Origin: Methylomonas sp. 11b | Lineage (GTDB): Bacteria; Pseudomonadota; Gammaproteobacteria; Methylococcales; Methylomonadaceae | Direction of reading: 5' to 3' | DNA: 64,000 bases | Assembly: GCF_000515215.1 (NCBI RefSeq) | Contig: NZ_KI911557.1 | Location: 3,839,741 to 3,903,740 of the forward strand | Shown: positions 1 to 64,000 of the stretch, piece by piece | How positions within the stretch are numbered: position 1 is the stretch's first letter | How the letters are laid out: each line of letters begins with the position of its first letter | Notes under the pieces: model-generated | What the model saw: only the letters and a program-made list of their open reading frames with translations | Databases searched by the model: none | What the model was told of the DNA's origin: nothing | Position numbers and translations under genes: made by a program

Positions 1-680
1 GTGTGGCCTTTGATGGCGATGGCGACCGGATCGGCGTGGTCGATTCCGGTGGTAAAATCATTTGGCCGGATCGGCAAATGATGCTCTATTCCCGTGATGT
101 GTTGGCGAATAAGCCCGGAGCGGAAATTATTTACGATGTGAAATGCTCCCGGCATTTGCACGATCAAATTGTTAAGCGCGGCGGACGGCCATTGATGTGG
201 AAAAGCGGTCATTCCCTGATGAAAGCCAAGCTCAAGGAAACGGCGGCAGCACTGGCAGGCGAGATGAGCGGGCATATTTTCTTCAACGACCGCTGGTTTG
301 GTTTCGATGATGCCTTGTATGCGGCGGCGCGCTTGATCGAAATTTTGTCTGGCGATATGCGCAGTAGTAGCGACGTATTTGCCGATCTGCCTGACAGTAT
401 CAATACGCCGGAACTGCATGTGCCGATGGCCGAAGGCGAAGGCGTGCGCTTCGTGGAACAGCTATTCAGCCAGGCCAAATTCAAAGACGGCAAGATTATC
501 AATATCGACGGCATGCGTGTTGAATTTGCCGACGGCTGGGGACTGGTCAGAGCCTCGAATACTACGCCGGTATTGACAGTACGTTTCGAAGCGGATAGCC
601 AGGACGCGATGCAGCGTATTCAAACTCAATTCAGGCAGCTGATGCTGCAAATCAAACCCGACATCAAACTTCCTTTTTAA
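1..680 (+). CDS. algC: Phosphomannomutase/phosphoglucomutase, C-terminal part
   Basis: The first bases are already inside the gene, so about half of a typical 450-470 aa alpha-D-phosphohexomutase is missing at the N-terminus. The visible 226 residues open with the metal-binding loop DGDGDR. They continue through the sugar-binding region (GEMSGHIFF) and the C-terminal phosphate-binding domain (VRASNTTPVLTVRFEA). The enzyme interconverts mannose-6-P and mannose-1-P, and usually glucose phosphates, in the cytoplasm for exopolysaccharide, LPS and sugar-nucleotide synthesis. It lies directly upstream of argB with only 12 bases between the stop and the likely argB ATG, so the two are probably co-transcribed. 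The algC-argB linkage is common in gammaproteobacteria. The exact substrate preference cannot be read from this fragment. Confidence 0.9.
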   Translation, partial: VAFDGDGDRIGVVDSGGKIIWPDRQMMLYSRDVLANKPGAEIIYDVKCSRHLHDQIVKRGGRPLMWKSGHSLMKAKLKETAAALAGEMSGHIFFNDRWFGFDDALYAAARLIEILSGDMRSSSDVFADLPDSINTPELHVPMAEGEGVRFVEQLFSQAKFKDGKIINIDGMRVEFADGWGLVRASNTTPVLTVRFEADSQDAMQRIQTQFRQLMLQIKPDIKLPF

Positions 681-2573
<1,893 letters not shown>

Positions 2574-2592
2574 GGGTAATGCTAGCTGAGAC

Positions 2593-3168
2593 TTAGCCCA
2601 GTAGGCTGACCAATTGATGCAAGGGCGGTAAAATCATCATTTTTGCCAGTTGCAACAATACCAGCGCCACCAGCGGCGATAAGTCTATGCCGCCCAGGTC
2701 GGGTAAAACCTTGCGGCACACATTCAACAGCGGATCGGTCAAACTGTACAAAATCGACGAGGCGGAGCCATAACTGCCGGGGGCGAACCAGCTCAGGATG
2801 GCGCCGGCAAAAATGGCGTAAACGAAAATATCGATCAGCATTTTCAATAAGTCGGTAAACGACAATAGCGTCAATGCCACAAAACTGACCGATAAGCCTT
2901 TAATAGCCAGTATCGAAAAGTTGGCGACTATTTGCAGCAACAACGCCAGCACTAGGGAAGAGCTATCTATGCGGCCGATGGCAGGAATAAAACGGCGCAA
3001 AATCCGCAATGGCGGGTGGGTGATTTTCACCAGAAATTGCGATACCGGGTTGTAAAAATCGGCCTGGGTCCATTGCAGCAAGAAGCGTAATGCCACCGCC
3101 AAAATATACAAGGAAAACAATGTGTCTATCAGGAACACTATCGGGTCGGTCATATAATTACTGCCCAT
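2593..3168 (-). CDS. yggT: YggT family integral membrane protein
   Basis: The 191 aa protein contains two YGGT repeats, each a pair of hydrophobic helices around a conserved Pro-Leu-Arg-Arg type loop (PLRILRRFIPAIGRID and LLNVCRKVLPDLGGID). This matches the usual length and architecture. It sits in the inner membrane. The family has been linked to osmotic or ion homeostasis and cell-division-related envelope functions, but no firm biochemical role is known. The start overlaps the proC stop by one base (TAATG), so translation is probably coupled. proC-yggT is a classic conserved pair. An alternative ATG lies five codons inside. Confidence 0.9.
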   Translation of the reverse strand: MGSNYMTDPIVFLIDTLFSLYILAVALRFLLQWTQADFYNPVSQFLVKITHPPLRILRRFIPAIGRIDSSSLVLALLLQIVANFSILAIKGLSVSFVALTLLSFTDLLKMLIDIFVYAIFAGAILSWFAPGSYGSASSILYSLTDPLLNVCRKVLPDLGGIDLSPLVALVLLQLAKMMILPPLHQLVSLLG

Positions 3169-3995
3169 TAGTCGGCTCCCAGTTGTTTTGACATTTCAAT
3201 CGAACGGTCTTTGGCGGCATGTAAGGCTTTGGCAACCAGTTCGACAAAACCGTTTTGCACAAACGTTTCTATAGCTTGTTGAGTGGTGCCGCCCGGTGAG
3301 GTAACTCTGACGCGCAATTGGGTGGGCGATTCGGACGATTCCAGCGCAATTTTGGCGGCGCCCAGTGCTGTTTGCTGAATCAGCAGTCTCGCTGAGCGTT
3401 CGTCCAGGCCCAATTCCAGGGCGGCTTTTTCCATCGCTTCCATCAGCAGAAAAAAATAAGCCGGCCCGCTGCCCGATACCGCAGTTACGGCGTCGAGTTG
3501 GCTTTCGTCGTTTACCCACAACGCCAACCCGACTGCGCGTAGAATGTTTTCAGCTAGATCTTTTTGTTCCTCGTCTACATTCGCGTTGGCGTGCAATGCT
3601 GTTGCGCCGGTTTGCACCAATGCCGGAGTATTAGGCATGCAGCGCACAATAGCGACTTCGCTGCCTAGCCATTTGGATAGACTTTGCTGCGAAATGCCGG
3701 CGGCAATCGATACTACCAGCACATTTTTTTGCTTCAGACAGGGGGCGATTTGCAAAGCAACGTCACGCAGTATTTGCGGTTTAACTGCCAGCACCACCAC
3801 TTCGACTTCGTTAACGACTGTCTCATTACTGGCGGTAGTATTCACGTGAAGTTGATCGGCGTGAGCCTGCAACGTGGCGGGCGCGGTATCCGATACCCAG
3901 ATCTGCTGCGGTGAATGACCGCTGGCAATCAAGCCGCTGATTAGACTGGTCGCCATGTTGCCGCCACCAATAAAACCGATTGTTTTTGTTTTCAT
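3168..3995 (-). CDS. proC: Pyrroline-5-carboxylate reductase
   Basis: The enzyme reduces 1-pyrroline-5-carboxylate to proline with NAD(P)H in the cytoplasm, the last step of proline synthesis. The 275 aa product has the N-terminal Rossmann dinucleotide loop GFIGGGNMA. It also has the conserved segment AVSGSGPAYFF and the C-terminal signature region (LRVRVTSPGGTTQQAI). Length and order are normal. It is the first gene of a proC-yggT pair, divergent from nothing obvious. The short 85 bp gap to murJ downstream of its start contains no clear gene. Confidence 0.96.
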   Translation of the reverse strand: MKTKTIGFIGGGNMATSLISGLIASGHSPQQIWVSDTAPATLQAHADQLHVNTTASNETVVNEVEVVVLAVKPQILRDVALQIAPCLKQKNVLVVSIAAGISQQSLSKWLGSEVAIVRCMPNTPALVQTGATALHANANVDEEQKDLAENILRAVGLALWVNDESQLDAVTAVSGSGPAYFFLLMEAMEKAALELGLDERSARLLIQQTALGAAKIALESSESPTQLRVRVTSPGGTTQQAIETFVQNGFVELVAKALHAAKDRSIEMSKQLGAD

Positions 3996-4080
3996 AGCTT
4001 ACTGATTATTATGTTGAATCGTTACGGAAACCGCTGTTTGCGGAGCATTTTACATGACAATGGTGGCGTCGCAGAGAATC

Positions 4081-5628
4081 TCAAGTCGTTACGGATTTTT
4101 GCAAGCCGATATGTCGGGGCCGGATGCCCAACAATACTAGCGTCAAACTATAAATCAATATTGCCAATCCGATTGTCATTCCCAGATGCAATCCTCGTTG
4201 CGAGGCGTTCCAATCCAGCCAAAGCGTGGCATCGACAAAATAATACAAGAACCCTGACATAACTGCGTTGGCTGCCACAATCCGCAGAATGTATGACAGC
4301 CATTGTTCGCTGGGACGGTATGTTCGGGTTTTTAGCAGTCTAAGCAACAGGAGTAGCGCGTTTAGGTATGCCGACAAAGTCGTTGCCAGGGCGATGCCGG
4401 CATGCGCGAAGGGAAATGCCAGCAATAGGCTCAACACGATATTCGCGACGATGGAATACATGCCAAAACGCATCGGCGTTTGTGTGTCCTGGCGAGAAGT
4501 GAAGCCTGGAACCAGGATCTTGATCAGCATAAATGCCAATAAGCCTAGCGCATAAGCCATCAGGCTTTTACCCGCCATCCGCACATCTTCGCTGCCAAAT
4601 TCGTTATATTGAAACAGCGTCGATAGCAAGGGTTCGGCCAACAGTGTTAAACCCAAAGTGGCCGGCAAGCCTATCAATAATACCAATTTCAGGCCCCAGT
4701 CCAACGCCTTGGAAAAGGCCATGGCATCCTCAGTAGCATGATTTTCGGACAATCTGGGTAAAATGACTGTTGCAAGCGCCACACCCAAAATACCGAGCGG
4801 AAACTCCACCAACCGATCCGAGTAATACAGCCAGGAAACGCTGCCGGAGGTCAAAAACGAGGCGACCAAAGTGCCAAATAGTAAATTAACTTGCACCACG
4901 GATACACCAAAAATGGCGGGGAGCATCTGTTTTAGCATGCGTTTCACTGCCGGATCTTGGTAACCCCAGCGTGGTCGCGGCATTAAGCCTAGTCGAATTA
5001 GAGCGGGGATTTGAAACAGCAGTTGCACCACGCCGGCTGCGAATACGCCCCACGCCAGCGCCATGATCGGTTGCTCCATAAGCGGCGAAATCCATACCGC
5101 AGCGCCTATCATGCAAATATTCAGAAATACCGGGGTTAGAGCCGGAATTGCGAATTTACCGCGTGCATTCAAAATTGCGCCTGCGAATGCAACTAGAGTA
5201 ACGAAGAATAAATACGGGAAGGTAATGCGGAGCATTTGCACCGCCAGTTCGTACTGGCCGCCTTCCCACAGAAAGCCCGGCGCAAAAAGCAGGATTAGCA
5301 ATGGGGCGGCAATGACGCCCGCCACTGTGAATAGCATCAACAAGACTGCCAACGTGCCGGCAGTGCGGTCGATAAACAGTTGCAATGCCTCGCGGCTACC
5401 TTTTTCGTTATAATCGGTCAGTGCCGGCACAAATGCCTGCGCGAACGCGCCTTCCATGAATAAGCGGCGGAGAAAGTTCGGAATTCTGAAGGCCACGAAA
5501 AACGCATCGGTTGCCGCGTTAACGCCGAAAATGTTGGCAAATAGCATGTCTCTTACAAAACCCATGATCCGCGAAATCATGGTCATACTGCTAACGATTG
5601 CGGTAGATTTAAACAGCTGCTTGCTCAC
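4081..5628 (-). CDS. murJ: Lipid II flippase MurJ (MviN)
   Basis: This 515 aa polytopic membrane protein of the MOP exporter superfamily moves lipid-linked peptidoglycan precursor across the inner membrane. The N-terminus (MISRIMGFVRDMLFANIFG) and the following AATDAFFVAFRIPNFLRRLFMEGAFAQAFVP region are the diagnostic MviN signature. About 14 hydrophobic segments are present. It is divergent from rpsT, an arrangement found in many gammaproteobacteria. Length is normal and nothing appears broken. Confidence 0.96.
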   Translation of the reverse strand: MSKQLFKSTAIVSSMTMISRIMGFVRDMLFANIFGVNAATDAFFVAFRIPNFLRRLFMEGAFAQAFVPALTDYNEKGSREALQLFIDRTAGTLAVLLMLFTVAGVIAAPLLILLFAPGFLWEGGQYELAVQMLRITFPYLFFVTLVAFAGAILNARGKFAIPALTPVFLNICMIGAAVWISPLMEQPIMALAWGVFAAGVVQLLFQIPALIRLGLMPRPRWGYQDPAVKRMLKQMLPAIFGVSVVQVNLLFGTLVASFLTSGSVSWLYYSDRLVEFPLGILGVALATVILPRLSENHATEDAMAFSKALDWGLKLVLLIGLPATLGLTLLAEPLLSTLFQYNEFGSEDVRMAGKSLMAYALGLLAFMLIKILVPGFTSRQDTQTPMRFGMYSIVANIVLSLLLAFPFAHAGIALATTLSAYLNALLLLLRLLKTRTYRPSEQWLSYILRIVAANAVMSGFLYYFVDATLWLDWNASQRGLHLGMTIGLAILIYSLTLVLLGIRPRHIGLQKSVTT

Positions 5629-5664
5629 TGCAGGCCTCAGATTGGGTTTGGAAACACTAAAAAT

Positions 5665-5694
5665 TTGACAATCATAGCATCCAAAATGATAATA
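5665..5694 (+). promoter_or_regulatory. Sigma-70 type promoter for rpsT
   Basis: A perfect -35 TTGACA at 5665-5670 is followed 18 bp later by GATAAT at 5689-5694. TAATAC at 5690 would give a 19 bp spacer. It lies 36 bp before the rpsT start, in the space between divergent murJ and rpsT. Confidence 0.6.
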
Positions 5695-5730
5695 CGCGGT
5701 TCCAGATTAACTCAAAAGAACTGATAGACT

Positions 5731-5994
5731 ATGGCTAATTCACCACAAGCTAGAAAAAGAGCGCGTCAGGCTGAGAAAAGCCGTATTCGCAATGCCGGAC
5801 AGCGCAGCAACTTACGCACTTTCGTTAAAAAAGTGATCGCCGCTGTTAGAGCAGGCGATAAAGAGCAAGCTCAAGCCGCGTTTAAAACCGCTGTTCCTGT
5901 AATCGATTCGGCTGTTAACAAAGGCCTTATCCACAAAAATAAAGCGGCTCGCAGCAAAAGCAGACTTAACGACAGATTGCGCGCGATGGCTTGA
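5731..5994 (+). CDS. rpsT: 30S ribosomal protein S20
   Basis: The 87 aa basic protein ([20 protein letters not shown] at the N-terminus) binds 16S rRNA in the small subunit body. The helical, Lys/Arg/Ala-rich composition and length match bS20 exactly. It is monocistronic, with its own promoter just upstream and a strong hairpin terminator downstream. Confidence 0.98.
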
Positions 5995-6020
5995 TCTCGA
6001 CAGCAGGTCGATAGATCAAC

Positions 6021-6056
6021 AAGGCCTATGCAACAGATGTTGCTTGGGCCTTTTTT
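6021..6056 (+). terminator. Rho-independent terminator of rpsT
   Basis: The hairpin has an outer arm AAGGCC pairing with GGCCTT, and an inner arm GCAAC/GTTGC around AGAT. It is followed directly by a T run at 6051-6056 and begins 26 bp after the rpsT stop. Confidence 0.8.
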
Positions 6057-6215
6057 ATGCGCGGTAGTTCTACACTGCCCAAGTACTGTGATTTCTAGTC
6101 TTGCCGTTAGTCGAAAACTGTCTATTCTCGCATAACTTTTTGGGATGAAGAGCTTGCGGCGCGCAGACAAGCTGCTAATCTGATAGCTCTCAGCTCATCA
6201 GTCTAAGGTACTGTC

Positions 6216-7232
6216 ATGAATAACCAAGACCAAGCCAAACTTCGTTGGGGCATTCTCGGCGCTGCCCGTATCAACGAGCGCCTGTTGCCGGCGATAGTCG
6301 AAGCGTCCAATGCAAAGCTGGTAGGCATAGCCAGCCGCCGCCCCGGAGCCGCAGGACAAACACTCGCTCAATACGCCCCTTGCCATCCGGAAATACCGAG
6401 TTACGACAATCTGGATGCGTTGCTGAATGACGAAGACGTGCAGGCAATCTATTTGCCGATGGCCAATCATGAGCACGCAGAATGGACCTTGCGAGCCATT
6501 GAACACCGTAAGCATGTGCTGTGCGAAAAGCCGATGGCTTTGACGGTAGAAGACATTGACGCAATCGAAACCGCCGCGCGCCGTTATCGGGTGACCGTGA
6601 TGGAAGGTTTTATGTATCGCTTCCATTCGCAGCACGCCCGCGTCTTGGAATTGATCCGGTCCGGTTTGATCGGCGAAATCCGCTCGGTGCGCGCCAGCTA
6701 CTCGTTCATGATGCGTCCGGCGCGGATGTATCGATTGGCCGAAGACGTCTCGCGCGGCGGCGGGGCGATGTGGGATATTGGCTGCTATGCGATCCATTCG
6801 TTACGCATGTTCTTTCAACAAGCACCACGTACCGTCACTGCCTTATCCAAATATGTGGAAAGTGGTGCCGACATCACGACTAGCGGCATTCTGGATTTTG
6901 GCGACGGAAAATTCGCGCATTTCGATTTCAGCTTCGAACGTGCCCGGCGCTGCGAATATGAAATTATCGGTACCCAAGGCGGAATCAAATGCCACGTGGT
7001 TTGGCAGTTACCTGGGGATGTGCCGGTAATCTCCTGGTGGACGGAAGACGGGCGGCAGTCGGAAGAGCGTTTGCCTGTCGCCAATCATTTTCGTCTGGAA
7101 ATAGAGCATTTCAGCGATTGCGTATTAAACGGCAAGGATCCGCAATTGTCGATCAACGACGCTCGCGACAATTGCCGGACCATTGTTGCCGCGCTGCAAT
7201 CGGCCGCCGAGGGGCGGGTGATTAAAATTTGA
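6216..7232 (+). CDS. Gfo/Idh/MocA family NAD(P)-dependent oxidoreductase
   Basis: The 338 aa protein has an N-terminal Rossmann fold (RWGILGAARIN), the conserved EKP motif (CEKPMAL, about residue 100) and the C-terminal GFO/IDH/MocA alpha/beta domain. The catalytic region reads MWDIGCYAIHSLR. The layout resembles the sugar dehydrogenases and dimeric dihydrodiol or xylose dehydrogenase-like branch. The substrate cannot be assigned. It stands alone, flanked by the rpsT terminator upstream and an ankyrin gene downstream. Confidence 0.85.
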   Translation: MNNQDQAKLRWGILGAARINERLLPAIVEASNAKLVGIASRRPGAAGQTLAQYAPCHPEIPSYDNLDALLNDEDVQAIYLPMANHEHAEWTLRAIEHRKHVLCEKPMALTVEDIDAIETAARRYRVTVMEGFMYRFHSQHARVLELIRSGLIGEIRSVRASYSFMMRPARMYRLAEDVSRGGGAMWDIGCYAIHSLRMFFQQAPRTVTALSKYVESGADITTSGILDFGDGKFAHFDFSFERARRCEYEIIGTQGGIKCHVVWQLPGDVPVISWWTEDGRQSEERLPVANHFRLEIEHFSDCVLNGKDPQLSINDARDNCRTIVAALQSAAEGRVIKI

Positions 7233-7283
7233 TTTAGCCCCACATGCGCTGGGTGTTCCCGTTTATTTTCCACGGAGGCAAAA

Positions 7284-7688
7284 ATGGTCAATAGACTCTT
7301 ACCCCGCAATCGCCGAGCTAGCGCCCTGGTCGCTTTGACTCTGGCGGTGTCCTGCCTGTTTCAAACCGAAGTAGCGTTTGCAGCGGATGTCGTAGCCGCC
7401 AGAAAAGAATTGCAACAAATGGGCATCGAATATACCGAGCCGCAATTCGCATCATCGGCCGGTGTTGGGGACATGTTGGTCGTAAAGCTGTTTCTCGACG
7501 CCGGCATGGATGTGAATGCCGGAGGCGGAGCGGCGCTGGGATTGGCCGCCGGTAGAGGGCAGTTGGAAATGGTCAAGCTTTTATTGGCCAACGGCGCTAA
7601 GCCGACAGCCAATGCGTTGCAGTTTGCCCAAACACGAGGGCATAAGGAAATTGAGAGTATTTTGGTTCAGGCTGGGGCGGAGGAGTAG
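7284..7688 (+). CDS. Small secreted ankyrin-repeat protein
   Basis: The 134 aa protein has a hydrophobic signal peptide (residues about 13-33, ending AFAA). About three ankyrin-type units follow: GDMLVVKLFLDAGMDVNAGG, GQLEMVKLLLANGAKPTAN and a final GHKEIESILVQAGA. It is likely exported to the periplasm, where such modules mediate protein binding. The partner is unknown. A good Shine-Dalgarno (GGAGG) precedes the ATG. It converges on clpB, sharing a bidirectional hairpin. Confidence 0.8.
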   Translation: MVNRLLPRNRRASALVALTLAVSCLFQTEVAFAADVVAARKELQQMGIEYTEPQFASSAGVGDMLVVKLFLDAGMDVNAGGGAALGLAAGRGQLEMVKLLLANGAKPTANALQFAQTRGHKEIESILVQAGAEE

Positions 7689-7697
7689 TCGCCGGAA

Positions 7698-7725
7698 GCC
7701 GGGCTAGACATTGGTCTAACCCGGC
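7698..7725. terminator. Hairpin between convergent ankyrin gene and clpB
   Basis: GCCGGGCTAGAC pairs with GTCTAACCCGGC around an ATTG loop, with one mismatch. It lies 10 bp after one stop and 15 bp from the other. There is no long T tract, so it may act in either direction or stabilise transcript ends. Confidence 0.6.
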
Positions 7726-7739
7726 GCTCAGAACTACAT

Positions 7740-10313
7740 TTATTTGCTAAAAGTTAGTCCGTCGTTGGCGACATCGATTTTAATTACATCCCCAGGAATG
7801 AAATGTCCGGACAAAATTTCATTCGCTAGCGGATTTTCCAGTTGCCGTTGTATTGCTCTTTTCAACGGCCGCGCACCATAGACCGGGTCAAAGCCGGCCT
7901 CACCAAGTAAATCCAGCGCCGTTTCGCTGACTTCCATACCCATGTCTTTTTCTTGTAAACGTTGGTGTAGCAGCTCGATCTGAATTTTGCAGATCGCGCG
8001 GATTTGACCTTGGCCTAGCGGATGGAACACCACGGCTTCGTCTACCCGGTTGATGAATTCCGGCCGGAAATGCTGGCCGACGATGTCCATTACCGCATCC
8101 TTCATCTCGATGTAATTACTCTCGCCCGCCAGTTCCTGGATCACGCTGGAGCCCAAGTTCGACGTCATGACTACCACCGTGTTTTTAAAGTCCACAGTCC
8201 GGCCCTGGCCATCAGTCAAGCGGCCATCGTCCAATACTTGCAGCAATACGTTAAACACATCGTTGTGGGCTTTCTCGATTTCGTCGAGCAGGATCACCGA
8301 GTAGGGTTTCCTACGCACCGCTTCTGTTAGATAGCCACCTTCTTCATAGCCAACATAACCGGGCGGTGCGCCGATCAAGCGGGCCACCGAATGTTTCTCC
8401 ATGAACTCCGACATATCGATGCGGACCATGGCTTCTTCGGTGTCAAACATGAACTCAGCTAGAGCCTTGCATAACTCGGTTTTACCGACACCGGTCGGAC
8501 CTAAAAACAGGAACGAGCCGTTGGGCCGGTTCGGATCGGACAGGCCGGCCCGCGAACGGCGGATGGCGTTGCTGACGGCTTTTAAGGCTTCGGTTTGGCC
8601 GATCACCCGTTTACCCAGTTCTTCTTCCATGCGCAGGAGTTTTTCGCGCTCGCCTTCCATCATTTTCGAAACTGGAATGCCGGTCCATTTCGAGACCACT
8701 TCAGCGATTTCTTCTTCGGTCACCCTGCTGCGCAACAAGGTGGTTTCTTGCATTTCCGCCTGCGATGCCAGATCCAGCTCTTTTTCCAGCTTAGGAATTT
8801 CGCCGTATTGCAGTTCCGACATGCGTGCATAATCTTGGCTGCGGCGGGCCGCTTCCAATTCCAGGCGGGCGCGCTCCAGATTTTCTTTTATGCTGGCGGT
8901 GCCTTGCAGCGCGGCTTTTTCGGCCTTCCAGATTTCGTCCAGGTCTGAGTATTCTTTCTCCAGATCGGCGATTTCCACTTGCAAGATTTCCAGACGCTTT
9001 TTCGAAGCCGCGTCGGTTTCGTTTTTCATGGCCTCGCGCTCGATTTTCAGCTGTATCAACCGGCGGCTGAGTTTATCCATGGCCTCGGGCTTGGAATCCA
9101 TTTCCATGCGGATTCGACTGGCGGCTTCATCAATCAAGTCTATGGCTTTGTCCGGTAACTGCCGGTCGGAAATGTAACGGTGCGACAGCACCGCAGCGGA
9201 GACAATGGCCGGATCGGTGATTTCGACGCGGTGATGAATTTCGTAACGTTCTTTCAAACCGCGCAAGATGGCGATGGTGTCTTCGACGCTGGGCTCGTCG
9301 ACCAGTACTTTTTGAAAACGCCGTTCCAAAGCGGCGTCTTTTTCGATGTATTGCCGGTATTCGTCCAGCGTGGTGGCGCCGACGCAATGCAGTTCGCCGC
9401 GGGCCAGAGCTGGCTTCAGCATGTTGCCGGCGTCCATCGCGCCTTCTGCCTTGCCGGCACCGACCATGGTATGCAATTCGTCGATGAACAAGATGATTTG
9501 GCCTTCCTGTTTGGCAACGTCGTTCAGCACCGCTTTCAAGCGCTCCTCGAATTCGCCGCGAAACTTGGCGCCGGCGATCAGTGCGGCCATATCCAGCGAC
9601 AGCAACTGCTTGCCCTTGATACCTTCCGGCACTTCGCCGTTGACGATACGTTGCGCTAGGCCTTCGACGATGGCGGTCTTACCGACGCCGGGTTCGCCGA
9701 TCAGCACTGGATTATTTTTGGTGCGGCGTTGCAAGACCTGGATGGTGCGGCGGATTTCGTCGTCGCGGCCAATCACTGGATCGAGTTTGCCTTGCTCGGC
9801 GCGTTCGGTCAGGTTGATGGTGTATTTTTTCAGAGCCTGGCGTTGGTCTTCGGCATTGGCGTCATTGACGTTTTGGCCGCCGCGCATGTTTTCTATGGCT
9901 TTTTCCACAGCGGATGCGGTGACGCCGGCCTGTTTCAGAATTTTTTGCAGGGAACTGCTGGCTTCCAGGGCTGCCAGCAAAAATAATTCGCTGGAAATGA
10001 ACGCATCCTTACGCTTCTGCGCCAGTTTGTCGGTCAGGTTCAACATCCGCGACAGCTCGTTGGAGATTTGCACGTCGCCGCCGGACCCGGAGACGCTGGC
10101 CAGGCGGTCGATTTCCTTGCTTAGCTCGTTACGCAACGCGTTGACCTGAATGCCGACCTGCATCAGCAATGGCTTGATGCTGCCGCCTTCCTGGTCGATC
10201 AGCGCCAACATCACATGCACGGGCTCTATAAATTGGTGATCTTTGCCCAAGGCCATGCTTTGCGCGTCGCTGAGCGCTTGTTGAAATTTACTGGTTAATT
10301 TATCCATTCGCAT
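7740..10313 (-). CDS. clpB: ATP-dependent disaggregase ClpB
   Basis: The 857 aa Hsp100 chaperone rescues aggregated proteins together with DnaK. In order it has the N-terminal Clp repeat domain (1-145), a first AAA+ module with Walker A GEPGVGKT, the long coiled-coil M domain (about 400-520), a second AAA+ module with Walker A GPTGVGKT, and the C-terminal D2-small domain. The start [11 protein letters not shown] parallels the family N-terminus, so the outer ATG was chosen over the one two codons inside. It is monocistronic, preceded by a consensus heat-shock promoter. Confidence 0.98.
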
Positions 10314-10353
10314 GCTGCGTACCTCATTTGGGATATAAATTGTGTTGCCGCAG

Positions 10354-10382
10354 AGATGGGGCGCTACGTAGCGCTTTTCAAG
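10354..10382 (-). promoter_or_regulatory. Sigma-32 heat-shock promoter of clpB
   Basis: Read on the minus strand, CTTGAAA is followed after 14 bp by CCCCATCT. This is an essentially perfect match to the sigma-32 consensus CTTGAAA-N(11-16)-CCCCATNT. It lies about 40 bp upstream of the clpB start codon. The 14 bp spacer itself contains the palindrome GCGCTACGTAGCGC. Confidence 0.88.
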
Positions 10383-10605
10383 CGAGGACTAGCGGATAAT
10401 TCCACTATTTTTTGGGTGAAATTATGGCTATTGATTGGCGGGTTGAGATGGACATCGTTGGTAGCCTTGATAAATGTTTCAAAGTACAATGTCGCCGCTC
10501 AGATAACAGATGTTGAGGGATTATGGCCATTGCTAGTCAGCAGGTCCGGTTGTCAATATTGTCGGTCTGCGTAACCATTAGTTTTATTTTGTAGGAGTTT
10601 TAGAA

Positions 10606-10809
10606 ATGGCAACAGGCACTGTAAAGTGGTTCAACAACACCAAAGGGTTTGGATTTATCGAGCCTTCCGAAGGCAAGGAAGATGTTTTTGTACATCATTC
10701 TGTTATTAAGGGCGAAGGTTTTAAGACCTTGTCTCCAGGCCAATCGGTTCAATTCGATATCGAATCCGGTCCTAAAGGTTTGACTGCCGCGAATGTCCTG
10801 CCCAGATAA
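10606..10809 (+). CDS. Cold-shock domain protein (CspA family)
   Basis: The 67 aa single cold-shock domain has the RNP1 motif KGFGFIE and RNP2 motif VFVHHS on the five-stranded OB-fold typical of CspA-like RNA chaperones. Length is canonical. It is monocistronic, with a strong ribosome-binding site (TAGGAG) and a good terminator. It is likely a nucleic-acid chaperone. Whether it is cold-induced or constitutive cannot be told from sequence. Confidence 0.95.
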
Positions 10810-10830
10810 GCGTTAACGGTTACGGGTAAA

Positions 10831-10858
10831 AAGGCTCTTGCTTGCAAGGGCCTTTTTT
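10831..10858 (+). terminator. Terminator of the cold-shock gene
   Basis: AAGGCTCTTGC pairs with GCAAGGGCCTT around a two-base loop, then runs into TTTTTT. It lies about 20 bp after the stop codon. Confidence 0.8.
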
Positions 10859-10945
10859 ATGCCCGCAACAATATGGAATTTTCGGTTAACGGTAATATAA
10901 CCAAGCTATAATGCGGCCATCCCTTCCTTTTCGGCGTAACTGACC

Positions 10946-11869
10946 ATGGCACGCGAATTTTCTTCTTTAAAACAAATGGATACCCCTGTCAAAGTGCTGT
11001 TTACCGGCTATTTGACTACCGTGGCGGTCGGCTATCTGATGGCCTTGATCCAAATTCTGTTTACTCACGGTATGGCTGACGGCAAGTTTGGCCTGTCGAT
11101 AGACGATATTGTCTACAGTTATTACGGCAACCGCTCGGGAACGATGCTGGAAACTCAATTAAACGGGGCAATGAAAGAAAACGCCTCCGAGCAGGAGCGT
11201 TTCGCCATCATACAATGGGTGCGCGATGGTGCTGATCAGGATGACTTTGTTGATCGCGGAGTCGATAAAATCATCGAGAATCGTTGCGTGATGTGCCATA
11301 ACAAGGATGCATCCATCCCCAACTTAAGTGACTTCAAAGTATTGAAGGAATACACCAAGGAAGACGAAGGCGCTACGTTTAGTTCGCTGACGCGGGTTTC
11401 GCATATTCACTTGTTCGGCATCAGTTTTATCTTCATGTTTGTCGGCTTGATTTTCAGCTTTTCGGAAACCAGTACCATCAAGTACAAATGTATCGCGATC
11501 GGTATGCCGTATGTGTTTTTACTGGTGGATATATTGTCGTGGTGGTTGACGAAGCTGGATCCGATCTTCGCCTGGCTGGTGATCGTGGCGGGTGGTGGCA
11601 TGGCGGTGTCGTTTGCGTTTATGTGGACGGTGTCGGTCGCGGAAATGTGGTTGTTTGATAGGGTGTTTCTGGATGCCGAAGGTCAGCCCAGACCACAGTG
11701 GAGTACGATAGTCGAAGCTAAATTTAAGCAGATTGGCGGAGAAGCTGCGGCTAAAAAATTAGCTGAGTTACTGAAGCAAGCCGGTGTTTATGTCTGGTCG
11801 AAATTCCAGAGCCAAGGTCTGCCGTTTTTGAAAGATCTCTACGTAAAAATAGTTAAGAAAGACAAATAG
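10946..11869 (+). CDS. Membrane protein with a single haem c motif (CVMCH)
   Basis: I do not recognise a named family. The 307 aa product has an N-terminal transmembrane helix (about 15-40). A soluble segment of some 100 residues follows, containing one CxxCH haem c site (Cys114, Cys117, His118; CVMCHNKD). Three further hydrophobic helices lie at about 150-170, 180-200 and 205-235. The C-terminal tail is charged and lysine-rich. The haem segment should face the periplasm after cytochrome c maturation. A membrane electron-transfer or sensing role is plausible but inferred. It is monocistronic, following the cold-shock terminator. Confidence 0.7.
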   Translation: MAREFSSLKQMDTPVKVLFTGYLTTVAVGYLMALIQILFTHGMADGKFGLSIDDIVYSYYGNRSGTMLETQLNGAMKENASEQERFAIIQWVRDGADQDDFVDRGVDKIIENRCVMCHNKDASIPNLSDFKVLKEYTKEDEGATFSSLTRVSHIHLFGISFIFMFVGLIFSFSETSTIKYKCIAIGMPYVFLLVDILSWWLTKLDPIFAWLVIVAGGGMAVSFAFMWTVSVAEMWLFDRVFLDAEGQPRPQWSTIVEAKFKQIGGEAAAKKLAELLKQAGVYVWSKFQSQGLPFLKDLYVKIVKKDK

Positions 11870-11981
11870 TTAAGTAAGTGTGACTGGCTAGGCAAAACGG
11901 TGTTGAGAAGTTAAAGCTCTGCGCTTGGCAAGCCGATAACCGGAGCGGTATGATGCAAACTCGATTTGCAGGAGGTGTACC

Positions 11982-12236
11982 ATGATTAGCAATGTACTGA
12001 ATAGCGCAACCACTCTGATCAGCAATGCTCAGCAAAAAGCCAGTACCGCCGCGCAAACGATTGCGAATTTGCCGGTGCAAGCTCAGGAAGTCGGTGGTTC
12101 AAAAGATGTCGGTTCAGCTGACTTATTTAAGCCGGTGTTGAGCTTGAAAGAAGCAGAGTTGGAAACCTCAGCTGGTGCCAAAATGATCAAGACTCATGAA
12201 AAAATGCTCGGATCTCTTCTCGATGTTATGGCCTAA
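11982..12236 (+). CDS. Small hypothetical protein, 84 aa
   Basis: The Ser/Ala/Thr-rich 84 aa protein is predicted mostly helical, without membrane segment or signal. Its N-terminus resembles short putative motility-type proteins (YjfB-like) in composition only. A very good ribosome-binding site (GCAGGAGG) precedes the ATG, supporting real translation. It converges on the radical SAM gene with a 4 bp overlap of ends. Function unknown. Confidence 0.6.
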   Translation: MISNVLNSATTLISNAQQKASTAAQTIANLPVQAQEVGGSKDVGSADLFKPVLSLKEAELETSAGAKMIKTHEKMLGSLLDVMA

Positions 12237-13102
12237 TGGCTAACGCTGACATCATAGCCCAGCGCTTTGATGTCAGCGGCAAACGCATTCATCTCTTCAA
12301 TATCCATTCTTTCTAGCTCGTTTGCTTCCGCTTGGAACGATTGTCTGGCCACGCTGTAAAGCATAATTTCTTGCAGTTTAATCTTGCTAGCTCGTAATTC
12401 CTGCAAAAGCGCTAAATAGGCTAGTTTTTCACTGTCAGACCACGCTTGCCGATAACGCAGCATGCAGGTTTGTAGTTTGGTTGGGCAAAGGCTGGTGGCA
12501 ATCTTTAGGTGTTCTAATAATTTGTGCTGACTCTGACCGGTGTTGTTGATCAGTTTACGGCCCTGTTCGGTCGCACTGTCCAGCTTGAACCAGAGTTCGC
12601 CGTGATACCTGCCCAATTCCGCCAAGCCTGCTTGCACTGTTGATTGGTGTATTAAGCTGCCATTACTGATCAAGACGAATTTGCTGGCAGGAAATACGCC
12701 TGATTCTGTGGCAATCTCGCCGATCAGATGTACGGCTTTATCGAAATCCATCAGGCTGGTCGGCTCGCCGTTGCCGGAAATGGCGATATCCTTGATAACA
12801 CGCTGGTTGATTTCTACGTTAAATTGCTCGAAAAAATCACCGTGCTGCACGTATTCCAGAAAGAAACGCAGTTCCTGCTCCAGCAATGCAAAATCCATTT
12901 CCGGTGCGTTGCCGCGCTGTAACTCCGGTACTTGGCAATAAATGCAGCGCCAGTTGCAGGCACTATTTGGGTTGAAATTTACCCCAATCGACAAACCGCC
13001 CGCACGACGAGAGATGACCGGATACACATATTTCAGACCGGCAACGTTGCGGTTATGATTTGTGGTGGTGAGTATCGGCTTCACTTGAGATGCGCCGCGC
13101 AA
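12233..13102 (-). CDS. Radical SAM protein at the end of the fhc operon
   Basis: The product of up to 289 aa carries the radical SAM cluster motif CNWRCIYC (Cys49, Cys53, Cys56). A TIM-barrel-like body follows, with a GNGEPTSL segment that fits the glycine-rich SAM-binding (GGE-type) motif. The frame has no ATG near its start. Either the TTG at 13102 or the GTG at 13084 must initiate. It follows fhcC by under 50 bp on the same strand, so it is likely part of the C1 operon. I infer a role in cofactor or enzyme maturation for methanofuran/methanopterin metabolism, but the substrate is unknown. Other radical SAM families remain possible. Confidence 0.75.
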   Translation of the reverse strand: MRGASQVKPILTTTNHNRNVAGLKYVYPVISRRAGGLSIGVNFNPNSACNWRCIYCQVPELQRGNAPEMDFALLEQELRFFLEYVQHGDFFEQFNVEINQRVIKDIAISGNGEPTSLMDFDKAVHLIGEIATESGVFPASKFVLISNGSLIHQSTVQAGLAELGRYHGELWFKLDSATEQGRKLINNTGQSQHKLLEHLKIATSLCPTKLQTCMLRYRQAWSDSEKLAYLALLQELRASKIKLQEIMLYSVARQSFQAEANELERMDIEEMNAFAADIKALGYDVSVSH

Positions 13103-13129
13103 ACCGTAATCGGTTTGCGCGGCAATGGG

Positions 13130-13942
13130 TTAGATTCGGATCAGCACTTCGCCGCGTCCGGTTTCCGCCATGTCGCCGCCGTAACGCTGCACGCGGTTAA
13201 ACGCCGCACCACTGTCGGCAAACCGGGAGTTGAAGGATTTGAACGATGCGAACAGTATGGGCAGGAAGGCCAGGGTATGTGAGCCACAGTCGTTGAAAGT
13301 CGCTGATAATTGCGGCTGATTCCACAGCAACAAAGTGCCGCGCCGCATCGCATAGCCCAGATAGCGGCCGGTGTTACCCATCACGGCAATAGTGCCTGCT
13401 AGCATGCGCGAGCCGCAATAATCGCCGACATTGCCTTCGATCAGAATCTGGCCGCGCCGCATGTGGTCGCCGGCGCGCTGGCCGACATTGCCTTTCACCA
13501 GCACCGTGCCGCCTTTCATACCTTGTTTGTTGCCGGGTAGGGCGCCGCCCAGAAAATCTCCGGCATCGCCTTCGATTTGCAGAAAGCCGTTTTTCATTTC
13601 ACAAGCGGCGTACAAGCCCGCATCGCCACTAACGTTGATAGTGCCCGATTTCATTTGCATGCCCAGATAAGCACCGGCATCGCCTTGCACACTGATGCTG
13701 CCGCCGTCCAGTTCTTTACCGATAAAGTCCAACTTGCCGTCACTGTAGGCAATGATGATTTCCTGGGTGTTCATGCCGGTTATATAAAACAATTCATCAA
13801 CTCGCATCCGCCGCTTGCCGTTTTGAAGTTCGATAGCGGCAATCGCATCCACATCCAAACCTTGCAGTTTTTGACAGACCAGCGGAGACATGTCGATGCG
13901 CTGGTCGGTTGGCTGTTTCAGGGTAAAGGTTAGCGCGCTCAT
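13130..13942 (-). CDS. fhcC: Formyltransferase/hydrolase complex subunit FhcC
   Basis: The 270 aa subunit resembles subunit C of archaeal formylmethanofuran dehydrogenase and the GXGXG domain of glutamate synthase. Six or more glycine-rich turns of a right-handed beta-helix are visible (for example GDAGAYLG, GDAGLYAA, GNVGDYCG, GNTGRYLG). It is structural in the Fhc complex, which transfers the formyl group from tetrahydromethanopterin to a methanofuran analogue and hydrolyses it to formate. The frame is open upstream for 33 codons inside fhcD. The ATG at 13942 was chosen because it overlaps the fhcD TGA (ATGA) and gives the usual N-terminus. Confidence 0.93.
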   Translation of the reverse strand: MSALTFTLKQPTDQRIDMSPLVCQKLQGLDVDAIAAIELQNGKRRMRVDELFYITGMNTQEIIIAYSDGKLDFIGKELDGGSISVQGDAGAYLGMQMKSGTINVSGDAGLYAACEMKNGFLQIEGDAGDFLGGALPGNKQGMKGGTVLVKGNVGQRAGDHMRRGQILIEGNVGDYCGSRMLAGTIAVMGNTGRYLGYAMRRGTLLLWNQPQLSATFNDCGSHTLAFLPILFASFKSFNSRFADSGAAFNRVQRYGGDMAETGRGEVLIRI

Positions 13943-14835
13943 GCCATGATCTCCTGCAAATGAAAGTGGAACGGGCCCAACTTGCCGCCATAGTTGCCGG
14001 CGCTGATACGCTTGATGCCATTGGCGGCGCCCAAATCGCAAACCGCTTGAATACCAACGCGCATGGCTTTATCGATGTCTTCCTTGCTCAAGCCGTCAAT
14101 GACGATTTCCATCACCGATTCGATTTCCGGCGACAAATCGGTTTTGGTCACGCCTTTTAACGTGGGGCAAAAGGCATCGTTGGTAGATGCGCCTAACGAG
14201 GCGTATTTCGATCCGACTTTCGATCCGGAACGTACCACGCCGCCAGGGAAGGGCATAATCACATTGGGAATTTTGCGCATTTCTTCAATCGCCGCCTCGC
14301 AGGCCGCTAGGGCTTGCGGTTGCGATTCCGCCAGTACCAGAAAGTTGCCGCCGCCAACCGCGTCTACCATACCGGTCGTGGCTTCAGTCAAGAATTCACC
14401 ATCCATCACAGGCACTCGCCAATAACGCTTGCCGCCGATTTTCTTGGCGATTTGAAAGCCGTCGCCGAAGTAGCGCAGGTTCTTACCCAAGGGAATTGGC
14501 TTGCCGCCTTCGATGCCTGCAAATAGTGCTGAGGTCGGCGAGGTCAATACGCATTGGCCGGCACGGGTTTCCAATTGCTTGGCCAAACCTTTGCCGCCCA
14601 TCGCATAAATCATGATGGCGATGCCGGGCCGTCCGTCCGGCGTTTCGTTCGGGCTCAACACCCGTTCGATCCCAGCCTCGCAACCGCAAGCGATCACCGA
14701 TGTGGCAAAACCGGTCATCGCTTGCGCGGAAATCATCGCCCATTTTTCGTTCTGCGCGGTGATGATGGCCCGCGTTGCCTTCATCGGGAAGGCCTCTGCA
14801 AAGGTTTTGTCTATGGTTACGCCGTTAATAATCAT
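13939..14835 (-). CDS. fhcD: Formylmethanofuran:tetrahydromethanopterin formyltransferase FhcD
   Basis: The 298 aa cytoplasmic enzyme moves the formyl group from formyl-H4MPT to methanofuran (reverse of methanogens) during formaldehyde oxidation. The family signature is clear throughout, from MIINGVTIDKTFAEAFPMKA to the C-terminal GNYGGKLGPFHFHLQEI. Length equals that of archaeal Ftr. It overlaps both neighbours by 4 bp (ATGA), indicating translational coupling in the fhcB-A-D-C operon. Confidence 0.97.
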   Translation of the reverse strand: MIINGVTIDKTFAEAFPMKATRAIITAQNEKWAMISAQAMTGFATSVIACGCEAGIERVLSPNETPDGRPGIAIMIYAMGGKGLAKQLETRAGQCVLTSPTSALFAGIEGGKPIPLGKNLRYFGDGFQIAKKIGGKRYWRVPVMDGEFLTEATTGMVDAVGGGNFLVLAESQPQALAACEAAIEEMRKIPNVIMPFPGGVVRSGSKVGSKYASLGASTNDAFCPTLKGVTKTDLSPEIESVMEIVIDGLSKEDIDKAMRVGIQAVCDLGAANGIKRISAGNYGGKLGPFHFHLQEIMA

Positions 14836-16496
14836 GCTGCACCTCGCAATGGATGCGCCGTCAAGCTACCGCGTCCGTCTTCGCTAATTTCGTCGTCGCT
14901 GATTTTAAAGTTGCCGAGTTTCATGGTCAGGTATTTGTCGAAATAAGGTTTGAGGTCTTTTTCGATGGATAGATCGTAGTCCGGTTTGACGATGTGGGTG
15001 GTGCCCCAGGTGACTTTCACGACTTCGCCGTCTTTGACTACCAGTTCACCGTCTTTGAACACAAAGTCAGGTTTGGTGAACATGGTCTGACGGTCCGAGT
15101 TTTCGGTGTAAACGGTGATGTCTGCGAAGTTGCCGGCACTCAAGGCGCCGCGGTCTTTCAAACCGATGATGCGGGCCGCGCCGGCACGGGTCATGATGGC
15201 GATTTCATTCAATGTATATTCGCGTTCAATCGAGGCCAGCGTAGTCATCTTTTGCGCTTCCGGATGGATGGTGGCCAGCATGTCGTTACGGAAGCTGCGG
15301 TCCATCAGCAAGCGGATCAAATGCGGATAGCTGGTGAACGGCGCGCCGTTGGGGTGGTCGGTGGTCAGGAATATTCGCCAAGGATCTTCGACCAACAGGA
15401 ATATTTCTAAACCGATGGCCCACTGCAAGGCATTGACGAAGTTTTGATCTTTGTATTTAAACGGCACCACGCCGCAGCCGGCATCGCATTCGATGTCCAT
15501 GCATACCCATTTATTGGGGCTGGCGAAGCGATGGTTGGCATGTTGGCGCATGTTGTCGCCGGAGGCGGTGACGGTCTGGCCGAACAGGATTTGGCCGACG
15601 TCGGCGGTGATGTTCGGATTGCTATTGATTGCCTCGGCGATCTGCGCGGCACCGGAGGAGAATTTGAAATCGCCTTCTTTACCGTAGCTATGAAACTGAA
15701 TATGCGTCAAGTGCATCGGCAAGCCGTCGATGCCTTCGATAGTGTTTAGGGTTGTTTCCAGATTGCCGGGGACGCCCAGGTTGCAACCATGCACATGTAG
15801 CGGATGCGTGATGCCCAACTCTTGCACGGCTCTGGCTAGGGTTTGCAGGATTTGTCTTGGCGTCACAGCGTAATGGCTGTTTTGCTCGTCCAAATCCAGT
15901 TTGCGCTGGTTAAATTTAAACGCGCTGATGCCGCCGGCATTCACCACTTTAATGCCGATACCCTTGGCGGCGTTCAGTGTCCAAGCTACGTAATCATTGA
16001 TGGCTTTTTGATCTTTGTTGGCGGTCATCATGCGCAGCAAAAAGTCATCGCTGCCCAGCATCACGTAACCGCCCTTGTCGACTATCGGCGTGTCGCCCAT
16101 TTCCATGTGTGCTTGGCGGGCGTTGATCGGCAATACCGCCGGTTCGAAGCAGGCGGTATAGCCCATTTCCGCGTAACGATAGCCGGCGACATAGGTGCTG
16201 GGCATCGCGTGGCCGTTGCCGGAGCGAGTAATTGGTGTGCGGTGCACCGGGTCCTGGCGATGGTCTTCAGGCAGCAGGGTGCGGGCGATATTGCCTTTGC
16301 CGCCGCCGATATGCGTGTGCATGTCGATGGCGCCGGACATGACTACCTTGCCGCGCAGATCGTATTCTTGATCGACCGGTCTGTCGTCTTTTGGCGCATC
16401 GATAATGCGGCCATCCTGTACGTAAATGTCTTGCTGTTGCCCGTCGATGCCGCTGGCCGGATCGTAAACGGTTCCACCTGTAAGTTTTATCAGCAT
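14832..16496 (-). CDS. fhcA: Formyltransferase/hydrolase complex subunit FhcA
   Basis: The 554 aa amidohydrolase-superfamily subunit hydrolyses the formylated methanofuran analogue to formate. It shows the metal-binding HTH motif (MSGAIDMHTHIGGG, about residue 60), conserved HVHG and HLTHIQFHSYG segments, and the aspartate site TTDHPNGAPF. It matches subunit A of formylmethanofuran dehydrogenase in length. The ATG at 16496 lies 10 bp after the fhcB stop. It marks a tetrahydromethanopterin-dependent formaldehyde oxidation pathway, typical of methylotrophs. Confidence 0.97.
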   Translation of the reverse strand: MLIKLTGGTVYDPASGIDGQQQDIYVQDGRIIDAPKDDRPVDQEYDLRGKVVMSGAIDMHTHIGGGKGNIARTLLPEDHRQDPVHRTPITRSGNGHAMPSTYVAGYRYAEMGYTACFEPAVLPINARQAHMEMGDTPIVDKGGYVMLGSDDFLLRMMTANKDQKAINDYVAWTLNAAKGIGIKVVNAGGISAFKFNQRKLDLDEQNSHYAVTPRQILQTLARAVQELGITHPLHVHGCNLGVPGNLETTLNTIEGIDGLPMHLTHIQFHSYGKEGDFKFSSGAAQIAEAINSNPNITADVGQILFGQTVTASGDNMRQHANHRFASPNKWVCMDIECDAGCGVVPFKYKDQNFVNALQWAIGLEIFLLVEDPWRIFLTTDHPNGAPFTSYPHLIRLLMDRSFRNDMLATIHPEAQKMTTLASIEREYTLNEIAIMTRAGAARIIGLKDRGALSAGNFADITVYTENSDRQTMFTKPDFVFKDGELVVKDGEVVKVTWGTTHIVKPDYDLSIEKDLKPYFDKYLTMKLGNFKISDDEISEDGRGSLTAHPLRGAA

Positions 16497-16506
16497 GTGT
16501 TTGATC

Positions 16507-17766
16507 CTAAAGTGCTTGTTCGATAGCGGTCAGGACTTCGGCGGTGCTGGGTAGGCCGGAGTCGCGCAATTTTTTCAGGCGGATCGCCACCACGTTGTCC
16601 AGGCGATAAGCGTGTCCGGCATGGTCGATGCCGGGCGTGCCGACCGGAATGAACACATCCGGCTCATTCTCGAACTTCATGCCTGAGCGGCCGATGACGA
16701 TGGTCGGTAAGTCGGTTTTCGGCGGCAGTGCGCTGCTGTTAAAGGTCTGAACCCACACCAAGGCATCGGCCTCGCCGTTATTTAGCAGCGCTTGGGTGTC
16801 GTACAGATAAGGGTCGTACTCGGGATAGCCACGGGCAAAATTGACGCGCGCCGGGTAACCGGTAGTCCAGCCGCAGACTTGGTTAGCGGTTTGGTCGCCT
16901 TCCTTGCCGCCCAATGGGAAACCGGAGCAGCGTGTGCCTAACTGGTTAAGGTCTTTGACGATATTACATAGGGTTTGTACGGTCAGCTCTGCTTGATCAA
17001 ATGCCAATGCCGCTGCGCCCCACAGCACTACGCCGTAATGGGCGGCTTTCAGTTTGTCCGCGATGGATTGCAAATCGCTAATGGCAATGCCGGCGACGCT
17101 TTGTGCGTGTACTATGCGGCCTTTAACCAGGGCTGACAATGCGGCGGTCACATCCGGCAAGTCGGCGTCAGCACAAGTTAGTACGCTGGCTTTTTGGCCG
17201 GTAGGAGACGTTGAGGCGTTTCCAGACGGTGCTTTACCCAGATAAATAATTTCGCGGTTGGCAGTGCTGTCGAGGAACATCGATTCTTCGTTCCACAGAT
17301 ATTTCTCGAAAAAACGCGGGGCAAAGGCCTCCAGATCGGTGCCGACCACCAGCAATAAATCGCAACGGTTTTTCAGTTCGGCTAACGTGGTATTCATCCA
17401 GCCGGAGTCCTGCAAAGCCAGCAAATTGCGGCGGGCGTTACTAAAATTGAGGTTATCGACCACCGCGCCGCTCTTGTCGGCTAAAGCCAGCAGGGCGCGC
17501 ATGCCGTTAACGTCGGTCGCGCAGCCGCCAATCACAGGTTGATTAGTGTCTCGTAGTAATTCCGCAGCTTTGCTGGCCGCCGCTTCCAAGCTCGCTGCCT
17601 CCCCGGCAATGCGCGGCGAGGTGTCCGCTATGGCCTGTTCGAATGCCGGTGTATTGACTGAGCAACCGTTTGCGGTCACTTTCAAGGTTGTGCCGTTCAC
17701 CCGTATGCTCAGGTCGTCGGTACCAATGCCGCAAAAAGGGCTGGGTACCTCGGTAATTTCAGTCAT
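16507..17766 (-). CDS. fhcB: Formyltransferase/hydrolase complex subunit FhcB
   Basis: The 419 aa protein is related to the molybdopterin-binding subunit B of formylmethanofuran dehydrogenase. In bacterial Fhc this subunit is thought to have lost redox activity. Visible family segments include EVPSPFCGIGTDDL at the N-terminus, QLGTRCSGFPLGGKEGDQTANQVCGWTTG in pieces, and the closing PGIDHAGHAYRLDNV. The open frame runs 36 codons further upstream. The ATG at 17766 has a GAGGA ribosome-binding site and the expected N-terminus. It is second in the operon. Confidence 0.94.
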   Translation of the reverse strand: MTEITEVPSPFCGIGTDDLSIRVNGTTLKVTANGCSVNTPAFEQAIADTSPRIAGEAASLEAAASKAAELLRDTNQPVIGGCATDVNGMRALLALADKSGAVVDNLNFSNARRNLLALQDSGWMNTTLAELKNRCDLLLVVGTDLEAFAPRFFEKYLWNEESMFLDSTANREIIYLGKAPSGNASTSPTGQKASVLTCADADLPDVTAALSALVKGRIVHAQSVAGIAISDLQSIADKLKAAHYGVVLWGAAALAFDQAELTVQTLCNIVKDLNQLGTRCSGFPLGGKEGDQTANQVCGWTTGYPARVNFARGYPEYDPYLYDTQALLNNGEADALVWVQTFNSSALPPKTDLPTIVIGRSGMKFENEPDVFIPVGTPGIDHAGHAYRLDNVVAIRLKKLRDSGLPSTAEVLTAIEQAL

Positions 17767-17776
17767 AGAAAAGTCC

Positions 17777-18154
17777 TCAATCTTTTTTAATATATTTGAA
17801 TCGTGGATCGTCGGGTGTGCCTTCAAAGATGCCGGCGGAGGTTTCCGCTGCATCCCACAACAACACTTCTTCAATTTTTTTGGCCAGCAGAAAATCTTTA
17901 TCCGTGATGCCTTTTGCCGAATGCGTGACCAGTTTGACGATCACAAACGCATAGGAAACAGTTAAATCCGGGTGGTGCCAGGCTTTTTCGGCCAAGTGGC
18001 CGACTGTATTGACAACCATTAAAGTCGCTTTCCAGCCGCTGGTCTTTATTTTGCGGCGGATCCAGCCGTTTTCGTAATACCAGTGCGGCAGTTCCTGTGT
18101 TAAACGCTCGGCGATTTCGGTCTCGCTATAGACCTTGGCAGTATCGTGCGACAT
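17777..18154 (-). CDS. Pterin-4a-carbinolamine dehydratase-like protein
   Basis: The 125 aa product has the PCD fold signature: WYYENGWIRRKIKTSGW, then HLAEKAWHHPDLTVSYAFVIVKLVTHSAKGIT, with the characteristic HHPD active-site region. The classical enzyme dehydrates 4a-hydroxy-tetrahydropterins. Here it stands first in the fhc operon, 10 bp before fhcB. I therefore infer a role with tetrahydromethanopterin (synthesis, repair, or a small pterin-binding function) rather than aromatic amino-acid hydroxylation. A linked phenylalanine hydroxylase gene is absent. Confidence 0.85.
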   Translation of the reverse strand: MSHDTAKVYSETEIAERLTQELPHWYYENGWIRRKIKTSGWKATLMVVNTVGHLAEKAWHHPDLTVSYAFVIVKLVTHSAKGITDKDFLLAKKIEEVLLWDAAETSAGIFEGTPDDPRFKYIKKD

Positions 18155-18301
18155 CGTTTATCCCCCGGATTGAAATGACTCGGCATTCTATCGCACAGTT
18201 TAGTCGGTGTCTTTAAGGTGTACAGGTGTTTGGCTGGGTTTCGGTGCCAATTGTCGGTAACTGGAGGAGGCTTTTTTACAGGTTTGCTTAGGCTGGCTGA
18301 A

Positions 18302-18325
18302 GAATGCCTCGGTACCGAGGCATTC
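18302..18325. terminator. Perfect 24 bp palindrome downstream of sspB
   Basis: GAATGCCTCGGT is followed directly by its exact reverse complement, forming a strong self-complementary hairpin 18 bp beyond the sspB stop. A short CTTTC follows on the plus strand. It is probably a terminator or transcript-end stabiliser for sspAB. Confidence 0.6.
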
Positions 18326-18342
18326 CTTTCGGCATACGTTTG

Positions 18343-18726
18343 CTATTTAACCACTCTTAATTGTGGTTTTTGCGGAGGTTTGGGTTCTGTCGGTGTCGGT
18401 GGGGTTTCGTCCTCATTCTCTTCCGGGTCGAAAATCATACCCTTGCCGTTTTCCTTGGCATAGATGGCCAACACCGCTTTGCACGGCGCGATAATGCGCA
18501 TGGGTTTGCCGGAAAAACGGGCGTTGAATTGGATTTCTTCATTGCCCAGCACCAAACCTTGAATGGCTTCCGGGCGCATGTTCAGCACGATTCGGCCGTC
18601 TTCCACGAAGTCGCCTGGCAGCGTTACGCCGGGATAGTCGGCATTGACCAACAGATGGGGGGTCAGGCTGTTGTCGACGATCCATTCGTAGATGGCGCGA
18701 ATCAGATAGGGTTTAAGTGGGGTCAT
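18343..18726 (-). CDS. sspB: ClpXP specificity-enhancing factor SspB
   Basis: The 127 aa adaptor delivers ssrA-tagged proteins to ClpXP. The N-terminal substrate-binding domain (TPLKPYLIRAIYEWIVDNSLTPHL in part) is followed by an acidic/proline-rich flexible linker. It ends in the ClpX-docking tail LRVVK, the same type of XB motif as in E. coli SspB. It overlaps sspA by 4 bp (ATGA). The intact tail predicts docking on a ClpX N-domain. Confidence 0.95.
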   Translation of the reverse strand: MTPLKPYLIRAIYEWIVDNSLTPHLLVNADYPGVTLPGDFVEDGRIVLNMRPEAIQGLVLGNEEIQFNARFSGKPMRIIAPCKAVLAIYAKENGKGMIFDPEENEDETPPTPTEPKPPQKPQLRVVK

Positions 18727-19361
18727 TTGCTTGGGGCTTGCATCATGTCTTTTTCTTCGCGGCTCAGGCTTTCTTGAAAAGCCCGTCTCGAGAAAAGTCG
18801 GTTGGCGTAGGCAGTGATGCCTTTGCCTAGGCCGGCAATATCAATGCCGATGCTCGGTAGTCGCCACAAGAACGGCGCCATCGCACAATCGATCAGAGAG
18901 TACTCCTCGCTCATGAAATACGGTGTGGCTTCAAATACCGGCGCGGCAGCCATCAAACTTTCCCGGAGCTGTTTTTTAGCTTTGGCGGCCTTTTTGTCAC
19001 CGTTGACCAGTACGTCATCCAGCAGCGGATACCACTCCTGGTCGATGCGTTTGATCAGCATCCGGGCGTTGGCGCGGGAGACCGGGTCCATTTGATGCAA
19101 GGCGGGGTGAGGGAAGCGTTCATCCAAATATTCCATGATGATGCGGGCGTCGTACAGCACCAAGTCGCGTTCCACGAAAGTCGGGGCATTACCGTTGGGG
19201 TTCAGTTCCAGCAGGTCTTCGGGCGGGTCATTCGGGTCGAAAAACTCAACTTCCGCTGGCACGCCTTTTTCGTATACAACTAGCCTGGCGCAGTGGCTCA
19301 TTATGCAGGCTGGCGATGAAAAAAGAGTCATTGCGGATTTTCGGCTGGTGATGTTTGCCAC
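18723..19361 (-). CDS. sspA: Stringent starvation protein A
   Basis: The 212 aa glutathione S-transferase-like protein binds RNA polymerase in enteric bacteria and influences stationary-phase and acid-stress expression. The thioredoxin-like N-terminal domain (MTLFSSPACIMSHCARLVVYEKG) and the motif RIIMEYLDERFPHPAL are diagnostic. It forms the usual sspA-sspB pair. The common upstream rplM-rpsI/petABC neighbours are absent here. Confidence 0.94.
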   Translation of the reverse strand: MANITSRKSAMTLFSSPACIMSHCARLVVYEKGVPAEVEFFDPNDPPEDLLELNPNGNAPTFVERDLVLYDARIIMEYLDERFPHPALHQMDPVSRANARMLIKRIDQEWYPLLDDVLVNGDKKAAKAKKQLRESLMAAAPVFEATPYFMSEEYSLIDCAMAPFLWRLPSIGIDIAGLGKGITAYANRLFSRRAFQESLSREEKDMMQAPSK

Positions 19362-19505
19362 GAAGTGAACCTCTTTGAGTAACAGGATTTAAACCGGGGC
19401 AGATTGTAGCATGGATGATAGGGCTTTTGGGGGCGATGCCGGACGCATTCGCCCGTTGAAAATAACGGGCTGCACGGGGCTATTTTAAACGGCTTGTCGC
19501 ACTAT

Positions 19506-20147
19506 TCAGCCCAGTTTGACGATGATGTCTTCCAGTACATTCGCGGTGGCATGAACCTTGTCGGCGGCATTGGACAGATGCCGGTAAAGCTCGCGTTGTT
19601 TAAACATGTTTAAGTAGTCTTCCCCTTGGAATAAGTCGGCGATGGCCTTGCGGTACATCTTCTCGATACGGCGTTCCGAATGGCGGGCGGCAAAGGCGTG
19701 TTGTTCGGCCTCGGAAGGATGTTTGCCCAAGACTGCGAAGCCGCGCTCCAGCGCTTTGATGCCCACTTGCAGCTCGATGACCATCGCCTGTGAATGGCTG
19801 TCGGGGTTCAGTTCCAGTGCTTCCATCTCGTTATAAGTGCTTTTGCAATAGGTAACGATGCTGTCCATGGAGGCGATGGCGCGATAAATGTCTTCGCGGT
19901 CTATCGGCGTGGCAAACGAGCTGTTTAGTTCGTGCAGGTTGTGAATGCGGATCCGGTCGGCTTCGTGTTCGTCTTCTTTCAGCATCTTGCCGGCTTCCAC
20001 CGATTCGCTGGCCATGAAGCGGACCAGATTGTCGACGGTGACGCAGACCTGCTGGCACTGTTGGTGCAGTAACAGATAAAAGTCTGCGGTTTTGGGGAAT
20101 ATTCTCTGGAACAGCCGTGAGGCCAGTGAAAGCTTGGGAGATGACAT
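19506..20147 (-). CDS. DUF47 (PhoU-like) protein, partner of Pit transporter
   Basis: The 213 aa all-helical protein of the DUF47/TIGR00153 family is related to PhoU. It contains the acidic helix region KMLKEDEHEADRIRIHNLHE that in PhoU-like proteins binds metals. It lies 14 bp downstream of the pit gene on the same strand. Such pairs are thought to regulate low-affinity phosphate transport. The order pit then DUF47 is the reverse of the more frequent order. Confidence 0.9.
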   Translation of the reverse strand: MSSPKLSLASRLFQRIFPKTADFYLLLHQQCQQVCVTVDNLVRFMASESVEAGKMLKEDEHEADRIRIHNLHELNSSFATPIDREDIYRAIASMDSIVTYCKSTYNEMEALELNPDSHSQAMVIELQVGIKALERGFAVLGKHPSEAEQHAFAARHSERRIEKMYRKAIADLFQGEDYLNMFKQRELYRHLSNAADKVHATANVLEDIIVKLG

Positions 20148-20161
20148 GAAGATTGCAGTGG

Positions 20162-21196
20162 CTATTTAAGAAGGTAATCGAATATCAGAAAACTGATGCA
20201 GGCGATGATTGCCGAGCCGGGGATGGTGATCAGCCAGGTTCGCAAAATTTCCAAGGCTTTTCCCCAGCGCACCGCTCTTGGGCGATCAGAGGCGCCAATA
20301 CCCATGATCGACGATGCCACTACATGCGTCGTGGACACCGGTGCGCCCATCAGCGAGCTGCCGAAAATGGTCAGGCATGCGCTCAGTTGGGCATTTAGGG
20401 CGTGGATCGGGCGGATTTTATAGATGGCAAAACCTAAGGTCCGCACTATGCGCCAGCCGCCGGTCAGCACGCCGGCGGTCATGGCGCAAGCGCAAAACAA
20501 CATCACCCAGCCTGGTACTTTAAAGCTGTCGATTTCCCCGCTAAGTAACAAAATCAAGGTCAACACGCCCATGCTTTTTTGCGCATCGTTGGCGCCGTGA
20601 GCAAAAGCCAGCGCGGCGGCGGTTAGCCACTGGACGTTACGAAGCTGCCGATTAATGCTTGGCGATGCGGACCGCAATAAGAACATCGTCAGTCGCTGAA
20701 TTACAAAGCCTACCAGAAAGCCCAAGACGGGCGAGAGCAGTAAAGCCAGTAGAATTTTGCTGAAGCCATGTATTCGGCCGTCGCTTAATTCGTTGAATCC
20801 CCAGGCGATGGGTTCGCTGCCTATGCCGATTAGCGTGGCGCCGATCAAGCCGCCTACCAGTGCGTGCGAGGAGGAGGATGGGAGGCCGCGCCACCAGGTA
20901 AACAAATTCCAGAACACCGCGGCAAAAAGGCCTGACACCACGATTAACAGCGCATCGGCTTTGGGGATAAAGGAAAGGTCGAGCAAGGTGCCTACTGTAT
21001 TGGCGACGGCAGTTCCGCCGAGTAGCGGCCCCAGGAATTCGAAGATTGCAACCAGCATAACCGCCTGAGCCGGCGTCATCGCGCGGGAGGCGATGACGCT
21101 GGCAATGATATTGGAGGCATCATGAAAACCATTGGTGTAATCAAATACCAGTACAATGATGATCGCAACACCGATAAACGGAACCAATGCCTCCAA
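20162..21196 (-). CDS. Inorganic phosphate transporter, PiT family
   Basis: The 344 aa inner-membrane protein has about ten hydrophobic segments. It carries two copies of the PiT signature: FDYTNGFHDASNIIAS near the N-terminus and AHGANDAQKSMGV in the second half. It transports phosphate (as metal phosphate in the E. coli Pit proteins) driven by protons. It is the first gene of a two-gene unit with the DUF47 protein. Confidence 0.94.
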   Translation of the reverse strand: MEALVPFIGVAIIIVLVFDYTNGFHDASNIIASVIASRAMTPAQAVMLVAIFEFLGPLLGGTAVANTVGTLLDLSFIPKADALLIVVSGLFAAVFWNLFTWWRGLPSSSSHALVGGLIGATLIGIGSEPIAWGFNELSDGRIHGFSKILLALLLSPVLGFLVGFVIQRLTMFLLRSASPSINRQLRNVQWLTAAALAFAHGANDAQKSMGVLTLILLLSGEIDSFKVPGWVMLFCACAMTAGVLTGGWRIVRTLGFAIYKIRPIHALNAQLSACLTIFGSSLMGAPVSTTHVVASSIMGIGASDRPRAVRWGKALEILRTWLITIPGSAIIACISFLIFDYLLK

Positions 21197-21218
21197 AATA
21201 GCGACGGGTTAATGCGGA

Positions 21219-21611
21219 TTAATTGACGACGTTGTGACCGCGCTGTCTGAGGCAGTTGCGGTAGGCATTTTTATAGCTGTCGTTGGAATGTATGCCTTGT
21301 TGAGCGCCGCCGCCAATACCGCCGGCCGCGGCGCCAATGGCAGCGCCGGTGCCAGGGTTGCCGACTACCGCGCCAATTGCCGCGCCGCCCGCCGCGCCTA
21401 TCAAGCCGCCGACGGCTGCACCGGTCGCAGTGTCCTTAACCGTGCTGGCCGACTGCGAAGCCAACTGTTCGCATTCCTGCATGTCTTGATTCAAACGGAA
21501 CGCATTGGGATCGTTATAGGTGTCCACGGTGGGAGTCCAGCCGGTGGTGGTGGCGCAACCTGCGACTAACAAGCTGGTTGCTAAAATCGATTTAAACGGT
21601 AATTTATGCAT
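21219..21611 (-). CDS. Glycine-zipper lipoprotein
   Basis: The 130 aa protein starts with a lipoprotein signal peptide ending in the lipobox LVAGC. It is therefore predicted to be lipid-anchored, probably to the outer membrane. The centre is a glycine-zipper stretch (GAAVGGLIGAAGGAAIGAVVG and a second GAAIGAAAGGIGGG), which usually forms paired membrane-inserting helices. The C-terminus has two cysteines. The function of this family is not established. It is 22 bp upstream of pit and could share its transcript. Confidence 0.88.
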   Translation of the reverse strand: MHKLPFKSILATSLLVAGCATTTGWTPTVDTYNDPNAFRLNQDMQECEQLASQSASTVKDTATGAAVGGLIGAAGGAAIGAVVGNPGTGAAIGAAAGGIGGGAQQGIHSNDSYKNAYRNCLRQRGHNVVN

Positions 21612-21699
21612 AACAAGTCTCCTTCAATAATGCTGAATGCATCGGTAGTGTTCCAGAGAGTAGTTCATTTTGCACTGTTTTGGAAATTTACAAGTCAAA

Positions 21700-21728
21700 T
21701 TGACACTGGCAAGCCTGTCACGTATGAT
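21700..21728 (+). promoter_or_regulatory. Sigma-70 promoter of rpmH
   Basis: Consensus TTGACA at 21700-21705, a 17 bp spacer and TATGAT at 21723-21728 lie 45 bp before the rpmH start. This is the strongest housekeeping promoter seen in the window. Confidence 0.8.
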
Positions 21729-21772
21729 TCGCAGCCTTTTTTATCCGTTTTTATCACCATAGGCAGTAGCAC

Positions 21773-21907
21773 ATGAAAAGAACTTATCAACCCAGCAAAA
21801 TTAAACGCGCAAGAACTCACGGCTTTCGTGCCAGAATGGCTACCGTAGGTGGTCGCAAAGTGATCAATGCGCGCAGAGCCAAAGGCCGCGCTTCGCTGAC
21901 GGTTTAA
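21773..21907 (+). CDS. rpmH: 50S ribosomal protein L34
   Basis: The 44 aa very basic protein ([20 protein letters not shown] at the N-terminus) is a textbook bL34. It is the first gene of the rpmH-rnpA-yidD-yidC-mnmE group. In many gammaproteobacteria dnaA lies just on the other side, but here a glycine-zipper gene does. Confidence 0.98.
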
Positions 21908-22276
21908 TTGTCGGCGGAAGATTTCGGCTTTCCCGATCAGTATCGGCTAGGGACGCCCGCTGAGTATAAAAAAGTATTTACCAATCCCGTAAAGTCCACA
22001 GATAAATATTTTACGGTATTGGCGACGAGCAATATCCTGCAGCATCCGCGGCTGGGTTTGGCCATCGCAAAAAAAACTATAAAAAAAGCAGTCGCACGGA
22101 ACCGCATAAAAAGGGCTGTCAGGGAAAGTTTTAGATTACAGCGTCAACATATCGTCAGCATTGATATTGTTGTTTTGGCACGAGGCGATGCAGCAAATGC
22201 AGCCTCGCCCATATTGAGGAAGTCATTGGAAAGGCATTGGCATAAACTGGTAGATCGATGCGATTCCTGCTCATAA
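21908..22276 (+). CDS. rnpA: Ribonuclease P protein component
   Basis: The 122 aa basic protein assists the RNase P RNA in 5' maturation of tRNAs. The RNR motif region is clear ([18 protein letters not shown]), preceded by the family pattern [11 protein letters not shown]. No ATG is available. TTG directly abutting the rpmH stop is the likely start and gives the usual N-terminus. The 3' end overlaps yidD by 19 bp. Confidence 0.95.
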
Positions 22277-22482
22277 CCCTGATCAAGGTTTACAAATACT
22301 TCATAAGTCCTTTGCTGGGACCCAGATGTCGTTTTTATCCCAGCTGTTCAAGTTATGGCTTAGAGGCAATCCAGATTCATGGTGCTTTCAAAGGCTCTTA
22401 CCTCACGCTTCGACGATTATTGAAATGCCATCCGTTCCACGAGGGTGGCATCGATCCTGTTCCGGAAAAATTGAGTAAATAA
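22258..22482 (+). CDS. yidD: Membrane protein insertion efficiency factor YidD
   Basis: The 74 aa protein has the family hallmark [26 protein letters not shown] with three conserved cysteines, then HEGGIDPVP. It associates with the inner membrane near YidC. It overlaps rnpA and ends 2 bp before yidC, indicating tight coupling. Confidence 0.96.
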
Positions 22483-22484
22483 CA

Positions 22485-24191
22485 ATGGATAACATAAGAT
22501 TTGTACTTGTCATGGCGATGTTGATGATCTCCTACATGTTGTGGGAGTCATGGCAGATTGATTACGGTCCCAAGCCGCAGGCCATCATCTCCGACAAGCC
22601 CATTGTAGCCGGCGATGCCGGGACTGTGGCTAATGCGGATCCCGCCCAGCCAGGTACACAACAAACTGCCGGTCAGGCTGCTGCTGCGCAAGTTGCCGCC
22701 GACAAAGTCGTCAAAGTCAAAACCGATGTGTTTGCACTGGAAATCGATACCGAAGGCGGTACCTTACGCAACCTGGATTTGTTGCAATATCCGCACGAGA
22801 AAGAAAATTCCGCAGTCAGCGCGGCTTATGCCTTGATAGGTATGCAAGCGCCGGCGAAAGATTTATCGCCGATTCGGCTGTTCGATAGCAGTCCGGAAAA
22901 AATGTTTTTGGCGCAAACCGGTCTAGTCGCCAGTCAGAATTCCGCTGCTGCTCCCGATCATCACGCGGTGTTCACTGCCGAGCAAACGTCCTATGAGTTG
23001 GCAGACGGTCAAGAGCAAATCAGCATCCCGCTAACGTGGACTAATCAACAAGGTTTGAAAGTCACCAAAACCTTTACGTTCAAACGCGGCAGCTATTTGG
23101 TGCAAGTCGAGCAAAAAGTCGCCAACCAAACCGCCAACCCTTGGGTCGGCAAACAGTACGACCAACTGTTGCGGGTCGAGCACAGCGATAAAAGCAATAA
23201 CAACTTCATCAGAACTTACTCCGGTGGCGTGGTTTACACCGAGAAAGACAAGTACAAAAAAGTTAAATACGAAGACATGGCAGACGACACCTTAAACGTC
23301 GTTAGCCAAGGCGGTTGGAGTGCGTTTATCCAGCATTACTTCGCCGCTGCCTGGATTCCGCCTGCGGATCAGGAAAACCATTTTTACACCAAAGCCCTGA
23401 ACGATGCCCGTTATGTCATCGGTTCCTATTCGCCGGATGTCAGCGTGCCCGCCAATGGCGAAGCGGTGCTTAAATCGCAATTGTTTGTTGGTCCCAAAAT
23501 TCAGCCGGTCATGGAAGCCATTGCCCCAGGTCTGGAATTGACAGTCGATTACAGTTGGTTGACCGTGGTAGCCAAGCCTATCTACTGGCTGCTGAACCAA
23601 ATCTACGGTTACGTGGAAAACTGGGGTGTGGCAATTTTGGGTGTGACTCTGTGTATCAAATTGCTGTTCTTTAAGCTGTCGAAAGCCAGCTTCCAGTCCA
23701 TGGCAAAAATGCGCAAAATCCAGCCGCGCTTGAAAGAGCTGCAAGAGCGTTATCCCGACGACCGCCAGAAGTTCAACACCGAAATGATGGCGATGTACAA
23801 AAAGGAAAAAGTGAATCCGCTCGGCGGCTGTTTGCCGATCATGGTGCAGATTCCGGTGTTCATTTCCCTGTATTGGGTATTGATCGAAACGGTGGAATTG
23901 CGTCAGGCCGAGTTTGCCTTGTGGATACATGACTTGTCCGCGCAAGACCCATTCTATCTGTTGCCGATCCTGTACGGCATCACCATGAAGATTCAGCAAA
24001 GCTTGAATCCGGCACCTATCGATCCGCTGCAAGCCCAGGTGATGAAAATGTTCCCTATCGTTTTCACCGTGTTCTTCCTGTTCTTCCCATCCGGTTTGGT
24101 ACTGTACTGGATCTGCAACAACAGCTTGTCGATCATTCAACAGTGGTACATCACCAAACACGTGCTGGCCGAAGACAATCACGCCCACTAA
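22485..24191 (+). CDS. yidC: Membrane protein insertase YidC
   Basis: The 568 aa insertase has an N-terminal signal-anchor helix (about 5-20) and a large periplasmic beta domain (about 60-340). The conserved C-terminal core has five transmembrane helices, including YWLLNQIYGYVENWGVAI and NPLGGCLPIMVQIPVFISLY. It inserts inner-membrane proteins with or without SecYEG. Length and domain order match gammaproteobacterial YidC. Confidence 0.97.
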   Translation: MDNIRFVLVMAMLMISYMLWESWQIDYGPKPQAIISDKPIVAGDAGTVANADPAQPGTQQTAGQAAAAQVAADKVVKVKTDVFALEIDTEGGTLRNLDLLQYPHEKENSAVSAAYALIGMQAPAKDLSPIRLFDSSPEKMFLAQTGLVASQNSAAAPDHHAVFTAEQTSYELADGQEQISIPLTWTNQQGLKVTKTFTFKRGSYLVQVEQKVANQTANPWVGKQYDQLLRVEHSDKSNNNFIRTYSGGVVYTEKDKYKKVKYEDMADDTLNVVSQGGWSAFIQHYFAAAWIPPADQENHFYTKALNDARYVIGSYSPDVSVPANGEAVLKSQLFVGPKIQPVMEAIAPGLELTVDYSWLTVVAKPIYWLLNQIYGYVENWGVAILGVTLCIKLLFFKLSKASFQSMAKMRKIQPRLKELQERYPDDRQKFNTEMMAMYKKEKVNPLGGCLPIMVQIPVFISLYWVLIETVELRQAEFALWIHDLSAQDPFYLLPILYGITMKIQQSLNPAPIDPLQAQVMKMFPIVFTVFFLFFPSGLVLYWICNNSLSIIQQWYITKHVLAEDNHAH

Positions 24192-24196
24192 AACGC

Positions 24197-25537
24197 ATGC
24201 GTGACGGCGACACCATAGCCGCCATTGCCACGCCGCCCGGTAACGGCGGCGTCGGCGTCATTCGCATCTCCGGGCCGTCCGCGCCCGGAATCGTGCAAAG
24301 CCTCACCGGCAAAAATCTTCCCAAACCTCGCTACGCACAATATGCCAATTTCCTCGATGCCGATGGCCGGGTGATCGACAGCGGATTGCTGTTGTATTTT
24401 GCCGCGCCGGCTTCGTTTACCGGTGAACAGGTTGTAGAACTGCAAGGCCACGGCGGCAGCGTGGTGTTGGATATGCTGCTGCGGCGAGTATTGGCCCTGG
24501 GCGCGCGACTGGCGAATCCCGGCGAATTCAGTCAGCGGGCTTTTCTGAATAACAAAATCGATTTGGCTCAAGCCGAAGCCATAGCCGACCTGATCAGCAG
24601 CGGCACCGAGCAAGCCGTGCGCTCTGCGCAGCAATCTATGCAAGGCGTGTTTTCCGAACAGATTAACGAATTGATAGATGAACTGATCGAACTGCGGGTG
24701 TTTATCGAAGCGGCCATTGATTTTGTCGATGAAGAAATCGACTTTCTTGGTGATGGCGTGGTAGCCGGGCGCATAGCGCGCTTGCAAAGTAAACTTGCCG
24801 AAATCTGTAAAACCGCTCAGCAGGGCAGGCTGTTACATGACGGCATGACCGTGGTGCTGGCCGGCAAACCCAATGCCGGCAAATCCAGTTTATTGAACGC
24901 CCTGGCCGGTCATGATGCGGCCATCGTGACCGATATTGCCGGCACCACGCGTGACGTGCTGCGCGAACGTATTCAACTGGATGGCATGCCTTTGCATATC
25001 ATCGATACCGCAGGCTTGCACGACAGCGACAACCCGGTCGAGCAGGAAGGCATCCGCCGCGCCCGCCAGGAAATTGCCAAGGCCGACCGAATTTTACTCT
25101 TGATAGACAGCACCGACCCGGATGGCGCCAGCCTGGACGCCAGTCTGCCGGCCAATATAGCGGTCACCAAAGTGTTCAATAAAATCGATTTGGTCGGCGG
25201 CCAGCCCCAGGCCTTGGAAACACCGCACGGCGCGGAAATTCATCTGTCCATCAAACACCGATTGGGACTGGATTTACTGCGCCAACACCTGAAGCAAAGC
25301 ATGGGCTTTACCGAAAGCGCGGATAACGTGTTTGTCGCTAGAACGCGCCACATCCAAGCCCTGCAACTGGCGGCGCAGGCCGTCGACCGCGCCGCCGAGC
25401 AATTGCAGCATCAAGCCCACGAACTGGTTGCCGAAGAACTGCGCCAGGCGCAAACCAGCTTATCCGCCATCACCGGCGAATTTACCTCGGATGATCTCTT
25501 AGGCGAAATTTTTTCCAGCTTTTGTATCGGCAAATAA
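24197..25537 (+). CDS. mnmE: tRNA modification GTPase MnmE
   Basis: With MnmG it makes 5-carboxymethylaminomethyl (or related) modification at wobble uridine 34. The 446 aa protein shows the N-terminal tetrahydrofolate-binding domain and a G domain with P-loop GKPNAGKSSLLN. The G2/G3 region is DIAGTTRDV...DTAGLH. The invariant C-terminal CIGK carries the catalytic cysteine. The frame is open 18 codons upstream inside yidC. ATG at 24197 gives the family N-terminus (DTIAAIATPPG). Confidence 0.97.
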   Translation: MRDGDTIAAIATPPGNGGVGVIRISGPSAPGIVQSLTGKNLPKPRYAQYANFLDADGRVIDSGLLLYFAAPASFTGEQVVELQGHGGSVVLDMLLRRVLALGARLANPGEFSQRAFLNNKIDLAQAEAIADLISSGTEQAVRSAQQSMQGVFSEQINELIDELIELRVFIEAAIDFVDEEIDFLGDGVVAGRIARLQSKLAEICKTAQQGRLLHDGMTVVLAGKPNAGKSSLLNALAGHDAAIVTDIAGTTRDVLRERIQLDGMPLHIIDTAGLHDSDNPVEQEGIRRARQEIAKADRILLLIDSTDPDGASLDASLPANIAVTKVFNKIDLVGGQPQALETPHGAEIHLSIKHRLGLDLLRQHLKQSMGFTESADNVFVARTRHIQALQLAAQAVDRAAEQLQHQAHELVAEELRQAQTSLSAITGEFTSDDLLGEIFSSFCIGK

Positions 25538-25556
25538 GCGCTTGGCGCGGCCCGGA

Positions 25557-25952
25557 TCAATCAATTTGTTCCAATACCACCGGCTTGGCGCTAAATACTT
25601 CGGCAACCAGTTCTAGTTGCGCGGCAAATAGCGGCAGGGTTGGAATTTTCCAGGCTTTGCCGGTGAATTTGGCCAGGATGTTGTTCAGCCAAAGCCGGTC
25701 GGAATTGGCGCGGTGAATAATAAAACGATAGGACTCGCCGTCGTTGAATACCGCAAAGTCTTCCAGCGTGACTTCTATGGTGTGCTCCTCGCCGTAAAGC
25801 CGGGTCTGCACATAAACCTTACGGGCATCGAGATCGAAATTAAATTGGGTTAACTCCGCGATACCTTTCATGATGATGTTCGCGCCCCAAATGATCAGGG
25901 CGTTGGGCGTTAATTTGATGATAAAGCGGATCACGTTGGATTTAAAACTCAT
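25557..25952 (-). CDS. Hypothetical protein, 131 aa
   Basis: I do not recognise this family. The protein has an N-terminal amphipathic/hydrophobic stretch (about 7-30). A beta-rich middle (VYVQTRLYGEEHTIEVTLEDF) and a C-terminal helical half follow. It could be membrane-associated. It converges on mnmE, ending 19 bp from it, and is followed upstream by the SagB-like gene on the same strand. It may share that transcript across a 125 bp gap. Confidence 0.6.
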   Translation of the reverse strand: MSFKSNVIRFIIKLTPNALIIWGANIIMKGIAELTQFNFDLDARKVYVQTRLYGEEHTIEVTLEDFAVFNDGESYRFIIHRANSDRLWLNNILAKFTGKAWKIPTLPLFAAQLELVAEVFSAKPVVLEQID

Positions 25953-26077
25953 GGCGGGCCTTCATATGTTGGCAGGGATAAAGTCATGATTTTAAACATT
26001 GTTGGCGGGATTGTTTCGTAAATATTTCAACGCGGCTCGCCCGCTCGCCAAACCCAAGCTAATCGGGCGTTCGCGAC

Positions 26078-27670
26078 CTATTGGCTCAAATGCGCGTAGG
26101 CCGGAAACGTTTGCAAACGACTGTCATCCAGCGGTTCGCCGATAGTAAAGTGATACAGACTTTGCCAGTCGTTATCCTTTAAACCCAACACGCCATGCAC
26201 TGCATCATCAAAGAAGCAGCCGATGCCGGTGCCGCGCACGCCCGCGGCTTCCGCTTCCAGGTACAAAATCTGTCCCAGCAAGCCGCTTTCCCAAAATAGC
26301 CGGCGATAGCGCCAAGCTTCGGCTTCCACATTCTCTGAAAAGCGCGCCAACATGCCTAAGTTAAATGCGCTGTCGCTGGCGATGGGTTGGTGGCAGGACA
26401 GGGTTTTCGCAGCTTGCCTGATGTTGCCGGCCGTCAGTCGATAAAATTCGAACGGCGCTTCGACTGATTGCCATTCAAAGTCGGCGGAACAAGCCTGTTT
26501 TAATTCCGTCGCCGCATCCGTGGTACGCGGTAGTAAATACAGGCCCGGCTCCAGACCCGCTACCCGATGCACGAATAAGACGATATTGATTTGCGCCGGC
26601 CAGTTCCAGGCCGTAAAGGGTGGTTTTGAATTTGGCATTAGCGCAGCCAGCATGCGATGAAAGTCGGCCAGCGGTAGATCCAGCGATTTGCCGTTGAAAT
26701 GCTGCGCACTGCGGCGTTGGCGAATCAGACGGCTGGCAGGGAGATTGAGGCTGGGCGGGGGCAGATCCAGGCTCGGCAGCGTTACTCGTTCCGCAGTGGT
26801 GGCGGGCTTTATAGCCTGCGCGGAGACTTCGTCGATAATCGGCCAGCGGTAAAAATGCCGGCCGCTTAAACGTTCGGCTTTCCCGAACCATTCGGCGCTT
26901 TGGGCAAGCGCCGGCAAATCTGCAGTGGAGAGCGTGCCATCGGCGGTTTGGCTTGTGTGCAGCCGACAGAATAAATCCGGCGCCTCATGTTCGGTAGCGA
27001 CAAAATCGTCGCTGCGATCCAGCCCCAACCAAGCGGCGATGTCAGCATCGGCAGTCTCGCCGAGCAACTCTATCGACCAACCCAAGCAAGCGGCGGCGTA
27101 ACTTAACGCTGCCAAAGCGTGGCCTATATCATGTTGGCAATAGCGAAAGGCCCGTTCGCCGTATTTCCAAGCTTCCCGCCAGTGGACGGATGACAGACCT
27201 ATATAAACTTCCTTTGTCGCCGTATCGGCCGTAAATCGGCTGCGGCGTTCCAGATGATGATCGTGACTGACATAGTGATATGCGCCGGGCTGCAATAAGT
27301 CCGGGTCGGTGCAAAGCAAATAGGCCTCGGTCGGATGTAAGTTGCCACTGGAGGGATTGCAGCGCAAGGCCCAGCGGTCCGGTCCGAATTGCTTCCATGC
27401 CGACAAACCTAAAGACAGTTCTAATAACAGACCCAGATTGGCCAGGTTTAAAGACTGCGGCTCTATCCGTTCCGGTTTGTCCAAGTCAGCGAACAAACAA
27501 CTTAGCTCGGCGCCAGGCGGCGGCAGTTTCACCGCTTCGCAGCCGCTAAAACGCCGAAACGGATTGGGTTGGTCGTCCCAATCCAACGATTCCGGGCCTT
27601 TGGCGTAGGCATTTAATTGATGTTTGGTGCGGTTGTGGTATTGGATGACGGACTCGGAAGGAGTTGGCAT
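26078..27670 (-). CDS. SagB/ThcOx-type nitroreductase-fold oxidoreductase, two domains
   Basis: The 530 aa protein contains two tandem nitroreductase-like domains. The first (about 90-240) includes SSGNLHPTEAYLL, the flavin-binding pattern of SagB/ThcOx enzymes, and YCQHDIGHALAALSYAAACLG. The second (about 310-520) begins LPASRLIRQRRSAQHF and has GLLGQILYLEAEAAGVRGTGIGCF. SagB proteins oxidise azolines to azoles in peptide natural products. However, no cyclodehydratase, YcaO gene or precursor peptide is visible nearby, so that role is not supported. A general FMN-dependent redox function is the cautious call. Confidence 0.8.
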   Translation of the reverse strand: MPTPSESVIQYHNRTKHQLNAYAKGPESLDWDDQPNPFRRFSGCEAVKLPPPGAELSCLFADLDKPERIEPQSLNLANLGLLLELSLGLSAWKQFGPDRWALRCNPSSGNLHPTEAYLLCTDPDLLQPGAYHYVSHDHHLERRSRFTADTATKEVYIGLSSVHWREAWKYGERAFRYCQHDIGHALAALSYAAACLGWSIELLGETADADIAAWLGLDRSDDFVATEHEAPDLFCRLHTSQTADGTLSTADLPALAQSAEWFGKAERLSGRHFYRWPIIDEVSAQAIKPATTAERVTLPSLDLPPPSLNLPASRLIRQRRSAQHFNGKSLDLPLADFHRMLAALMPNSKPPFTAWNWPAQINIVLFVHRVAGLEPGLYLLPRTTDAATELKQACSADFEWQSVEAPFEFYRLTAGNIRQAAKTLSCHQPIASDSAFNLGMLARFSENVEAEAWRYRRLFWESGLLGQILYLEAEAAGVRGTGIGCFFDDAVHGVLGLKDNDWQSLYHFTIGEPLDDSRLQTFPAYAHLSQ

Positions 27671-27806
27671 GGGTTGGCCTTAATTAAGCTGGGTGTATAT
27701 TCATTCAAGCACACGCCATGCCTCGGCGCATGCAAACCTTTGATTGCGGCGATTCCTGACGCTTGTTGGAAGGCTGCGCGGCGGGACATTGGTGGGCCGG
27801 GCACGG

Positions 27807-27832
27807 CATTCCCACGCGAGAGCGTAGGAATG
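27807..27832. repeat. REP-like imperfect palindrome
   Basis: CATTCCCACGC, a GAGA loop and GCGTAGGAATG form a hairpin with one mismatch in a 264 bp gene-free stretch. Similar CATTCCCACGC palindromes are common interspersed elements in methanotroph genomes as I know them. Nothing else was found in 27671-27934. Confidence 0.5.
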
Positions 27833-27934
27833 TTACAAAGCCAGTCGCCACTTGGCCCAGGGCAATCGCCAATACTTCGACGGGACGAGACGCTCGGCGG
27901 CTAAACCACCTGTCTAATGCTGGGCGGAATCGGG

Positions 27935-28204
27935 TTAATGGGTAACTAACTCTTTTTCCGGAACGACCAAGTCCTCGGTCCAGCACCCAATCGGCCGGCC
28001 CAGATTTAGATCCTGGTCTTCGAAGCGGACTAAAAAAACCGTGAGTCCAGGATCTTCCTCGACATGTCCTTTCATCACGATCACGCCGCGGGCGCCTTCC
28101 TGCGCCAGCACTTCGCCTTCTTCGCTGTCCGGCATACTGCCATCGTCAACAATCGTATGCGCGGCGTACACCACGTCGCCCAAATCCAAATCTTCTACGT
28201 TCAT
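27935..28204 (-). CDS. NifZ-domain-like nitrogen fixation protein, 89 aa
   Basis: The short acidic protein follows the pattern of half a NifZ domain: GDVVYAAHTIVDDGSMPD, EEGEVLAQEGARGVIV and RPIGCWTEDL. This can be compared with NDGTYPG, LLRRGSVGNVI and MVGCRAEELI in the full NifZ at 36362. NifZ acts on P-cluster maturation of the MoFe protein. This small form is probably an accessory factor. It is divergent from iscA-nifUS. The NifA-type site at 28226 lies only 22 bp from its start, and no sigma-54 promoter was found in its direction. Confidence 0.75.
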   Translation of the reverse strand: MNVEDLDLGDVVYAAHTIVDDGSMPDSEEGEVLAQEGARGVIVMKGHVEEDPGLTVFLVRFEDQDLNLGRPIGCWTEDLVVPEKELVTH

Positions 28205-28225
28205 GCTGTGCTCCTGTGAGAGTTT

Positions 28226-28241
28226 TGTAGTAAAGCCGACA
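28226..28241. promoter_or_regulatory. NifA-type upstream activator site (iscA-nifU-nifS)
   Basis: TGT-N10-ACA (TGTAGTAAAGCCGACA) lies about 110 bp upstream of the -24 element of the iscA promoter. This is the usual distance for NifA acting by DNA looping. Confidence 0.7.
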
Positions 28242-28336
28242 AACGCTCTCGGTTTGTTGTGAAACGGCGTGCCGATTAAGGTTGGCCATCTGCCGGCGAG
28301 TGAGCAATTTCAGCGGCTTAGCCGAAATTTTCGCGT

Positions 28337-28355
28337 ATGGCATGCTGGTTGCTTT
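28337..28355 (+). promoter_or_regulatory. Sigma-54 promoter of iscA-nifU-nifS
   Basis: ATGGCATGCTGGTTGCTTT matches the -24/-12 consensus TGGCACG-N4-TTGCT. GG at 28339-28340 and GC at 28351-28352 are separated by exactly 10 bp. It lies 46 bp before the iscA start. Confidence 0.85.
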
Positions 28356-28400
28356 ATCTGTTTACAAAATCAATGCCAAACCCGTTCAGGAGACTTAAAG

Positions 28401-28757
28401 ATGATTACATTAACCGAAAGCGCCATTCAAGCCGTGGGCCGTTTTATCAGCAGTTCCGACAAGCCGACCGGTGGGCTGCGCATCGAAGTGACCGATGGCG
28501 GTTGTTCCGGGTTGTCTTACGGCATGAAACTGGAAGCGAAAGAAAATCAAGATGACACCGTTATCGATTGTGGCGCCGTCAAAGTGTTTGTAGACCCGTT
28601 GAGCCTGCCCAGCCTGGATGGCATGTCTATCGATTTCGTCGATAGCCTGGAAGGTTCTGGCTTCAAATTTACCAATCCCAACGCGGTTAAAAGCTGTGCC
28701 TGCGGATCATCGTTTACCACCGGAGACGCCGGCGGTACACCAAAAACCTGTTCTTAA
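28401..28757 (+). CDS. nif-associated A-type Fe-S carrier (IscA/HesB)
   Basis: The 118 aa protein carries the three conserved cysteines of A-type carriers: GGCSGLSYG (Cys36) and the C-terminal SCACGSSF pair. It likely holds or delivers Fe-S clusters for nitrogenase maturation. The long open frame upstream is not coding. The ATG at 28401 with AGGAGA eight bases before it was chosen. It is first in an iscA-nifU-nifS operon. This equals the iscA(nif)-nifU-nifS order of Azotobacter. Confidence 0.93.
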   Translation: MITLTESAIQAVGRFISSSDKPTGGLRIEVTDGGCSGLSYGMKLEAKENQDDTVIDCGAVKVFVDPLSLPSLDGMSIDFVDSLEGSGFKFTNPNAVKSCACGSSFTTGDAGGTPKTCS

Positions 28758-28775
28758 GAATTCGAGGAAATAGCT

Positions 28776-29687
28776 ATGTGGGATTATTCAGATAAAGTAA
28801 AAGATCACTTCTTCAACCCAAAAAATGCCGGCGCGGTTGCGGGTGCTAATGCCATTGGCGAAGTGGGTTCCATCAGTTGCGGCGACGCTTTGCGTTTGAC
28901 CTTGAAGGTCAACGACGACACTGAAGTGATCGAAGATGCCGGTTTTCAAACCTTCGGTTGTGGCTCGGCGATTGCGTCTTCTTCAGTGCTGACCGAAATC
29001 ATCAAAGGCCTGACTTTAGACGAAGCCTTAAAAGTCACCAACCAAGACATCGCCGCCGAATTGGACGGCCTGCCACCGGAAAAAATGCACTGTTCAGTCA
29101 TGGGCCGGGAAGCCTTGCAAGCGGCTGTTGCTAACTATCGCGGCGAAGAGTGGAAAGACGATCATGAAGAAGGCGCCCTGGTTTGCAAATGCTTTGCCAT
29201 CGATGCGGTGATGATCGAAGAAATGGTCTGGGCTAACAAGTTGCGTACTGTTGAAGACGTGACCAACTACACCAAAGCCGGCGGAGGTTGCGCGGCCTGC
29301 CACGAAGACATCGAAGCAATCCTGGAAAAAGTTCTGAAAGAGCGCGGCGAGACTTTCGACCCGAATGCGGCGCCGGTCGCCAAACCCGAGCCTGTGGTTG
29401 CCAAAGGCCCGCTGACCAACCTGCAACGCATCAAGAAAATCGAAGAAGTGATCATGTCCTTCCGTCCGCAATTGATGGCCGACGGCGGCGACGTGGAATT
29501 AGTGGAAGTGGTCGACAAAACCGCTTACGTGAATATGACCGGCGCTTGCAACGGTTGCCAAATGTCTGCCATGACCATTGCCGGCATTCAGCAACGTTTG
29601 ATGGAAGTGATGGGCGAATTCATTAAGGTCGTGCCGGCCTCGCAAATGCCGAAACTGGTCACGATTGAGGAGGCCAGTCATGCCTGA
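28776..29687 (+). CDS. nifU: Fe-S cluster scaffold NifU
   Basis: The 303 aa modular scaffold has an IscU-like N-domain with Cys35, Cys62 and Cys106. A central permanent [2Fe-2S] ferredoxin-like domain has Cys137, Cys139, Cys172 and Cys175. The C-terminal Nfu domain has GACNGC (Cys258, Cys261). All assembly cysteines are present. It builds clusters for nitrogenase with NifS. Its stop overlaps the nifS start by 8 bp. Confidence 0.98.
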
Positions 29688-30894
29688 TATTTATCTGGAT
29701 AACAACGCGACCACCAAGGTGGACAGCGCGGTAGTCGATGTGATGATCCCTTATTTTACCGAGTACTTTGGTAATCCATCGTCTATCCATCGCTTCGCCG
29801 ACGGCGTGGCTAAAGCCATCAAGAAGGCGCGCTCGCAAGTGCAAGAGTTGATTGGTGCCGAGCACGATTCGGAGATTATTTTCACATCCTGCGGCACGGA
29901 ATCCGATTCGACGGCAATCTTGTCGGCGATCAAGGCCCAGCCCAATCGTAAGGAAATCATCACCACCTCGGTGGAACATCCGGCTATTTTGGCTTTGTGC
30001 GAAAACCTGGAGAAAGAGGGCTACACGATACATCGCATGCCGGTGGACAAATGCGGCCGCTTGAATCTGGAAGCTTACAAAAACCTGTTATCCGACGAAG
30101 TGGCGATTGTGTCGGTGATGTGGGCGAACAACGAAACCGGCACCATCTTTCCGGTGGTGGAAATGGCTGAAATGGCCAATGCGGCCGGCGTGATGTTCCA
30201 TACCGATGCGGTGCAGGCGGTCGGCAAGATTCCGATGATGTTGCAAGACACCAAGATCGATATGTTGTCGATTTCCGGCCACAAATTGCATGCACCCAAA
30301 GGTATAGGTGTGTTGTATCTGCGCCGCGGTACCCGTTTTCGTCCGTTATTACGCGGAGGTCATCAAGAGCGCGGTCGTCGGGCCGGTACTGAAAATACCG
30401 CGTCGATTGTCGGCTTGGGTAAAGCCTGCGAACTGGCGCTGGAGCACATGGAATACGAAAACGTGCAGGTCAAAGCCATGCGCGACCGCCTGGAGCAAGG
30501 TATCATTGCCGCCGTGCCGCACTGCTTTATCACCGGCGATTTGAACAACCGCTTGCCCAATACCACTGACATTGCGTTCGAGTATATCGAGGGCGAAGCG
30601 ATTTTGATGCTGTTGAACAAAGCGGGTATCGCGGCTTCCAGCGGTTCGGCGTGTACCTCGGGTTCTCTGGAGCCTTCGCACGTGATGCGGGCGATGGACA
30701 TTCCTTACACCGCCGCGCACGGTACTATCCGCTTTTCCTTCTCGCGCTATAACACTATGAACGAAGTCGACGAAGTCCTGAAAGTGATGCCAAGCATTGT
30801 CGCCACTTTGCGGAAACTGTCGCCTTATTGGGACAGCATCAACAACGAACCGGTTGCTGATCCGGAACAGGCCTTCCAGCCGACTTATGCTTGA
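29680..30894 (+). CDS. nifS: Cysteine desulfurase NifS
   Basis: The 404 aa PLP enzyme supplies sulfur to NifU. The PLP lysine is in [10 protein letters not shown] (Lys202). The persulfide cysteine is in [15 protein letters not shown] (Cys325). The N-terminus IYLDNNATT is standard. ATG at 29680, inside the end of nifU, was chosen over an upstream in-frame start because it has GGAGG before it and gives the family N-terminus. Confidence 0.98.
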
Positions 30895-31028
30895 TTGAGC
30901 GCATCAATTGGTCGGGTTTGCTCTGGTGATAAATCATGCCAGGCGCAATCCGGCCAGTTTGGTTTTGAGTTTTGAATCAACGCGGCTGAAGCCGGTGTTG
31001 TAACCAATAATTTTGACTGAGGATTGTT

Positions 31029-31289
31029 ATGGCTGAGACGCTTGCTGATTTACACGCGGTATTGTCCAAGATGGAAGCCGCATTGAGTTCCATCACCGAA
31101 TTCAACGCGGAAGTGCTTGAGTTTGTTGATGTCCACTATTCGACGTTGTTGAATGATCAAAAAGTCGTCCAGGTTTTCAAGAATGTTGGTGACGCCGAGG
31201 ATGAATTGCAAAGACAACTGAATTTTCTGCGTTCAAGGTTGGCCGCCGGCATAGCAGAATTCAAATCGGTTTGTGAAGCCGAAAGTTGA
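31029..31289 (+). CDS. Small helical protein downstream of nifS, 86 aa
   Basis: I do not recognise this family. The 86 residues are predicted all-helical and acidic, with one cysteine near the end (SVCEAES). There is no signal peptide or membrane segment. It follows nifS by 134 bp and precedes a bidirectional terminator, so it may be the last gene of the iscA-nifU-nifS transcript. A reasonable ribosome-binding site (GAGGA) precedes the ATG. Function unknown. Confidence 0.55.
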   Translation: MAETLADLHAVLSKMEAALSSITEFNAEVLEFVDVHYSTLLNDQKVVQVFKNVGDAEDELQRQLNFLRSRLAAGIAEFKSVCEAES

Positions 31290-31423
31290 ACGCTGTAAGC
31301 CAACACCTTGGCTTAAATCGTTAGCCCAGTCCTAGTTTGCCCCGAGGCTTTAGCAGATTGCGATGTTTCGGAGTTGTTAGTTGCATTGATGCTCAATGAT
31401 TGTCGGCTTATCTCAGGACCCAA

Positions 31424-31449
31424 AAAAGGCGGTTGAGCAACCGCCTTTT
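31424..31449. terminator. Bidirectional hairpin terminator
   Basis: AAAAGGCGGTT, a GAGC loop and AACCGCCTTTT form a symmetric hairpin with A and T runs on the two sides. It can serve the plus-strand gene ending at 31289 and the minus-strand remnant ending at 31474. Confidence 0.8.
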
Positions 31450-31473
31450 CTGCATTTTGCAGGAGCAGTTCGC

Positions 31474-31701
31474 TCAAACCCTTCTGGTTTTTCGGGTAAG
31501 GCCCTGGCCAGCCTTTTTAAGGCTAACGACCCAGCCGGCAAACCCGGAAACAAACAACCAAATGCCAGTTGGAATCGGTACGGCCGCGGGTGCGGCTACA
31601 TCAAAGGCAATCTCGCCAATTTCCGAAACCCGATAGGCTTCGTAATAAGAGTTGATTTTTAAGCGCACGTAGCGCGCTTCGCTGTCAACCAAGTCGAACA
31701 C
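31474..31701 (-). pseudogene. 3' remnant of a discoidin-like protein with PEP-CTERM-type tail
   Basis: The 75 residue frame starts with the end of what looks like an F5/8 type C (discoidin) domain (ARYVRLKINSYY...GEIAFDV). It then has a sorting tail: VPIPTGIWLFVSGFAG, a hydrophobic helix, and basic residues. The frame is closed upstream by a TGA two codons before the GTG start, and no signal peptide exists. It is therefore only the 3' end of a formerly larger exported protein. The homology call is by motif recognition only. Confidence 0.55.
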
Positions 31702-31794
31702 CGTTCAAGCAGCCGGGTGACACCGGCCCGAATCCAACAGCGGCAAAGCAGGTGAAAACAGCCGAGGCACTCGCCGCTTTCACCGAGCAATGAC

Positions 31795-32772
31795 TTAAGC
31801 CGGACGGCGTTTGGCGAAAAGTAATCCCATCAGTCCACTAACCAAGAATACGATGGATCCAGGCAGCGGCACTTGGCTGACTACTGCGCCGGCAAAAAGT
31901 GCATGCACTTGCGTAGTTGGATGGAAATCGTCCCAAAATACCCGGCTGGCCGGATCGGAACAAACGTCAGGCAAGCTGACACAAGCTTCCGTGCTGTTGG
32001 TAAAGCCGTAAGCGGTTGGATTTTGGATCACAGCGGTAAAAAAATTATACGCATCGAATTCCACAATTTGAGTATTGGGCGACAACAAGGACAGTGCGTC
32101 GAGTCGGTTGGTTAGTTCCTGGTTGAATGTCAATGAATAATTCTGTGCTGCCATTAACACGTTTGACGGCAGAGATTGCGCGAACGGGGTGATGCTCAAG
32201 TCCGGCAAATTCGGCACCACGATATGTTGTGCGCCATAGCCGATTAGCGCGCCGACATAGTTGGCAATATTTGCCGCTGCTGCTGTCGCGGAGTTACCCG
32301 TCAAAAAGTCGTTGGCCCCACCCCAGACAAAAAATAGCGAATCCGGAGTTACCGCCGCAGTGAATTGCGCTGAAAACAAACCGAATTGTTGTGCCATGCC
32401 TGGGGCAAGTAATGAGCCTTGGCTGGTTTGGCTGCCGCCATCGCCCTCATTGCCTATCCCCGTCGTTGAGCCGGCTACCGCGAAATTAAAAAAATTGCCG
32501 GCATTACCTCCACCCGAAAGCGCTGAGTTGGCTATATATTCCGCGGCTGTCGGACCGTTGCTGATGCGGCCCTGGTAATAAGGCGGGCAGGGGTGGTCAG
32601 AATCGCATTTTCCGCCCAGGTTATAGGCGCTCAGTACCGAGGAAGCGCTAGATCCGCTGTCGGAGAGGCTGTCGCCGAATACGAATAAATTTGAAAAAGG
32701 TGTCGCACCAACTTGGCTGCTTGCCAGGAGCGATGCGAAAAATAGTGCAATTGAATAGGGCTTTTTTGTCAT
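31795..32772 (-). CDS. Exported SGNH/GDSL hydrolase with VPLP-type C-terminal sorting signal
   Basis: The 325 aa protein has a signal peptide (about 1-23). The GDSL block follows as FVFGDSLSDSG (nucleophile Ser), with block III as VWGGANDF and the Asp-His pair in WDDFHPT. It ends in VPLPGSIVFLVSGLMGLLFAKRR, a PEP-CTERM-class signal read in pieces (VPLP motif, helix, basic end). It should be an esterase or lipase processed by an exosortase system and delivered to the surface or exopolysaccharide. ATG at 32772 (preceded by GGAGA) was chosen over an upstream in-frame ATG. The 32773-33050 stretch behind it holds no convincing gene. Confidence 0.85.
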   Translation of the reverse strand: MTKKPYSIALFFASLLASSQVGATPFSNLFVFGDSLSDSGSSASSVLSAYNLGGKCDSDHPCPPYYQGRISNGPTAAEYIANSALSGGGNAGNFFNFAVAGSTTGIGNEGDGGSQTSQGSLLAPGMAQQFGLFSAQFTAAVTPDSLFFVWGGANDFLTGNSATAAAANIANYVGALIGYGAQHIVVPNLPDLSITPFAQSLPSNVLMAAQNYSLTFNQELTNRLDALSLLSPNTQIVEFDAYNFFTAVIQNPTAYGFTNSTEACVSLPDVCSDPASRVFWDDFHPTTQVHALFAGAVVSQVPLPGSIVFLVSGLMGLLFAKRRPA

Positions 32773-33050
32773 GTTTGTCTCCAGTAGTGATCTGTCAATC
32801 GGTGAAATGAAAGCGTTCATAAATAAACAACAGTATTGCCGAAGCGCATATCGTCGTCATGCGGCGGCAAGAGCCGGATGCCGGCGGAATAGTGCGGATC
32901 GAGGCATCGGGAGCGGTCTCAATCAACGCAACCGAATTGAGACTCTATCAGCCTAACTCAGGAGGGACGTTCTCGGCAACTGCCAACAGTTTGCCGGTGG
33001 TGCCGAAATTTTATACGTTCACAGCCTCGTTTGCAGTCACGATGATAAAT

Positions 33051-33066
33051 TGTCGTGTTTGCGACA
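33051..33066. promoter_or_regulatory. NifA-type upstream activator site (nifV operon)
   Basis: TGTCGTGTTTGCGACA is a TGT-N10-ACA site embedded in a longer perfect inverted repeat (ATTGTCG / CGACAAT). It lies 98 bp upstream of the -24 element of the nifV promoter. Confidence 0.78.
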
Positions 33067-33148
33067 ATTCGTCTTGCTCTTCCGAGCTTGTCTTGTCGAC
33101 ATCCTGCCAATACCTTCGCTCAAGCCATAATTCTTCAAGCTTTTTCAG

Positions 33149-33165
33149 TTGGCAAGTCTTTTGCA
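33149..33165 (+). promoter_or_regulatory. Sigma-54 promoter of the nifV operon
   Basis: TTGGCAAGTCTTTTGCA matches TGGCACG-N4-TTGCW with one change. GG at 33151-33152 and GC at 33163-33164 are exactly 10 bp apart. It lies about 70 bp before the nifV start and presumably drives the whole nifV-to-nifF run. Confidence 0.88.
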
Positions 33166-33235
33166 TCAATCCTATCGAAGGCGTTATTCACGCTCCGGTT
33201 TTCTAATCTTTAACTTTGCGACTCAAGGTTTAACC

Positions 33236-34357
33236 ATGAAAAGCAACTCCAACATCATCATCGACGACACCACGCTCCGCGATGGCGAGCAGTCGGCTGG
33301 CGTGGTGTTCTCGCTGGCGGAAAAGTTAGCGATTGCCGCACAGTTGTCCGCGTTGGGTGTGCCTGAATTGGAGATTGGAATTCCGGCCATGGGCGCACAG
33401 GAACGGGACGAAATCAAAGCCATCGCCGCGTTAAAACTGCCCAGCAATTTATTGGTGTGGTCCAGAATGCGCGATGACGATTTGCAGCATTGTCTGGGTT
33501 TGGGCGTGACCAGTATCGATCTGTCCATTTCCGCTTCCGACCAACACATTCAACACAAACTCAAACAAAGCCGGGCCTGGGTGCTGGCCACCATCGAACG
33601 CTGTGTGAAAACTGCGGTTGATGCCGGTATGCAGGTATGTGTGGGCGCCGAGGATGCTTCCCGCGCCGACAGCGATTTTCTGGCGTTGATGGCCGAAGCG
33701 GCGCAAGCAGCCGGTGCGTACCGGATCCGCTTCGCCGACACGGTCGGCATCATGGAGCCGTTCGGCGTCTTCGAAGCGATACGCAAACTGCGCGCCGTCA
33801 CCGATATGGACATTGAAATGCACGCCCATGATGATCTGGGGCTGGCAACCGCCAACACCCTGGCCGCGGCATTCGCCGGCGCTACCCACGTCAATACCAC
33901 CGTCAACGGCTTAGGAGAACGGGCCGGTAATGCCGCTTTAGAAGAAGTGGTGGTGGGCTTGAAACAGCTTTACGGCTTTGAAACCGGTGTGGATTTGCGC
34001 AATTTTCCCGGCCTGTCCCGTCAGGTGGCGACCGCTTCCGGCGATACGATAGGCAGCCGCAAAAGTTTGATCGGCCGCGATGTGTTCAGCCACGAAGCCG
34101 GTATCCACGTTGATGGCTTGCTAAAAGATCCTAACAATTATCAAGGCGTGGACCCTGCCTTGGTCGGCCGTAGCCACCAGTTGGTGCTGGGTAAACATTC
34201 CGGTAGTCAAGGCGTGATGCACGCCTACAAACAACTAGGCATCCAAATTAACCGCTGGCAGGCCGGCCGCCTGCTGCCGCTGATTCGCGAGTTTGTCAGT
34301 TTGCACAAACGCGCACCGCAATCGACCGATTTGAATCAATTTTTACACAGCCTATAG
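33236..34357 (+). CDS. nifV: Homocitrate synthase NifV
   Basis: The 373 aa enzyme condenses acetyl-CoA with 2-oxoglutarate to give homocitrate, the organic ligand of FeMo-cofactor. Family motifs include [30 protein letters not shown] (metal ligands) and [18 protein letters not shown] at 33236 was chosen over the longer open frame because it follows the sigma-54 promoter and gives the usual N-terminus. It heads a long nif accessory operon. Confidence 0.97.
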
Positions 34358-34368
34358 TGAGGTGTCAG

Positions 34369-34536
34369 ATGAGTAGCAATCGTCAAAAACCAGCCGTGCC
34401 CAGCACCGCAAAAGTGGACGTACCGCAGCAAACTGTGGCGCAGCACGAACTGCCGGATGACCGTTACCCCGGTTCGTTCTTCCGGGTGCCCGGCGTGCCT
34501 ATGCCCGGTAAAACCACCTGGAGCTTGGCAAAATGA
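34369..34536 (+). CDS. Small ORF between nifV and cysE, 55 aa
   Basis: The proline-rich, soluble 55 residue peptide begins [12 protein letters not shown] and ends [17 protein letters not shown] ribosome-binding site precedes its ATG, and its TGA overlaps the cysE ATG (ATGA). Both features argue for real, coupled translation. The second half ([20 protein letters not shown]) looks ordered and short-motif-like. I do not recognise a family. Confidence 0.6.
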
Positions 34537-35309
34537 TGTTCTTCTCGCCGTCGCGTCCCAGCGTTGCATCCGGACTCTGGCAAGACTGGCGCGACGATGT
34601 GGCTTGCGTGTTTGCCCGGGACCCGGCAGCGCGCGGTTTACCGGAAGTGTTACTGGCTTACCCCGGCGTGCATGCCGTGTTGCTGCATCGGGTGACTAAT
34701 CGCTTGTGGCATGCCGATTGGAAATTGACTGCACGCTTATTGGCAGCTTTTGCCCGCTGGCTGACCAACGTCGATATTCATCCGGGTGCGACGATAGGTA
34801 AACGCTTTTTTATCGATCACGGCGCCGGAGTGGTGATCGGCGAAACCGCCGAGATCGGTAACGACGTGACGATGTATCACGGCGTGACGCTGGGCGGCAC
34901 CACCTGGAACAAGGAAAAACGCCATCCGACGCTAGGCAACAATGTGTTGATCGGTGCCGGTGCCAAGATCCTCGGTGCGATCAATCTGGGTGATAACGTC
35001 CGGGTCGGCGCCAACTCGGTGGTGATTAAAGACGTGCCGCCATGCTGCACCGTCATCGGCATTCCCGGCCGGATTATCCAGCAAAAAGGAATAAAAATTC
35101 AGGATCCACGCGGTATCGATCTGGACCACCATTTGGTGCCGGACCCGGTCGGCAAAGCGCTGAGTTGCTTGGTGGACCGTTTGGACGAATTGGAAAACAA
35201 TCAAAAACGCTTTGTGGTAGCGGAAGAAACCTGCGGCAGCTGCGAAGCGGAAGGTGTCTGCCACGGCGAAGAAGTGGTGGTCCTGAAGCAGGCGGCGGGT
35301 GGCAAGTGA
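34533..35309 (+). CDS. cysE: Serine O-acetyltransferase, nif-associated
   Basis: The enzyme makes O-acetylserine, supplying cysteine for NifS. The 258 aa product has the CysE N-terminal helical part ([18 protein letters not shown]) and a left-handed beta-helix of hexapeptide repeats ([24 protein letters not shown]-type loop YHGVTLGGT). The final 30 residues carry [10 protein letters not shown], a cysteine-rich tail not usual in CysE. Gene order matches cysE1 of the Azotobacter nif region. A one-codon-later ATG is an alternative start. Confidence 0.94.
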
Positions 35310-35848
35310 TGGAAATGGATCTGTTGCAATTCGACGCCAAGGATCTGTACTACGAGAAGGCGGACAGCCAGGAAGTGGAGGACTTAATCCAATACGCTTC
35401 CGAACTCTACGCCAGCGGCGAAGCGGAACTGCCGCTATTACAAGCCTATTTGCGGGCGCCGGAATCCTTGAATGTGCTGGTGTCGCTAAATCGATTTTAT
35501 TACTACCAGCATCGCTTGACCGAAGCTTTGTTGATTTCCGAGAGAGCGTTGGAGCTGATACGGCCCGGCATCGATTTCCCGGAAGATTGGCGGCAATTGG
35601 AAAGAGCGCATATCAGCGAAGCGCCGAAAGACTTGCTGACCCGGATCAGGCTGTATTTGTTCACCTTGAAATCCATCGGCTTTTTGAATATGCGCTTGGA
35701 AAACCTGGAACTGAGCAAGGCGATTTTTGAAAAATTGGTGTCATTGGATGACAAAGACCGGATCGGTGCACGCGGCTTGCTGGAGTTAGTCGTGCGTCGT
35801 CAAGAAGCGGCAGAAGGCATTTTCCGGATGCCGGAAGTTTTCGGGTAG
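35309..35848 (+). CDS. TPR-like helical protein in the nif operon, 179 aa
   Basis: The 179 aa acidic helical protein shows TPR-like helix pairs (RFYYYQHRLTEALLISERAL and LENLELSKAIFEKLVSLDDKDRIGARGLLEL in pieces). The ATG overlaps the cysE stop by one base (TGATG), so it is coupled to cysE. The frame is open further upstream inside cysE but those codons are not used. TPR-like proteins of this kind may recruit or hold apo-nitrogenase or its assembly factors. That is inference from context. Confidence 0.75.
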   Translation: MEMDLLQFDAKDLYYEKADSQEVEDLIQYASELYASGEAELPLLQAYLRAPESLNVLVSLNRFYYYQHRLTEALLISERALELIRPGIDFPEDWRQLERAHISEAPKDLLTRIRLYLFTLKSIGFLNMRLENLELSKAIFEKLVSLDDKDRIGARGLLELVVRRQEAAEGIFRMPEVFG

Positions 35849-35922
35849 GCATCGCCCGCTAATCAGATGCAAACGATAAGTGATGTTTGTTGTTCCGCGC
35901 AATTAACCTAAAGGTGATCGCC

Positions 35923-36045
35923 ATGATGAAGAAACAAAAATCCGATCCATTTTTGGCCCAAACAGCTGTGATGCTGGTGGTTTTATTAGTGGTGTACGCA
36001 TTGGGAGAACAACCTGCCAATCTTGATCACCTGATGATGAGGTAA
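35923..36045 (+). CDS. Single-helix membrane ORF upstream of nifW, 40 aa
   Basis: The 40 residue product has a basic N-terminus (MMKKQKSD), one hydrophobic helix (TAVMLVVLLVVYALG) and a short polar tail. Its TAA overlaps the possible nifW ATG (TAATG). An AAAGGTGA ribosome-binding site precedes it. It would be a small inner-membrane protein expressed with the nif genes. No family recognised. Confidence 0.6.
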   Translation: MMKKQKSDPFLAQTAVMLVVLLVVYALGEQPANLDHLMMR

Positions 36046-36365
36046 TGACGATGAGTTTAGAAGAAGATATGGAAGAGCTGGAAGCCGCGGAAGATTTTCT
36101 GCGGTATTTCGAGCTGGAATACGATACTACCGTCGTCCACGTCAACCGGCTACATATCCTGCAGCGCTTCCACAATTATCTGAGTCAAGCCGGCGAGAAC
36201 ATGCCGGAAGACGAAGATGCGCAACGGGAAGTCTACAAAAAGCTGTTGCATCGGGCTTACAGCGACTTCGTGGACTCCGACGCACAGACCGAAAAAGTAT
36301 TTAAGGTCTTTAAGATGATGGAGCCGCAAACCGTGTTTGTTTCCCTAGGGGATATTAAAACATGA
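36045..36365 (+). CDS. nifW: Nitrogenase-stabilising protein NifW
   Basis: The 106 aa protein matches NifW: AAEDFLRYFELEYD, VVHVNRLHILQRFHNYL and the closing VFKVFKMMEPQTVFVSL. NifW binds and protects MoFe protein during assembly or oxygen stress. Either the ATG at 36045 or the one at 36051 may initiate. The second has the better-spaced GAGG. It overlaps nifZ by 4 bp (ATGA). Confidence 0.95.
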   Translation: MTMSLEEDMEELEAAEDFLRYFELEYDTTVVHVNRLHILQRFHNYLSQAGENMPEDEDAQREVYKKLLHRAYSDFVDSDAQTEKVFKVFKMMEPQTVFVSLGDIKT

Positions 36366-36838
36366 TAGACGAACGTTACGATGAAGAGCGCTTCGAATTC
36401 GGCGAGCGTGTTAGGCTGACACGTAACGTCCGCAACGATGGCACGTATCCTGGCATGGATGTCGGCGACTTTTTGCTGCGCCGGGGTAGTGTCGGCAACG
36501 TGATTGAAGTGGGCACTTTCTTGCAAGATCAAGTGATCTACACCGTGCATTTTTTGGATGCGGGACGCATGGTAGGCTGCCGGGCCGAAGAATTGATCCC
36601 GGCCGATGCGCCCTGGAACCCAAGCCGTTTCGAGTTCCGCGACCAGGTGGTGTGCACGATAGACATCCCCACCCAAGAGGGCAGTTACCCCGCCGGCACC
36701 CAAGGTGAAATCCTGAAAGTATTGCGGGACAGCGATCCAATGCTCTACCACGTGCGTTTTCCGGGTAAAACCATGCAGGTACCCGAGAGCGTGCTGGAGC
36801 CGGCGGACCCGGCTACGTTTAAAGAACCGGAGGCATAA
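36362..36838 (+). CDS. nifZ: Nitrogenase P-cluster maturation protein NifZ
   Basis: The 158 aa protein has two related halves. The first is RLTRNVRNDGTYPG...FLLRRGSVGNVIEVGTFLQDQVIYTVHFLD with GCRAEELIP. The second (QVVCTIDIPTQEGSYPAGTQGEILKVL) is a degenerate copy. It acts in forming the second P-cluster of the MoFe protein. It is coupled to nifW and nifM by overlapping stop/start codons. Confidence 0.94.
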   Translation: MIDERYDEERFEFGERVRLTRNVRNDGTYPGMDVGDFLLRRGSVGNVIEVGTFLQDQVIYTVHFLDAGRMVGCRAEELIPADAPWNPSRFEFRDQVVCTIDIPTQEGSYPAGTQGEILKVLRDSDPMLYHVRFPGKTMQVPESVLEPADPATFKEPEA

Positions 36839-37692
36839 TGATGAGCCAGACGTCGATAGAGCCTTACACCCTGTTGCGCGCCGCCTTGAGCCTGTTCCAG
36901 AAGGCACCGGCCGAGTTGGAGCAACTGCAATTGCGCCAGGTGGAAGTGCAAGCCAAAAACGAATACGAAATCGAAGGCCGGGTATTGAATTCGGCGGAAG
37001 CGACTGGCGTGGTGATTTCCGACACCGAACTGGATAGAGCCTATAAGGAAGTGCGCGGCCGCTTCGAAGACGAAGAGGCATTTTTAACGGCATTGAGCGC
37101 CAACGATTTAGATATTGATAAACTCAAAGCGGCTTTGTATCGGCAGTGCAAAGTCGATGCGGTGATGGATAGAGTGGCCGCCCGCGCGCCCAAGGTCAAC
37201 GAGGTGGAAATCGGCATTTTCTACCACTCGCACCCGGAAAAATTCCACAAACCTGAGACACGTCAGGCCAGACATATTTTGATCAGTATCAATCCGGATT
37301 ACCCGGATAACACCCGCGAGGCCGCCTGGCGGCGAATTAACGAGATTGTCGGCACCTTGAAACGCAAGCCGCATAAATTTGCCGATCTGGCGCTGAAATA
37401 TTCGGAATGTCCGACGGCGGTGCAGGGCGGTGAAGTGGGTACGGTAGCCAAAGGCACCTTGTTTCCGGAACTGGATGCGGTATTGTTTAGTTTGAAAGAA
37501 GACGCCATCAGCGATGTGGTGGAAACCGAGATGGGCTTTCATGTCATTCATTGCATGAAAATCATCCACGCTGAAACCATGTCCTTAAAAAAAGCGACAC
37601 CGAAGATTCAGCAGATCATGCAGGATCGTTACCGCAGAAATTGCCAGCGCACGTGGCTGGCCAGTCTGCCCGCAGTTAACAGGAGTGCCTAA
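36838..37692 (+). CDS. nifM: Nitrogenase Fe protein maturation factor NifM
   Basis: The 284 aa protein has an N-terminal helical SurA-like region and a PpiC-type parvulin peptidyl-prolyl isomerase domain (about 150-250; RQARHILISINPD, GGEVGTVAKGTLFPELDAVLF, ETEMGFHVIHCMKI). It is required for folding or activity of NifH in Azotobacter and Klebsiella. There is no signal peptide, consistent with a cytoplasmic rotamase. The start overlaps the nifZ stop by one base. A second ATG follows immediately. Confidence 0.93.
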   Translation: MMSQTSIEPYTLLRAALSLFQKAPAELEQLQLRQVEVQAKNEYEIEGRVLNSAEATGVVISDTELDRAYKEVRGRFEDEEAFLTALSANDLDIDKLKAALYRQCKVDAVMDRVAARAPKVNEVEIGIFYHSHPEKFHKPETRQARHILISINPDYPDNTREAAWRRINEIVGTLKRKPHKFADLALKYSECPTAVQGGEVGTVAKGTLFPELDAVLFSLKEDAISDVVETEMGFHVIHCMKIIHAETMSLKKATPKIQQIMQDRYRRNCQRTWLASLPAVNRSA

Positions 37693-37693
37693 C

Positions 37694-38995
37694 ATGGTAA
37701 AAGAACCCAAACATTGTTCGTTTTGCGGTATCGAAGCGTCGGCGGCCGTGCCGATGATCGCCGGCACGGAAGGCTACATCTGCGAAGCTTGCGTGATGTT
37801 GGCCAGCCAGGTGGTATCCAGCTGGGGCAAGAAAAAAGAATTGGCCGATATGCAAGGGCCATTGCCCAAGCCGGCGGAAATGAAAGCCATGCTCGACCAG
37901 TATGTGATCGGTCAGGATTTGGCTAAGGAAATTTTGTCGGTAGCGGTGTATAACCATTACAAACGCCTGAAAAACGTCAGCCGTAAAGCCGGCGGTCTGG
38001 GCGAGTCCGATGACAGTGTGGAAATCGGTAAATCCAATATCTTGATGATAGGCCCTTCCGGAACCGGCAAAACTTTGCTGGCCAGTACGCTGGCAAAAAT
38101 CGTCGGCGTACCGTTTGCCGTTGCTGATGCGACGACCTTGACTCAGGCCGGTTACGTCGGCGACGACGTCGAAAATATCCTGGTGCGCTTGCTGGACGTG
38201 GCCGACGGCCAGATCAGCAGAGCTGAGTGGGGCATGGTTTACATCGATGAAGTAGACAAGATTGCCCGCAGCCCGGAGCAAGCCTTCGGTACGCGCGACG
38301 TCTCCGGCGAGGGCGTGCAGCAAGCCTTGTTGCGACTGGTGGAAGGCTCGCAAGTTAAAGTCTCCGCCAAGGGGCGGCGTAAGGATCACAGCGGTAACGA
38401 CTCGGTGATGATCGACACCAGCAATATATTGTTTATTGCCGGTGGGGCGTTTCCGGGCTTGGAAAAGCATGTCGAAAAACGTTTGTTGCCGCCGAAAACC
38501 GCTATCGGTTTCCATGCCGAAGTCAGCAATCCCGACGACAAACCGACGCTGGAAGCGATGTTAAACGCCACGCAGCCCGACGATTTGAAACGCTTTGGCT
38601 TGATCCCGGAATTTATCGGCCGCTTCCCGGTACTGGCACCGTTGGAGCCGTTGGACGTGGACGCCTTGATTCAAGTCTTGACCGAACCGAAAAACGCCTT
38701 GGTCAAACAATACCAACATCTGTTTGCCTTCGACGATGTCGAGCTGGAGTTCACCCAGGATGCGTTGGCGGAAATCGCCGAAAAAGCCATCGCCCGCAAC
38801 ACCGGCGCCAGAGGCCTACGCGGCATCATGGAGCACGTTTTGCGCCGCACCATGTTCGATTTACCCTCCAGGCCCGACGTCGAGCGCTGCATCGTGAATG
38901 CCGAGGTGATACGCGGTGAAGCGGAAATTGAAGTGGTGCCGCGCGACAAACCTACTGACGGTGATGATTTGAAACGCTTATCGGGCGGGGAATAA
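37694..38995 (+). CDS. clpX: ClpX-type AAA+ unfoldase in the nif operon
   Basis: The 433 aa protein has the N-terminal C4 zinc domain (Cys8, Cys11, Cys30, Cys33), Walker A GPSGTGKTLLA, Walker B VYIDEVDKIA and pore loop GYVGDD. An IGF tripeptide (KTAIGFHAEV) is the ClpP-docking loop, so it may still work with ClpP. A nif-linked second clpX is known from Azotobacter, where it affects turnover of FeMo-co assembly proteins. No clpP is adjacent. ATG at 37694 has AGGAG at 37681 and was chosen over a GTG at 37685. Confidence 0.93.
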   Translation: MVKEPKHCSFCGIEASAAVPMIAGTEGYICEACVMLASQVVSSWGKKKELADMQGPLPKPAEMKAMLDQYVIGQDLAKEILSVAVYNHYKRLKNVSRKAGGLGESDDSVEIGKSNILMIGPSGTGKTLLASTLAKIVGVPFAVADATTLTQAGYVGDDVENILVRLLDVADGQISRAEWGMVYIDEVDKIARSPEQAFGTRDVSGEGVQQALLRLVEGSQVKVSAKGRRKDHSGNDSVMIDTSNILFIAGGAFPGLEKHVEKRLLPPKTAIGFHAEVSNPDDKPTLEAMLNATQPDDLKRFGLIPEFIGRFPVLAPLEPLDVDALIQVLTEPKNALVKQYQHLFAFDDVELEFTQDALAEIAEKAIARNTGARGLRGIMEHVLRRTMFDLPSRPDVERCIVNAEVIRGEAEIEVVPRDKPTDGDDLKRLSGGE

Positions 38996-39069
38996 TTTTG
39001 GCGGCCGGGCTGCGCAAGCTGAAGCCCAGCCGTTGCATTGAAAAGTTTTAGTTAATCGAGAAACCTACT

Positions 39070-39687
39070 ATGAGCGTTAAAGAAAAAATCTTGCAACAAC
39101 TTGCCGAAAATCCGGTGATTATTTATATGAAAGGCGTGCCTAGCGCTCCGGAATGCGGTTTTTCCGCGAAGACTGTCGGCATCTTGAATGAAACCAAGAT
39201 TCCTTACGCTTATGTCAACGTCTTGCAATCGCCGTTCATCCGCGAAAAACTGCCGTCCATTTCCAAATGGCCGACCTTTCCGCAAGTGTTCATCAAAGGC
39301 GAATTGGTCGGCGGCGCCGACATCGTCGAGTCCATGTATAAGGACGGAACCCTGTTGCCGTTGCTGCAAGCGACGGTTCAGCCCGCCGAGAATGCGGACG
39401 CCAGTCAAACCATTACCCATTCCGAAGTGGAAGCCTTGATTCTGGCTTCTTATCCGGGAGCGACCATCGGCATCGAAGGTGCGGGTTGCGACTTAAACAT
39501 CACCGTGGTCAGCGAATTGTTCGCCGATCAACCTATGATCAAACAACATCAAGGCGTTATGGCGACTCTGAGCGTGCCGCTGGCTTCCGGCCGTTTGCAT
39601 GCCGTCACTCTGAAGACTCATACGCCTGAAGCTTGGGCCGCGCTCCAGCCGGCGGCCAATCCGGGCTTACTGCAAATTCAAATCTGA
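39070..39687 (+). CDS. CGFS monothiol glutaredoxin fused to a BolA domain
   Basis: Residues about 1-105 form a Grx4-type monothiol glutaredoxin with the active site CGFS and the glutathione-binding WPTFPQVFIKGELVGGADI. After a short linker, residues about 120-200 match BolA: EALILASYPGATIGIEGAGCDL, VVSELFADQ, and HAVTLKTHTPEAW with the conserved histidine. CGFS-Grx and BolA form heterodimers that carry a [2Fe-2S] cluster. Here both are on one chain inside the nif operon. An Fe-S carrier role for nitrogenase is inferred. The ribosome-binding site is weak. Confidence 0.88.
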   Translation: MSVKEKILQQLAENPVIIYMKGVPSAPECGFSAKTVGILNETKIPYAYVNVLQSPFIREKLPSISKWPTFPQVFIKGELVGGADIVESMYKDGTLLPLLQATVQPAENADASQTITHSEVEALILASYPGATIGIEGAGCDLNITVVSELFADQPMIKQHQGVMATLSVPLASGRLHAVTLKTHTPEAWAALQPAANPGLLQIQI

Positions 39688-39711
39688 TCTAGTTAACAAG
39701 GAGACAACACT

Positions 39712-40242
39712 ATGGCAAAAGTAGGCATTTTTTTCGGAACCGATACCGGCAACACGCGTAAAGTGGCCAAAACCATTGCTACGAAGTTGGGCGATGCAGC
39801 CGACAAACCGGTCAATATCAACAAAGCCTCCGTGGACGATTTATTGGCCTATGATGTATTGATCGTCGGTTCGCCCACGTACGGTGAAGGCGAATTACCG
39901 GGCATGAGCGCCGGACACGATAACGAGAGCTGGGAAGAGTTTTTACCAACGCTGGCTGGCGCCGATTTCTCCGGCAAAACCGTGGCTATTTACGGTTTGG
40001 GCGACCAGGAAGGTTATCCCGGCAATTTCGTCGATGCCTTGGGCTTTTTATATGACGCCTTTGCCGACGCCGGCGCGACCATCGTCGGCATGACCAGCAG
40101 CGAAGGTTACACCTTTAAAAAGTCCAAAGCGCTGTTGGGCGACCAATTCGTCGGTTTGGCCTTGGACGAAGATAACCAGAAAGAACTGAGCGAAGGCAGG
40201 CTCAGCGCTTGGCTGGATTCGATTTCCTCCGCCTGGGCTTGA
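39712..40242 (+). CDS. nifF: Flavodoxin NifF
   Basis: The 176 aa long-chain flavodoxin has the phosphate loop FFGTDTGNTRKVAK, FMN-binding SPTYGEGELPG and GLGDQEGYPGNFVDALG. In diazotrophs it donates electrons to the nitrogenase Fe protein. It is preceded by AAGGAG and lies 24 bp after the Grx-BolA gene in the nif operon, supporting the NifF assignment over a housekeeping flavodoxin. Confidence 0.94.
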   Translation: MAKVGIFFGTDTGNTRKVAKTIATKLGDAADKPVNINKASVDDLLAYDVLIVGSPTYGEGELPGMSAGHDNESWEEFLPTLAGADFSGKTVAIYGLGDQEGYPGNFVDALGFLYDAFADAGATIVGMTSSEGYTFKKSKALLGDQFVGLALDEDNQKELSEGRLSAWLDSISSAWA

Positions 40243-40252
40243 TAGGCGAGCC

Positions 40253-40693
40253 ATGATCGAAGAAGCGGCCGTCGTTACCCGCGTTAGCGATGGTCGCACT
40301 TGGATTAAAAGTCTGCAAACCAGTGCTTGCAGCGGCTGTGCGCAACATCAGTCCTGCGGCACGGCCACGCTGGCAAAAGTCCTCCCCAAACGCGAGTTTC
40401 CAGTCGATTGCGATTTAACATTGCAAGCCGGCGATCATGTGATGGTGGCGATAGACGATGGTCAACTGCTGCTCACATCGTTGCTACTCTACCTGGTGCC
40501 GTTGATTTTTATGCTGGTTGGTGTGGGCCTGGCCGAAGCCTGGCTACCCGAGCCATATAATACCGATTACCTACCCGAAGTGGCGTTAACAACATTGCTG
40601 GCGGGCTTTTGGTTGATTAACCGCTGCCAAAGTCTACTTCTCCTCCATCTTTGTTTTAAGCCACAAATTGTCAAGAAACTCGGTAACGAGTGA
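40253..40693 (+). CDS. RseC/SoxR-reducing-system family membrane protein
   Basis: The 146 aa protein starts with a small beta domain holding a cysteine cluster (CSGCAQHQSCG). It then has two transmembrane helices (about 78-95 and 105-122). This matches the RseC/RsxC-associated family. RseC-type proteins occur with Rnf/Rsx electron-transfer complexes, which can feed low-potential electrons to nitrogenase. It lies 10 bp after nifF and is probably the last gene of the operon, so an electron-transfer role is plausible. No rnf genes are in the window. Confidence 0.8.
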   Translation: MIEEAAVVTRVSDGRTWIKSLQTSACSGCAQHQSCGTATLAKVLPKREFPVDCDLTLQAGDHVMVAIDDGQLLLTSLLLYLVPLIFMLVGVGLAEAWLPEPYNTDYLPEVALTTLLAGFWLINRCQSLLLLHLCFKPQIVKKLGNE

Positions 40694-40958
40694 TTTTTCG
40701 CTTGTTGATACCGGTTGCGATAAAACCCGTCACCCACTCCGATACAAAGGCAGCTAGATTTTGAATGCCTCGGATCGGCCATTTCGGCATACTCAAGACT
40801 CTATTTCACTCTCGCCAGGACCATATGCTCTGCGACTCTGCCAACAACCCAAGAGTCGAAGTCCAAAAATTCATGCCCTAAATTTCAATCGGGTACACGC
40901 GAACTAGGCGAACGGTTTTATTGGCATTGGTAGGCAAAGAACACAGCAGCCAATCAAA
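40694..40958. other. Gene-free stretch after the nif operon
   Basis: I see no convincing ORF, RNA gene or hairpin terminator here. The stretch marks the boundary between the nif region and the potassium region. Confidence 0.4.
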
Positions 40959-41051
40959 TTTTACATTCTCTTTATAAGCAAGCTACTGATTTTTACGATC
41001 TTTTTATTCGTCTTTCTGTAAATTAAGCAACATGCAATTAAGGACAATTGC
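40959..41051 (+). promoter_or_regulatory. Kdp-type promoter, copy 1 (putative KdpE site)
   Basis: The 93 bp block contains TTTTACATTCTCTTTATA, then TTTTTACGATCTTTTTAT, a possible -10 TGTAAA at 41017 and a transcribed-side element GGACAATTGC. Each element sits at the same offset as in the kdpFABC promoter at 41748 (offsets 0, 33, 57, 83). E. coli KdpE binds a comparable T-rich sequence, so KdpE control is inferred. An 8 bp inverted repeat TTAAGCAA/TTGCTTAA (41023 and 41048) follows the -10. Confidence 0.65.
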
Positions 41052-41146
41052 TTAAATCGGTGAAGGGATACGTTTTATATTTTACTAACTGCTATCGATG
41101 AACATTGTGTTCTATTATCGACGGCGGTGGTCCTTTAGGGGGCAAA

Positions 41147-41308
41147 ATGAACAAATCGAACAATTTATACAGAGACATTTTTACCGGCATTACCTTTACA
41201 GCGGGTATGTTTGTGTTTATGTCCGACGAATTCATTGTTTCTACCATGCTGTTTTGTCTGGCTAGCATCTCCAGTAACCTCGATTTCGGTTCATCGCTCC
41301 GCGCTTGA
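41147..41308 (+). CDS. Orphan 53 aa membrane protein behind a Kdp-type promoter
   Basis: The 53 residue protein has one or two hydrophobic segments (IFTGITFTAGMFVFM and FIVSTMLFCLASI). A strong AGGGGG ribosome-binding site like that of kdpF precedes it. Its upstream region duplicates the kdp leader. I do not recognise a family. Its position, equivalent to kdpF, suggests a small membrane regulator or stabiliser responding to potassium limitation. No homologous structural gene follows: 41309-41681 contains no ORF I can support. Confidence 0.5.
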   Translation: MNKSNNLYRDIFTGITFTAGMFVFMSDEFIVSTMLFCLASISSNLDFGSSLRA

Positions 41309-41681
41309 CGTCTAGTCATGCTCAACATCCTTAACCCTTAGGTAATGCCATTTTGTAACAGCATTGCCGCAGCAAGCTTTCTCGTAATCAGTTCATTGAA
41401 GGCTATTTTAATAGGCGGGACCAGATCACTTAGCAGAGCGCCTTATTAACTTTCAAAAATAGGTCTTGCGAGTGAATATCGTTTTTTTGCTATTCATGGC
41501 AGCAGTTAGGGCGTGACAGCGTTGGGGATGATCACGTAAACATCACAACAATTCACAGGTTATTGATGGTGGTCTGGTTTGATCACAAACTACTTTTCAA
41601 CTGGAACACACGTTTCAGGTTCCTGATTTCATGTTGGCTCCTGCTTGTCGGTCAGCAGCAACACTGCGGATTGACCTCTGC

Positions 41682-41710
41682 CCCTTTTCCTAGATGAAGG
41701 GTTTTTTTTT
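41682..41710 (+). terminator. Hairpin with long T run upstream of the kdp promoter
   Basis: CCCTT (41682) pairs with AAGGG (41697), followed by nine Ts. It would end the transcript of the 53 aa ORF and insulate the kdp promoter 38 bp further on. Confidence 0.6.
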
Positions 41711-41747
41711 GTCCTGAAAATCTGTCCACGGTTTCGGCTACTTTTAT

Positions 41748-41840
41748 TTTTATATTTCCTTTATATCGGGCATGGATATTTTTACGACTTTTTTATCGAT
41801 CAATCTGTACATTGTTTAACTGGTGATCAGGGACGATTGC
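41748..41840 (+). promoter_or_regulatory. kdpFABC promoter, copy 2 of the Kdp-type block
   Basis: TTTTATATTTCCTTTATA is followed by TTTTTACGACTTTTTTAT, a possible -10 TGTACA at 41806 and GGACGATTGC ending at 41840. The T-rich core resembles the KdpE operator upstream of E. coli kdpFABC. It lies about 40-130 bp before the first small ORF of the operon. Confidence 0.75.
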
Positions 41841-41878
41841 AAGATTGAGTTTTTTCATTTTTTCAAGAGGTCATGTAG

Positions 41879-41971
41879 ATGGACATGGTGTATTTGCTGT
41901 TAACAGCGGCGTTCTTTGTCGCGACGGCGTTATTGATCGCTGGTTGCGAAGCATTAAGGGGGCAATCATGA
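41879..41971 (+). CDS. Small leader membrane ORF of the kdp operon, 30 aa
   Basis: [20 protein letters not shown] begins a 30 residue peptide with one hydrophobic helix and the polar end CEALRGQS. A similar short ORF precedes kdpF in many kdp operons. Its TGA overlaps the kdpF ATG (ATGA), so kdpF translation is coupled to it. AGAGG lies upstream of the start. Its function is not established. It may stabilise the complex or act as a translated leader. Confidence 0.65.
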
Positions 41972-42057
41972 GCTGGATTTATCTTTTGAGCGGAGGACTG
42001 ACTCTTGCTGTGTTCGTCTATTTACTGGTCGCGTTGTTTTATCCGGAGAAATTCTGA
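41968..42057 (+). CDS. kdpF: Potassium-transporting ATPase small subunit KdpF
   Basis: The 29 aa single-helix peptide ([20 protein letters not shown] then VALFYPEKF) ends with the family's YPE(K/R)F signature. It stabilises the KdpFABC complex in the inner membrane. A strong AAGGGGG site precedes it. Its stop overlaps the kdpA start by one base (TGATG). Confidence 0.95.
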
Positions 42058-43865
42058 TGACTGGTCAAGGTTTTTTACAGATTGCTATTTACGTCATCGC
42101 CCTGGTGGCGCTGGCCAAGCCTTTGGGCACTTATATGGCGCGGGTTTATCAAGACGAGTCGGTGGGATTGAACCGTTGGTTCGCCGGTATTGAGCGACTG
42201 TTCTATCGCCTCAGTGGCGTCAAGCCGGATCAGGAGATGCGTTGGACCCAATATGCGCTGGCGATGCTGGCGTTCAATCTGTTTGGTTTGTTGGCGGTTT
42301 ATTGCTTACAACGTTTCCAAGACGTGTTGCCGCTAAACCCCCAAACGCTGCCGGCCGTGACGCCGGACTCATCGTTTAACACTGCCGTCAGCTTCGCCAC
42401 CAACACCAACTGGCAAGGCTACAGCGGCGAAGCCACGATGAGTTATCTGACCCAGATGCTGGGTTTGTCGGTACAAAACTTCGTTTCCGCCGCCAGCGGC
42501 ATGGCGGTACTGGTGGCTCTGATTCGTGGCTTCGTGCGCCGTAACAGTAACAGCATCGGTAACTTCTGGGTGGATATGACGCGCAGTACTTTATACATCC
42601 TGCTACCGTTGTCGTTGGTGTTGGCGCTGGTATTGGTCGGACAAGGCGTGGTGCAAACGTTTAATCCCTACCAAACGGTTAATTTGCAAGAAACAGTCAG
42701 CTACTCGGCGCCGAAACTGGATGCTGACGGTAAGGCATTGCTGGATGCCGAGGGCAAGCCGGTGACTGAAACGTTGCAAACGCAACAACAAACCCTGGCA
42801 TTGGGACCTGCTGCATCGCAAATCGCGATTAAACAATTGGGTACCAATGGTGGCGGTTTCTTCAACGTCAACTCCGCCCATCCGTATGAAAATCCCACAC
42901 CGCTTTCCAATTTTCTGGAAATGCTGGCTATTCTGCTGATTCCGGCTGCGCTGTGCTACACCTTCGGGCTGATGGTGGGAGACACTCGCCAGGGCTGGAC
43001 GATATTGGGTGCCATGACGCTGGTGTTAGTCGCCTTGATCTTTGTCACTGTACCGGCCGAGCAAAGCGGCAACCCGGCGTTAACTGCCTTGGGTGTTGAT
43101 CAAACTGTATCGGCACAGCAGCCCGGCGGCAATATGGAGGGCAAAGAAGCGCGCTTCGGCATCGTCAACTCCGGGTTATGGGCGGTGGCGACCACCGCTG
43201 CCTCGAACGGTTCGGTCAACTCCATGCATGATTCATACACGCCAATCGGTGGCATGGTACCCATGTGGCTGATGCAATTGGGTGAAGTGATCTTTGGCGG
43301 CGTCGGTTCAGGCCTGTACGGCATGATCGTATTTGCCATCGTCGCGGTGTTTATCGCCGGCTTGATGATAGGCCGCACCCCGGAGTACCTGGGTAAAAAG
43401 ATCGAAGCCTATGAGATGAAAATGGCCGCCATCATTATTCTGATACCCCCTTTGATGGTATTGGGCGGTACCGCAGTGACACTGGTGATGGACGCCGGCA
43501 AAGCGTCCATCTTCAACCCCGGCGCCCATGGTTTCAGCGAAGTGTTGTACGCCTACTCCTCGGCGGGCAATAACAACGGCAGTGCCTTCGGCGGTCTGTC
43601 AGCCAACGTACCGTTCTACAACTTCATGCTGGGTCTGGCGATGCTGTTCTCTCGCTATTGGTTGATGATTCCGGTATTGGCGATTGCCGGCTCTCTGGCG
43701 GCCAAAAAGACTGTGCCGGTTGGTCCCGGTACGCTGCCGACTCATACCCCATTGTTTGCCGTTTTATTGATCATCACTGTGTTGATGGTCGGCGCACTGA
43801 CCTTCGTCCCGGCATTGGCCTTGGGGCCTATCGTCGAGCATTTGCAAATGATCGGTCATCAATAA
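42057..43865 (+). CDS. kdpA: Potassium-transporting ATPase subunit KdpA
   Basis: The 602 aa channel-like subunit selects and binds K+ with high affinity. About ten transmembrane helices and the four selectivity-filter-like repeats are present: [32 protein letters not shown] in pieces, [15 protein letters not shown] and [13 protein letters not shown]. Length is slightly above the E. coli subunit owing to an insertion at about 205-235 (hydrophilic, Gln-rich). Confidence 0.98.
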
Positions 43866-43884
43866 TTTCAGGACAGGTAACCCT

Positions 43885-45984
43885 ATGACTAGCAAGCCCG
43901 TTTCAACATCCTTAATGGATCCGCAAATTTTGCAACAAGCGTTCATAGACGCTTTTGCCAAACTCACGCCCAAGCAGCAATGGAAAAACCCGGTCATGTT
44001 CGTAGTCTATCTCGGCAGTTTGCTCACCACGGTATTGTGGTTGCAGGCGCTGACGGGTGAAAGCGAAGAATCCGCCGGTTTTATCCTCAGCATCACGCTG
44101 TGGCTGTGGTTCACGGTATTGTTCGCCAATTTCGCCGAAGCGGTGGCGGAAGGCCGCAGCAAGGCTCAAGCCGCGTTCCTGCGTAGCGCCAAACGCGACA
44201 TCGCTGCCAAAAAGCTTGATGAACCGAAATACGGTAGCAATTACAGTAAAGTCGAAGGCTCCAGTCTTCGCAAAGGGGATGTAGTGCTGATCGAAGCCGG
44301 AGACTTTGTGCCCGGCGACGGTGAAGTCATCGAAGGCGTGGCCTCGGTCGACGAAAGCGCCATTACCGGCGAAAGCGCGCCGGTGATCCGCGAATCCGGC
44401 GGCGACTTCAGTTCGGTGACCGGCGGCACCAGGGTGCTGTCCGATTGGCTGGTGGTGAGCATCACCACCAATCCCGGCGAGACCTTCCTCGACCGCATGA
44501 TAGGTATGGTGGAAAGCGCCAAAAGGCAAAAAACCCCCAATGAGATTGCTTTGACCATTTTGTTAGTGGCGTTAACACTGGTGTTTTTGATGGCGACCGT
44601 CACCTTGCTGCCGTTTTCCTTGTATAGCGTGCAAACCGCTGGTACCGGCAACCCGATCAGCGTCACGGTGTTGGTGGCTTTATTGGTGTGTTTGATTCCA
44701 ACCACCATCGGCGGTTTATTGTCTGCCATTGGCGTGGCCGGTATCGGCCGGATGATGCAGAAAAATGTCATCGCAACCTCTGGCCGGGCCGTGGAAGCGG
44801 CCGGCGACGTCGATGTACTGCTGCTGGACAAAACCGGTACCATCACCTTGGGTAACCGCCAAGCATCGGGTTTCTTTCCCGTCAAAGGCGTCAAGGAAGC
44901 CGAATTGGCTGACGCCGCACAATTGGCTTCGATGGCCGACGAAACCCCGGAAGGCCGTAGCGTGGTGATCTTGGCCAAGCAAAAATACGGCATTCGCGAA
45001 CGCGATATTCACTCCTTAGGGGCCACTTTCGTGCATTTCAGCGCCCAAACCCGGATGAGCGGCGTCAATTTACCCGGAGAGGAATGCAAAATCGGCGAGC
45101 CTTGCCGGCAAATCCGTAAGGGTGCGGCTGACTCGATAAGACAACATATCGAAGATCAAGGCGGCAAATTTCCGCCGGAATTGAAAACGCTGGTCGACGA
45201 CGTAGCTCGGCGCGGCAGTACGCCGTTAGTGGTGGCGGACGGTATAAAAGCCTTAGGTGTGATCGAACTGAAAGACATCGTCAAGGGGGGCATCAAGGAG
45301 CGCTTCATCGAACTACGGCAGATGGGCATCAAGACCATCATGATCACCGGCGACAACCGTTTGACCGCTGCCGCCATCGCCGCCGAAGCCGGTGTCGATG
45401 ACTTCCTGGCCGAAGCTACGCCGGAAGCCAAACTCAGCCTGATTCGCCAGCACCAAGCCGATGGCCGTCTGGTGGCGATGACCGGCGACGGCACCAACGA
45501 CGCCCCGGCTTTGGCGCAGGCCGACGTCGCGGTAGCGATGAACAGCGGCACCCAGGCCGCCAAGGAAGCCGGCAACATGGTCGATCTGGATTCCAATCCG
45601 ACTAAGCTGATCGAAATCGTCGAAACCGGCAAACAAATGCTGATGACCCGTGGCGCATTAACCACGTTTAGTATTGCCAACGACGTCGCCAAATATTTTG
45701 CGATCATTCCGGCGGCCTTCGCCACCACCTATCCGGTCTTGAATGTATTGAACGTGATGGGCTTGGCGACGCCGGCCAGCGCCATCCTGTCGGCGGTGAT
45801 TTTCAATGCATTGATCATCATCGCCCTGATTCCATTGGCTTTGAAAGGTATCAAATATCAACCCGTCGGCGCGGAAAAGCTCCTGCAAAACAACTTGCTG
45901 GTCTATGGCGTCGGCGGCTTGATTGTGCCGTTTATCGGTATCAAGGCGATTGATTTAGTCTTGGTTGCTATGAATTTGGTGTAA
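43885..45984 (+). CDS. kdpB: Potassium-transporting ATPase ATP-binding subunit KdpB
   Basis: This 699 aa P-type ATPase energises K+ uptake. The actuator motif TGES lies at 161-164. The phosphorylation site is [10 protein letters not shown] with Asp315. The hinge is [20 protein letters not shown]. The transmembrane layout is that of type IA pumps. It lies 20 bp downstream of kdpA with GGACAGG as ribosome-binding site. Confidence 0.98.
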
Positions 45985-45993
45985 GGAACGAAT

Positions 45994-46572
45994 ATGTTTA
46001 CCTATTTAAAACCCGCAGCGATGATGTTATTCCTCTTGACCCTGGTCACCGGCGCCGCTTATCCGGCCCTGGTCACGGTCTTGGCCCAAATGCTGTTTAA
46101 CGATCAAGCTAACGGCAGTTTGATCCAGGATGACAAAGGCCAACTGATTGGTTCGGAACTGATCGGCCAAACCTTTAGCGGGCCGAAATACTTCTGGAGC
46201 CGCCCGTCGGCGACCGGGCCCTACAGTTACAACGCCGCTGCCTCCAGCGGCTCCAACCTGGGGCCGACCAATCCGGCGTTGACCGACGCCGTCGCGGCCC
46301 GTATTCAAGCCTTGAAAGAGGCCGATCCTGACAATAAAGCGCCGGTGCCGGTGGATTTGATTACCGCCTCCGGCAGCGGCCTCGATCCACACATCAGCAT
46401 CGCCGCAGCGGAATACCAGATTAAACGTATCGCCAAGGTCCGCAAAATCGATACAGCGAAGCTACAGGCACTTGTTGATGCTCACACCGAAGGGCGGCAA
46501 TGGCTGGTGTTTGGCGAACCTAGAGTCAACGTCTTGAAATTGAATCTGGCGTTGGATAGAGCGGGCCGCTAA
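45994..46572 (+). CDS. kdpC: Potassium-transporting ATPase subunit KdpC
   Basis: The 192 aa accessory subunit has one N-terminal membrane helix and a periplasmic domain. The conserved motifs are GSELIGQTFSGPKYFWSRPSAT and the DPHIS region SGSGLDPHISIAAAEYQ. It ends the structural operon. The 222 bp before the IS element contain no gene I can support. kdpD, which normally follows, is displaced by about 6.2 kb. Confidence 0.97.
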   Translation: MFTYLKPAAMMLFLLTLVTGAAYPALVTVLAQMLFNDQANGSLIQDDKGQLIGSELIGQTFSGPKYFWSRPSATGPYSYNAAASSGSNLGPTNPALTDAVAARIQALKEADPDNKAPVPVDLITASGSGLDPHISIAAAEYQIKRIAKVRKIDTAKLQALVDAHTEGRQWLVFGEPRVNVLKLNLALDRAGR

Positions 46573-46794
46573 TTGAAAATATGATTGGGGCATGAGTAAC
46601 ATCGACATATGAGTGCATTTGGTAATCCTCAACCGGTATCAATGTCTGCATCCTGGCGTTCTCGAAGAGCTGCGCGTACTACCTTAGCCAGAAAACCTAT
46701 TCGATATGTTACGAAATGCAAACGCGCGGCGAAGCTGAATGATCCGTCCAATTCGATTTGGCGAATGGACAAATCGTCGCGTTCACTAGCTTGA

Positions 46795-48130
46795 GAGGGT
46801 GTAAGAATTTTTGTGTAAACGGCCCTGAGGTAGGAAACTACCGATCCTGACAAGGAGGAAACCATGACCGTATCATCAAAAGCCATACCGGATGACCTAC
46901 TCGACGCCTTGATGTCGCACTATCAAAAACCCGAGGACCTGATCGGTGCCAATGGTCTGCTGAAGCAGTTGACCAAAGCGATAGTCGAACGGGCCCTGGA
47001 AGCGGAAATGACCGCGCACTTGGGCCACGGTAAGCATGAGGCGGTGACCAACGCCAGCAGCAATGCCCGAAACGGCAAAAGCCGGAAAACGCTGAAAGGT
47101 GACTTCGGCGACTTGCCTATCGAGATTCCCCGCGACCGTCATGGCGAATTCGAACCGCAGATCATTCCTAAGCATCAACGGCGCTGGACCGGTTTCGACG
47201 ATAAGATCATTTCGTTATATGCCCGAGGACTGACGGTACGGGAAATCCAAGCCCATTTATTCGAGCTTTACGGCACCGAGGTATCCCCCACCTTGATTTC
47301 CTCGGTGACCGACGCGGTACTCGAAGAGGTGGGCGTCTGGCAAAGCCGCCCGCTGGATCCGATTTACCCGATTGTGTACCTCGACTGTCTGCATACCAAA
47401 GTGCGCGATAGTGGCAGCGTGCGGGTCAAGGCCGTCTATCTGGCCATCGGTGTCAATCTGGACGGCCACAAAGAAGTGCTGGGGCTGTGGATTGCCCAAA
47501 GCGAAGGCGCCAAATTTTGGTTGCAAGTGGTCACCGAGCTCAAGAACCGTGGCGTCAACGACATCTTTATCGCCTGTGTCGATGGTCTGAAGGGATTTCC
47601 GGAGGCTATCGAAACCGTGTTTCCCAAAGCGGCCGTTCAACTGTGTATTGTCCACTTGGTCCGTCATAGCCTCAACTATGTCAGCTACAAAAGGCGCCAG
47701 TCGGTTGCCGACGACCTCAAGCAGATTTATCGAGCCGCAACGGCGAGGGAAGCCGAGCAAAAGCTGACCGAATTCGAGGCCAACTGGCTGGAGACCTATC
47801 CCACGATCGCCCCCATCTGGCGACGAAACTGGGGGCACATCATCCCTTTTTTTGACTATCCGCCCGAGATTCGCAAGGTGATCTACACCACCAATACCAT
47901 CGAATCGGTGAATCGAAGTCTGAGAAAAATCATGAAAAACCGCGCGGTCTTCCCCAGTGATGACGCCTTGTCCAAACTGCTCTATTTGGCGTTGCGCAAT
48001 ATCAGCCAAAATTGGACCATGCCCGTCTACGATTGGAAAGCCGCTTTGAATCGGTTTAGTATTCAGTTCGAAGATCGCTTCCCTAGCCATTAAACCAAAC
48101 TACCGTTTACACAAAATTTGGGACACTCCC
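46795..48130 (+). mobile_element. IS256-family insertion sequence
   Basis: Imperfect 28 bp terminal inverted repeats at 46795-46822 and 48103-48130 agree at 22 of 28 positions and share the inner end TTTTGTGTAAACGG. They bracket a single intact transposase. The element is about 1.34 kb, normal for IS256. No clear 8-9 bp target duplication is visible (TAGCTTGA on the left, ATTTAAGC on the right). This suggests an old insertion or later rearrangement of one flank. Confidence 0.88.
46864..48093 (+). CDS. IS256-family DDE transposase
   Basis: The 409 aa Mutator-type transposase is full length. The family pattern is clear: RNGKSRKTLKGDFGDLPIEIPRD, IISLYARGLTVREIQAHL, then the catalytic Asp region YLDCLHTKVRD. 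FIACVDGLKGFPEAIETVFP and the glutamate region TTNTIESVNRSLRK follow. AGGAGG lies just before the ATG. No frameshift is seen, so it may be active. Confidence 0.95.
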   Translation: MTVSSKAIPDDLLDALMSHYQKPEDLIGANGLLKQLTKAIVERALEAEMTAHLGHGKHEAVTNASSNARNGKSRKTLKGDFGDLPIEIPRDRHGEFEPQIIPKHQRRWTGFDDKIISLYARGLTVREIQAHLFELYGTEVSPTLISSVTDAVLEEVGVWQSRPLDPIYPIVYLDCLHTKVRDSGSVRVKAVYLAIGVNLDGHKEVLGLWIAQSEGAKFWLQVVTELKNRGVNDIFIACVDGLKGFPEAIETVFPKAAVQLCIVHLVRHSLNYVSYKRRQSVADDLKQIYRAATAREAEQKLTEFEANWLETYPTIAPIWRRNWGHIIPFFDYPPEIRKVIYTTNTIESVNRSLRKIMKNRAVFPSDDALSKLLYLALRNISQNWTMPVYDWKAALNRFSIQFEDRFPSH

Positions 48131-48648
48131 ATTTAAGCTCGCGCATGCGGTCTTTGTGCTATCGCAGTAAAGCTTTTTACCTTGCCCGCAAGCCTGCAAA
48201 GCCCTGCGGCAACGCGTTTTGGTTTGCGTCCAAGCGAGCGAAACTTTAGCGAATAGCAAAATGCGACTAGCGCGAGGCTTCAAGGCCTGTGGTTGAGGGG
48301 AGAAGCCTTATCCCTTAGAAAATCAGGCCCGGCACTGTCCAACCGTCCCGGAATTGCATGTGATCGATCAATGTATTGCTGGCAGACTTACGTGGCTATC
48401 GGCCAAAACCCGACCGTCGAGAGCAGCATCCAATTTAAATAGTTAGGTCATTCTAAGACCCAGTTGACTGTCCGCTATTCGGCGAGCAAATTGAGATTAT
48501 CACTACCTCATCCGGACCATAGCTGACCACTACGCTTCGACCGTTAATGGCGACGATGAATGAATACCGGACATTAATCAGCTATTATTAATGCTTAACT
48601 ACAAGGCCTAAACCTTACAATTACACCAGTCTATTACTTGCGAGAAGT
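48131..48648. other. Gene-free stretch right of the IS element
   Basis: No supported ORF, tRNA or clear repeat in about 520 bp. An ATTAAT...ATTAAT inverted pair (about 48571-48590) near the downstream gene may belong to its promoter region. The stretch could be decayed accessory DNA. Confidence 0.4.
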
Positions 48649-49602
48649 ATGACATCCATTGATTTTAAAAATGCGTTTTATATCAAGCTAGGTCAAGGCG
48701 GTGATTGGGAAGCCAAAAGTTTGCCCGACAACAAACTCAGATTCGGTTGGGAAGAACAGACAGTTGATGACATCAATTCCAGAAGCTGGGAAAGGATAGA
48801 AAATCAGCTTCGTTCTGCACATAAAGGGCCGCAAGGCGGGGCCACTCGCGCGCTAAACGGATTGCGCCGCATTGTTGAATCCGACGAGACGGATATTTGG
48901 ATCACGTTTTCCCAAAACAAGCTTTGGTGGACCCGAGTCGAACAGTCTTCACCAGTGGAAAAGGACGATACTTCGAAGTTCCGAAAAGTCCAAGGCTGGA
49001 GTGATAAGAATGCGAGCGGAGCAACTCTTTTCACCAATGGTTTACCTGGTCGATTGGCAATGCTGCAAGGATACAGGTGGACAACCTGTGCTGTAAAGGA
49101 TGAACAAATTCCGCTTTTGCGTAACCTTCTGAACAATACGCCGGGCAACTTGGCTGAATCAATTCGTTTACACCGGTTAGCGTTGGAGAACAGTTTGATC
49201 TTTGCCATCAAAGAATTGCATTGGAAGGATTTTGAAACATTCGTTGATTTGATTTTTCGAAACGCTGGTTGGTTGCGAGTGAGTATTTTGGGCCAACATG
49301 AGAAAGCCTATGACATTGCTCTTGTAGAGCCCATTACAGGTGACCGTTACGTTGTACAGATCAAATCACAAGCAGGATTGGCGGACTTAAAGAAACTAGA
49401 AGAAAGCTTTTCCGACCAAGACTATCGATATATTTATTTTGCGGTGCATTCGCCAGCCAAGGATCTGGAATCCGTCTCCAATATTCCGAACCATATTAAG
49501 TTTTTAAGCGTGAACAAATTGGCCGAAATGGCCGTAAAAGCCGGATTGGTGACTTGGCTGCAAGAAAAGGTTTTTTCGGTAAGCCGTTCGTTTAGCCCAT
49601 AG
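48649..49602 (+). CDS. PD-(D/E)XK-type (Mrr-like) nuclease, putative defence gene
   Basis: The 317 aa protein has two parts. Residues 1-150 form an unassigned domain (DWEAKSLPDNKLRFGWEEQT, then WITFSQNKLWWTRVE) that could be a modified-base or nucleotide reader. Residues about 185-295 look like an Mrr-type restriction endonuclease fold: Glu196 in DFETFVDLIF, Asp222 in AYDIALVEP, and the QIK motif (Gln237, Lys239) in RYVVQIKSQAG. A modification-dependent restriction enzyme or other defence nuclease is inferred. No methylase is adjacent. Codon use appears more AT-rich than in the kdp genes. Confidence 0.6.
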   Translation: MTSIDFKNAFYIKLGQGGDWEAKSLPDNKLRFGWEEQTVDDINSRSWERIENQLRSAHKGPQGGATRALNGLRRIVESDETDIWITFSQNKLWWTRVEQSSPVEKDDTSKFRKVQGWSDKNASGATLFTNGLPGRLAMLQGYRWTTCAVKDEQIPLLRNLLNNTPGNLAESIRLHRLALENSLIFAIKELHWKDFETFVDLIFRNAGWLRVSILGQHEKAYDIALVEPITGDRYVVQIKSQAGLADLKKLEESFSDQDYRYIYFAVHSPAKDLESVSNIPNHIKFLSVNKLAEMAVKAGLVTWLQEKVFSVSRSFSP

Positions 49603-49764
49603 ACTGGATTTCACTTAGGTTTGCCCAGGCTACGGCTAAACATTAGACTTGTCGGTGTTGATTGAATGGCGGCGATAAGACTATTACCGGCCATTATTTC
49701 AGCCGCCATCCACCGGAGTATAGGCGGCGCAGCTCCGGCTTTCTATTTACGATAAAGGGGAAAC

Positions 49765-51054
49765 GTGGGTACAGAGATCACGCTCGATGTGGCCGGGGTA
49801 TCGGTCACGTACAGCAAGAACCATCGTGGAATTGATCATGGCTCTATTTTTCAGGAAAAAGATCGAAAAGCGATAGAAAGTAACCAGCTCAACTACGATT
49901 GGTATCGAGAGAATGGTGAAGACCCAACTCTTTCCGAGATGGCTTTCATGCGTCCGCTTAAGCATGTAGCTCCGCGCCTCGAACTGCTAGGCTTCAATCT
50001 GGAACGCGTCCGCCGAGAATATGATGCCGTCGCGAAAGGCTGGCTAGAGGAGAGGCCGTCTTTTCAAGATGATGAGCCCATTCCTGACCTGATGAGCTTT
50101 GCGGAGTTTTGCAAATTTGTTACCTCACACCCGCTCGATAGTCTCGACGACACCTTTATCATGGGTACGGACAGCGCAAGCGAAAAGATGATCCGAGGCC
50201 GATTTGATGGAATGCAGTTTGAGCGAATTCCCGCCTACCGTTCTTATGACAACGACGCATATTCGGAGCGAAGCTTTTTCGGCGGGTTGGTAGGCATCCT
50301 TCACCCGTATTCGGTCCTGCGCGTCTTGGCGGAGGCGAACGAGGACGCTCCTGTTGTTTGGCAATATGGGCCGTTGGTGGAGGCTGGGTGGGCGACAGAG
50401 AGGGAGTTCGTGCCTCACGCCCGGCGAACCGAGACATTCCTGATCGCTACCGAAGGCAGCTCGGACGTCCATATCTTAAAACATGCGCTCGCGCTGCTGC
50501 GGCCTGGGATCGCGGATTTCTTTCGCTTCATCGACGTTAGCGAAAGCCATCCATTTTCGGGTACAGGCAGCCTAGTTAAGTTCGCTGAAGGGCTCGCTAA
50601 GATAGACGTCCAGAACCAGCTGATTTTCGTATTTGACAATGACGCTGAGGGGCTCGATGCCCATCAGCGTCTGTCTACGCTCACTATGCCAGCGAACATG
50701 CGTGGGATCATGTTGCCCGAACTCGAGGAATTCCGCCAATTTCCGGCGCAAGGACCCGAGGGACTCCGCGACTCGGATATAAACCGGCGCGCGGCGGCAA
50801 TTGAGTGCTATCTCGACCTCAAGGTCGGCGACCACCCACCAGCCAAAGTGCTCTGGACCAACTACAAAAAAAGCTTAGACACCTATCAGGGGGCGCTCGA
50901 ATACAAGGAGTCCTATAGCAAGGAGTTCTTGAAACAAACTTCTGTAACTTTGGCCGAAGGTGTGTATGACGTTAGTAAGATCGAGTCAGTACTCGATCTG
51001 CTCGTCGCTGAATGTACAGCAATAGCTGTAGATCAATGGGATCCAAATATGTAG
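49765..51054 (+). CDS. HEPN/TOPRIM-associated domain protein, putative defence gene
   Basis: The 429 aa protein starts with GTG behind GGGG. Its N-terminal 95 residues (MGTEITLDVAGVSVTYSKN) resemble the HEPN/Toprim N-terminal domain. A TOPRIM-like nucleotidyl fold follows at about 222-330, with the acidic glutamate in FLIATEGSSDVHILKHAL (Glu230) and the DxD motif in FVFDNDAEGLDAH (Asp291, Asp293). TOPRIM domains of this kind occur in OLD-like and other phage-defence nucleases. It lies 162 bp after the nuclease gene on the same strand. Whether the two act together is inference. Confidence 0.65.
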   Translation: MGTEITLDVAGVSVTYSKNHRGIDHGSIFQEKDRKAIESNQLNYDWYRENGEDPTLSEMAFMRPLKHVAPRLELLGFNLERVRREYDAVAKGWLEERPSFQDDEPIPDLMSFAEFCKFVTSHPLDSLDDTFIMGTDSASEKMIRGRFDGMQFERIPAYRSYDNDAYSERSFFGGLVGILHPYSVLRVLAEANEDAPVVWQYGPLVEAGWATEREFVPHARRTETFLIATEGSSDVHILKHALALLRPGIADFFRFIDVSESHPFSGTGSLVKFAEGLAKIDVQNQLIFVFDNDAEGLDAHQRLSTLTMPANMRGIMLPELEEFRQFPAQGPEGLRDSDINRRAAAIECYLDLKVGDHPPAKVLWTNYKKSLDTYQGALEYKESYSKEFLKQTSVTLAEGVYDVSKIESVLDLLVAECTAIAVDQWDPNM

Positions 51055-51593
51055 ATGAGTTGGTCATCACACCTTGGAAAGAAAGCGTTAGCTGGCTAAG
51101 TAAGGATACGACGCCACAGTTGAGCTTTGTCACTGAATGGCAGCTAGCCGTGATCTCGCAGCCATACAGTTTAAATATTGAATGCCGCCAAGTGGCCGAT
51201 AGGTTGAGGCCACTAACGTCTGCTTTATGGTCCAGCAGTTCGAAGAATCTGTATTTCACTGAATGACCGCTTTGGAGAAACTCGATAGACGGGTTTGGGT
51301 CGATGGGAGCCAATCAATAACATTTTGTTTATCCCCCATGCAATCTTCCCCACGCTATTTCGGATAACTTTTCCCGTTGCATTCAACATAACTTAGGGGG
51401 CGTTTTAACTGGAATATCCCTCCAACATGTTTGCATAAAGAGGCGATTACATTGAGGGTCACTCAGCTGATGCATGCGCTGTTTCGAGGGCCGTTGATTA
51501 TTGCTGGTAGCACTGAGCCAATTAGCCCGTAGTTTCCAAAACCCTCCCGCCGTTATTCCCGAGATCATTGAATTCAGCATTCATCCCGCGAAT
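51055..51593. other. Gene-free stretch right of the TOPRIM gene
   Basis: Short open frames exist on both strands but none has a recognisable product or good ribosome-binding site. This is likely the right flank of the accessory insert before native kdp sequence resumes. Confidence 0.4.
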
Positions 51594-51660
51594 TTTTATA
51601 TTTTCTTTATGTTTATGCTTTGAATATTAACGACCTTTTTACGAGCTTTTTCATAAACTG
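51594..51660 (+). promoter_or_regulatory. Kdp-type promoter, copy 3, ahead of the channel-kdpDE group
   Basis: TTTTATATTTTCTTTATG is followed at the same offset as in copies 1 and 2 by ATTAACGACCTTTTTACG. CATAAA at 51652 lies at the -10 offset. The resemblance stops before the GGACRATTGC element. It lies 29 bp before the 51689 ORF, and would make kdpDE autoregulated if KdpE binds it. Confidence 0.65.
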
Positions 51661-51688
51661 TAGACGTTTTCAACTCCAGGGGTAACCC

Positions 51689-52057
51689 ATGAACGAGCGA
51701 AGTTACGTTGGTATCGACAACACGGATAAAAACGAGTGGATAGTGGTTTTGTGGTGCGAGGGGAAAAGCATTTTTTCCAGACCGTACGGGCATACTCCCG
51801 CCGAACTCGAAGCCTTGGTGCGCTTCATTAACGAACGTTGCGACAGGCCGAAAATCTGTTTGAACCCGACGAATCCGCATGCTTTCGAAGTGGTGAAATA
51901 TATCAGCGGTATCGCTGGCGTCGAAGTGGTGTTGATGTCCAATGCCGGTTTAAGACTGCACCTGGATTGGTTGCCAACAGAATCGACAGCGCCCGTGTTT
52001 CAGGCGAATTCGCGTCGCGCTTATCTGCTGGCCTGCTGCGCCGAACGCATGATTTGA
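51689..52057 (+). CDS. RNase H-fold-like protein resembling the N-terminus of IS110 transposases
   Basis: The 122 aa protein opens YVGIDNTDKNEWIVVLWCEG, the beta-strand/Asp pattern of the RuvC/RNase H-like domain of IS110 transposases. It lacks the rest of a transposase (about 300 aa in total). CAGGGG precedes the ATG and a Kdp-type promoter lies just upstream, so it looks expressed. It may be a transposase remnant or a domesticated domain. It lies 48 bp before the potassium channel gene. Confidence 0.5.
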   Translation: MNERSYVGIDNTDKNEWIVVLWCEGKSIFSRPYGHTPAELEALVRFINERCDRPKICLNPTNPHAFEVVKYISGIAGVEVVLMSNAGLRLHLDWLPTESTAPVFQANSRRAYLLACCAERMI

Positions 52058-52105
52058 TCATGGCGTTACTTAAAGAATCACTGTCCGTATATCGAGAGAA
52101 AAATC

Positions 52106-52636
52106 ATGAGTGGAATAAGCGACTTTTATCAAGCGCTACATTGGGCTAATCACCTACGCGCTGATCTGTTCAAATCCAAACATCTGGGTTACCTGATGCT
52201 GCTGGCGTTGGCTGCGACCTTGACGGTCGGCATGCTGCTATTTTTGATCGACGTCAATATACATTCGCCGCTGGATGGCATTTGGTCGGCTTGGGTAACA
52301 ATGACTCATGTCGGCTATGGTGATGTGGTGCCGGTATCGTTTCTCGGTCGTGTATTGGCGGCGGGATTGATTTTATTGGGTATGGTGTTATTTTCGTTGT
52401 TCACCGCACTGGTCTCGGTGACTTTAATCGGCAGAAATAAGGATATCTTGGGTAGCCTTCCGTTGGGACGCGAAGCGGAGAGCAACCGTTTACAAGGTAG
52501 CCATGAGCTGATTCTCGACGAATTGGCCCAATTGCAACTGCGCATGGAAGTCTTGCAAAAGTTATTGCTGAACAATGCCGGCCATACCAAAACGGCTAGC
52601 CGGACCATCGGCGAAGCAATTGAAGAGTCGGTATGA
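52106..52636 (+). CDS. Two-helix potassium channel protein
   Basis: The 176 aa protein has two transmembrane helices (about 27-49 and 82-106). The pore loop between them has the selectivity filter VGYGD (residues 69-73, in WVTMTHVGYGDVVP). A cytoplasmic helical tail of about 65 residues follows, without an RCK domain. It is an Ion_trans_2-type K+ channel. Its place between a Kdp-type promoter and kdpD suggests regulation with potassium uptake. It might release or equilibrate K+ when Kdp activity is excessive. This is inferred. Confidence 0.85.
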   Translation: MSGISDFYQALHWANHLRADLFKSKHLGYLMLLALAATLTVGMLLFLIDVNIHSPLDGIWSAWVTMTHVGYGDVVPVSFLGRVLAAGLILLGMVLFSLFTALVSVTLIGRNKDILGSLPLGREAESNRLQGSHELILDELAQLQLRMEVLQKLLLNNAGHTKTASRTIGEAIEESV

Positions 52637-52756
52637 CGCGGTTCGAACACAACAGAACTCCTGCTGCGCCATCAGAAATACGTGAGCTAAATGTCCACCA
52701 GCGATAGCTCTTTTTTATACCGACATCCAACTTGCAGCTAACACCGGAAGGCGACG

Positions 52757-55498
52757 ATGAATGCAGAACGACCCGATCCCGACCAACTCCTGGCCCGCGT
52801 CGAGCGGGATCAGGCCAAAGCTAAACGCGGCCGGTTGAAGATTTTCTTCGGCGCTGCTGCCGGCGTTGGCAAAACCTTCGCGATGTTATTGGCGGCTCGA
52901 GAGCGACGTTCCGAGAACCTAGACGTGGTTATTGGTGTCGTGGAAACCCATGGCCGGAAGGAAACCAAAGCCTTGCTGGATGGACTGGAAATTCTGCCGC
53001 CCCGGAAGATCGATTACAAAGGCACCGTTCTGCAGGAATTCGACATCGATGCCGCGCTAAAGCGCCGGCCAGCCATCATTTTGGTTGACGAGTTGGCGCA
53101 CTCCAATGCGCCGGGTTGCCGGCACCCGAAACGTTGGCAGGATATACACGAACTACTAGAGGCTGGTATTGATGTCTACACAGCGCTCAATGTGCAGCAT
53201 CTGGAAAGCCTGAATGACGACATCGGTCAGATTTCCGGCATACGGGTTTGGGAAACCGTGCCCGATACCGTATTTGAAGAAGCAGACGAAGTGGAACTGG
53301 TGGATTTGCCGCCGGACGAATTGTTGCTGCGCCTGAAAGAAGGCAAGGTGTATCTGCCGCAACAAGCGCAGGAAGCGGTCAATCACTTCTTTCGTAAAGG
53401 TAATCTGATTGCCTTGCGGGAGTTGTCTTTGCGGCAAACTGCCAATCGCGTTGACGCGCAGATGCTGGATTATCGCGAAGACAATGCGATACGCGAAGTA
53501 TGGCAGGTCAGCGAACGCATTTTGGTTTGCATCGGCCCCAATGATTTGGCCGAGCGATTAGTGAGGGCCGGTAAGCGTTTGGCGACTAGCCTGCGTGCCG
53601 AATGGATTGTGGCGTATGTTGAAACACCGCAATTACAACGCATGCCGGCGGTGAAGCGCGACGGCATCTTGCGGATTTTACGCTTGGCCGAACAACTCGG
53701 CGCCGAAACCGTTACCCTCAGCGCACCGGAGATGAGCGAGGCGCTGATCCGTTTCTCCCGCGAGCGCAACATCAATAAAATTGTGATCGGCAAGCCGAGT
53801 CGGCGGGGCTGGCGGCGCTGGCTAATGGGTTCGGTCGTCGATGTGTTAATTGCACATGCTCACAACATCAATATTTATCTATTGGGTAGCCCTCAAATCC
53901 GGGGGCGCACCACGGAATTACAGTCCGAGTTATCCTTATTAAGAAAGACCCCTTTGCCGGGGTTAAAGCAACGCATACCGACCAAAACCAAAAAACGCTA
54001 CGGCGGTTATTTCTGGGCTGTCGCGGTCACCCTATTGAGCACGGCTCTCGGCCGTTTGCTGCTCGGTCATGTTGAGTTGGCCAATCTGGTGATGGTGTAT
54101 TTACTGGGCGTGGTGTTTGTGGCCACGCGTTTCGGGCGCGGACCGTCTATTCTGGCATCGTTATTGGGCGTCGGTAGTTTCGATTTTCTGTTCGTGCAGC
54201 CTTATTACAGTTTTTCCGTGTCCGACAGTCAGTACCTGATTACTTTGCTGGCCATGCTAGTGGTCGGTATCGTCATCAGCAACCTGATGATTAACGTTCG
54301 TTCGCAGGCCAAAGTAGCGGCGCATCGGGAAAGACGGGCGGCGGCGCTGTACTCGATGAGTAAAGAGTTGAGCAGCATCCAGTCGGAAGACGAGGCCGTG
54401 CGTATCGCCGTCAAACATCTGTACTCGGAATTCAGCAGTCCGAATGTGATCTTGTTTCCCAATAGTCATGGCCGGGTGGTTTTTCCCAGGAAGCCGGGTA
54501 TTGCCGTGTCATTAAGAGGCGCCGATCTGAGTGTTGCCCAATGGGTATTCGACCACAAAGAAATTGCCGGGCATGGTACCAACACCTTGCCTGGCGCCGA
54601 TGCGGTTTATTTTCCAATTCATAACGAAGACAAAGTGTTAGGGGTGTTGGCGCTGTTGCCGGTCAATTTGCGTCGGGTTTTTCTACCTGAGCAACAGAAA
54701 CTACTGGAAACTTTTTTGCGCCAGATCGGCCAGGCGGTGGCCCGGATACGCTTTTCGGAACAGGCCCGTTCCACCCAATTGCAAATGGAAGCCGAACGCT
54801 TGCGTAACTCCCTGCTTAGCGCGATTTCCCATGATTTGCGCACCCCGTTGGCAACGATTATCGGCTCCGCCAGTGCGCTGGTGGAAGACAAGGGCCAATT
54901 ACAACCGCAAGATAAATTGGATCTGAGCCGAGGCATTGTCGACGAAGCGGAACGCATGTCGAATCTGGTCAACAATATTCTGGACATGGCCAGGTTGGAA
55001 GCCGGTGTGCTGGAATTGAACAAGCAGTGGTATCCGCTCGAGGAAATCATCGGCACGGTGTTGACGCTGTTGCACACGCAACTGCTGGGCAGGCCCGTGA
55101 AAGTCAAATTGCCGGAAGGTATACCGATGATTCTGGCCGATGCGGTGATGATCGAACAGGTGCTGATCAATCTGTTGGAAAACGCTGTGCGTTATACACC
55201 GCCAGGCAGCGGCCTGGAGATTGTTGCCGAGATTAACGACGCTTCGGTGGAAATAGCGGTTGCCGATCACGGCCCCGGTATCCCCAAGGGCCAGGAAGAA
55301 AGGCTGTTCGAAAAATTTTACCAAACCCGGCATGAGACCGCGCAAAGTGGCGTAGGTCTGGGCTTGGCAATCTGTCGAGCTATCATAGAGGTGCATGGTG
55401 GCCGGATTGTGGCGCGTAACCGCGCCGACGGCGGAGCGGTATTTATTTTTACCTTGCCGCTGGATCAAACACCACCTACAGTGGAGCCGGAAGAATAA
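52757..55498 (+). CDS. kdpD: Potassium-sensing histidine kinase KdpD
   Basis: The 913 aa sensor has the N-terminal KdpD domain with Walker A GAAAGVGKTFAM and an Usp-like domain (about 250-370). Four closely spaced membrane helices (about 410-510) and a GAF-like region follow. The kinase core has the phospho-His box SAISHDLRTPLA and ATPase boxes GPGIPKGQEERLFEKFYQ and GVGLGLAICRAI. It controls kdp expression in response to low K+ or ionic stress. It is displaced from kdpFABC by the accessory insert. Confidence 0.97.
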   Translation: MNAERPDPDQLLARVERDQAKAKRGRLKIFFGAAAGVGKTFAMLLAARERRSENLDVVIGVVETHGRKETKALLDGLEILPPRKIDYKGTVLQEFDIDAALKRRPAIILVDELAHSNAPGCRHPKRWQDIHELLEAGIDVYTALNVQHLESLNDDIGQISGIRVWETVPDTVFEEADEVELVDLPPDELLLRLKEGKVYLPQQAQEAVNHFFRKGNLIALRELSLRQTANRVDAQMLDYREDNAIREVWQVSERILVCIGPNDLAERLVRAGKRLATSLRAEWIVAYVETPQLQRMPAVKRDGILRILRLAEQLGAETVTLSAPEMSEALIRFSRERNINKIVIGKPSRRGWRRWLMGSVVDVLIAHAHNINIYLLGSPQIRGRTTELQSELSLLRKTPLPGLKQRIPTKTKKRYGGYFWAVAVTLLSTALGRLLLGHVELANLVMVYLLGVVFVATRFGRGPSILASLLGVGSFDFLFVQPYYSFSVSDSQYLITLLAMLVVGIVISNLMINVRSQAKVAAHRERRAAALYSMSKELSSIQSEDEAVRIAVKHLYSEFSSPNVILFPNSHGRVVFPRKPGIAVSLRGADLSVAQWVFDHKEIAGHGTNTLPGADAVYFPIHNEDKVLGVLALLPVNLRRVFLPEQQKLLETFLRQIGQAVARIRFSEQARSTQLQMEAERLRNSLLSAISHDLRTPLATIIGSASALVEDKGQLQPQDKLDLSRGIVDEAERMSNLVNNILDMARLEAGVLELNKQWYPLEEIIGTVLTLLHTQLLGRPVKVKLPEGIPMILADAVMIEQVLINLLENAVRYTPPGSGLEIVAEINDASVEIAVADHGPGIPKGQEERLFEKFYQTRHETAQSGVGLGLAICRAIIEVHGGRIVARNRADGGAVFIFTLPLDQTPPTVEPEE

Positions 55499-55522
55499 TG
55501 CCCACGCTAAGGATGTTTTGTT

Positions 55523-56221
55523 ATGGCTAAAACCGATCCTGTCATTATTGTCATAGAGGACGATCCCTCCATTCGGCGTTTTCTGCGCACCAGTCTCAGT
55601 ACTCACGGCTTTAACGTATTTGATGCCGATACCGGCAAACGAGGTATCGTCGAGGTTGGTGTGCGCAAGCCCGACTTACTGATACTCGATCTGGGGTTGC
55701 CGGATATGGATGGTGTCGAGGTGATCAAAGCTATTCGCGCCTGGTCAGCCGTGCCCATCATCATATTGTCGGCGCGGAGCAGCGAACAGCAGAAGATCGA
55801 CGCCTTGGATGTCGGGGCCGACGATTATTTGACCAAACCGTTCGGTTTTGGCGAATTGTTAGCCAGGATACGCGTGGCGCTGCGGCATGCGAGCAGGCCG
55901 CAGGAACAAAGTCAGTCTGATGTGTTCAGCACCGGCAATCTGAAAGTGGACCTACTCAATCGCGTGGTCAGTGTCGATGACCAAGAAATTCACCTCACCC
56001 CGATTCAATACCGCTTGCTAACGGTCTTGGTTAAAAATGCCGGCAAAGTCCTGACCCATCAGCAAATCCTTAAGGACGTCTGGGGGCCTTCTTTCGAGGA
56101 GAACGCCCATTATCTGCGCATCTACATGAGTCAACTCCGCCAGAAACTGGAAGCAGACCCCACCCAGCCAAAATTGTTACTGACTGAGTCCGGTGTCGGT
56201 TATCGACTGAAAGTCTCGTAA
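55523..56221 (+). CDS. kdpE: Response regulator KdpE
   Basis: The 232 aa OmpR/PhoB-type regulator has a receiver domain with acidic pair EDDP and phospho-acceptor Asp in LLILDLGLPDMDG, then KPFGFGELLARI. The winged-helix DNA-binding domain (about 135-230) has LTPIQYRLLTVLVKNAGKVLTHQQIL. It lies 24 bp after kdpD. It is the likely binder of the T-rich promoter blocks at 40959, 41748 and 51594. Confidence 0.97.
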   Translation: MAKTDPVIIVIEDDPSIRRFLRTSLSTHGFNVFDADTGKRGIVEVGVRKPDLLILDLGLPDMDGVEVIKAIRAWSAVPIIILSARSSEQQKIDALDVGADDYLTKPFGFGELLARIRVALRHASRPQEQSQSDVFSTGNLKVDLLNRVVSVDDQEIHLTPIQYRLLTVLVKNAGKVLTHQQILKDVWGPSFEENAHYLRIYMSQLRQKLEADPTQPKLLLTESGVGYRLKVS

Positions 56222-56246
56222 CACCTCAATCGAGGATAAAAACACT

Positions 56247-57206
56247 ATGCAACTATTGAACGGCTCCGTTGTAGCCCTGGTTACCCCTTTTCATGGCGAT
56301 AACGACCAATCCGTCAACCGGGAAAAACTTGTCGAATTAATCGAGTTCCACGCCATCAGTGGCACGGTGGCCATCGTTCCTTGCGGCACGACCGGCGAGT
56401 CGCCGACTTTGTCGGACGACGAGTGGGAAACTGTGGTGTCGACAACAATCGAAGCCGCCCGGTCTACCTCTCTCAAAATCATTCCGGGCACCGGTTCGAA
56501 CAGTACCCGAGAAGCCGTGCGACGGACCGAGCAAGCCGCCAAGTTAGGTGCAGATGCTTGCCTGGTTGTCACGCCGTATTACAACCGGCCTAGCCCGGAG
56601 GGGATACTGGCGCATTATCAAGAACTGGATAAAGTGGGTCTTCCCATCATTCTTTACGATATTCCCAGCCGAACCGGTGTCGAGTTGGGCGTCGAGCTGA
56701 TCATGGCGCTTTGCGAAAAATGCCCGTCTATTATCGGATTAAAAGCTTCTAATGGTAATCTCGATCAAATCACCGAAATTGTCTACCGGTCTTATCAACT
56801 TGACCGGCCTTTCTCGGTGTTTTCCGGCGACGACTCGCTGACTTTGCCGATTCTTGCGGTGGGTGGCGTGGGCGTCATTTCCGTGGCGGCCAACGTGATG
56901 CCTAGCGTGATGAACGAACTGGTCGCCAGTTTCGAGCGCCGGGAACTAAATCAATCGAAATTTATTGCGCAAGCCAGTCATGGTTTTTGCCGGGCATTGT
57001 TAAAGTCAGGGTCGAATCCCGCACCCATTAAAGCCATCATGAATCATTTGGGTCTTAATGTGGGTGGATGCCGCTTACCTTTGTCCGGCATTAGCAATGA
57101 GAAGATGGCGGCACTGTTGCACGAACTTCAGATCATGACTGCAAAACTCACTGCCCCACATATTCCCATCGATGACATCCTGATAAAAGGCCAAAAGCTA
57201 CCGTGA
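56247..57206 (+). CDS. dapA: 4-Hydroxy-tetrahydrodipicolinate synthase
   Basis: The enzyme condenses pyruvate and aspartate semialdehyde in lysine/diaminopimelate synthesis. The TIM-barrel motifs are GTTGESPTLSDDE, VVTPYYNRPSPEG, and the Schiff-base lysine in IIGLKASNGN. YDIPSRTG precedes it. The 319 aa length exceeds the usual 290-300 aa because of a C-terminal extension after residue 295. Placement 25 bp after kdpE is unusual. It may be co-transcribed with kdpDE, and a second dapA elsewhere is possible. A DapA-family aldolase of another substrate cannot be excluded. Confidence 0.87.
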   Translation: MQLLNGSVVALVTPFHGDNDQSVNREKLVELIEFHAISGTVAIVPCGTTGESPTLSDDEWETVVSTTIEAARSTSLKIIPGTGSNSTREAVRRTEQAAKLGADACLVVTPYYNRPSPEGILAHYQELDKVGLPIILYDIPSRTGVELGVELIMALCEKCPSIIGLKASNGNLDQITEIVYRSYQLDRPFSVFSGDDSLTLPILAVGGVGVISVAANVMPSVMNELVASFERRELNQSKFIAQASHGFCRALLKSGSNPAPIKAIMNHLGLNVGGCRLPLSGISNEKMAALLHELQIMTAKLTAPHIPIDDILIKGQKLP

Positions 57207-57213
57207 AAGAACC

Positions 57214-57861
57214 ATGATTGTGGAAGTAGATGAATACATCAAATTGCTTGCGGGACTCTTGTCGGTAGTGGACCCTATCGGCGCTATCCCGCTTTTCATC
57301 AGCTTGACCGATCACCGCAGCTCTGAGGAGAGGCGACGTATCGCCTGCGTTTGTGCTTTGTCGGTTGGCGCGGTACTGCTATTTGCACACACTGCCGGCA
57401 ATAGTTGGCTGGCATTTTTTGGGATCAGCATTCCGTCGTTTCAAATTGCCGGTGGCATAGTCATCATGTTAATGGGCGTTTCCATGGTCAAAGCGTCGCA
57501 TGATCGATCCAGAAACACGCCGGAGGAACGGGCCGAGTCTGTCGATAAAGAGTCTATCGCGGTCGTGCCAATGGCCATTCCCTTGCTCAGTGGGCCCGGC
57601 GCAATGAGTACCGTGATCGTCAACCATAACCTAAATCCGTCCTGGAATTATGACGTCTTGGCCGTTTGCGTCATCGCCACCATAGCCTTGATCGTTCTGA
57701 CATGCTTGTTAATGGCCGAGAAAATAGCCCATTTGCTGGGCAGAACCGGCATGAATGTAATTACACGGGTTTTTGGATTGATCATTTTGTCGATAGCCGT
57801 GGAGTTTATTACTAAAGGATTAGGCGCTGTTTTCCCGATATTGGTGAAACCGTTGGCGTAA
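57214..57861 (+). CDS. MarC family integral membrane protein
   Basis: The 215 aa protein with six hydrophobic segments matches MarC/NAAT: LLSVVDPIGAIPLFISLTDH at the N-terminus and VPMAIPLLSGPGAMSTVIV in the middle. The family includes putative amino-acid or antimicrobial-related transporters without firm function. It starts 7 bp after dapA, so the two are likely co-transcribed. Confidence 0.9.
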   Translation: MIVEVDEYIKLLAGLLSVVDPIGAIPLFISLTDHRSSEERRRIACVCALSVGAVLLFAHTAGNSWLAFFGISIPSFQIAGGIVIMLMGVSMVKASHDRSRNTPEERAESVDKESIAVVPMAIPLLSGPGAMSTVIVNHNLNPSWNYDVLAVCVIATIALIVLTCLLMAEKIAHLLGRTGMNVITRVFGLIILSIAVEFITKGLGAVFPILVKPLA

Positions 57862-57911
57862 CCGCAGCCAAATACTGATTCAAAACTAGCAATTTGAGCG
57901 TCAGAATCGAA

Positions 57912-57969
57912 AATTTCCGAGTTTACAGGGCAAATTTTTACAATTTTTTTAGATGAAATTGCGTATAGT
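57912..57969 (+). promoter_or_regulatory. Possible Kdp-type promoter of kup
   Basis: TTTTTACAATTTTTTTA (57935-57951) matches the kdp core TTTTTACGACTTTTTTA at 15 of 17 positions. TATAGT at 57964 lies in the -10 position relative to it. The upstream ATTTCC...TTTACA half is present but spaced differently from the three kdp-type copies. KdpE control of kup is therefore only a weak inference. Confidence 0.4.
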
Positions 57970-58087
57970 CGCGCGCTTTTCCTGGTAAGACTCGGGTTTG
58001 CTAAACCAATTGTTTCGAGCCTTTCATTTGATTCAGATCCAAAAACGGTCTGCTTGATTTTCTCCTGATCTACACAGGTTTTTTGTA

Positions 58088-59965
58088 ATGTCTGCCGACA
58101 ATAAATCTCAACCATTAACCGGATTAACGCTGAGCGCGATAGGTGTCGTCTTTGGCGATATAGGCACCAGCCCCCTATACGCCGTTAAGGAAGTCTTTCA
58201 TGCCGGATTAACGACGGATACCACCCATATTCTTGGCGCGCTTTCGCTGATCTTTTGGTCACTGACGCTAGTCGTCACCACCAAATACGCGATTTTCATC
58301 ATGCGCGCCGACAACAAGGGCGAAGGCGGTATCATGGCTTTGCTGGCTTTGGCCCTTCAAACTGCCAAGGACAATCCGCAAAAAACCCGTTTCATCGTCA
58401 CTACCGGCTTGATTGGCGCGGTGCTGTTTTATGGCGACAGCATTATCACACCGGCTATATCGGTGTTGAGCGCGGTGGAAGGGCTGCAAATCATCGCGCC
58501 AAAGCTGGAACATTACGTGTTGCCGATAACCTTTGCGGTATTGGGGGGCTTGTTTTTGATTCAAGCCAGGGGCACCGAGGCGGTCGGCAAATTGTTTGCG
58601 CCTATCATGTGTGTTTGGTTTGCGGTCTTAGCGATCATGGGCCTAGTCAATATTGTCCAGCAACCTGAAGTATTACAGGCTATCAATCCTTATTACGCGA
58701 TTAGTCTATTAGGTGAATTGGGTTGGAAAGGATTTTTAATCATGGGCTCGGTGGTGTTGGCCATTACCGGTGCCGAAGCGCTGTATGCCGACATGGGCCA
58801 TTTTGGTTTAAAGCCGATTCGGTATGCCTGGTTTAGTTTTGTGTTTCCTGCCCTGCTACTCAATTACTTCGGACAAGGGGCGCTGTTGATGGGCCATCCT
58901 GACGCGATTGAAAACCCGTTCTATCTGCTCGCGCCAAACTGGGCTCTTTACCCTTTGTTAATTCTGTCGACATTGGCTACGGTGATTGCCTCGCAAGCCG
59001 TTATTTCCGGGGCGTTTTCGTTGACTAGACAGGCTATCCAGTTGGGCTATTCGCCACGCATGAATATTCTGCATACCTCGGGTGACGAAATGGGCCAAAT
59101 CTATATTCCAGCCGTGAACTGGTTGTTGATGGCATCGGTATTTATTCTGGTAGCCGGTTTTAAATCATCCACCGCATTGGCTTCTGCCTATGGCTTGGCG
59201 GTAACGGGCACGATGATTACTACCACGATACTGGCGTTTATCGTCATTTCGGAATTGTGGCGGTGGAATAAAGTCACCAGTATCAACTTTCTGTCAATTT
59301 TTTTGACCCTGGATATTTTATATTTCTTGGCCAACACGCTGAAAATACCCGAGGGCGGTTGGTTGCCTTTGACCGTGGGTGTCGTATTGTTCCTGATCAT
59401 GACCACCTGGATTAAAGGTCGCGAGTTACTGGCCAGAAACATGGATGAAAAACGGGTGATGTTTGAAGAACTGGAAGACAAAGTTCAGGGCCAGAAGCTA
59501 GCCAAAGTGCCCGGTACCGCAATTTATTTAGCCAAAAATCTACACGGCGTACCGCAAGTGCTGCTACACAATTTGGCACACAATCATGCGCTGCATGAGC
59601 AAATGATTGTGCTGACGATAGTCACCAAAGACGAGCCGTACGTCGATGAGTCTCACCGTATCAAAATTCGCGCTTTCGGTGACGAGGGCAATTTTTATAG
59701 GGTGAAGATGTATTTCGGCTTTCAGGAAGAACAGGACGTGCGTCGCGCACTCCAGCTATGCAGCCATGAGGGACTGGTAATTGATCAAAAAGCTGCATCG
59801 TTTTTCATCGGTAACGAGAGAATATCGTTTCGCCGGAGAAGCCCCATGCCGAAATGGCGCAGGGCGCTATTTAGATTCTTGCTCCACAACGCATCCAGCG
59901 CTATCGAATATTTCAAAATTCCGGTCGAACGCGTAATTGAGGTAGGTATTCGCCTTGAGTTGTAA
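58088..59965 (+). CDS. kup: Potassium uptake protein Kup
   Basis: The 625 aa low-affinity K+/H+ symporter of the KUP/HAK family has about 12 transmembrane helices in the first 440 residues. It opens with the signature GVVFGDIGTSPLYAVKEVF. GDSIITPAISVLSAVEGL is also conserved. The C-terminal cytoplasmic domain (about 450-625) is normal in length. It adds a constitutive-type K+ system to the inducible Kdp system encoded upstream. It is monocistronic. The 59966-60195 stretch downstream is empty. Confidence 0.97.
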   Translation: MSADNKSQPLTGLTLSAIGVVFGDIGTSPLYAVKEVFHAGLTTDTTHILGALSLIFWSLTLVVTTKYAIFIMRADNKGEGGIMALLALALQTAKDNPQKTRFIVTTGLIGAVLFYGDSIITPAISVLSAVEGLQIIAPKLEHYVLPITFAVLGGLFLIQARGTEAVGKLFAPIMCVWFAVLAIMGLVNIVQQPEVLQAINPYYAISLLGELGWKGFLIMGSVVLAITGAEALYADMGHFGLKPIRYAWFSFVFPALLLNYFGQGALLMGHPDAIENPFYLLAPNWALYPLLILSTLATVIASQAVISGAFSLTRQAIQLGYSPRMNILHTSGDEMGQIYIPAVNWLLMASVFILVAGFKSSTALASAYGLAVTGTMITTTILAFIVISELWRWNKVTSINFLSIFLTLDILYFLANTLKIPEGGWLPLTVGVVLFLIMTTWIKGRELLARNMDEKRVMFEELEDKVQGQKLAKVPGTAIYLAKNLHGVPQVLLHNLAHNHALHEQMIVLTIVTKDEPYVDESHRIKIRAFGDEGNFYRVKMYFGFQEEQDVRRALQLCSHEGLVIDQKAASFFIGNERISFRRRSPMPKWRRALFRFLLHNASSAIEYFKIPVERVIEVGIRLEL

Positions 59966-60195
59966 CATTACAAATAATCATATGGAATGTGTAATTTCGT
60001 ATCGTGGTGACGAAGTCAATTCTTTCCGAACTAAAATCTATCGCGGTTTCAAAAAATAGGAAAACCACCGATGGCCTATGAGCTTTGCGCAGCCGCCGCG
60101 CCGTTTTAAGGGATAATATTTGCCTGTCGGCTAATGGTCGATTGCGACAATCCGTTACCGGAATGGGTGGCAGACTTTCCATTGTCAGGCCATCT

Positions 60196-61125
60196 CTATT
60201 CCGGCAGACAATGCTGCCATGTAGGCTTCAGGCGTGTAAATATTTCCATTCCTTCAAGCTCGTCTTGCAAGATTTGCCAACGGGCCAGGTCAAACGAATC
60301 CCGATACAAACACGCAACCCAATCCGCCAGCCGTACGGCTGAAAAGGTCTCGGCAGCGTTGGTGTCACAGACAGAAAGACCGGCGCTGTGCCGGTAGCCC
60401 GCGATAACAGTAGTCTCATCATAGCCCCAGCGATGGAGCGCAAGCGCAGCCAAACCGGCATGAAATGTCGTCTCCTCGGGCAGACTCGATTCCGCAGCCG
60501 AGGCCAAAGGGTTAAGTGCTGCCGGCAGCTCCGAAAAATGCATGTCGGCAAACAAACTTTGCACGTGTTCGGCAAGCTCGGGTGTATTGGCCGCGTGCCA
60601 GAAATTGAAGACCACGGTTTGTCGCGGCTGAATAGCCGCCGTTACGGCATGGTATGAATCGCCGTGCAGCAGAAAACCGAAGGCTTTGTTGTACTCAGGA
60701 TTAACGCTAAAAACCGCTTCACTCTCCGGCGAGGAGAATAATTCCAGCACCCCGCCATGCTCGGGTTGCCATTGCCTATTCAGTTGCACAACCAGTCGGG
60801 CAATCTCATAACCGACTAGCGGCCGGTCGCTGTGTATGCCAATCACTTGTCCAGGCAGCATACGTTGCGCCGTCACTAACACGCGATTCGTGAGAGGTAA
60901 TCCGGTAATCTCGCGCATTCTAGCGAGTACTCCTGCTTGAAAAGCGGCGGGAATGTTCTCAGTAACGTCCTTGAGAGAGCAGCGATAAAACGCCCCATCC
61001 CGATGCTGCCAGTCTCCGTCTAGCAAAAATAAATCTTCAAGCGCAGTACATTGCTCCGCAGAAAATGCGGAATTGACATAAAAAAACGGGAACGGAGTAT
61101 CGTGGTGGATGGGCTGTGAGAGCAA
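60196..61125 (-). CDS. 2-Oxoglutarate/Fe(II)-dependent oxygenase
   Basis: The 309 aa protein shows the HxD...H facial triad of the 2OG-Fe(II) superfamily: GIHSD (His98, Asp100), distal SYHAVT (His159) and the 2OG-binding Arg168 nine residues later. The C-terminal 100 residues (from about 205) are an additional helical region with AGYRHSAGLSVC of unknown role. Similar oxygenases modify proteins or peptide natural products, but no precursor peptide or maturase is visible within 200 bp either side. The substrate is unknown. Confidence 0.8.
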   Translation of the reverse strand: MLSQPIHHDTPFPFFYVNSAFSAEQCTALEDLFLLDGDWQHRDGAFYRCSLKDVTENIPAAFQAGVLARMREITGLPLTNRVLVTAQRMLPGQVIGIHSDRPLVGYEIARLVVQLNRQWQPEHGGVLELFSSPESEAVFSVNPEYNKAFGFLLHGDSYHAVTAAIQPRQTVVFNFWHAANTPELAEHVQSLFADMHFSELPAALNPLASAAESSLPEETTFHAGLAALALHRWGYDETTVIAGYRHSAGLSVCDTNAAETFSAVRLADWVACLYRDSFDLARWQILQDELEGMEIFTRLKPTWQHCLPE

Positions 61126-61281
61126 CGGCTAAGCTCCTATTAGAATCAAATTGAGAGGTAGCAATACAGGCTTGAATCTTACGGAAAACGCCGTCTAGGA
61201 TTGTTTCACCAAGTTTTCAGTTTTGATTAGTTTAGAGGGGAGAATTCAAGGACGCAGCAATCCAACTACAACTGACCATTC

Positions 61282-61307
61282 CCGCGATTACGCTTCGCTA
61301 ATCGCGG
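61282..61307. repeat. REP-like palindrome
   Basis: CCGCGATTA, an 8 base spacer CGCTTCGC and TAATCGCGG form a perfect 9 bp stem in the gap between two minus-strand genes. The sequence type (GCGATTACGCTTCGCTAATCGC) is a frequent intergenic element in gammaproteobacteria. Confidence 0.6.
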
Positions 61308-61354
61308 CTAACAAGGAGTGGCTGAGTCGCTAGCTACACTGTGAGCTTTCCACA

Positions 61355-62665
61355 TTATTGCTTAGGATAAACCTGCACCCACTCGATACGTGGGCCGTTC
61401 ATTTCCTTCACGACGATTTCAAAGTCGTTAAAGGCGATGCGCTCGCCGGCTTCGGGGATGTCGCGCAATTGCGCCAGGATCATGCCGCCCACGGAATCGA
61501 CATCGTCCAGATCCAGTTCTTCGTTTTCCACATCGATACCCAAAATCCGTTCCAGCGAGAAAATCGGCAAGCTGCCTTTACCGAGCAAGCTGCCGTCGTC
61601 TTGACGGGTCCAGTCGCTTTCTGTTTTTCGAAATTCGTCGCGGATTTCGCCGACCATGGCCGATAGCAAATTGTCCAGCGTGATAAAGCCGTGCGGCTTG
61701 TGGCCTTTCTGGCCGATGACGGCAAAATGCGGTGAGCCCTGAGTAAAGCGTCGGAATAATTCCAGGGCCGGCATATGCGCGGAGATATGTTGAATCGGGC
61801 GTAAATAAGGTTCCAAATCGTCGATTTGCTGGCCGTGTTGTTGCGCCAGGAACAAATCTTTTAAATGGATAATGCCCAGCACATCGATACCGTTACTGTC
61901 GAAATACGGGTAGCGGCTGAAGCAGCTGCTATAAACCGTTTCCAGCATTTGTTGTTGAGATTGGCCCTGGTACAGCGCGGTAATTTCGTGAATCGGCCGC
62001 ATTAAATCGGAGACTTCCAACTTGCCGAAATCCAGGGCCTTGGCCAGCACGTTGCATTCGTCGCTGGTCAGGTTCTCGCCGGCCCGGCTGGAGCGCAGAA
62101 TCAGTTTCAATTCCTCGTTGGAATAATGACTGTCGAGGTTGTGACCATCGCTAAGTCCGGCGATGCGTAACACCAGGTTGGCGCTGCCGTTCAACAACCA
62201 GATGGCCGGATACATCAACCAGTACAGCGCGTAAAGCGGTCCGGCGCTCCACAGGCCTATGCCTTCCGGATTGCGGATAGCCAGCGATTTAGGCGCTTGC
62301 TCACCAACGACGATATGCAGAAAGGAGATCGTGCAAAACGCAAACGCAAACGAGACGTTATGGATGATTTCCGGGGAGGTGATTTCGGCCTTGGCAAATA
62401 GCGGTATTAACAGATCAGCGAAAGCCGGTTCGCCGATCCAGCCCAGCCCCAGCGAGGCTAGGGTAATGCCGAGTTGGCAGGCTGATAGATAGGCATCGAG
62501 TTTTTTGTGTACTTTGGCGAGAATCCGGCCGCGCCAGCCTTCGGTTTGTTCGATGGTCTTGATTCTGGTCTGCCTTAGTTTGACCAGACTGAACTCGACC
62601 GCAACAAAGAAGCCGTTTAGAAATACCAGCAACAAGGCGCAGGCGACCAGAACAAGATTACTCAT
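61355..62665 (-). CDS. CNNM/CorC-type membrane protein (DUF21, CBS pair, CorC_HlyC)
   Basis: The 436 aa protein has an N-terminal DUF21/CNNM transmembrane domain (about 1-190; LNGFFVAVEFSLVKLR, QLGITLASLGLGWIGEP). A pair of CBS domains follows (about 215-335; MRPIHEITALY, FDSNGIDVLGIIHLKDL). The last part is a CorC_HlyC domain (about 350-430; DVDSVGGMILAQLRDIPEAGE). The family was called hemolysin-like. Evidence elsewhere points to Mg2+ or divalent-cation transport and its regulation. Monocistronic. Confidence 0.92.
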   Translation of the reverse strand: MSNLVLVACALLLVFLNGFFVAVEFSLVKLRQTRIKTIEQTEGWRGRILAKVHKKLDAYLSACQLGITLASLGLGWIGEPAFADLLIPLFAKAEITSPEIIHNVSFAFAFCTISFLHIVVGEQAPKSLAIRNPEGIGLWSAGPLYALYWLMYPAIWLLNGSANLVLRIAGLSDGHNLDSHYSNEELKLILRSSRAGENLTSDECNVLAKALDFGKLEVSDLMRPIHEITALYQGQSQQQMLETVYSSCFSRYPYFDSNGIDVLGIIHLKDLFLAQQHGQQIDDLEPYLRPIQHISAHMPALELFRRFTQGSPHFAVIGQKGHKPHGFITLDNLLSAMVGEIRDEFRKTESDWTRQDDGSLLGKGSLPIFSLERILGIDVENEELDLDDVDSVGGMILAQLRDIPEAGERIAFNDFEIVVKEMNGPRIEWVQVYPKQ

Positions 62666-62751
62666 AAATAAAGCGTTGATTACAGCGGAATGGCCATTAT
62701 ACCGGGAATCCGCACCTTTGCTCGATGTGTGATGGCACCGCCGGGCGCGCG

Positions 62752-63549
62752 CTAATCCGGCGGGCCAGGCAGGCGTTCGACATTGGCGGCCATATGCATG
62801 GGATAAAGCGCCGGTCCGAATTGAGTAAAAATCGCTACGTCCGCCGCGTCGTGGCCGTAAGCGACGATGACCCTACCGCCGCACGGTTCGGCTTGGGTCG
62901 GGTCGAAGGTATACCATCGACCGCCCACATAAGCCTCGAACCAGGCGTGAAAATCCATCGGCTGCAAGCCGTATAGATAACCCACCACCATCCGTGCCGG
63001 AATGCATAAGGCCCGGCACAGAGCGATGCCCAAATGGGCAAGTTCGCGGCAGACGCCTTCGCCGGCCATATTGGTTTCGACTGCCGACAGCTGGAAATGC
63101 GGCGAGTCCGGATTGAAACGGATATTGTCGCGCAGCCAGCGGTGCAGCGTCGCGACTTGGTCGTAACCCGGTAAGGCATCGGCGACGATTTCCTGGGCTA
63201 GATCGATAAACCGGTCGGATTCGCAATAGCGGGTCGGGATCAGATAGGTCAGTACCGAATCCGGCAGACTTTGCACTTCCGTAAACGGTGCGCCGGGGCA
63301 GACGTCGATATGCTCGTTAGTATGAATATCGGCGCTGGTGCGCACGGCAAACTCGCCGGGTGGCGCGATCAGGCGTTGACAGAGATTGCCGTAGTAGTCG
63401 GTATATTCGAATACCGGCACCGTCGGATTCAATGTATACGACTCGCGGGCTACCCATTGATTGGCGCCGTTGCGCGGTCGCAGCATCAAAATGAACGGAG
63501 TCTCGATGCTGACATCGAAGGTTATTTCGCAACTAGTGCGCAGCCACAT
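62752..63549 (-). CDS. Transglutaminase-like cysteine peptidase-fold protein
   Basis: The 265 aa protein has an N-terminal beta domain typical of bacterial transglutaminase-like proteins ([20 protein letters not shown]). The catalytic domain follows, with nucleophile Cys in [20 protein letters not shown], His in [12 protein letters not shown] and Asp in FDPTQAEP. Such proteins are usually peptidases or amidases of unknown substrate. ATG at 63549 (AGGA upstream) was chosen over a 57-codon longer frame because it gives the family N-terminus. Confidence 0.88.
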
Positions 63550-63650
63550 ATGGGGTGTCCTTGTGTTGATTACCGAAAAATTAGCCTTGGGGCACGCGCC
63601 GATAGGCGCGTTGCCGGAGCCAGCCGCTTGAGCAACATTGATCGTACGTG

Positions 63651-64000
63651 CTAAATCTTGGCTTTGCCTGAGCGGAGGGGCCAGAACGGGATCGACAGCA
63701 CCAGTATACACAGCAACCAAGCCATGAGTTGCTGATTGTAAAACGTGTAACCCAGGGCTATCGGTAAACCTTCGCTAAAGCCCGGATGCGCTTGGATAAA
63801 GTCGTAGGCAGCCATAAACTCGTGCGTCTCGCCTATCACCACGGCGACAGTGCCGAAACTTAAAAAATACGCCAATAAGCGGTCGCGGGGCGTTTGTGAA
63901 TCACCGCCGGACAGGCTGTCGAAGCGCAGCATCTGCCAGTGTAGCCGGTGCTGGGCGAGGTACAGGCAGACCATCAATCCGCAGATGCCAAAGGCCGGAA
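63651..64000 (-). CDS. Membrane protein, 5' end outside the window
   Basis: The visible 116 or so residues contain at least three hydrophobic segments: [26 protein letters not shown] and [18 protein letters not shown]. They end in a basic tail (PLRSGKAKI). The frame stays open to the window edge, so the gene very likely begins further right; an internal TTG/ATG at 63977 is possible but less likely. No family recognised. Confidence 0.6.

Follow-up and report, generated by a model that had tools for sequence, protein, structure and literature searches.

Three T-rich blocks at the kdp locus of Methylomonas sp. 11b are very probably KdpE-activated promoters of one potassium regulon, with two operators each. 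The blocks lie in a window of 64,000 nucleotides (the whole stretch of DNA analysed) and start at positions 40959, 41748 and 51594, as initially annotated. They precede, in order, a gene for a small hydrophobic protein (orf53), kdpFABC, and a group formed by p122, an ion-channel gene and kdpDE. KdpDE is a textbook two-component system, and accounts of it give a single operator. With a further box at a constant offset of 32 bp, readable in Escherichia coli K-12 as well, a single site change in a laboratory strain could test how KdpE engages RNA polymerase. Here the likely regulon also takes in a channel, a small membrane protein and what looks like a former transposase domain.

Layout of the three promoter blocks

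The first box of every block (box I) has the form TTTAYA-N5-TTTATR, two 6-bp half-sites TTTA(T/C)A/R with a 5-bp gap, as in a KdpE operator. A second and weaker 6-5-6 box (box II) starts 32 bp from the start of box I, and a -10-like TANNNT element lies 10 bp past box II in all three blocks. Each block had been read as one operator; the sequence points to two putative operators per block.

40960..40976, + strand: block 1 box I, TTTACA-N5-TTTATA, KdpE-type operator pattern
40992..41008, + strand: block 1 box II, TTTACG-N5-TTTATT, +32 bp from box I
41019..41024, + strand: block 1 -10-like TAAATT, 10 bp past box II, predicted from sequence
41749..41765, + strand: block 2 box I, TTTATA-N5-TTTATA, KdpE-type operator pattern
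41781..41797, + strand: block 2 box II, TTTACG-N5-TTTATC, from pattern search
41808..41813, + strand: block 2 -10-like TACATT, 10 bp past box II, predicted
51595..51611, + strand: block 3 box I, TTTATA-N5-TTTATG, KdpE-type operator pattern
51627..51643, + strand: block 3 box II, TTAACG-N5-TTTACG, from pattern search
51654..51659, + strand: block 3 -10-like TAAACT, 10 bp past box II, predicted

Copies 1 and 2 are identical at 60 positions over 93 bp, and copy 3 matches each of them at 48 positions over the same length. CTGTA (offset 57) and GGACRATTGC (offset 83) are exact in copies 1 and 2, just as first described. The common core that the initial annotation placed at 33 bp is also present and corresponds to box II, but counted from the start of the block TTACGA begins at 34 and TTTACG at 33, and the core of copy 3, TAACGACCTTTTTA, has one mismatch to the version given there. 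None of the three promoters came up in a sigma-70 consensus scan, which gave 10 sites where its shuffles gave 15.6.

The genes that follow the blocks, and other features of the locus, are listed here.

41147..41308, + strand: orf53, 53-aa hydrophobic protein; its family matches 10 times in this genome
41682..41701, + strand: stem with T run resembling a terminator, after orf53 and ahead of block 2 (consensus scan, 30 found versus 20.3 in shuffles)
41879..41968, + strand: hydrophobic ORF of 30 aa that precedes kdpF and recurs in many of the family's kdp loci
41968..42057, + strand: kdpF, NCBIfam score 24.2 bits, slightly below the cut-off (26.85)
42057..43865, + strand: kdpA (NCBIfam profile)
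43885..45984, + strand: kdpB (NCBIfam profile)
45994..46572, + strand: kdpC (NCBIfam profile)
51689..52057, + strand: p122, stand-alone IS110-type RuvC (DEDD) domain (structure model, family alignment)
52106..52636, + strand: ion-channel protein PF07885, 176 aa (Pfam)
52757..55498, + strand: kdpD, 322.4 bits to Pfam KdpD and 1036 bits to the NCBIfam equivalog, below the latter's cut-off of 1123
55523..56221, + strand: kdpE, 319.5 bits to the NCBIfam equivalog (cut-off 325); 4kny is the best match in the PDB

The channel and kdpDE do follow block 3, as had been proposed, but the previously unlisted 122-aa gene p122 comes first. There is no box within 400 bp of kdpD (the best site has 3 mismatches), so the autoregulation of kdpDE suggested initially would operate by read-through from block 3 and not from a box of its own.

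The second box in kdp promoters of other bacteria

The E. coli KdpE operator, TTTATA-N5-TTTACA, is defined by mutation, and its footprint covers about -72 to -50, the position of box I (available text of PMC3264566). The blocks had been likened to this operator for their T-richness; the likeness holds, and the actual operator sequence matches as well. The K-12 kdp promoter also contains a second repeat, TTTGCG-N5-TTTGCA, at +32, followed by TACCCT 10 bp on; with its T cores this repeat reads TTTGCGAAATCTTTGCA and retains 6 of 8 core letters. Both the restriction of the footprint to -72 to -50 (PMC3264566, in the text available) and this degeneracy of box II favour an unlikely alternative, namely that only box I is a KdpE operator while box II is the promoter's own -35 element or T-tract, with no second dimer.

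Conservation argues against this. Among 45 loci chosen by title as Beta- or Gammaproteobacteria outside the Methylococcales, 33 promoters were scored at every offset; +32 comes out highest, with a mean of 5.70 of 8, and 1000 shuffles of these promoters never rise above 3.03. The 11-bp TTTA repeat of box II is kept at +32 in 20 of the 33, or 20 of 31 without two loci of the 45 (L182 and L211) that are titled Nitrospira/Nitrospirae and score 2 of 8 each; several Burkholderia in the set are near relatives, with 31 distinct box II sequences among the 33. Against the model, TANNNT occurs 10 bp past the proximal box in only 9 of 35 outside-order loci, a count of box-to--10 gaps that omits four p122 loci from genomes already represented. 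Altogether 77 of 80 further kdp loci were used; in L175, L230 and L232 kdpA is too near the contig end. Several p122 promoters also speak against box I acting alone, since six of them (L122, L133, L134, L137, L138 and L140) have the full consensus in both boxes.

Within the family, 40 kdp loci were taken from 47 other genomes with kdpA matches. Here +32 is only weakly the best offset (4.13 of 8, versus 3.90 at +31 and 3.77 at +30), because many family promoters seem to be single-box; 6 or more matches at +32 are found in 9 of 31. Read by eye, the single box of many of these promoters lies at the position of box II before the -10 element, which speaks against an operator confined to box I. Box and -10 element are 10 bp apart in 17 of the 40 loci, and 12 loci have a gap of 11 bp. 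In 9 of the 40 even the best box carries two mismatches, in a scan without its own control. At one family locus (L052) the best box match looks like chance.

Specificity of the element and the candidate regulator

The single box TTTAYAN5TTTAYR matches 9 times in the 5,412,720-base genome, with 3 matches within 11 kb here. The reversed pattern matches 15 times, so the box itself is not rare and the clustering is the rare part. None of the six other exact single-box places in this genome is a composite, and the five whose surroundings were inspected (L001–L004 and L008) have no kdp relative nearby. The composite, defined as two boxes with a 15-bp spacer and at most two mismatches, has exactly 3 matches in the 5.4 Mb, all at the three blocks (reversed pattern, 0). 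With a 16-bp spacer there is no match in this genome and one in 37 genomes, as for the reversed control (1). Box II and the -10 pattern alone recover blocks 1 and 2 at 0 mismatches and miss block 3. Four further matches to this pattern at 3 mismatches (L081–L084) were not counted, as they have no kdp relative; L084 shows weak kinase similarity (~29%).

A motif scan of Methylomonas genomes, proposed with the initial annotation, yields 32 composites in 23 of 37 genomes (reversed pattern, 0). All 23 carry kdpA: the composite occurs in 23 of 31 kdpA-bearing and 0 of 6 kdpA-lacking genomes (Fisher p 0.0013), and the element is thus restricted to kdp-bearing genomes. At the two-mismatch threshold, 8 of the 31 kdpA-bearing genomes have no composite. 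The genes downstream of the 32 composites are kdp (22), orf53 (5), p122 (3) and nhaD (2).

The KdpE encoded here has 4kny, a KdpE structure, as its best PDB match and keeps R193, R200 and T215 in the alignment to it (residues numbered by count); two changes in the recognition helix, GH to SQ, weigh on the other side. The initial proposal of shared KdpE control is supported at the level of sequence, because the box layout is identical to that of the mutationally defined E. coli operator, these residues are kept, the composite is limited to genus genomes with kdpA, and it recurs before kdp, orf53 and p122 in relatives. KdpE is therefore the best candidate regulator of the three blocks. As a point against, the KdpE site of M. 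smegmatis is unlike the boxes here (PMC5401905, available text), which suggests that KdpE motifs vary between phyla.

It is improbable that another OmpR/PhoB-type regulator, either PhoB or the partner of the KdpD-like kinase near nhaD, binds the boxes wholly or partly. Regulators of this type bind direct repeats of 11-bp period, and the two nhaD composites (genomes G127 and G133) adjoin that kinase; the motif may therefore also serve a related regulator. Yet composites are found in kdpA-bearing genomes only, there is none outside the kdp locus in this genome, and the half-site TTTAYA is of the KdpE type, the PhoB half-site being TGTCA(T/C) (PMC3264566, in the text available). It is very improbable that the blocks are alike through a recent duplication of a single promoter segment and share no control: copies 1 and 2 do agree at 60 of 93 bp, outside the boxes too, but the upstream flanks of the three blocks are unrelated (2, 6 and 7 identical of 19), orf53 still has the boxes ahead of it in 5 genomes of the genus, and a box with at most one mismatch lies upstream of p122 in 21 of 25 loci (reversed, 3; shuffle mean, 0.46) whose proteins fall to about 27–40% identity.

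Probable regulon members, proposed mechanism and known systems

The gene after block 1 had been described as an orphan encoding a membrane protein. Its product is hydrophobic, but it belongs to a ten-member family; orf53 has no Pfam or NCBIfam match. Two of the blocks are followed by a possible leader hairpin.

41034..41051, + strand: possible leader hairpin of block 1, 6-bp stem and 6-nt loop, right arm part of GGACRATTGC
41823..41840, + strand: possible leader hairpin of the kdp copy, with two G-U pairs

The hairpin is seen in 11 of 31 promoters. Covariation is weak: a single pair is altered on both sides, in two orf53 leaders that are related, and the score is equalled in 15 of 500 shuffles. 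The alignment comprised the 11 carriers and one non-carrier, so this count leans towards the hairpin. The structure is possible and serves as a lead only.

When the p122 model is compared with the PDB, the ten top matches are all of IS110/IS621 type (E 2.0e-5 to 2.1e-4, TM 0.69–0.77 by query length). PF01548 matches 18 of 22 members at E up to 1 (best 4.4e-7), the member in this window scoring 19.1 bits, below the Pfam cut-off of 29. What we take to be the catalytic Glu and last Asp of the DEDD domain are absent in 22 of 22 aligned members, and the first Asp is kept in 17; in p122 here the Glu (N59) and the Asp pair (N107, R110) are replaced. In 18 of 25 loci the gene lies beside the channel or kdp genes. 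A decaying IS remnant is rejected, since each of the 8 pairs for which dN/dS was calculated stays under 0.4 (e.g. dN 0.076 and dS 0.82 versus G133), which indicates purifying selection. Thus p122 is probably a domesticated transposase domain within the K+ regulon and, if this role holds, would clearly exemplify a bridge-recombinase domain that the host has retained for its own use.

Under K+ limitation KdpD phosphorylates KdpE. Phosphorylated KdpE would then activate three units: orf53, the pump genes kdpFABC, and p122-channel-kdpDE, where read-through would bring about positive autoregulation. Each block would present two 17-bp operators (half-site, 5 bp, half-site), and their 32-bp offset suggests two KdpE dimers on one DNA face. 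Box I would occupy the E. coli footprint position, about -72 to -50, which for block 2, upstream of kdpF, holds only if the -10-like element is real. Box II, 10 bp before the -10 element, may replace the -35 element in the manner of a pho box, and this position suggests that the proximal dimer contacts RNA polymerase. We give even weight to a broader, joint reading. Its first part is that proteobacterial kdp promoters, that of E. coli included, are commonly two-operator, with an overlooked second KdpE dimer at -35 touching RNA polymerase. Its second is that p122, a bridge-recombinase RuvC domain without catalytic activity, was recruited into the Methylococcales regulon and is now a conserved protein of K+ starvation, which perhaps binds RNA or DNA and so regulates how the pump or the channel is expressed.

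As modelled, p122 shares the RuvC (DEDD) fold of the IS110/IS621 bridge recombinases (PF01548; 8wt6, 8wt9, 9t56). Its members differ in having 118–124 aa and no second domain, whereas IS110 relatives in the order have ~333–336 aa (full length being ~330 aa with a C-terminal domain). The pho box of PhoB likewise consists of direct repeats of 11-bp period that replace the -35 element about 10 bp before the -10, but its half-site, TGTCA(T/C), differs from TTTAYA (PMC3264566, available text). For KdpE itself, the E. coli structures 4kny, 4kfc and 3zq7 serve for comparison. The E. coli kdpFABC promoter has the same TTTAYA-N5-TTTAYR ahead of kdpF, a 6-5-6 repeat at +32 and a possible -10 element 10 bp on; its box II is weaker, and is not described in the available text of PMC3264566. 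In E. coli kdpDE follows kdpFABC (PMC7657598, available text, and our own inspection), whereas here it stands apart, behind p122 and the channel. The same source, in its available text, reports 31 ChIP-exo peaks for E. coli KdpE and treats kdp as the only locus, whereas here three promoters share the element.

The two-box promoter of the three blocks

The three T-rich promoter blocks, whose positions in the initial annotation (40959, 41748 and 51594) are right on re-reading of the window sequence, share 17 bp of the form TTTAYA-N5-TTTATR (box I). The E. coli KdpE operator, TTTATA-N5-TTTACA, is built the same way; it was delimited through alignment, truncation and base changes (PMC3264566, available passages). 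The pattern TTTAYAN5TTTAYR has nine matches in the 5,412,720-base genome, three of them at the blocks. The downstream core of the initial annotation is present, but it consists of a second 6-5-6 repeat (box II): TTTACG-N5-TTTATT in block 1, TTTACG-N5-TTTATC in block 2 and TTAACG-N5-TTTACG in block 3. In all three, box II starts 32 bp after the start of box I (+32), and a -10-like element (TAAATT, TACATT and TAAACT, respectively) lies exactly 10 bp past box II.

The composite of both boxes with their 15-bp spacer was searched with up to two mismatches, using the reversed pattern as control. The only matches in this genome are the three blocks. The motif scan of Methylomonas genomes proposed earlier, run with this composite, gave 32 matches spread over 23 of 37 genomes, and the reversed pattern gave none in these 37. 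Widening the spacer to 16 bp gives a single match, and its reversed control likewise gives one. Of the 37 genomes, 31 have kdpA, including all 23 with a composite; none of the six kdpA-less genomes carries one (Fisher p 0.0013), and eight have kdpA and no composite at the two-mismatch threshold. The composites precede kdp (22), orf53 (5; this genome, G107, G125, G133 and G134), p122 (3; this genome, G133 and G134) and nhaD (2; G127 and G133). Shared KdpE control of the three blocks, as one putative regulon, is supported by these sequence patterns, and the promoter mechanism is refined to a predicted two-operator promoter.

The nhaD (Na+/H+ antiporter) composites lie in L112 (G133:C5) 1501-3045 and in L095 (G127:C154). 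In both loci nhaD is divergent from a KdpD-like kinase apparently without the N-terminal KdpD/Usp part, possibly forming a second KdpDE-like circuit, for sodium.

Genes downstream of the blocks

Block 1 precedes orf53, encoding a 53-aa hydrophobic protein. Its family has 2 to 10 matches per genome in the 37 Methylomonas genomes (10 here), and the window copy (41147-41308) matches neither Pfam nor NCBIfam. Of the copies in this genome, only the kdp-linked one is preceded by the composite. One feature follows this gene:

41682-41701, terminator-like stem between orf53 and block 2

Block 2 is followed by a 30-aa ORF and kdpFABC. The ORF (41879-41968) is hydrophobic and stands directly ahead of kdpF, as it does at many kdp loci from the same bacterial family; it is possibly a further small Kdp-associated peptide. 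The orf53 and kdp leaders each contain a possible hairpin, in which 6 bp close a loop of 6 nt (41034-41051 and 41823-41840). Stems of this type were found in 11 of 31 promoters, the pair changes being G-U and one C-G to U-A.

Block 3 had been assigned to the channel-kdpDE group, which does follow, but p122 (a 122-aa protein gene) comes first; the order is p122, an ion-channel gene, kdpD and kdpE, with successive gaps of 48, 120 and 24 bp. No + strand terminator-like site occurs between 51689 and the kdpD start, and no KdpE-type box of kdpD itself was found within 400 bp upstream in this genome (best three mismatches). These two observations make autoregulation of kdpDE by read-through from block 3 plausible. 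In a relative (L074), kdpD has a box of its own.

Between kdpC and block 3, positions 46864-51054 encode an IS256 transposase, an Mrr-type restriction protein and a HEPN/Toprim protein. This stretch is likely an insertion that split kdpFABC from p122-channel-kdpDE, since kdpC stands close to p122 in L125, L131 and L139. Located 3' of kdpE (56247-59965) are a DHDPS-family gene, a MarC-family membrane protein and a Kup (K_trans) family K+ transporter; DHDPS- and MarC-family genes also adjoin p122 in several relatives.

The p122 family

Matches to p122 occur in 35 of 251 Methylococcales genomes, a count that includes full transposases, and 25 loci (L117-L141) were examined. Of 22 aligned members, 18 hit the IS110 DEDD domain at E <=1, the lowest value being 4.4e-7; the window protein scores 19.1 bits, below the cut-off of 29. 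When its predicted structure (pLDDT 87.6, pTM 0.83) was compared with the PDB, the ten top-ranking entries were IS621 and ISCro4 bridge recombinases. Aligned to IS110 proteins of the order, p122 has N59 at what we take to be the catalytic Glu and N107 and R110 at the presumed Asp pair, and retains D10. The Glu and last Asp are absent from all 22 members, and the first Asp is present in 17. All eight pairs computed have dN/dS <0.4.

In 21 of the 25 loci the 250 bp upstream contain a box with no more than one mismatch; reversed sequence gives 3, and shuffled sequence 0.46 on average. In these 21 the best offset is +32 (6.05 of 8 core letters of the second box; 13 score at least 6). A kdp gene or the channel occurs within the ~3 kb fetched in 18 of 25, a count that excludes weaker matches and, in L133, a kdpD piece of 28 residues. 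In a class sample of 274 genomes, with at most 16 candidates scored in each, at least three carry a p122 match at 1e-8: this genome, a second genome of the order, and a third from outside the order, in which the p122 relative lies directly ahead of kdpF-kdpA genes. Taken together, p122 appears to be a RuvC domain without catalytic activity, retained as part of the K+ locus. The parent IS110-type domain acts with a bridge RNA, and on this analogy one might guess that p122 binds RNA or DNA.

Other Kdp promoters and KdpE

KdpE of this genome matches E. coli KdpE (4kny) at 1.4e-82, with two changes in the recognition helix (GH to SQ). R193, R200 and T215 (numbered by hand count against 4kny) are retained; in E. 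coli, Ala in place of any one ended binding and induction (PMC3264566, available passages). The M. smegmatis KdpE site is A-rich and unlike the boxes here (PMC5401905, in part); the KdpE motif is therefore not universal.

The family sample consists of 40 kdp loci from the bacterial family of this genome, where kdpA was matched in 47 further genomes. Scanning 400 bp of upstream sequence gave an exact box in 23 of them; the best box had a single mismatch in 8 others and two mismatches in the remaining 9. TANNNT follows the proximal box by 10 bp in 17 of 40 promoters and by 11 bp in 12. The +32 offset is only weakly best (4.13 of 8) because many of these promoters have, as judged by eye, a single box at the box II position. 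Of 80 named kdp loci from a wider search, 77 were scanned over 450 bp upstream; 37 carry a box with no more than one mismatch, versus 3 of 77 in reversed sequence. Outside Methylococcales 33 of 45 carry it; in these 33 the mean core score is highest at +32 (5.70 of 8; mean across offsets 1.79), with 20 scoring at least 6. When the downstream stretch was shuffled 1000 times, no offset reached a mean above 3.03. TANNNT lies 10 bp past the proximal box in 9 of 35 loci outside the order. This last proportion and the weak +32 signal in the family slightly lower confidence in the two-operator regulon.

The E. coli K-12 kdp promoter consists, in order, of TTTATACTTTTTTTACA, 15 bp, TTTGCGAAATCTTTGCA, 10 bp and TACCCT, with a second repeat at +32 and a possible -10 element 10 bp on, as in the three blocks. 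Taking TACCCT as the -10 would place box I at about -71 to -55, in agreement with the KdpE footprint, for which PMC3264566 (available passages) cites -72 to -50. No mention of the second repeat was found in literature searches or in the available passages of PMC3264566, PMC5401905 and PMC7657598, and older footprint literature may have it. Two things are apparently new: p122, and the +32 rule with E. coli among its cases. The operator and regulator are already known, and the variant consists of their arrangement and the predicted regulon members.
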